From a virus, in the IMG/VR virus record IMGVR_UViG_3300046733_000651, positions 1-21,247 of that record: a stretch of DNA of 21,247 nucleotides. One strand, 5' to 3'. Both the position numbers and the translations under genes were made by a program. Shown here piece by piece: positions 1-21,247 of the stretch (its first letter is position 1; every line of letters begins with the position of its first letter). A model generated the notes under the pieces. The model saw only the letters and a program-made list of their open reading frames with translations. It did not search any database and was not told where the DNA came from.

Positions 1-238
1 CTTCCATTAAAGCGCCTTTGAAAGTTGCTTTTTTGCCAGCTTCAAAGTTCTTTTTATTAGATACTTCTAACGCGTCGATACGTTCGTTAAATTTAGTTGT
101 TAGTGTAGAAATTTCAGACTTTAACATTTCGTCTGCTTTTCCAGTAGCGCTTTCTAGCGCTTGTCCGTAAGCCTTTTCCAATTTAGCGTCGATTACGTCG
201 CCTAATTGGTCTAGGTGTTTTTTAGTATTATCTTCCAT
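1..238 (-). CDS. Major capsid protein, HK97 fold, N-terminal part (partial)
   Basis: Only the first 79 codons are in the window; the frame stays open to position 1. The start is the ATG at 238-236, after an A/T-rich leader with no Shine-Dalgarno sequence. The visible part begins MEDNTKKHLDQLGD and is charged, helical and coiled-coil-like (KLEKAYGQALES, TKFNERIDALE). That is the usual look of the scaffolding delta domain that the prohead protease removes from HK97-type capsid proteins. It lies 19 bases downstream of the protease gene, the standard portal, protease, capsid order. I infer the identity from position and the delta-like start; the capsid fold itself is outside the window. Confidence 0.8.
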   Translation of the reverse strand, partial: MEDNTKKHLDQLGDVIDAKLEKAYGQALESATGKADEMLKSEISTLTTKFNERIDALEVSNKKNFEAGKKATFKGALME

Positions 239-257
239 TATAGAAAAATTAAAAAAG

Positions 258-929
258 TTAGTTGTTAAATTTATTTATTAAATACTCGAAAACTTCTTGG
301 CTGTTATCCACTGGCTGCGTGTCAATAGACGGCGCAGTAGCTTTAGAGAATAAACCTTTCAGTTTTAGTAGTTCGGCTTCGATACAGTACCCCATTTCGT
401 CGCTTATATCGCCTTTGCGTACAAGTTTAGCTAGTGCATCGTATCTTTTTAAAATGTTTTCCTGGGCTTTTTCGCCTTTAACGTCTAGTATTTTAGCTTG
501 GTCGTTAGCCGCTAGTGTTACGGCGCTTACTTCGTATAGCTTTACTTCCGTTATTTCGCGGTAGTCCATTTTGTTTTCCTTTTGCATTGGTAGAATACCT
601 ACGCTGTTTTCAGTAATTACGCCAGCTTTCATTAGTTCGATAACGTCGTTACCTAGTGTAGTCTTGGCTATTTCAGCTGTAAACATTAAACCTTTATCGT
701 CTTCTACTAGTTCTACCATTTTACCTAGTGGCTGCGCCATATTGTGCTGGTATAAGTATTTTACGCGGTGTCCGTTTTCTTTAATAGTCTTGGCGTATGC
801 ACCTGGGCGTATAATATCGCTGTCGCTATCTTTGTTATTAAAGTAGCTAGCGTACCCTTTTACAATACCTTTTTTTTCGTCAGCGTCTACTAGTTCGCCT
901 AGTGGCGCGCTTTTAAATAAAATACTCAT
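258..929 (-). CDS. HK97-family prohead protease (peptidase S78)
   Basis: This 223-residue protein is the head maturation protease that cuts scaffold segments from capsid and portal-associated proteins before DNA packaging. The family pattern is clear: an N-terminal beta region (GIVKGYASYFNNKDSDSD, residues 21-38), the catalytic-type His in YLYQHN (H62), the Ser in ENSVGI (S109), and the LYEVSAVTLAAN segment (131-142) corresponding to the family's LxEVSxVxxPAN. Residues after about 145 are a charged helical tail, probably cleaved during assembly. It sits between a small unknown gene and the capsid gene. A promoter-like TAAATTTG lies 16 bases before its ATG. Confidence 0.93.
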   Translation of the reverse strand: MSILFKSAPLGELVDADEKKGIVKGYASYFNNKDSDSDIIRPGAYAKTIKENGHRVKYLYQHNMAQPLGKMVELVEDDKGLMFTAEIAKTTLGNDVIELMKAGVITENSVGILPMQKENKMDYREITEVKLYEVSAVTLAANDQAKILDVKGEKAQENILKRYDALAKLVRKGDISDEMGYCIEAELLKLKGLFSKATAPSIDTQPVDNSQEVFEYLINKFNN

Positions 930-945
930 ATTAGAATAATTTGTA

Positions 946-953
946 CAAATTTA
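946..953 (-). promoter_or_regulatory. Promoter-like TAnnTTTG element before the prohead protease gene
   Basis: The minus strand reads TAAATTTG inside CCGTAAATTTGTACAAATT, 16 bases before the protease ATG. It overlaps the last codons of the upstream small gene. It matches the Bacteroidota -7 pattern and the element before the portal gene; no well-spaced -33 TTTG is seen. Confidence 0.45.
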
Positions 954-1157
954 CGGTTTTTTTATTAGTGTTACTTCGCCACCGTCTAGGGTGTTTTCGC
1001 CTTCGTCTATATACTGTAGTACTAGGTTTTCTTTTAGCGCTTTGTCTAGTAATTCTGTTAGCTGTTCGTCGCCTAAAACATTTAAGTAATTTAACGGCGT
1101 TTCTAGTTCTGGGTGTAGCGCTTCGTATTTTTCTATAAGTTTTATTAGTTTTTCCAT
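951..1157 (-). CDS. Small protein of unknown function in the head operon
   Basis: The protein has 68 residues from the preferred start. A start nine codons earlier (1184) would overlap the upstream minor head gene by 28 bases. The ATG at 1157-1155 instead forms a TAATG stop-start overlap with that gene, a junction used repeatedly in this genome, so I chose it. The sequence is helical and leucine-rich (MEKLIKLIEKYEALHPE, then LTELLDKALKENLVLQYI) and ends in a basic tail. I do not recognise the family. The position between the minor head protein and the protease suggests a head-assembly accessory, which is inference. Confidence 0.7.
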   Translation of the reverse strand: MEKLIKLIEKYEALHPELETPLNYLNVLGDEQLTELLDKALKENLVLQYIDEGENTLDGGEVTLIKKP

Positions 1158-2920
1158 TATATACTTTTTATTAGTTCGTCCCAAAGTTGTATAGTTTCGT
1201 CGTATATCTTTGGAAACATAGCTTTAAATACTGGGTTTCCATTATAGTAATTTTCGGCTACGTGTGCTAAAAATTCAGCGTGCTGCTTATAGTAAGAGTT
1301 ATAGTATAGGTTAGTGTGTCCGTAGCCTACTTCGTTTCTAGTAATAGCGCCTAAAAAGTCGGCGGTATCGGTCCAGTATTCCTTATACTGTTTATCTGTT
1401 AGGTTAGGAAATTTTTTACGCAGTTCTTTAAATTTGTCGCCACTTAGTTTTAAGTTTCTATTTAAGTTGTTTTTAAGCGCTGTAATTTTAGGACCGCCCA
1501 TTCCTACGCCTAGGTCTTTTTGGTATTTTTCAAAATACTTTAAAACTATTTTGTTTGTACTAGCGCCCTTTTTAGACCAGCCTAGTTGGTTATGTATTGC
1601 GTGTCCGTATTCGTGTGCTACTATAGTTTTAACGTCCTTACCAAAACGTTGGGTATTTAGTTTTACTTGGTTCCATACGTCGCTGTAGCTACTACTATTT
1701 GTAAGTAATAGGTTTACGTCTTTTTGCAATAGTTTAGTAAATTCTAAGTTACCTACGTCGTAGCCTTCTTTTTCCATTTTATCTAACTGCTGCCAGGTGC
1801 TATATCCTGGGTGTTCTGTACGTTCTAAGTAGTCGCCTAGCGGTTCGCCTTTGCCTTGGTCTGGTCCGCTGTACCTTGGCTTAGGTTTTGGTTTTGGTGC
1901 GCCTATAGTTGCTGCTATACTAGCTACGTCTGCTGCTGTTAGTCCACCAGTTAGGTTTTCGCCAGCTAACTGTACGCCTATATTTTCTAAACCTTCTACA
2001 GCTACAGCGTCTTCTATAGGTACTGGTATAGCGGCGCATCTACAGTTTACTACGTTACTGGCGCTGCCGTTCCTGTCGCCTGGTTCCATTAGTTCTTCGC
2101 CTTGTACTATAAAAGGCTGGTTAAAAGGTACAGTTTGGCCGTCTGCCCTTGCGTGGCTATCGCGTTCGCGTCCGTCTAGTGCTGTAGACCATTCTTTTTG
2201 TAGCTGGTCTTTTGGGAAAATAGTAGTGGCGCTTTCTAGTATAGCCTTATTACTTATAGCGGTGGTTTCTGTACGTATAAACCGTTCGGCTTGGTATTTA
2301 CTATAGCCGTCGAATTGACGCCGTAATATGCGCGCCTGTTCAGCTGCGCCTAGCGCTTGCCATTCTGGGTCGCGGCTTAATTTGGTCGTAAGGGCTATAA
2401 GGGTTTTTAAAGCTGTACCCTGTACTAGTGTTACGTTTGTTTTCGCTACCGCAGCGCCATAACTAGCAAAACTTGTACGCCATTGGTTTTGGTATTGGTC
2501 GGCGCTTTCTTTTTTAGTAAACTTCTTATAGTTCTTAAAATACCAGTTAGCAAAATGTAGCCCTGTTTCTTCGTAGTATTCTTCGTAGAATTTAGACAAA
2601 AAAGCTACAGGAAAAAGACCCTGTACTATTATACGCCCTTCGTCTATAAACTGCTGGACGCCTTTAGCGTATTCGGCGTTATACCATTTGCGTAGCTTAG
2701 CTATATACTGGCGTTCCATTTTACCGCGTTCACGTTCTACGGACGTTTGCCAGACTTGCTTAAACTGTTTACTTATAGCTGGCTTGCTGTAGCGTTCGTA
2801 CTGGGCATAGCAAAAGGCTACGCGTTGCTGCGTATTAGGAAAGTCCGCTATGCTTTCGGCGTCGCTTACGCATCTAGTAATAAACCTACTGCGGTCTTCG
2901 CCTGGTCTTGGTTTAGGCAT
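1157..2920 (-). CDS. MuF/SPP1 gp7-type minor head protein with C-terminal zincin-like domain
   Basis: Three parts are visible in 587 residues. Residues 3-45 (PRPGEDRSRFITRC ... FPNTQQRVAFCYAQYE) match a small module I know from the N-termini of phage head proteins, function unknown. Residues about 180-300 are the MuF minor head domain: RFIRTETTAISNKA (213-226), KEWSTALDGRERDSHARADG (242-261) and the VVNCRC signature (290-295). After a proline/lysine linker (342-349) comes a domain with HEYGH (436-440), a zinc-protease HExxH motif, then DFLGAITR (521-528), GYGH (532-535) and HAEFLAHVAENY (547-558), where the third zinc ligand may lie. It overlaps the portal gene by 8 bases. MuF proteins enter the capsid, and C-terminal enzyme or toxin domains on them are a known phage theme; activity here is inferred. 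Confidence 0.9.
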   Translation of the reverse strand: MPKPRPGEDRSRFITRCVSDAESIADFPNTQQRVAFCYAQYERYSKPAISKQFKQVWQTSVERERGKMERQYIAKLRKWYNAEYAKGVQQFIDEGRIIVQGLFPVAFLSKFYEEYYEETGLHFANWYFKNYKKFTKKESADQYQNQWRTSFASYGAAVAKTNVTLVQGTALKTLIALTTKLSRDPEWQALGAAEQARILRRQFDGYSKYQAERFIRTETTAISNKAILESATTIFPKDQLQKEWSTALDGRERDSHARADGQTVPFNQPFIVQGEELMEPGDRNGSASNVVNCRCAAIPVPIEDAVAVEGLENIGVQLAGENLTGGLTAADVASIAATIGAPKPKPKPRYSGPDQGKGEPLGDYLERTEHPGYSTWQQLDKMEKEGYDVGNLEFTKLLQKDVNLLLTNSSSYSDVWNQVKLNTQRFGKDVKTIVAHEYGHAIHNQLGWSKKGASTNKIVLKYFEKYQKDLGVGMGGPKITALKNNLNRNLKLSGDKFKELRKKFPNLTDKQYKEYWTDTADFLGAITRNEVGYGHTNLYYNSYYKQHAEFLAHVAENYYNGNPVFKAMFPKIYDETIQLWDELIKSI

Positions 2921-5144
2921 TGTCTTCTAGTTCAGCTAGCTTTTTGTTTGCATATACGCGCATAGCTTCGCCGCCCCATAAGTTGTAAGCTACAAAACCG
3001 TTATCTAGCCAGGGTTCGTCTTTTAGTTTGTCATCTACAGTACTGTACGTTTTGGCGCGTTCTAAATAGCTTCTAGTGCGTTTTAAAACATCTAGGCTAA
3101 TTGGTTCGCGGCTGCTTAATTGCTGCGCCCTAGCTAGTCCTACGTTCGTCCCAGCGGTTACTACGTTTCTACCGTATTTTTCTATCCAGCCTAGCATACG
3201 CTTAGCGTTGTTAGTCGCCGCCTGTGGGTAGTCGTCGTAGCTTTCTGCTTTGCTAGTTTCTTTACTGCTTTCTGGGTGTTCAGCTGGTAGTAGGTCTGTA
3301 TCGTGTTTGCCACCTTTAAACTTACCATTTTTAAGCGCATATAAATAACTGTTTACGCGCGCCATAGCCCACTGTTCAGGGCTTTGCACTGTTGGTCTAA
3401 CGCTATCTGGGTTAGTTCTGTAAGCGCCTACACCGCGTTTATATACTTCGTATAGTGTACCTACAGTAGTACGCTTGCTTTCGTCGTCGCCTACTTCTTT
3501 GTTATGGTCGTTAGTTTTTTTTTCTAGTGCAGCGTTTAGCCTGTCGCTTATTTCGTCTTTGCTTTCAGCTATAGCCGTTTCGTATTCTGCGTGTGTGTCA
3601 AAAGGCATATATACAGTTTCGCCGTCAAAGGTGTGCTGGTGTGTACCACTACCGCCTAGTTCTTCGGCGCGTTCCTGTGCTTCTTCTTCTGTAGTATATA
3701 CGTCTGTCATTCCTGGTACTTCGGCTTTCACTTCTATACTATACAGCGCTTCTTTGATCAGCCTTTTTTCTTCTTCTATATCTACAGCCATTGGCGCTGG
3801 TTCTGGTATTTCTATGTCCTGGTTACTTACTGGTAGTAGGTTACTAGGTATATAGTAGTCGTCCATAGCTGGCGTATCTTCGTCTTTGCCGTAATTCATA
3901 ACGGCGCGTTTTTCGTTTGGTGTTATCCACCAGGCGCTACTAAGCTGTTGTACTACTTTATCGTTTTCTTCCTGTAGTTCTGGAATAGCTGTAAAGTCAA
4001 AGTCTAGATACAATTTGTCGCCGTACATTGGTACCAGCCAGCGGTTCAGTTCGTCGCGTAGTTTTACTAGTTCTGGTATAACAGCGTTCTGGTATAAAGC
4101 CTTTTTGGCTTCTTTCATATTGTTATACGTGCTAGCTTCTGTATTGTTTAGTAACTGTACAGGCACGTTAAATATGTTACAAATATCTTTTATAGACGCG
4201 TTGTATTGTTCTATTAGTGAAACGTCCGAAGCGTTTAAACCAAAATTAACCCAGCTAAGTTTCTTAGGTGTTATAATAACGTCGCCGCCGTTGTTACTAC
4301 CTTGGTACTGCTGTCTAAATTTGTCCTTTAACTGTTGCGCCTGTACTTCGTTTAGGTCGCCTTCCTCGGACATAAGTACACCCCTAGCGGTCTGGTTCTG
4401 TAGATATTTAACCCCTGTAGTTACAGCTTCGTTATTTGTTGTTAAACTTCTAAGACCAGCGCGTAGTGGGCTTTGACCGTATAAGTGGCTTCCTGTACCG
4501 TCGTAGTATGGGTTAAAATCTTTTATATGAAGTATCTGGTCTGCTGGCATAGAATAGTTACCGTTATATTCTATACGGTATTCTTTTACTGGCTGCATAA
4601 TACCGTTAGATACTATTTCTACCACTTGACTAGGTAGTATATATAGTTCAGTATATTTACCTTGGTTAGGTCCGTTGTCTGGTCCTATACCATATACATA
4701 ACGGTTACCAGTTAGTTTACCAAAAGCTATTAGTTCAGTTAGCCAGCTGTTATAAGACTGCGCCGCGTTTGGCCTGTCTAGTAGTTGGTGTAGTGCGGTG
4801 TCTTTAACTTCTACTAGCGCGTTTTTCTGCAGCATCTTAGCTTGGTACATAGTACTACTATCTAGCGTGCCACTTGTTAGCGCTTTGTATCTTTTTAAAT
4901 CGTTGTCGCTTTGTTTTTCGTAGACCTGAAAGGGTATAGTAGTAGCCGCCTTGGTAATAATATTTACCAGCGAATATACTGTAGCGTTCTTACGGTAGCC
5001 TTCGTCTATATAGCTTCTGTCGTTTTCTGGGTTCCATAAAATACTTTCGCCTAAGTACTGGTATATAGCGCGGTTATATTCGGCTGCTGTCTGTTGGGCG
5101 TTCTTTGTTATAAGTTTTGAAATTCTGTCTAATAGGCTAGCCAT
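2913..5144 (-). CDS. Portal protein, HK97 family, with extended modular C-terminus
   Basis: The first 440 or so of 743 residues are an HK97-type portal, the dodecameric ring at the capsid vertex through which DNA enters and leaves. Visible signs are VYSLVNIITKAATTIPFQVY (56-75), LLDRPN (121-126), the LTGNRYVYG strand (144-152), ILHIKDFNPYYDGTGSHLYG (204-223, the usual HI+ ... GxSPL region) and ICNIFNVPVQLLNN (321-334). Family members usually end near 400-450 residues. Here about 300 more follow, holding three modules: a His-rich one (482-523), a RGVGAYRTNPDSVRP one (about 555-620) and an ATNNAKR ... REPIS one (639-735). Spacing to terminase is 27 bases, with a promoter-like TAAATTTG in that gap. 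Confidence 0.93.
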   Translation of the reverse strand: MASLLDRISKLITKNAQQTAAEYNRAIYQYLGESILWNPENDRSYIDEGYRKNATVYSLVNIITKAATTIPFQVYEKQSDNDLKRYKALTSGTLDSSTMYQAKMLQKNALVEVKDTALHQLLDRPNAAQSYNSWLTELIAFGKLTGNRYVYGIGPDNGPNQGKYTELYILPSQVVEIVSNGIMQPVKEYRIEYNGNYSMPADQILHIKDFNPYYDGTGSHLYGQSPLRAGLRSLTTNNEAVTTGVKYLQNQTARGVLMSEEGDLNEVQAQQLKDKFRQQYQGSNNGGDVIITPKKLSWVNFGLNASDVSLIEQYNASIKDICNIFNVPVQLLNNTEASTYNNMKEAKKALYQNAVIPELVKLRDELNRWLVPMYGDKLYLDFDFTAIPELQEENDKVVQQLSSAWWITPNEKRAVMNYGKDEDTPAMDDYYIPSNLLPVSNQDIEIPEPAPMAVDIEEEKRLIKEALYSIEVKAEVPGMTDVYTTEEEAQERAEELGGSGTHQHTFDGETVYMPFDTHAEYETAIAESKDEISDRLNAALEKKTNDHNKEVGDDESKRTTVGTLYEVYKRGVGAYRTNPDSVRPTVQSPEQWAMARVNSYLYALKNGKFKGGKHDTDLLPAEHPESSKETSKAESYDDYPQAATNNAKRMLGWIEKYGRNVVTAGTNVGLARAQQLSSREPISLDVLKRTRSYLERAKTYSTVDDKLKDEPWLDNGFVAYNLWGGEAMRVYANKKLAELEDNA

Positions 5145-5157
5145 ACTTAATTTTTTA

Positions 5158-5165
5158 CAAATTTA
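5158..5165 (-). promoter_or_regulatory. Promoter-like TAnnTTTG element before the portal gene
   Basis: The minus strand reads TAAATTTG inside TAGTAAATTTGTAAAAAATT, 13 bases before the portal ATG in the 27-base gap after the large terminase. It may drive the head genes separately from packaging genes. A TTG upstream is too close (14 bases) for the usual -33 spacing. Confidence 0.45.
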
Positions 5166-5171
5166 CTATTT

Positions 5172-6353
5172 TTAAATTACAAAAAAGTCGTTACGGTTCT
5201 TATATAAACTATATGTACTGTAGCGAAGCGCGTCGCATAAGTGGTTATGGCGGTCAATTGGCGTATTTATTACCGTACCGTCCTTTAGCTGTTGCCAGTA
5301 GTAGTTCTGTTGTTCTTTGATTAGGTTCGTACTTTCCTGGCTTATTATTACGTCGAATTCCTTTAATAGACTTATACCAGCGGTTATACTACCAGCGCCT
5401 TTTACAGCTGGCTTAGCTAGGCAGTCCATTTGTTTAAGTTCTACTATACTTTTAGGTTCGGCGCTATCGCAAAATGTAAGCGTATGGTTTAACCCTTGCG
5501 CCTTTAGAAAGTCCGCTATATCGCGGTTAGTGTAGCCAGTCTTATATAGCAGTTCGTGTACGTATAGCTTGTTACCTTTCTTAGCTACTTTAAGTATAGC
5601 TGTGGGGTCGTTCGTAAAGCCAAAGTCTAAGCCTAGGTGGTAGTCCAAGTCTGGGAAGTCAGCGTAAGGTATCTGGGTCCAGTTCTGGAATATTTGACGG
5701 CTACTAAATACAGCGCGCTGCCCTTCGCCAAAGACGCGCCAGTAGTCTGGGTCGCGTTCCCTTAGTAATTCTATTTCGCGTACTAATTCAGCTGGTAAAA
5801 AGTTGTTATCCTTATAGGTTGTTATCCAGGTTTCGACGTCGTCGCGTTCTATATCTATTAGTTCTGTATAAAGCCAGTGTACAGGGTCCGAAGGGTTGAA
5901 GTCAATTATAAGCTGTTCTGTTGTACGCATATTCAGCTGTCTAAAGTCTTCGTAGTGCAGTTCGTTAGCTTCGTTTATAAAGCATATATGGCGCTTTCTA
6001 CCGCGTATTTTCTGTGGTTCGTCTACAGACAGAAACGATATAGTACAGCCGTTATAAGTAAAGGTGTTTTCGCTTTTGTTATGTACGCCTTTGTAGTATA
6101 TACCTAGGCGCTGTAGTATTCCTATTAGGTCGCGCTGTACAGAACCTTTAATAGCTGGAAGTGTTTTTCGTACTATATCAATCGTAAGCGGTTTTTGCGC
6201 CGTTGTTATACGGTATACTAAGTATTGACATATAGCGTAAGTCTTACCGCTTCTAGTACCGCCCTGGTGTATTTTTATTCTAGCTTTACTATTGAGGGTT
6301 TGGTAAAATTGTATATTACAGCTTTCTGTTACTTTTTGTCTGCTGGCTTCCAT
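5172..6353 (-). CDS. Terminase large subunit (packaging ATPase and nuclease)
   Basis: The 393-residue motor protein pumps DNA into the prohead and cuts it. The ATPase half has Walker A GGTRSGKT (31-38) and Walker B ICFINEAN (123-130), followed by the coupling-type stretch IIDFNPSDPVHW (149-160). The nuclease half carries the three expected acidic positions: D243 in GLDFGFTNDPTA, D296 in FCDSAEPKS and D374 in HLCDALRY. Length and motifs fit the PBSX/Terminase_3 type. The start overlaps the small-subunit gene by 25 bases, so the two are probably translationally coupled. Confidence 0.97.
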   Translation of the reverse strand: MEASRQKVTESCNIQFYQTLNSKARIKIHQGGTRSGKTYAICQYLVYRITTAQKPLTIDIVRKTLPAIKGSVQRDLIGILQRLGIYYKGVHNKSENTFTYNGCTISFLSVDEPQKIRGRKRHICFINEANELHYEDFRQLNMRTTEQLIIDFNPSDPVHWLYTELIDIERDDVETWITTYKDNNFLPAELVREIELLRERDPDYWRVFGEGQRAVFSSRQIFQNWTQIPYADFPDLDYHLGLDFGFTNDPTAILKVAKKGNKLYVHELLYKTGYTNRDIADFLKAQGLNHTLTFCDSAEPKSIVELKQMDCLAKPAVKGAGSITAGISLLKEFDVIISQESTNLIKEQQNYYWQQLKDGTVINTPIDRHNHLCDALRYSTYSLYKNRNDFFVI

Positions 6354-6682
6354 TCGATTAGCTTGCTTTCTATACTACCGTCGTGGGCTATCTCTTGGCG
6401 TTCTATATAGCCGCGTTTCTTACCTTTTGTCTTTAGGTAGAATATAATAGCCGTAGGGTTTTCGTCCCTTATAAGGCTATGAAGTTTACTTTCTGCAAAG
6501 TCTAGGGCCACGTTACTAATATCGTCTACAGCATCTTTAAAGGCTTTGTCTTTAGCTATCCATAGGTAGTAAGTTTTCCTAGCTATACCCACTTGCTTAC
6601 AAGCAGTAGTTACTACGCCTAGGCTTTTTTCTAAGGCTTCTAATAGTGCGGTTTTTTTCTGTTGTGTATTTTGTGTAGCCAT
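6329..6682 (-). CDS. Terminase small subunit
   Basis: The protein has 117 residues. The N-terminal half is a helix-turn-helix of the homeodomain-like terminase type (LGVVTTACKQVGIARKTYYL, residues 21-40). The middle (DDISNVALDFAESKLHSLIR, 53-72) is a helix likely used for oligomerisation. The segment AIIFYLKTKGKKRGYIERQE (78-97) is a very common element of phage small terminases. It would recognise the packaging site and load the large subunit. It directly precedes and overlaps the large-subunit gene. The start at 6682 opens MATQ after the leader TGCAAT, four bases downstream of a TACTTTTG -7-like element. Confidence 0.9.
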   Translation of the reverse strand: MATQNTQQKKTALLEALEKSLGVVTTACKQVGIARKTYYLWIAKDKAFKDAVDDISNVALDFAESKLHSLIRDENPTAIIFYLKTKGKKRGYIERQEIAHDGSIESKLIEWKPADKK

Positions 6683-6686
6683 ATTG

Positions 6687-6694
6687 CAAAAGTA
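6687..6694 (-). promoter_or_regulatory. Promoter-like TAnnTTTG element before the terminase genes
   Basis: The minus strand reads TACTTTTG, matching the Bacteroidota -7 pattern. It lies only four bases before the terminase start, which would give an almost leaderless message, and I find no well-spaced -33 TTTG. Weak candidate. Confidence 0.3.
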
Positions 6695-6704
6695 CGTAAA
6701 AAAG

Positions 6705-6854
6705 CTATTCTACCTTTAGACCAAACTTTATTTTGATTTGTGTACGCAGTAAACCGTTTTCTGCTTCCAGTTGTATAACCCTTTGGTACAGTTCAGACTT
6801 TTCTAGTTTAAGCCGTTCTAAGTCCCTTTTTAGTAGTATATCTGGTTTCGACAT
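6705..6854 (-). CDS. 49-residue coiled-coil protein of unknown function
   Basis: A short frame runs from ATG 6854-6852 to TAG 6707-6705. The product starts MSKPDILLKRDLERLKLEKS and continues with SELYQRVIQLEAENGLLRTQ. Leucine and isoleucine repeat at heptad spacing, so it is probably one parallel coiled coil, perhaps a dimer. The start lies three bases after the stop of the 52-residue gene upstream, and the stop lies 22 bases before the terminase small subunit. It therefore fits the operon tightly. Codon use (CTA, ATA) resembles the neighbours. I do not recognise a family. Confidence 0.68.
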   Translation of the reverse strand: MSKPDILLKRDLERLKLEKSELYQRVIQLEAENGLLRTQIKIKFGLKVE

Positions 6855-6857
6855 TTG

Positions 6858-7016
6858 CTATAGATCAGTATACCAGCCTATAGTTACGCCAAATAAAAAG
6901 CATAATAACTGTAGCTGGTGGGTATTGTGGTTAGTTGGCTCTTCGCCGCGTGTAAAGCTATCAGTATAAGATACGCCAACAGTACAGCCGTAAATAGGGA
7001 AAAAAGTTAAAAACAT
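6858..7016 (-). CDS. 52-residue small hydrophobic protein of unknown function
   Basis: The frame runs from ATG 7016-7014 to TAG 6860-6858, five bases after the stop of the 68-residue gene and three bases before the next start. The protein begins MFLTFFPIYGCTVGVSYTDS, has a polar middle (FTRGEEPTNHNTHQ) and ends with a hydrophobic run LLCFLFGVTIGWY (37-49). It may be membrane-associated. Placement and tight packing support a real gene. Function is unknown. Confidence 0.62.
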   Translation of the reverse strand: MFLTFFPIYGCTVGVSYTDSFTRGEEPTNHNTHQLQLLCFLFGVTIGWYTDL

Positions 7017-7021
7017 AGTAT

Positions 7022-7228
7022 TTATTTATTATATTTTTTATAAAGATAGGTATAAAGTTCCCATATTTTAGCGCTGGCTTCTTTATTATTGGTGTATAAA
7101 TCTGGGCTGCGGACCTTTTTACCGTTGTCTTCTATTACTATTCCTAGCCCTTTACGCGTGGCTACAGTATAAATCTTTATACCGTTTTTAAGCGCCCAGG
7201 ACATAGCTTGGTGTTTGTCTGTATTCAT
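7022..7228 (-). CDS. 68-residue protein of unknown function
   Basis: A small soluble protein, starting MNTDKHQAMSWALKNGIKIY and basic at the C-terminus (YLYKKYNK). The middle (YTVATRKGLGIVIEDNGKKV) looks like a beta hairpin followed by a helix (EASAKIWELYTYLYKKY). The start is one base after the stop codon of the C5-methyltransferase gene, after the leader TTTTTTAAT. I recognise no family. It is probably part of the early or middle operon. Confidence 0.7.
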   Translation of the reverse strand: MNTDKHQAMSWALKNGIKIYTVATRKGLGIVIEDNGKKVRSPDLYTNNKEASAKIWELYTYLYKKYNK

Positions 7229-7229
7229 A

Positions 7230-7868
7230 TTAAAAAAGTTCTGTTTGTTTTACGTTTTCTTCATTTATAGAATTTATAGCTGCGTCTAGTATTGTTTTAC
7301 CAGCGTTAAAATCTACCATATTTCTAGCTATTTTGTCTGTTCTTTGTTTTCCTTTATACTTATAAAAGTCGTATTCGTGGAAGTCGCATAATCTTTTTAG
7401 TTCGTCTTTGCCTTGGCATACGTTAGCCGTTCTGTCTTTTAAATCTAAAGGTATTTTAAAATTACACCAGTATAAGTGTCTACCGCGTTTTTGTGGGTTT
7501 AAAAGCGGTTTATAGTACGGTATTACGTTTTCTACTACATACTTACCTTTAAAGTGGTAATCTAGTAGTAAAATTTCCTGGTATAGCTTCATATCTGGGT
7601 ATATAGGGCTTTTACCATTTGCGCCTATAGACCAAAACCTAGCCCTACTATGAGTAGGACAGGGTGGGCTAGACCATATAAAATCATATTCTTTATAGTG
7701 GTCTAATAGATATTGGTGCGCATCAGCTACTACTACTTTGTCGTTTGAAAAGCGTTCCTGGTATAGTTTAGCTAGTTCTTCGTCCCATTCTACGGCTGTT
7801 ATTTCGTGTTCGTTGCCCCATTTGTAGCGGTTACCGCCTAAACAGGCGTATAAGTTTAGTATTTTCAT
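7230..7868 (-). CDS. DNA (cytosine-5) methyltransferase-like protein, short form
   Basis: The 212 residues carry the core signatures of C5 DNA methyltransferases: motif I-like LNLYACLGG (4-12) for S-adenosylmethionine binding, an acidic residue ending the next strand (VEWDEE, 27-32), the catalytic loop SSPPCPTHS (66-74) with Cys70, and the ENV of motif VI (113-115). At 212 residues it is much shorter than most bacterial enzymes (over 300) and has little room for a target-recognition domain, although short phage versions exist. No restriction enzyme gene is adjacent. The start overlaps the other methyltransferase stop as TAATG. It would protect phage DNA from host restriction; the target site cannot be read from sequence. 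Confidence 0.85.
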   Translation of the reverse strand: MKILNLYACLGGNRYKWGNEHEITAVEWDEELAKLYQERFSNDKVVVADAHQYLLDHYKEYDFIWSSPPCPTHSRARFWSIGANGKSPIYPDMKLYQEILLLDYHFKGKYVVENVIPYYKPLLNPQKRGRHLYWCNFKIPLDLKDRTANVCQGKDELKRLCDFHEYDFYKYKGKQRTDKIARNMVDFNAGKTILDAAINSINEENVKQTELF

Positions 7869-8596
7869 TAAAATATTCTTTGTTGGTTTTTATGTTTATT
7901 TATACGCTTTTTAGCTATATTAAAATAGTTTTCGTCCATTTCAATACCTATAAAGTTTCTATTGGTGTTTATACAAGCTACTCCTGTACTGCCAGAACCC
8001 ATAGTAAAGTCTAAAACAGTTTCATTCTCGTTGGTGTAAGTTTTTATAAGATACTCCATTAAAGCGACAGGTTTTTGAGTTGGGTGCACCTTACCTTTTT
8101 GATTTGCGTTGCTAAACTCTATAATTGAAGAGGGGTAATAGTCATTGTTAAAGTTGTCAATAGGGTTTTTTAACTGTCCGTATGTTTGAAAATCTTTAGT
8201 AGGCTGTATTTTTTTATTCCTAAACTTGCCTTTTGTCATTTGTGGGTTGTATACATTTTTTGCATTAAATATAATAATATTTTCGTGCTGTCTTAATGGC
8301 ATTCTTTTGCAGTTTAACATTCCAACTTTCATTTTTTTATCCCACACCCAATCGTATTTATAATTCTTAATATTACTCATTCTTAAAGCACTACTAAACG
8401 GTTCGCTACCAAACAAAACAATAGCACCGTTAGGGTTTATAATTCTATTCAGTTGTTCCCACATTAAACCAAAATCAATAACACTATCCCATTTACAAGC
8501 TGTTGTACCGTATGGGGGGTCGGTTATTATAGCGTCAATACTTTTATCTTGTATTGTTTTCATTATGTCTAAACAATTACCTTTATATAGTTCCAT
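7868..8596 (-). CDS. DNA adenine-N6 or cytosine-N4 methyltransferase, beta-type order
   Basis: In the 242 residues the catalytic motif IV DPPYGT (26-31) comes first and the cofactor-binding motif I-like VLDFTMGSGSTG (194-205) last. HPTQKP (171-176) precedes motif I. This is the N6_N4_Mtase family with the DPPY form, which favours adenine. Base use differs from all neighbours: I find no CTAG in the gene, while CTAG is frequent on both sides, and it uses fewer CTA leucine codons. This points to recent acquisition. It sits between the primase-helicase and a C5 methyltransferase with no restriction partner, so it is an orphan, probably anti-restriction, enzyme. Confidence 0.92.
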   Translation of the reverse strand: MELYKGNCLDIMKTIQDKSIDAIITDPPYGTTACKWDSVIDFGLMWEQLNRIINPNGAIVLFGSEPFSSALRMSNIKNYKYDWVWDKKMKVGMLNCKRMPLRQHENIIIFNAKNVYNPQMTKGKFRNKKIQPTKDFQTYGQLKNPIDNFNNDYYPSSIIEFSNANQKGKVHPTQKPVALMEYLIKTYTNENETVLDFTMGSGSTGVACINTNRNFIGIEMDENYFNIAKKRINKHKNQQRIF

Positions 8597-8615
8597 TTGT
8601 TAAAATTTATGTACT

Positions 8616-10301
8616 CTAGTCCCAGGGTACGTTAGTGTCTTTTATTACTTCAAAAGTTTTACTGGCTTTACCTATAGGCTTGTATACGCCGCCGTTATGG
8701 AAGTCTGGCGCTAGGTCAAACTGTCCCAGCTGTCCGTTTTCTTTACGTTTTATTTTTTCTACGTATATAGTTACTAGGTCGCTTTTGTATTCCGTCTTTT
8801 GCCCTACAGACCTAAAGCATACTAGACCGTTATACGCCTTATTATAGAAGTCTGCGCTGCCGCTAATATCGTACAGGTTAGGCTTTTTAAATACGCCGTT
8901 ATCGCTTTCAATTTTTCTAGGGTGTGCTACTAAAAATAGGTGGGTATTGGTCTGCTGGCAAAACTGCGTTATTTCACTTAGTAGCTTACCTATGTATGTG
9001 AAGTCGCGCTGTGCGCTGTGGTCTAACATATTCCAGGGGTCTATTACTAGCACGTTTACACCTTTTTGAAACACCAGCTGCCTAAACGCGTCTAGTATAC
9101 CTTTTAGCGTTAGGTTTTCTAGGTCTATTTTTATCCAGTAAAAATGTTCTTCTATGAAGTCTTTTGTGTTATTTAGGTCGTCTGTATTACAGCTTTTACC
9201 GTTTAGTTTGTCAGCTATACGCTTTATATGACCTTCGTATGGATAGCTTTCAGGGCTAAACATAGCGCATCTAAAGTTGTATTTTGTAGCTATATTCACT
9301 AAAACCTGGTCTATAAAGTCAGACTTGCCGCTATTAGGTATACCAGTTACTACAGTCCATTCGCCAAAAGCCATATTAAAATAGTTGTCGCTTTCGCCTA
9401 GGTTTATACTATAGTTTTTTATACCGTTTTCGTTGTAGTTTAGTACGTTATTCCATATATTATTTAAATTTAGTACGCCTTCTAGTGGGAAGTTCTTAGC
9501 GTCGCTAATAATTTGCCGTAAGGTTTCGCCACCTTTTTGTATTAAAACTTCGTTAGCGTCTTTGTAATCGCCAAACTCGACGTATTTACAGCGGTAAGCG
9601 CCTAACCTTCTGGCTAGTTCGTTACGTAGCTGTAGCCCTGGCTGGTCGTTATCGGTGCAAAGTATTATTTCGTCTTTGTCTTCAAAGTACTTATAGCAGT
9701 TGTCTAAATAGTCTAGCTTTTGCGTTCCTTTGCTAGCGCCGTTAGGTACACTACAAACGCTGTATAGTCCAGCTTCGTGTAGGCTTAGCGCGTCCATTTC
9801 GCCTTCTACTATATAGCAGCGCTTTCTGTCTTTAAGGTTGTCTACACCATAAAATATAAGTTCAGCGCCACTAACCATTTTAAAGTTTTTTTCGGCGTCG
9901 CGGTATTTAACGTTAATTAGTTCGCCTTCCCTAAAATAATTAAAGTTGATCGTACGCCGTTTTTTCTGTACCTGTGGTATGTACTCTAAACTTTCGCCTA
10001 TTTTCCAGTGTACTAGCGTTGGTTCTGTTATGGACCTACCAGCAAACCAGTCTATAATACGGTTATTTAGTTCAGCGTTTACTTTTGGCGGCTTTGTATA
10101 TTCCTTTTTGGGCGTAAATTTTACGTTACCAGCATAGCCGCAGTTATGGCAGTTATATACGCCTTCGTCTATATTTACGCTTAAACATTTGTCGCTTTTG
10201 TTTTTTCTGGTATGGCTACATTTTGGGCATATTGTTTTGGTTTCGCCGCTGTTAGCCGTTAGGTGTATACCTAGGTCCTGTAGTTTCTGTTTGTATTCCA
10301 T
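8616..10301 (-). CDS. Bifunctional primase-helicase (T7 gp4/Twinkle type)
   Basis: The 561 residues contain a zinc ribbon (CPKC 25-28, CHNC 51-54), a TOPRIM primase core with EGEMDA (166-171) and TDNDQPG (216-222), and a RecA-like DnaB-family helicase with Walker A GIPNSGKS (320-327), Walker B LVIDPWN (418-424) and a sensor-like LVAHPRK (457-463). It would unwind DNA at the phage fork and lay down primers for lagging-strand synthesis. The upstream neighbours encode a winged-helix initiator-like protein and recombination functions. No phage DNA polymerase is in the window, so host polymerase III may be used. The start follows the leader AACAAATG shared by several early genes. Confidence 0.94.
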   Translation of the reverse strand: MEYKQKLQDLGIHLTANSGETKTICPKCSHTRKNKSDKCLSVNIDEGVYNCHNCGYAGNVKFTPKKEYTKPPKVNAELNNRIIDWFAGRSITEPTLVHWKIGESLEYIPQVQKKRRTINFNYFREGELINVKYRDAEKNFKMVSGAELIFYGVDNLKDRKRCYIVEGEMDALSLHEAGLYSVCSVPNGASKGTQKLDYLDNCYKYFEDKDEIILCTDNDQPGLQLRNELARRLGAYRCKYVEFGDYKDANEVLIQKGGETLRQIISDAKNFPLEGVLNLNNIWNNVLNYNENGIKNYSINLGESDNYFNMAFGEWTVVTGIPNSGKSDFIDQVLVNIATKYNFRCAMFSPESYPYEGHIKRIADKLNGKSCNTDDLNNTKDFIEEHFYWIKIDLENLTLKGILDAFRQLVFQKGVNVLVIDPWNMLDHSAQRDFTYIGKLLSEITQFCQQTNTHLFLVAHPRKIESDNGVFKKPNLYDISGSADFYNKAYNGLVCFRSVGQKTEYKSDLVTIYVEKIKRKENGQLGQFDLAPDFHNGGVYKPIGKASKTFEVIKDTNVPWD

Positions 10302-10322
10302 TTGTTTCTATTGTTTCGTTTG

Positions 10323-10436
10323 CTAACCTACAAAATAATCTAGTGCAAAAATTAGCATTTGTACTGTAATAATATAAATAGCAGCAAAATAAGCAGCTGC
10401 TTTTAGTAAAAATTTATGGTTTCTGTTTAGCTTCAT
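10323..10436 (-). CDS. 37-residue single-pass membrane peptide
   Basis: The frame runs from ATG 10436-10434 to TAG 10325-10323 and fills the gap before the primase-helicase. The product has a basic N-terminus (MKLNRNHKFLLK) followed by one hydrophobic segment (AAAYFAAIYIITVQMLIFAL, residues 13-32). That predicts a membrane helix with the N-terminus inside. The codons resemble neighbouring genes. No family is recognised. Small membrane peptides among phage early genes sometimes modify the host envelope or defence; nothing here shows which. Confidence 0.6.
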   Translation of the reverse strand: MKLNRNHKFLLKAAAYFAAIYIITVQMLIFALDYFVG

Positions 10437-10461
10437 ATCTTAAAATTTATTTTTTTGTTAG

Positions 10462-10887
10462 TTAAAATTTATATAAATAACGCTTTATGGCGCTGCTTTT
10501 TTCTATCATCATTACTTGTTTTTCTACTTTATTAGTGTCGTTAAAAATAGACTGCCTAGGGCTGTTTATAGTCTGGCTTGTGTATTCTATACTATCTAGG
10601 TCGAATACCCAGCAGCCTTTAAAATCTATTACAGCGTAGTACCGTTTTGGTACATCTACGTCTAGTAGCGCCTGGTATTTATATACTTCTAGCATTTTGT
10701 CTATATACGCTTCGTTTCTAAATTTAAATTCTATTATACATTTTTGATCGTTCAAGTCTAAGCCCATAGCGTCGTAGTGGCTGTAGTCTTCGCCAGTCCA
10801 TTCTAGGCGCCAGTCGTCTAAATTCAGTAGGAATACTAACTGCTGTTCTAGTAAGTGTATTTTTTCTATACTATTTGTTATGTGCAT
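10462..10887 (-). CDS. Probable PD-(D/E)XK-fold nuclease-like protein, unknown function
   Basis: The 141-residue protein begins with an amphipathic helix (IEKIHLLEQQLVFLL) and then has YDAMGLD (38-44) followed by IIEFKFR (51-57). The spacing D39 ... E53-x-K55, each at the end of a predicted beta strand, matches the catalytic pattern of PD-(D/E)XK nucleases. A helix with Lys70 (MLEVYKYQALL) and a strand (RYYAVIDF) follow, as in that fold. Overall similarity is weak and I know no close family. The gene lies between the initiator-like protein and the primase-helicase. Its start lies in a 23-base tandem duplication, so the ATG at 10910 is a decoy leading to a 10-codon frame. Confidence 0.72.
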   Translation of the reverse strand: MHITNSIEKIHLLEQQLVFLLNLDDWRLEWTGEDYSHYDAMGLDLNDQKCIIEFKFRNEAYIDKMLEVYKYQALLDVDVPKRYYAVIDFKGCWVFDLDSIEYTSQTINSPRQSIFNDTNKVEKQVMMIEKSSAIKRYLYKF

Positions 10888-10922
10888 AGTCTAGTATTTA
10901 CTGTGTGCATAGTCTAGTATTT
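10881..10922 (-). repeat. Two-copy tandem repeat (period 23) over a stop-start junction
   Basis: The 19-base sequence tgtgcatagtctagtattt occurs at 10881-10899 and again at 10904-10922 with no mismatch. On the coding strand each copy contains an ATG. The downstream copy supplies the start of the 141-residue gene and the stop of the 290-residue gene. The upstream copy is read through as the last codons (ILDYAH) of the 290-residue protein. Confidence 0.9.
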
Positions 10923-11763
10923 CTTTATATTCTGCTGGCGTTAAATTCATTTTCAAATTAAAGTCTTGTATTACGCCGTTATTAGTATTTGCTTTTACCA
11001 TTTTAACGCCGTCTTCTAAATACGGTACCAAGTCTTTAACGCCTTTTAGCTTGTTTAAAGCCGTAGGACGCGTTCTAAGCGCGTTTCGTTCCATAAACCT
11101 GTCTACATACCGTATACCATTTTTATCGTTGTTACGTAGCTTTAAAACGCTTAAAAAGTTTTCAGACCAGAATTGATCCTGTCTTAATTGTTTACAAACT
11201 TCATAAACTTTACGCAAGTCGTAACCGTCTATACGTTCTATTCTGTCTAGGCAAACCTTCCATTTTTCTATAGTGGCTGGCGTTTTAGGTCTATACCTTT
11301 TAGGAAAAAGTTGTACGAAGTGTTGGTAGGCTTTTTCGACATTTTCAGACTTCGTACTAGTATTTCTTTTTGTATATGTAGTAATATCTTTATTACTATA
11401 TATACTAGTATTACTTTGTATCGGATTTTCAGTCGACGGTTTTCCAGTCGACGGTTTTTCAGTAAGCGGTGCGTCTTTTAGTATATAGTTATATGCTACT
11501 ATCTTACCATTCTGGCGCAGTTGTTCACGTTGTAAATAACCAAAACGTTCTAGTTCAGCTATGGCGCTACGTACAGCGTCCCTACCGTTTTTAAAGTGGT
11601 TTGTAATAAAATTTATAGTTATATCCTGGTCGCTTTTGTGGCTAAATAAATAGCAGTAAAGCCCTGTGGCCTGTTGGCTTATACCTTCGTGTCTGAATAT
11701 AGCATTAGGTACTATAGTAAAGTGGTCGAATTTCGACGGCTTTATAATTCTGTTTAGTTTCAT
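10891..11763 (-). CDS. Winged-helix replication initiator-like protein
   Basis: The protein has 290 residues. Residues about 10-95 form a winged helix typical of phage replication proteins (IVPNAIFRHEGISQQATGLY, then DAVRSAIAELERFGYLQRE). A linker follows with a duplicated KPST motif and many Ser/Thr/Asn residues (about 98-135). The C-terminal part (KAYQHFVQLFPKRYRPKTPA onward, about 145-235) resembles the helical part of lambda O/DnaD-like initiators. It probably binds the phage origin and loads the primase-helicase encoded two genes downstream. An AACAAATG leader precedes the start. The origin itself was not located; phage O-type origins often lie inside the initiator gene, and the repeated linker (11431-11460) is one candidate. 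Confidence 0.8.
   Translation of the reverse strand: MKLNRIIKPSKFDHFTIVPNAIFRHEGISQQATGLYCYLFSHKSDQDITINFITNHFKNGRDAVRSAIAELERFGYLQREQLRQNGKIVAYNYILKDAPLTEKPSTGKPSTENPIQSNTSIYSNKDITTYTKRNTSTKSENVEKAYQHFVQLFPKRYRPKTPATIEKWKVCLDRIERIDGYDLRKVYEVCKQLRQDQFWSENFLSVLKLRNNDKNGIRYVDRFMERNALRTRPTALNKLKGVKDLVPYLEDGVKMVKANTNNGVIQDFNLKMNLTPAEYKEILDYAHSKY
11431..11460 (-). repeat. 15-base tandem repeat inside the initiator-like gene
   Basis: Two copies, agtcgacggttttcc and agtcgacggtttttc, lie head to tail, with a degenerate third start (agtaagcgg) after them. They encode repeated KPST in the linker. They could be simple linker expansion or iteron-like origin repeats; the SalI-type palindrome GTCGAC is in each copy. 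Confidence 0.75.
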
Positions 11764-11781
11764 TTGTTACTGTTTCTGTTT

Positions 11782-11871
11782 CTAAGTTAGCACCTTATAA
11801 ACGCCGTACCATAGCGTTACTGTTATCAAGCCTAATAATAACCAGGCTTTTGGTTTAATATATCTATTCAT
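11782..11871 (-). CDS. 29-residue membrane peptide
   Basis: The frame runs from ATG 11871-11869 to TAG 11784-11782, in the gap between the 82-residue gene and the initiator-like gene. The product is MNRYIKPKAWLLLGLITVTL followed by WYGVYKVLT: basic start, one hydrophobic helix, aromatic and basic end. The ATG is preceded by AACAA, as for other early genes here, which supports translation. Function is unknown. Confidence 0.55.
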   Translation of the reverse strand: MNRYIKPKAWLLLGLITVTLWYGVYKVLT

Positions 11872-11884
11872 TTGTTAGCTGTTT

Positions 11885-12133
11885 TTATTTTAATTCTGTC
11901 AGTCCTTTGATCTGGTCGCAAAAGGTACGTAATTCGCCGAAGTGTCTTATAAAATCAGTAAATTTTATTTTATCGTCTTCGTATAATTCCCAAAGTACCT
12001 CTACTAATAAGTCGAATTCTATACGCGTCATTTTGCCGACGTATTCGTAGTTAAATTTAAACCCTTCTGGCGCTGTTTGCGTCCAGCGTACCTTCTGGTT
12101 TTCTTCGTCAAAGTATACAGCGTTGTAAATCAT
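11885..12133 (-). CDS. 82-residue protein of unknown function
   Basis: An acidic protein starting MIYNAVYFDEENQKVRWTQT, with a beta-rich first third and a helical rest (FDLLVEVLWELYEDDKIKFT, then DFIRHFGELRTFCDQIKGLT). It overlaps the VRR-NUC gene by four bases (ATGA), so the two are co-translated. No family is recognised. A role with the neighbouring nuclease or replication proteins is possible but unsupported by motifs. Confidence 0.75.
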   Translation of the reverse strand: MIYNAVYFDEENQKVRWTQTAPEGFKFNYEYVGKMTRIEFDLLVEVLWELYEDDKIKFTDFIRHFGELRTFCDQIKGLTELK

Positions 12134-12495
12134 TTTTTAAAGTATTTGTCTATGGTTTCTTTACAGTTGTCAAAGTCGTTTAAACAGTGCGCGGACCAGC
12201 CATTTTTACCTAGTTCGTCTAGCCATTTTAGCTGTGCTTCTGTTGGTTTATTTCTACCAGCTTTTAATTCAATAGCTAGCCCTACAAAGTCGCCACTAGG
12301 TTTAAATACCATAACGTCTGGTATTCCAGCCTTACCGCCTAAATACTTAAATTTAAACCTTTCAAAAGGCGTGCGCTTACCTTCGTTTGGTATATGCGCT
12401 GCTAATACTTCTGGGTATTGTGCCGCTAAATACTGCATTACAGCATTTTGTAGCTTGTCTTCTGGACCTAAGTATTTGTGGTAGTGGTTTGGCAT
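12130..12495 (-). CDS. VRR-NUC domain nuclease
   Basis: The 121 residues cover a single VRR-NUC domain, a PD-(D/E)XK nuclease family common beside phage replication genes and linked to Holliday junction or flap processing. The signature runs HIPNEGKR (34-41), GGKAGIPDVMV (53-63, catalytic Asp60), GLAIELKAG (72-80, Glu76 and Lys78) and KPTEAQLKWLDEL (83-95). The start used is ATG 12495-12493. Two further ATGCCAAACCAC copies lie upstream at 12519 and 12543, each ending in TAA after four codons, so only the third copy opens the gene. Confidence 0.92.
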   Translation of the reverse strand: MPNHYHKYLGPEDKLQNAVMQYLAAQYPEVLAAHIPNEGKRTPFERFKFKYLGGKAGIPDVMVFKPSGDFVGLAIELKAGRNKPTEAQLKWLDELGKNGWSAHCLNDFDNCKETIDKYFKK

Positions 12496-12543
12496 ATAAA
12501 TTGGTTAGTGGTTTGGCATCTATATTGGTTAGTGGTTTGGCAT
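12482..12543 (-). repeat. Tandem repeat (period 24, 2.6 copies) of a translation-start region
   Basis: The coding strand carries ATGCCAAACCACTAACCAAT plus four bases at 12543-12520, a near-copy at 12519-12496 (last bases TTAT instead of ATAG), and ATGCCAAACCACTA as the first codons of the VRR-NUC gene from 12495. The first two copies encode MPNH-stop. One deleted A in the third copy opens the frame. Confidence 0.93.
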
Positions 12544-12547
12544 TGTG

Positions 12548-12937
12548 TTATATTACATTCTCGTACTTTAACAGACGGTATTTTATTACCTGGTAGTCTA
12601 TTTGTAGTTTATTATATTTTTGTACTAGTTGTTCTAGCGTTAGTTCGCCTGTTTTTTCCTTATCTAAAGCTTCTGCTATTTCGTAAAGTTCGTAAAAATT
12701 TTCGTCAAGTTTGCTATTAAATTTTCGCATATATGGTAATTCAGCTAAAGCGTGCATAACTGTAGCGTGGTTTTTATCTAAACTTTGCGCTATTTTATTT
12801 AAGCTGTAGCGCCCTAAATTTCTACATAAATAATAGTATAAAGCCCTAGCTTCTATATAAATAGTTTGCCTACATTTTAAGCCTAAGTCTATACCGTAGA
12901 AGTCTTCCACTAGTTCCCTGTATTTTTGCATTTTCAT
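12548..12937 (-). CDS. Stand-alone DnaA domain IV-like DNA-binding protein
   Basis: The protein has 129 residues. Residues 20-66 match the C-terminal DNA-binding domain of DnaA: a helix ending in ARALYYYLCRNLG (30-42), then the helix-turn-helix SLNKIAQSLDKNHATVMHAL (45-64), whose KNHATV corresponds to the RDHSTV signature that reads DnaA boxes. The AAA+ part of DnaA is absent. The rest is helical (LDENFYELYEIAEALD, LEQLVQKYNKLQIDYQVIKY). It may bind DnaA-box-like sites in phage or host DNA, either to direct initiation or to compete with host DnaA. ATGA overlap with the exonuclease gene shows co-translation. Confidence 0.82.
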   Translation of the reverse strand: MKMQKYRELVEDFYGIDLGLKCRQTIYIEARALYYYLCRNLGRYSLNKIAQSLDKNHATVMHALAELPYMRKFNSKLDENFYELYEIAEALDKEKTGELTLEQLVQKYNKLQIDYQVIKYRLLKYENVI

Positions 12938-13695
12938 AGTCCTAATATTATAATTCCGTCGTCGTTTCTTTTACCGTCGTAGCCTAGCGCTACGTCCGTT
13001 TCTTGGTAGTACTTCCAGTCTGCTATAGCTTTCTTATATTCCTGTCGTCCTTTTTCTATAAGTTCGTCGCTAAGTACATAGTTTTCAACACTATACGGCG
13101 CGTTGGTTTCTATTGCTATAAATACTAGTTTATTTACGTTTAACATATCCATATAGAAAGCCGCCTGTATGTGGTATTTATATTTATATACGTCGCTTAG
13201 AAACGCCCTAGGGCTGTTATCCTGGCAAGTTTTTACATCACTAATAAACCCAGCTACTTTATTTACGCAGTCTGGACGTACGCGAACCTTTATACCTTCA
13301 TATTCTAAATAGTGGCTTAGTTCTTTTTCGCCTAGTACGTGGTCTTTAGCTTGCTGGTTTTTATCTAAATTTTCTAATATTGTAAGTATACGTTTATGAT
13401 CGGCTTCGTCTAGTACTTCTTTGCCTTCTGCTTTCGCTTGGTGTTCGGCGTATAGTTCTTTACCAGCTTTTGTACGCCTGTCTATTTTTGGTATTATATG
13501 GTAGTCTTTATAAAATTCGCTAGGCTCGTATATAGCTGTATGTACAGCAGTTCCAAACGCCATACTAGGAGTGCTTTTAAAGTCTGCATTTAGGTAGTGG
13601 TGTACGCTTTTTTTAGCTATCATTTTTAAACCGCTGGCGCTTATATAGTCCTTTTTACTATGGTATTCTGCGTTAGTGTCTTTTACTATTTTCAT
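12934..13695 (-). CDS. RecB-type PD-(D/E)XK exonuclease (DUF3799/exonuclease VIII-like)
   Basis: The 253-residue protein has the RecB-family exonuclease pattern: FGTAVHTAIYEP (47-58) with His52, an acidic residue at SHYLEYEG (127-134), VRPDCVNK (139-146) with Asp142, ISDVKTC (151-157) with Asp153 and Lys155, and YHIQAAFYMD (174-183) with Gln177. It would resect double-stranded ends so that the ERF-like annealing protein can pair the strands, as in two-component phage recombination systems. A terminator-like hairpin lies just upstream, between it and the SSB-like gene, and its start region is a near-copy of that of the ERF-like gene. Confidence 0.9.
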   Translation of the reverse strand: MKIVKDTNAEYHSKKDYISASGLKMIAKKSVHHYLNADFKSTPSMAFGTAVHTAIYEPSEFYKDYHIIPKIDRRTKAGKELYAEHQAKAEGKEVLDEADHKRILTILENLDKNQQAKDHVLGEKELSHYLEYEGIKVRVRPDCVNKVAGFISDVKTCQDNSPRAFLSDVYKYKYHIQAAFYMDMLNVNKLVFIAIETNAPYSVENYVLSDELIEKGRQEYKKAIADWKYYQETDVALGYDGKRNDDGIIILGL

Positions 13696-13710
13696 TTGCT
13701 TATAATTAAA
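13685..13710 (-). repeat. Start-region repeat, exonuclease copy
   Basis: The plus-strand sequence actattttcatttgcttat continuing aattaaa matches 14507-14532 at 24 of 26 bases. It covers the leader AATTATAAGCAA and the first codons ATGAAAATAGT of the exonuclease gene. Confidence 0.85.
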
Positions 13711-13736
13711 AAGCCCAGGCGCTAGGCGCCCAGGCT
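13707..13736 (-). terminator. Intrinsic terminator between the SSB-like and exonuclease genes
   Basis: On the minus strand AGCCTGGGCGC pairs with GCGCCTGGGCT across a CTA loop, with two G-U wobbles in the stem, and five T follow directly. It is strong and G/C-rich. It lies inside the early operon, between co-directional genes. Confidence 0.85.
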
Positions 13737-13747
13737 GTTGTTAAAAC

Positions 13748-14038
13748 CTACCAGGGTAGGTCTGCGCCCCCTTGCGCTACTTTGGTTTCTTTTTGTTCTG
13801 TAGGCTTATATGTATTAAACGACATACTTAAACTACCGTCGTCGTTTTTCCACAGGTTCGCTTTATATTGGGTGTCGCCCCTGTATTCGCTTTTAGCGTC
13901 TTGTATATCGTCTTGTTTTAGACATTCTACAAGTAGCTTCGGCGTTATTAAAACATTAGCTAAAAGGTTTTGTGGCGCGTTATCGCCAGGGTTAAATAGC
14001 CTTACGCCGTTTACATACTTTGTTTTCGTGTTACTCAT
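13748..14038 (-). CDS. Small SSB-like protein (putative)
   Basis: The 96-residue protein lacks a clear OB-fold signature but ends QGGADLPW, resembling the acidic-hydrophobic tip (DDIPF type) by which single-strand DNA-binding proteins recruit partners. The middle (RGDTQYKANLWKNDDGSLSM, 53-72) looks like beta strands. It follows the ERF-like gene with a TAATG overlap and precedes the exonuclease gene, the usual place for a phage ssDNA-binding protein. The call rests on the tail and context; it could be another recombination accessory. Confidence 0.55.
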   Translation of the reverse strand: MSNTKTKYVNGVRLFNPGDNAPQNLLANVLITPKLLVECLKQDDIQDAKSEYRGDTQYKANLWKNDDGSLSMSFNTYKPTEQKETKVAQGGADLPW

Positions 14039-14517
14039 TATATATTAAATTTTGCAGTTATCTGCTGGTTATACTCTTTTTTCATTTTGTAATTAGCCAG
14101 TACTTTTTTAGCCTGGTCTGCCGTACCCTTTAGGGTTGCGTTTAGTTGGTTTTCTGTTAGCCAGCTTTTGTTATCTTGGTTACTAACAGCGTTACCTACT
14201 TCGTCAGCACTAGCTATACTAGTGTCTAGTCCTATACCTAAATAGCCTAACGCGCGCCCTAAAGCGCTAGTAAAGCCGTTTTCTAAAAACGACGTTTTAT
14301 TTATGTAGCTACTATCGCGGTATTCCTGGGCGTGTGCGCTTACCATTTCGTTACCGTCTGGATCCAAAATAGTAGCTTTAAATACGCCTTCTTTGTCGTC
14401 TAAACTTACTAGGTCTTCGACTATTCGCCAGCCATTATAGGCGGCTTCCTTTCTAAAGTGTATAAGCCGTTCGTTTACGGTTATATACTCCTTACCTTTT
14501 ATATTTACTGTTTTCAC
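14038..14517 (-). CDS. ERF/Rad52-like single-strand annealing protein (putative)
   Basis: The protein has 159 residues. The segment ENGFTSALGRALGYLGIGLD (79-98) followed by TSIASADEVGNA (99-110), preceded by KATILDPDGNEMVSAHAQE (48-66), is the pattern I know from phage ERF-type recombination proteins of this host group. It would anneal single strands exposed by the exonuclease. The start is a GTG (14517-14515) overlapping the TGA stop of the upstream gene as GTGA; no in-frame ATG lies near. The C-terminal third is lysine-rich, possibly DNA-binding. Confidence 0.7.
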   Translation of the reverse strand: MKTVNIKGKEYITVNERLIHFRKEAAYNGWRIVEDLVSLDDKEGVFKATILDPDGNEMVSAHAQEYRDSSYINKTSFLENGFTSALGRALGYLGIGLDTSIASADEVGNAVSNQDNKSWLTENQLNATLKGTADQAKKVLANYKMKKEYNQQITAKFNI

Positions 14518-14532
14518 TTGCTTATAATTAAA
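14507..14532 (-). repeat. Start-region repeat, ERF-like gene copy
   Basis: This matches 13685-13710 at 24 of 26 bases. One of the two differences changes the start codon from ATG to GTG, and the other is synonymous-type within the third codon region. The copy also encodes the end of the upstream HTH protein. Confidence 0.85.
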
Positions 14533-14714
14533 TTAAAAGTTACATCTATACTAAAGCCAGCCTTATGTAACGCGCGAAGTTCAGCTACTCTAAAAGTTTC
14601 TGGGCTATCTAAACGCGTATATACTGTTGGGTATTTGGCGCCTATTAGTTCGCATATATCTTTTAAAGTGTAGCCTAGCTTTCGCATCTCAGCTGTAAAT
14701 AAATCTTTATACAT
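14514..14714 (-). CDS. Small helix-turn-helix regulator-like protein, first early gene
   Basis: The protein has 66 residues. The segment YTLKDICELIGAKYPTVYTR (15-34) is a helix-turn-helix: helix, turn at GA, recognition helix KYPTVYTRL. The rest (VAELRALHKAGFSIDVTFNL) is helical. As the first gene after the tail terminator it is well placed to control the early operon, perhaps by binding the TAGTTT repeats just upstream, which is inference. Such short proteins in this position are common in phages of this group. It may instead be a host-takeover factor. Confidence 0.68.
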   Translation of the reverse strand: MYKDLFTAEMRKLGYTLKDICELIGAKYPTVYTRLDSPETFRVAELRALHKAGFSIDVTFNLIISK

Positions 14715-14732
14715 ATTGTATATTTTATCGCT

Positions 14733-14765
14733 AAACTACAAATAGATTTTAAACTATGCAAACTA
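14733..14765 (-). promoter_or_regulatory. Phased TAGTTT repeats in the early upstream region
   Basis: The coding strand has TAGTTT three times, at 14765-14760, 14756-14751 and 14738-14733. The start-to-start distances are 9 and 18, so the sites fall on a 9-base grid. The region lies between the tail terminator and the first early gene, where an early promoter and operator are expected. CTATTTGTAG within it resembles the -7 element but is one base short of TAnnTTTG. Confidence 0.4.
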
Positions 14766-14782
14766 TTTTTAAAGTATTAAGA

Positions 14783-14823
14783 TAAAAAAAACCTACCCAG
14801 CGCTAGGCATACAGGTAGGTTTT
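14783..14823 (-). terminator. Intrinsic terminator closing the tail operon
   Basis: On the minus strand AAAACCTACC pairs perfectly with GGTAGGTTTT across a 17-base loop that contains AGCGCT, and the T-run continues (TTTTTTTT) into ATCTTAA. It lies 23 bases after the last tail gene and before the early region. The flanking A and T tracts mean it could also act weakly on the other strand. Confidence 0.88.
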
Positions 14824-14845
14824 CGCAGCAAACAAAGGGGACGTT

Positions 14846-16981
14846 TTAACTTTGTACTACGGTTGTAAATTTACTAGTAGAAGTAGCCGCTACTGGGTTG
14901 TCTTGGTTTGGCTTATGTGCTATTATATTGTACCTATTTGACTTTACACTATATTCTAAGCTGTCTAGTATTAAGCTGTCTGGTTCGCTAAAGTTTGTAA
15001 AGTTTATACGTAGTTTATCCATAGGCGTAACGGGCGCGGTTTCATTGTTATATACTGTACCTTCGTACCTAGTTACAATAGTCCTAAAGTCGTCTAGCTG
15101 TTGCTTTTGTGTTTGTAATACTGGCGTAGAAGTACTAAGTATATTACTAACATCATAAACGCCTGTATAGTCTAGTACTAAGCCGTTTAGTGGTCTATCT
15201 ACTTCTAAGTCGCCTATGATAACATTTGTAGTAGTGTCCTGTGTTAGTGTTATTTCATTTGCTTCAGTACTTGGGCTGTCTAAATAAAGTAAAGTATTAT
15301 CTACATAAACGCCCTGGTAGTTTAGTAAAAAGATTTCTGGACCATAAATTTTTAAAATTACAGTCTGGCTTTGCCCAGCTGCCGCTGGTAGTTTAGCTAT
15401 ACTTATGTCTTGACTTATCCATTTGTTAGCGGACGATATAGCCGCGTCTTCAAAAAAGAAGTATTTTGCTGTAGTAGTCCAGTTATTATTAGCGCTATCG
15501 TAATAGTATGTAGGTCCGTTAGTAAAGTAAAGCTGGCACCAGAATTTATTATAACCTGTAGAAGTCTGTAAACCTGTGGCGCTATAGTAATAGCTTAGCT
15601 TTAGTTTTAAATCAAAATCTCTAGGGTATAAATAGTTACCAGTAATAGCTAGGTTTGTTGGCGTGGCGCCGCTATTTGTAGCTGTAGTTTTAAAACTACG
15701 TACACCACTAAAAGCTATTTCGTCTGTTACAAAACTACCGCTAGATATAGTCCAGTGGTTTGTATTTTGGAATTCAAAACCAGCATCTTCCTTATAGCTT
15801 AGGTTAGCTTTTACAAGTTCTGTTTTGTATAGTAAAGCTTTATAACCGCGTTCAGCTTCGCGTGTTAAGTTTTGATCTAGTGGCTGTAAGTCTGTACGTA
15901 TAGTTCTTAAACCTTCGTAGTAGTAGTCGCCTTGCAAAGTACCGCTGCTGTTAAATCTTTTATAGTATAACTGTTCTATATCGCCTTTTAAATACGCTTG
16001 GCGTAGTGCGCCTATACCGCTAGGTACAGCGTCGTTATCGTCTATATAGTCTTTAACGTAGTCTATTACAGCTTGTTCGCTATATAGGCTGTTATTTACT
16101 ACTACAAATTTACCGTTTGCTTGGAATACCCTACTATTTACGCTTTTTAGTACGTTTTCTAGAAATTCTTTAGCGTTAAAAAATTCGTATTCGTCGCTTA
16201 AAAAAACGCTTTCATTTATAAAGGTATTTACATAAGTTAAAAATTCAGACCTATTACCTAATATATCGAATACGCTTAATTCATTGTTAATAATAACGTC
16301 TAAACCTAGCCCAGTTTTATTTATTGCAGCGCATATTACACTAGCTAGGCTGGCTTGAATTCTTTGTAGCCCTGTATTTATACTATAAAAAGTGTTATCT
16401 ACAAAAAGGTTATCTAAGTCGCCTAGTCCGTCTATAGCTGTTAGCTGTATAGCTTGGGGGTTTGGCATCATAAGTTCTTTAAACTGGTCGCTAAGTAGCC
16501 AGCCAGTCCAGAATAGTGTATAATTGTCTTGGGTTTCTGTAAGTACAGCGCTTACGCAGTCTAAAGCTTCCATTATACCGCCGTCGTTAATAACTCGGTT
16601 TTGTAAAAAAGTTCCTGTATCGTAGTAGCTACCGTTTATACAGTCAGCAGCTTCTACTATACCGCCGTCTAGCTGTACTTTGTTTTTAAATTCGTCGCGT
16701 ATAGCCTGGGCTACATATACTTCTACTTTGTATTCGCGTTCTGGTTCGTTAAAAAAATCGTCGTAGTTAGTTTCGTCTGTTTGGTATAGGTTTATACTAC
16801 AGGTGCTACCAATTATAGGGCTATAAAAGTCGTCGTCGCCGTCCCATTTTATTTTAACAGGTTCAGCGCCACCTACTAGCGGTAGTATGTCGCCTGTATA
16901 ATTGTTTTTTAAAATGTCTAAACGTCTACCGCTGCCTTCGTGGTCTTCAAAGTCTAACCTATATTTTACGCCGTACGCCAT
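14846..16981 (-). CDS. Distal tail/baseplate protein with two DGGI peptide units and a jelly-roll-like domain
   Basis: The 711-residue protein encoded after the tape measure is of a kind I know from flavobacterial phages: YRLDFEDHEGSGRRLDILKN (7-26), DFYSPIIGSTCSINLY (51-66), EREYKVEVYV (81-90), LFWTGWLLSDQFKE (156-169) and AIDGLGDLD (182-190). It probably forms the tail tip or hub. Between EREYKVEVYV and YTLFWTGWLL, where I expect a tight turn, about 60 extra residues carry two DGGI-x-EA-x-x-C units (101-115 and 129-143). Residues about 400-569 (FEFQNTNHWTISSGSF ... VYVDNTLLYLD) look like a carbohydrate-binding jelly roll, so host glycan contact is plausible. It ends 23 bases before a terminator. 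Confidence 0.85.
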   Translation of the reverse strand: MAYGVKYRLDFEDHEGSGRRLDILKNNYTGDILPLVGGAEPVKIKWDGDDDFYSPIIGSTCSINLYQTDETNYDDFFNEPEREYKVEVYVAQAIRDEFKNKVQLDGGIVEAADCINGSYYDTGTFLQNRVINDGGIMEALDCVSAVLTETQDNYTLFWTGWLLSDQFKELMMPNPQAIQLTAIDGLGDLDNLFVDNTFYSINTGLQRIQASLASVICAAINKTGLGLDVIINNELSVFDILGNRSEFLTYVNTFINESVFLSDEYEFFNAKEFLENVLKSVNSRVFQANGKFVVVNNSLYSEQAVIDYVKDYIDDNDAVPSGIGALRQAYLKGDIEQLYYKRFNSSGTLQGDYYYEGLRTIRTDLQPLDQNLTREAERGYKALLYKTELVKANLSYKEDAGFEFQNTNHWTISSGSFVTDEIAFSGVRSFKTTATNSGATPTNLAITGNYLYPRDFDLKLKLSYYYSATGLQTSTGYNKFWCQLYFTNGPTYYYDSANNNWTTTAKYFFFEDAAISSANKWISQDISIAKLPAAAGQSQTVILKIYGPEIFLLNYQGVYVDNTLLYLDSPSTEANEITLTQDTTTNVIIGDLEVDRPLNGLVLDYTGVYDVSNILSTSTPVLQTQKQQLDDFRTIVTRYEGTVYNNETAPVTPMDKLRINFTNFSEPDSLILDSLEYSVKSNRYNIIAHKPNQDNPVAATSTSKFTTVVQS
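16553..16597 (-). repeat. DGGI peptide unit, copy 2 (in distal tail protein)
   Basis: Residues 129-143 read RVINDGGIMEALDCV. The coding DNA shares GACGGCGGTATA and GAAGCT with the other two copies. It lies 28 residues after copy 1, making a tandem pair. Confidence 0.9.
16637..16681 (-). repeat. DGGI peptide unit, copy 1 (in distal tail protein)
   Basis: Residues 101-115 read KVQLDGGIVEAADCI. The conserved core is (K/R)V-x-x-DGGI-x-EA-x-(D/N)C(I/V), preceded by a phenylalanine four residues before the K/R-V pair begins its DGGI run. The DNA core GACGGCGGTATA is exact. Confidence 0.9.
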
Positions 16982-16987
16982 ATTTTT

Positions 16988-19426
16988 TTATTTAATTCTA
17001 CCGCGTTGTTTTTCAGCGCGTTGAAGTGCTACTACTAGGTCTTGACCGTTTAATCTAAATTCGCCACCTACGTTTACTTGTTGGGCTTGACCGCCGCCTA
17101 TAATATTTTTAAGCTTATCTAGTGGCGCTATTACTTCTGGGTTGCTTTTAGCGCCAGCATATTCGCCCATAAGTCCAAGAGTAGGACCGCTAACTATACC
17201 GCCATTAGCAAACGCCGCTACAGCGCCGCTACGTGGTCCACTTTGACCGCCGCCAATATCGCCGCCACCGCCTTTGCCTTGCACTATTCCAGGTACTACG
17301 CTTTTAATCATTGTACCCACAGCTATAAGCGCTATACCAGCTGCTATCGCTGTAAAAGGGTTTTTAAAAGACATTTTTATAGCCTTCATAGCTATACCTA
17401 TACTTATAGCGGTTTTACCTAACTGAATAGCTATGTCGCCTATACCGCCTAATAAAACACCGCCTAAAGCGCCTAATAAATTACCGCCGTTTGCTATAGC
17501 ATTACCTAAAGCCGCGCCTATACCTTCAGCCATATTTTGCAAATGTGGCGTAATTTCTACACTAGCTTCGTTTAAAATTGTAGCGGTTTCTGCTAGTTTA
17601 GTTCTTAGTATTCCGTTACCATTTGCTACACTATTAGCTAGTGCTGTTGCTGGATCTAAGCCTATAGTTTGCATCTCGCCCAGTAAACTACTTCCAGCGT
17701 CTAAGTTTAATTCCTGGGTAGTACCTAAAGCATTTACACCAGGTAAGTCCTGAGTAGTACCTAAAGCGCTTACAGCGGCTATAGGTTTTCTAGTTTCGCC
17801 GCCGCCCATTGTAGGTAAGGCTGTAGGTGCTGGTGTATTTGACGTTTCTAGTCTTTGTTTTTCTAGTTCTTCGTTAGCTTTTATAGCTTCGTTTACTACT
17901 ACTAACTGCTTTTTATATACGTCTATTTCGTCCTGTACTTGTTGTACCCTATACTGTCCGTCTTTATAGCCGCGTTTGAAAAGGCCTTGTTTTCTTTTTT
18001 CTAGCGCTTCTATTTTTTCGCCTAATTGTGCGGCGTCCATTTGTTCAAGCGCTACTTGATTAGCTTCTTTTTGGCTTTTTTTATACGATATTATAGCGGC
18101 GGTTACAGCTGCTATTGCAGTTGCTACAGCTAGTATAGGGTTAGCTATCATAGCTGCGGTTAAAACTTTAAAGCCACCAGCTACAAGTGGTAAGGCTTTT
18201 ATTAAAGCGCCAAAACCTAAAGACATTTTACCTATTACTATTAGTATAGGACCAATAACGGCAGCTATACCGCCTATAGCTAGAATTATTTTTTTTGTGC
18301 TTTTGTCTAATTCGTTAAACTTTTTTGTAATTGTAATAACAGTTTTAGTAAACCCTTCAATTAGTGGCACTAAACTATCTAGTAATACAGCACCTACTTC
18401 TGTTAGTGCTATTTTAACAGAATTTAACCCCTTAGTAAGTTTAAAACTTGCGCTTTCAGAAGTAGCCTCAAACGCTTTAGCTGTAGCGCCTTGGGTATCG
18501 TTCATAGCGTCAAAAATAGCCCTAGTGCTATCTACACCAGCGCCTAGTAAGTCCATTACACCAGACAGCGCTCGTACATTACCGAAAACATTCTGGGCGG
18601 CTGTGTCGTTACCTTCAAATTTTTGTTTAAGTATTTCTAAAGTAGCTAGTAGTCCGTCTTCTTTTAAACTTTGCCTAAGCCCAGCGCTAGACAAACCTAA
18701 GGCGCTTAGCTGGTCTTCTGCTTGTTTTGTGGGTTTAAGTAGTGAAGTTAAAATACTTCTAATTTGTGTAGCGGCTTCTGCGGCGCCTGTTCCTGTTCTA
18801 GATAGTGCGGCAAAAGCAGCGCCTACTTCGTGGAATTTTACACCCATATTTGAAGCTACAGGAAGTACAGCACCCATACTTTGCGCTAGTTCAGAAGCTT
18901 CTAATTTACCTTCTCTTACAGCGCTAACCATAACGTCAGTAGCTGCTTCGGCGTTTAGGTTGGCGCTACCGTATGCGTTCATAGCGGACGTAGCTAAGTC
19001 GGCTACAGTAGCCGTTTCGCCTAGTCCTACAGCTGCGGCTTTTAATGAAGCGTTTAAAACGTCTGTAGCTTCTTTGCCTTTAAGCCCAGCGGACGTTATA
19101 AAAAATAGTGCTTCTGCTGCTTCTGCGGCGCTTTTACCAGTATCGGTAGCCATTTTTTTAGCAGTTTCGCCCATTTTATCTACGTCAGCTGCAGCTACAC
19201 CTACTAAACTTTGTATTTTAGTCATAGACTTGTCAAAGTCTACACCTAATTTTAAAGCAGCGCCACCAGCTAAAGCTAGCGGCAAAGTTAATTTAGTAGA
19301 TAAATTTTTGCCTACAGCCTGGGTTTTAGCGCCAAAAGCCTGTAATTTACTTCCAGCCTTATCTAAGCCTTTAGAAAGTTTACTACTGTCAGCTTCTAAT
19401 AATATCCTTAATTTTTGGTCTGCCAT
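16988..19426 (-). CDS. Tail tape measure protein (TP901 type)
   Basis: The 812-residue protein sets tail length and fills the tube before DNA ejection. Residues 60-330 are the conserved TP901-type region (LGVDFDKSMTKIQSLVGVAA, GLKGKEATDVLNASLKAA, AYGSANLNAEAATDVMVSAV). Hydrophobic stretches at 379-447 and 650-713 are likely membrane-inserting segments. Residues 453-530 are a coiled coil. The C-terminus GLMGEYAGAKSNPEVIAPL (751-769) is a frequent tape-measure ending. A short linker repeat, ALGTTQ at 554-559 and 566-571, separates the halves. At about 1.5 angstrom per residue the tail would be near 120 nm, a siphovirus-like tail; this is an estimate. Confidence 0.95.
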   Translation of the reverse strand: MADQKLRILLEADSSKLSKGLDKAGSKLQAFGAKTQAVGKNLSTKLTLPLALAGGAALKLGVDFDKSMTKIQSLVGVAAADVDKMGETAKKMATDTGKSAAEAAEALFFITSAGLKGKEATDVLNASLKAAAVGLGETATVADLATSAMNAYGSANLNAEAATDVMVSAVREGKLEASELAQSMGAVLPVASNMGVKFHEVGAAFAALSRTGTGAAEAATQIRSILTSLLKPTKQAEDQLSALGLSSAGLRQSLKEDGLLATLEILKQKFEGNDTAAQNVFGNVRALSGVMDLLGAGVDSTRAIFDAMNDTQGATAKAFEATSESASFKLTKGLNSVKIALTEVGAVLLDSLVPLIEGFTKTVITITKKFNELDKSTKKIILAIGGIAAVIGPILIVIGKMSLGFGALIKALPLVAGGFKVLTAAMIANPILAVATAIAAVTAAIISYKKSQKEANQVALEQMDAAQLGEKIEALEKRKQGLFKRGYKDGQYRVQQVQDEIDVYKKQLVVVNEAIKANEELEKQRLETSNTPAPTALPTMGGGETRKPIAAVSALGTTQDLPGVNALGTTQELNLDAGSSLLGEMQTIGLDPATALANSVANGNGILRTKLAETATILNEASVEITPHLQNMAEGIGAALGNAIANGGNLLGALGGVLLGGIGDIAIQLGKTAISIGIAMKAIKMSFKNPFTAIAAGIALIAVGTMIKSVVPGIVQGKGGGGDIGGGQSGPRSGAVAAFANGGIVSGPTLGLMGEYAGAKSNPEVIAPLDKLKNIIGGGQAQQVNVGGEFRLNGQDLVVALQRAEKQRGRIK

Positions 19427-19444
19427 AGTGTAGAATTATAGCTG

Positions 19445-19452
19445 TAAAATTA
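19445..19452 (-). promoter_or_regulatory. Degenerate promoter-like element before the tape measure gene
   Basis: The minus strand reads TAATTTTA inside CGTAATTTTACAG, in the same gap position as the TAnnTTTG elements elsewhere but without the final G. Low confidence. Confidence 0.2.
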
Positions 19453-19460
19453 CGAAAAAA

Positions 19461-20203
19461 TTAACCGTTAGTATTTTTAAAGTTTGCTACAGTTTTACTG
19501 CCGCCAGCTTTAGCCCTTGCTACTTTTTCTAAAAACTTTTCGTAGTCTTCTTTAGTGCTTTTTGGCGTCCCTTTTTCTAGATATATGTCTTGCGGTAGTG
19601 GTAGTAATTTGTCTGGCGTTATCATTTGACCGCGCTTTGTGCAGTTTAAGTTATATAACATAGTAGCTATGTAGCGCGTACGTTCCCAGTCTAAATAGTT
19701 ATTTATAGTGTGGCTTTCGCCTAGCAGCTGGTTTTCGTTCCAGGTATTAGCCCAAAAGTCGTTAGGGTTTATACCTATTTGTCCTATATAATAGTCTAGT
19801 AGGTCGTCCCAGGTTAGGGCTTTGTTTTTTTTTGCTGTTTTGTACTAGCTTTTACGTTGCGCTTTACGCCCATATTTAGGTCGTTACCTAGTAGTTTAGT
19901 TTCTAAAAGCGCGGCTACTATGTCGTTTAACTGGTCGCCTGTAAGGTCTTCTAACCAGGCGCCTACAGTAAACTTATTATAGTCTATTTCGTTATTATTT
20001 TCTTGATCGTTTGCTAGTAGTGCGCTGTAGATTAAATCACGTATAGCGCTAAGGCTTAAACCTTGGCTAAAAATTTCGCCTATTTGGTCTAGTGTTACGC
20101 CTTGGGCTTCTGTAAAGTTCGCCCAGAAATTCATACTAAAATGAAGTGTGCGGTTTTTACCGCCTAGTTTTAGAGTGTAGTACCCCCTTTTTCTGTTTGC
20201 CAT
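19461..20203 (-). CDS. Tail assembly chaperone, -1 frameshift fusion product (lambda GT-like)
   Basis: After residue 126 (19826) a -1 shift on nine A continues translation as NKALTWDDLLDYYIGQIGIN and onward to 19461, giving a fusion of about 247 residues. The extension of 121 residues has no start codon until ATG 19661, yet the part before that ATG holds the typical chaperone segment IGINPNDFWANTWNENQLL and LDWERTRYIATMLYN. The reading frame is open over the whole stretch. This is the familiar G/GT arrangement between tail tube and tape measure genes. The fusion brings tape measure and tube subunits together during assembly and is not part of the virion. A free 66-residue protein from ATG 19661 is much less likely. 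Confidence 0.87.
19814..20203 (-). CDS. Tail assembly chaperone, short product (lambda G-like)
   Basis: The 129-residue zero-frame product starts MANRKRGYYTLKLGGKNRTL, with a beta-like start and then helices (FWANFTEAQGVTLDQIGEIF, LSAIRDLIYSALLAND, TGDQLNDIVAALLETKLL). It ends in a basic tail that includes the slippery codons (KQQKKTKP). It matches small phage tail chaperones in size, composition and position. The start ATG follows directly on the T-run of a terminator-like hairpin, so message for this gene should be lower than for the tail tube upstream. Confidence 0.85.
   Translation of the reverse strand: MANRKRGYYTLKLGGKNRTLHFSMNFWANFTEAQGVTLDQIGEIFSQGLSLSAIRDLIYSALLANDQENNNEIDYNKFTVGAWLEDLTGDQLNDIVAALLETKLLGNDLNMGVKRNVKASTKQQKKTKP
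19824..19834 (-). other. -1 ribosomal frameshift slippery site, C-A9-C
   Basis: The coding strand reads C, nine A, C. The zero frame is CAA AAA AAA ACA AAG CCC TAA. Slippage on A AAA AAA gives AAC AAA GCC CTA in the -1 frame. The zero-frame stop is eight bases downstream of the run. I see no convincing downstream pseudoknot. Confidence 0.85.
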
Positions 20204-20205
20204 AT

Positions 20206-20241
20206 TAAAAAAAATTAGCCCTAGTTCCTTACGCTAGGGCT
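20206..20241 (-). terminator. Terminator-like hairpin between tail tube and chaperone genes
   Basis: On the minus strand AGCCCTAG and CTAGGGCT form a perfect 8-pair stem with a 9-base loop, then AA and eight T. It ends two bases before the chaperone ATG, so the T-run doubles as that gene's leader. Partial termination here would set a high ratio of tube to chaperone and tape measure. Confidence 0.82.
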
Positions 20242-20253
20242 GTTAATTTGTTA

Positions 20254-20673
20254 CTAGTTAGTAGCTGCTGTAATAGTACCAGTAATAGTAATAGAACCAC
20301 TATAAGTTACTGGGCTTTCCATTTCAGCGCTAACTTCTAAGCTGCTTAAAAAACCAGCACCGCTATATAGTTGGTCGCCTGTAGCGGCAGTTCCAAACTC
20401 AAAGTATAGTTTTGTACGTGCTAGTAAAAAGTCTGCTAGTTCAGCAGCGTTTTGACTGTCTGTATAGTCTACTAAGCCTTCAAATGAAATTTCGCCACTT
20501 CTTACACCAGCTATTACTTCTTGAAAGCCGCCGCTATCTTTAGTAGTAGCTTCTGGTAAATCGTTAGACAAAGATATAGTACAGCTTGTAGTGTGTCCTA
20601 TATTCGCTTCTGCACCGTCTGTAGACGATACTTTTAGTAGTAAATCTGTTCCGTTAAATACTGTACTAGCCAT
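20254..20673 (-). CDS. Major tail tube protein (TP901-1 type)
   Basis: The 139-residue beta-rich protein is of the TP901-1 major tail protein type. Residues 6-12 NGTDLLL, 25-47 (IGHTTSCTISLSNDLPEATTKDS) and 49-69 (FQEVIAGVRSGEISFEGLVDYTD) are followed by helical AELADFLLARTKLYFEFG, and the chain ends in a repeated beta strand (VTYSGSITITGTI). It would stack as hexameric rings around the tape measure. It is paralogous to the next upstream gene. A hairpin terminator after it and a promoter-like TATATTTG before it suggest separate strong expression. Confidence 0.9.
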   Translation of the reverse strand: MASTVFNGTDLLLKVSSTDGAEANIGHTTSCTISLSNDLPEATTKDSGGFQEVIAGVRSGEISFEGLVDYTDSQNAAELADFLLARTKLYFEFGTAATGDQLYSGAGFLSSLEVSAEMESPVTYSGSITITGTITAATN

Positions 20674-20691
20674 AAGTCGTTTTATTTTCTA

Positions 20692-20699
20692 CAAATATA
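20692..20699 (-). promoter_or_regulatory. Promoter-like TAnnTTTG element before the tail tube gene
   Basis: The minus strand reads TATATTTG inside ACGTATATTTGTAGAAAAT, 18 bases before the tail tube ATG and in the 41-base gap between the two paralogous tube genes. It shares the GTA-n-ATTTGTA-n-AAA pattern with the elements at 946 and 5158. No good -33 TTTG is seen. Confidence 0.45.
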
Positions 20700-20714
20700 C
20701 GTATTTATTTTTTT

Positions 20715-21203
20715 TTAATTTACTTCTATAATACTACTTAATTCTAGTTCTAAACTATAAGTAGTTACGCCTTCTGCTGGACCTACTTGTTCTACAGAAG
20801 TTACAAAACCATTACCGTTTACTATAAAATTATCATTTATAGACTGCATATAAAATTCTACTTTTTCGCGTGTAATTAGTAAATCTACATAGTCGGCATA
20901 GCTTAAACTGTCTGTATAATCTACTAGACCTTCTACGCTTATAGAACCGTTTTTAACGCCTGGTAATACTTCTCTAAAACCTTGGCTTTCTTTGTTAGTG
21001 CTTTCTGGCATATCTACATTTAGACTTACGCTTACGTTTGTACTGTGTCCTAGTGGTAGTTTAGCGTCTTCGAACGCATCACGTATACAGTTAATAGCTT
21101 CTAATATACCGCCGTCGCGTTTTACGCGTTCACTAAATAGCGCTACTTTAGGATCAATATCGCTTTTATAAAGTAAAAAGTTAGTACCATTTATAGCAGC
21201 CAT
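20715..21203 (-). CDS. Second tail tube-like protein with a DGGI peptide insert
   Basis: The 162-residue protein is a paralogue of the adjacent tail tube protein: NGTNFLLYKS, LGHSTNVSVSLNVDMPESTN, KESQGFREVLPGVKNGSISV and EGLVDYTDS align with the same segments there. The main difference is about 25 extra residues (roughly 22-48) holding RVKRDGGILEAINCI, the same unit found twice in the distal tail protein. It may be a minor tube component, a terminator-proximal ring or a decorated tube subunit. The start follows the leader AACAAAAT. Confidence 0.85.
   Translation of the reverse strand: MAAINGTNFLLYKSDIDPKVALFSERVKRDGGILEAINCIRDAFEDAKLPLGHSTNVSVSLNVDMPESTNKESQGFREVLPGVKNGSISVEGLVDYTDSLSYADYVDLLITREKVEFYMQSINDNFIVNGNGFVTSVEQVGPAEGVTTYSLELELSSIIEVN
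21084..21128 (-). repeat. DGGI peptide unit, copy 3 (in second tail tube protein)
   Basis: Residues 26-40 read RVKRDGGILEAINCI. The coding DNA shares GACGGCGGTATA and GAAGCT with copies 1 and 2. The unit is absent from the neighbouring paralogue, where the flanking segments are otherwise alignable. Confidence 0.9.
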
Positions 21204-21209
21204 ATTTTG

Positions 21210-21247
21210 TTATATATAGTCAATACCTAAAAAGGTGTGTACGCCGT
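21210..21247 (-). CDS. C-terminal end of an upstream gene, probably tail completion (partial)
   Basis: One minus-strand frame is open from the window edge and encodes GVHTFLGIDYI before TAA (21212-21210), six bases before the next ATG. The other two frames also reach stops, after 6 and 8 full codons, so openness alone is weak evidence. The short spacing and the aromatic, beta-like ending suit a tail terminator or head-tail joining protein, which is expected just upstream of the tube genes. Confidence 0.45.
   Translation of the reverse strand, partial: GVHTFLGIDYI

Follow-up and report, generated by a model that had tools for sequence, protein, structure and literature searches.

The window analysed here (21,247 bases) covers an entire IMG/VR virus record, and two of its tail genes encode three copies of a short peptide unit (table 1). 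Two copies, KVQLDGGIVEAADCI (16637-16681) and RVINDGGIMEALDCV (16553-16597), lie in frame in the ORF at 14846-16981, and the third, RVKRDGGILEAINCI (21084-21128), lies in frame in the ORF at 20715-21203, all on the minus strand and at the positions given by the original prediction. The DNA core GACGGCGGTATANNNGAAGCT has three matches in the window when up to three mismatches are allowed, all of them exact, as compared with 0.02 expected from shuffled sequences; the three copies are not a product of chance, and the conservation at the DNA level claimed for them is real. They also constitute the top direct-repeat family of the region 15500-21247 (42 nt, 67-81% identity). The unit is there as described, except that its extent, some 26-30 residues, proved to be greater.

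Table 1. Unit-bearing genes and associated features of the window, with sites of the Trp-rich tag in related loci.
Feature	Position	Strand	Remarks
Tail-tip protein, Dit-like by position, 711 aa	14846..16981	-	first gene after the tape measure; two tandem units
Tip-protein unit 2, residues 124-149, TFLQNRVINDGGIMEALDCVSAVLTE	16535..16612	-	profile match 48.8 bits in the identical locus L006
Tip-protein unit 1, residues 96-121, DEFKNKVQLDGGIVEAADCINGSYYD	16619..16696	-	profile match 48.7 bits in the identical locus L006
Tail tube protein 2, 139 aa	20254..20673	-	Phage_tail_2; unit-less paralogue (internal control)
Tail tube protein 1, 162 aa	20715..21203	-	Phage_tail_2 match, AF2 model; one unit between strands 1 and 2
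Unit in tube 1, residues 21-46, ALFSERVKRDGGILEAINCIRDAFED	21066..21143	-	profile match 47.9 bits
Window end	21204..21247		relative L097 continues with a 111-aa gene, then a 415-aa fibre gene further upstream
Trp-tag sites	L044 13169-15064, L044 5807-6058, L109 2619-3086, L048 1327-1776

The identity of the smaller carrier as a tail tube protein is well founded. It matches Phage_tail_2 (PF06199) with an E-value of 1.9e-9 and 38 bits (cut-off 23.8), the domain starting at residue 54, after the unit, and Foldseek matches its AF2 model to tail tubes in PDB (GTA, lambda and others; E about 1e-5 for GTA and lambda). Its gene adjoins that of tube 2, and the two proteins are 40% identical outside the unit. 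Since the window lineage has two tube genes and the relative L139 lacks the unit-bearing one, tube 1 is possibly a decorating tube that can be dispensed with. The assignment of the larger carrier as a distal tail protein agrees with the position of its gene and has no counterpart in family or fold: Pfam and PHROG scans of the 711-aa protein yielded no Dit family match, Pfam having no match to it of any kind, and Foldseek found no meaningful or confident fold match for residues 1-257, for which the AF2 model is poor. As claimed, the two carriers are otherwise unlike, falling into separate clusters once the unit is masked. The tape-measure gene of the window contains a 36-nt tandem repeat (81% identical, 17708-17779), and in the locus L015 (11777-14260) this gene appears split into three ORFs, as that contig reads. 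The window terminase has its closest counterparts in phages of Bacteroides and Phocaeicola, and the tip protein in phages of Cellulophaga and Salinibacter, which makes a host within Bacteroidota most likely.

Insertion sites, predicted fold and DNA-level similarity of the unit

Comparison with homologues shows that the units fill hairpin turns that are otherwise empty, with zero to two copies per turn. The β-hairpin loop of the tip protein is 11 residues long in its empty state (L109, L098, L048), and one unit lengthens it to 40-42, two units to 68-72; gp59 of the Cellulophaga phage phi17:1 exhibits the empty version of this hairpin, EHYVDGSLDWVGYV. The corresponding turn of the tube protein reads YKGDI-AVGHT in L109, as opposed to YKSDI, 33 residues and PLGHS in the window, and is empty also in L048; the insert in tube 1 relative to unit-less homologues spans approximately residues 17-49. 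The single tip unit of L089 and L013 resembles unit 1 at its front and unit 2 at its end, and might be a product of recombination between tandem units. A more divergent version of the unit, two residues longer (FQDRVEEFDTDAGVCEAPECIDEIF), occurs in the tip hairpin of L021 (tip protein, 4874-6910), L028 (4581-5672) and L024, and is found alone in some tip hairpins and beside a normal unit in L029, L035 and L039. AlphaFold modelling of the proteins alone gave a mixed outcome: the unit of tube 1 is modelled as two helices (residues 16-29 and 34-45) with the DGG turn between them, at a moderate pLDDT of 65-70, and the unit region of the tip protein is mostly below 50. With moderate confidence, the unit is thus predicted to fold as a helical hairpin.

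The exact DNA identity of the three window copies is somewhat above the expectation from genome codon usage (about 5e-4 for six shared codons), and ten of ten shared codons agree between the unit of the tube and unit 1 of the tip protein in the window lineage, compared with 5.6 expected. This within-genome excess is concentrated in the window lineage and weak elsewhere, and in other phages the codons of the conserved residues vary freely, which indicates that conservation acts on the protein. A mobile DNA micro-element was considered improbable on both of these grounds. Of the originally suggested spreading micro-cassette there remains a module grafted onto many unrelated proteins; a recent spread of its DNA is not supported, as synonymous codons differ between copies. 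In L029, the unit cores of the tube gene (10001-10489) and the tip gene (14166-16310) have about 20 identical nucleotides in common, GGGTTTTGAATGATGGTGGCAC, with codons unlike those of the window, a hint that copying within a genome occasionally takes place.

A module shared by many unrelated phage proteins

A profile of the unit, built from relatives that were collected with the tube and tip proteins and with DNA patterns as queries, and then iterated, corresponds to the consensus [FY]xxRVxxDGGxxEAxxC[LVI]xxx[LFI] and a length of about 26-30 aa, from at or before the F/Y seven residues before the Asp to at or past the hydrophobic residue 14 after it. Carriers with the unit masked form 25 blastp clusters, of which 23 are apparently genuine, i.e. 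there are about 23 mutually unrelated phage protein families that contain it. None of 34,846 reversed ORFs reached the profile threshold, their maximum being 9 bits, whereas 250 real domains score above 16 bits. The carriers identified are the tail tube (F1), the tail terminator (F14, phrog_176) and the tip protein (F0); further ones include large proteins encoded near the tape measure (F2, F6, F8), fibre proteins (F4, phrog_5939 tail protein) and numerous small proteins 45-90 residues long. The unit constitutes the C-terminus to within a few residues in about ten families, among them proteins of only around 50 residues. Between one and three units were found per record, except for one of 60 kb that has five, and they are often spread over two or three proteins; L318 has a unit in its tip protein and also one in a small adaptor. 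In a set fetched through the fibre domain described below, 91% of nonredundant units have the conserved Cys. Many of the small unit proteins (L451, L456, L463, L474, L393) begin with a Trp/Gly motif, e.g. MANEIYPVSWWGNPxxxxWGGIYYDY, possibly the virion anchor of the adaptor.

No model in Pfam or NCBIfam recognises the unit, and a PDB sequence search with unit profiles gave no credible match. The profile phrog_31097 (unknown function) matches 40 of 57 unit sequences searched alone; it is a 125-position profile without an assigned function, and PHROGs does not treat the unit as a multi-family module. A tblastn search of INPHARED yielded convincing matches only in the Nonlabens phages P12024S/L, and none were found in 396 Bacteroidota genomes, a survey whose positive control consisted of virus records only. 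A degenerate-DNA scan of bacterial genomes was discarded, its 34 matches being mostly from unrelated phyla and looking like chance. Literature searches with the peptide or fibre-domain strings, whose coverage excluded most subscription papers, found no relevant paper. The unit is a real, previously unnamed module of Bacteroidota phages, mostly aquatic, and the idea of a small autonomous element is borne out by its occurrence on so many otherwise unrelated virion proteins.

Could the unit have arisen separately in each family as a convergent short linear motif, which might still serve as a docking tag? Its flanks vary, its insertion sites differ, and 26 residues cannot prove descent; however, conservation extends over about 22 positions with scores of 40-50 bits, beyond the few residues typical of linear motifs, and we consider convergence quite improbable. 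Even less can be said for a selfish or neutral cassette that recombines into tolerant loops and has no binding role. Insertion into turns in zero to two copies, the contraction to one unit in L089 and L013, the identical core codons in the window lineage and the L029 core would all fit it, but about eight positions are kept across unrelated families while synonymous codons vary, the unit is placed exactly at the C-terminus before one gene type (see below), and it is missing from the 396 bacterial genomes, so that this explanation appears extremely improbable.

Association with one class of fibre genes and a second tag

One fibre N-terminal domain constantly accompanies the unit. It is referred to here as ASL (short form ASLxxxPSGYK) and has the consensus xxDxASLxxIPxxYKxxKLYSxxPxxGDGDFxFxRxxxATRVNxxGLIE and no conserved Cys. 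The genes of the small unit proteins are directly followed by one starting with this domain, usually after 0-31 bases, and nearly all of the C-terminal-unit families have the start of such a gene within tens of bases downstream. In the family F4, and there only, the unit and the domain are fused in one polypeptide, the unit lying about five residues N-terminal to the domain. The arrangement is represented in a cultured phage, Nonlabens phage P12024S, whose gp09 ends in the unit and whose gp10, annotated as similar to tail fibre protein, begins with the fibre domain. The fibre gene of the window lineage lies close to the unit genes without adjoining them; its distance upstream of the tube genes ranges from a few hundred bases to about 3 kb. 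For instance, L097, with a tube protein 99% identical to that of the window, has a 415-aa fibre with an ASLxxxPAAYK N-domain (1798-3042), a 111-aa gene (3045-3377) and then tube 1. The fibre domain has no match in the window itself; only 44 bases remain upstream of tube 1, so that any fibre gene of its own has been cut off.

Among whole records, the fibre domain was found in 29 of 38 unit-positive ones and, at comparable strength, in none of the 19 unit-negative ones (18 relatives sharing tip or tube genes and the Cellulophaga phage phi17:1); the nine unit-positive records without a match include the window, and several of them are truncated fragments. Since these records had been gathered by way of the unit or its carriers, the search was reversed, starting from the fibre domain alone. 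The unit was present in 55 of 74 further ASL-fibre loci, 43 times in the ORF immediately upstream, and the loci without it are mostly short contigs. Another fibre domain, the LKIKDTYQ class (SLSGLKIKDTYQGLIK), is accompanied by the unit in only one of 47 further loci (p about 1e-16 versus ASL, an inflated value that overstates the evidence, since many loci are related). The N-terminal parts of the adaptors vary while the unit and the fibre domain stay constant, as expected if these two are an interacting pair.

A fibre-assembly or chaperone element, aiding fibre folding or trimerisation rather than attachment, would likewise account for small unit proteins encoded directly upstream of the fibre. 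Units also reside inside the tube, terminator and tip proteins, i.e. in virion parts where a chaperone needs no copy, and a chaperone role consequently seems very unlikely.

In unit-negative relatives, a Trp-rich motif, W[DN]xxxxxWxxxxxxW (spacing about seven residues), sits in the tip-protein hairpin; it also forms the C-terminus of tube 1 in L109, L098 and L048 and of an 84-aa protein encoded directly upstream of the LKIKDTYQ fibre (for sites see table 1). All 19 unit-negative IMG/VR relatives that were tested have the motif, as opposed to none of the 38 unit-positive records, and it is present in 27 of 47 LKIKDTYQ loci versus none of 74 ASL loci; most Trp-tag records without an LKIKDTYQ match start or end near the tube gene. 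There are, then, two tags in equivalent places, mutually exclusive and each with its own fibre class, a pattern predicted by a docking code and by neither tube-tip pairing nor a neutral cassette. A tree of tip proteins with the insert removed implies at least three tag changes by parsimony, with one independent co-switch of tag and fibre countable among the rows with a known fibre; the tree was therefore set aside as a stand-alone proof of co-evolution. The many unrelated adaptor families preceding one fibre domain, together with the fusion, are stronger independent evidence.

A putative docking tag for tail fibres

We propose that the unit is probably a transferable docking tag that binds the ASL fibre N-domain and thereby fixes fibres to the virion, so that the docking element imagined in the original prediction would have the fibre as its partner. 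The unit would be exposed on the outside of the virion, either in a hairpin turn of one of the larger carriers (tube, terminator or tip protein) or at the C-terminus of an adaptor of around 50 residues; as a plug, it would bind the N-terminal domain of one tail-fibre class, the socket, and this contact would attach the fibre to the particle. Surface display, physical binding, its specificity and a role of copy number in setting the number of fibres are all features that we infer from the sequences. A wider plug-and-socket code, in which the DGG hairpin, the Trp tag and probably more tags sit on any virion protein with a site and each accepts the matching N-domain only, might well exist too, although we would not count on it; unrelated phages could then exchange entire fibre sets, and the copies of the tag could tune the number of fibres.

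The two linkages originally envisaged fare less well. A role in joining tube to tip is not supported: many unit-bearing phages have no tube unit, among them L139, which keeps two tip units and has no unit-bearing tube, and it is a fibre N-domain that regularly goes with the unit. A disulfide to the fibre domain is unlikely, as that domain has no conserved Cys, and most of the fibre-fused F4 units lack theirs. A related alternative is that units pair with each other, as four-helix bundles and perhaps with a Cys disulfide, tying unit-bearing virion proteins together. The amphipathic hairpin, the Cys kept in about 91% of units even in the fibre-fetched set, the two or three unit-bearing proteins of many phages and the tandem pairs in tip proteins and in F5 would suit such pairing. 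Several records have a single unit only, however, the Cys is missing from most F4 units, and the company of the fibre domain and the exclusion of the Trp tag would be left unexplained; pairing of units with each other seems unlikely to us.

Docking of fibres by the unit would resemble a system described in Klebsiella phages, K1E/K1-5/SP6 and G7C, in which short conserved peptides attach receptor-binding proteins to T4gp10-like anchors (PMC6872550). That docking is partly shown and partly modelled, and the peptide, as short as seven residues, is modularly exchanged (PMC6872550). In both cases a short conserved peptide docks a host-recognition protein to another virion protein, here putatively. 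There, however, fibre or spike proteins carry the peptide at their N-terminus, and the T4gp10-like domain serves as its socket. Here the peptide is found mainly on virion-side proteins, with more than 20 unrelated carriers, and the fibre N-domain would act as the socket. No T4gp10-like domain was detected when four window proteins and ten further carriers were scanned with Pfam.

A second parallel is offered by the 936 lactococcal siphophages, where carbohydrate-binding modules decorate Dit ('evolved Dit'), the major tail protein and the neck (PMC6669499). There too, one kind of module is added to several tail proteins and is thought to serve host binding, but those are whole domains that contact the host themselves, in contrast to a 26-30-residue helical hairpin accompanied by a separate fibre gene. 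The unit is probably too small for direct host binding, and its identity as a carbohydrate-binding domain was ruled out, considering its 26-30 aa, the two helices in the model and the lack of a meaningful Pfam match. By analogy, the module would work like the docking peptides and be distributed like the evolved-Dit decorations, while being a member of neither system.

Our literature search found no paper on fibre attachment in these Bacteroidota phages. A tag that predicts the fibre and occurs in more than 20 unrelated families would provide functions for many 'hypothetical' ORFs of aquatic phages, and it would both mark fibre genes and explain the sharing of fibres between unrelated phages. 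With 26 residues on one side and a fibre domain on the other, it would also represent a minimal peptide/domain pair amenable to test-tube work.
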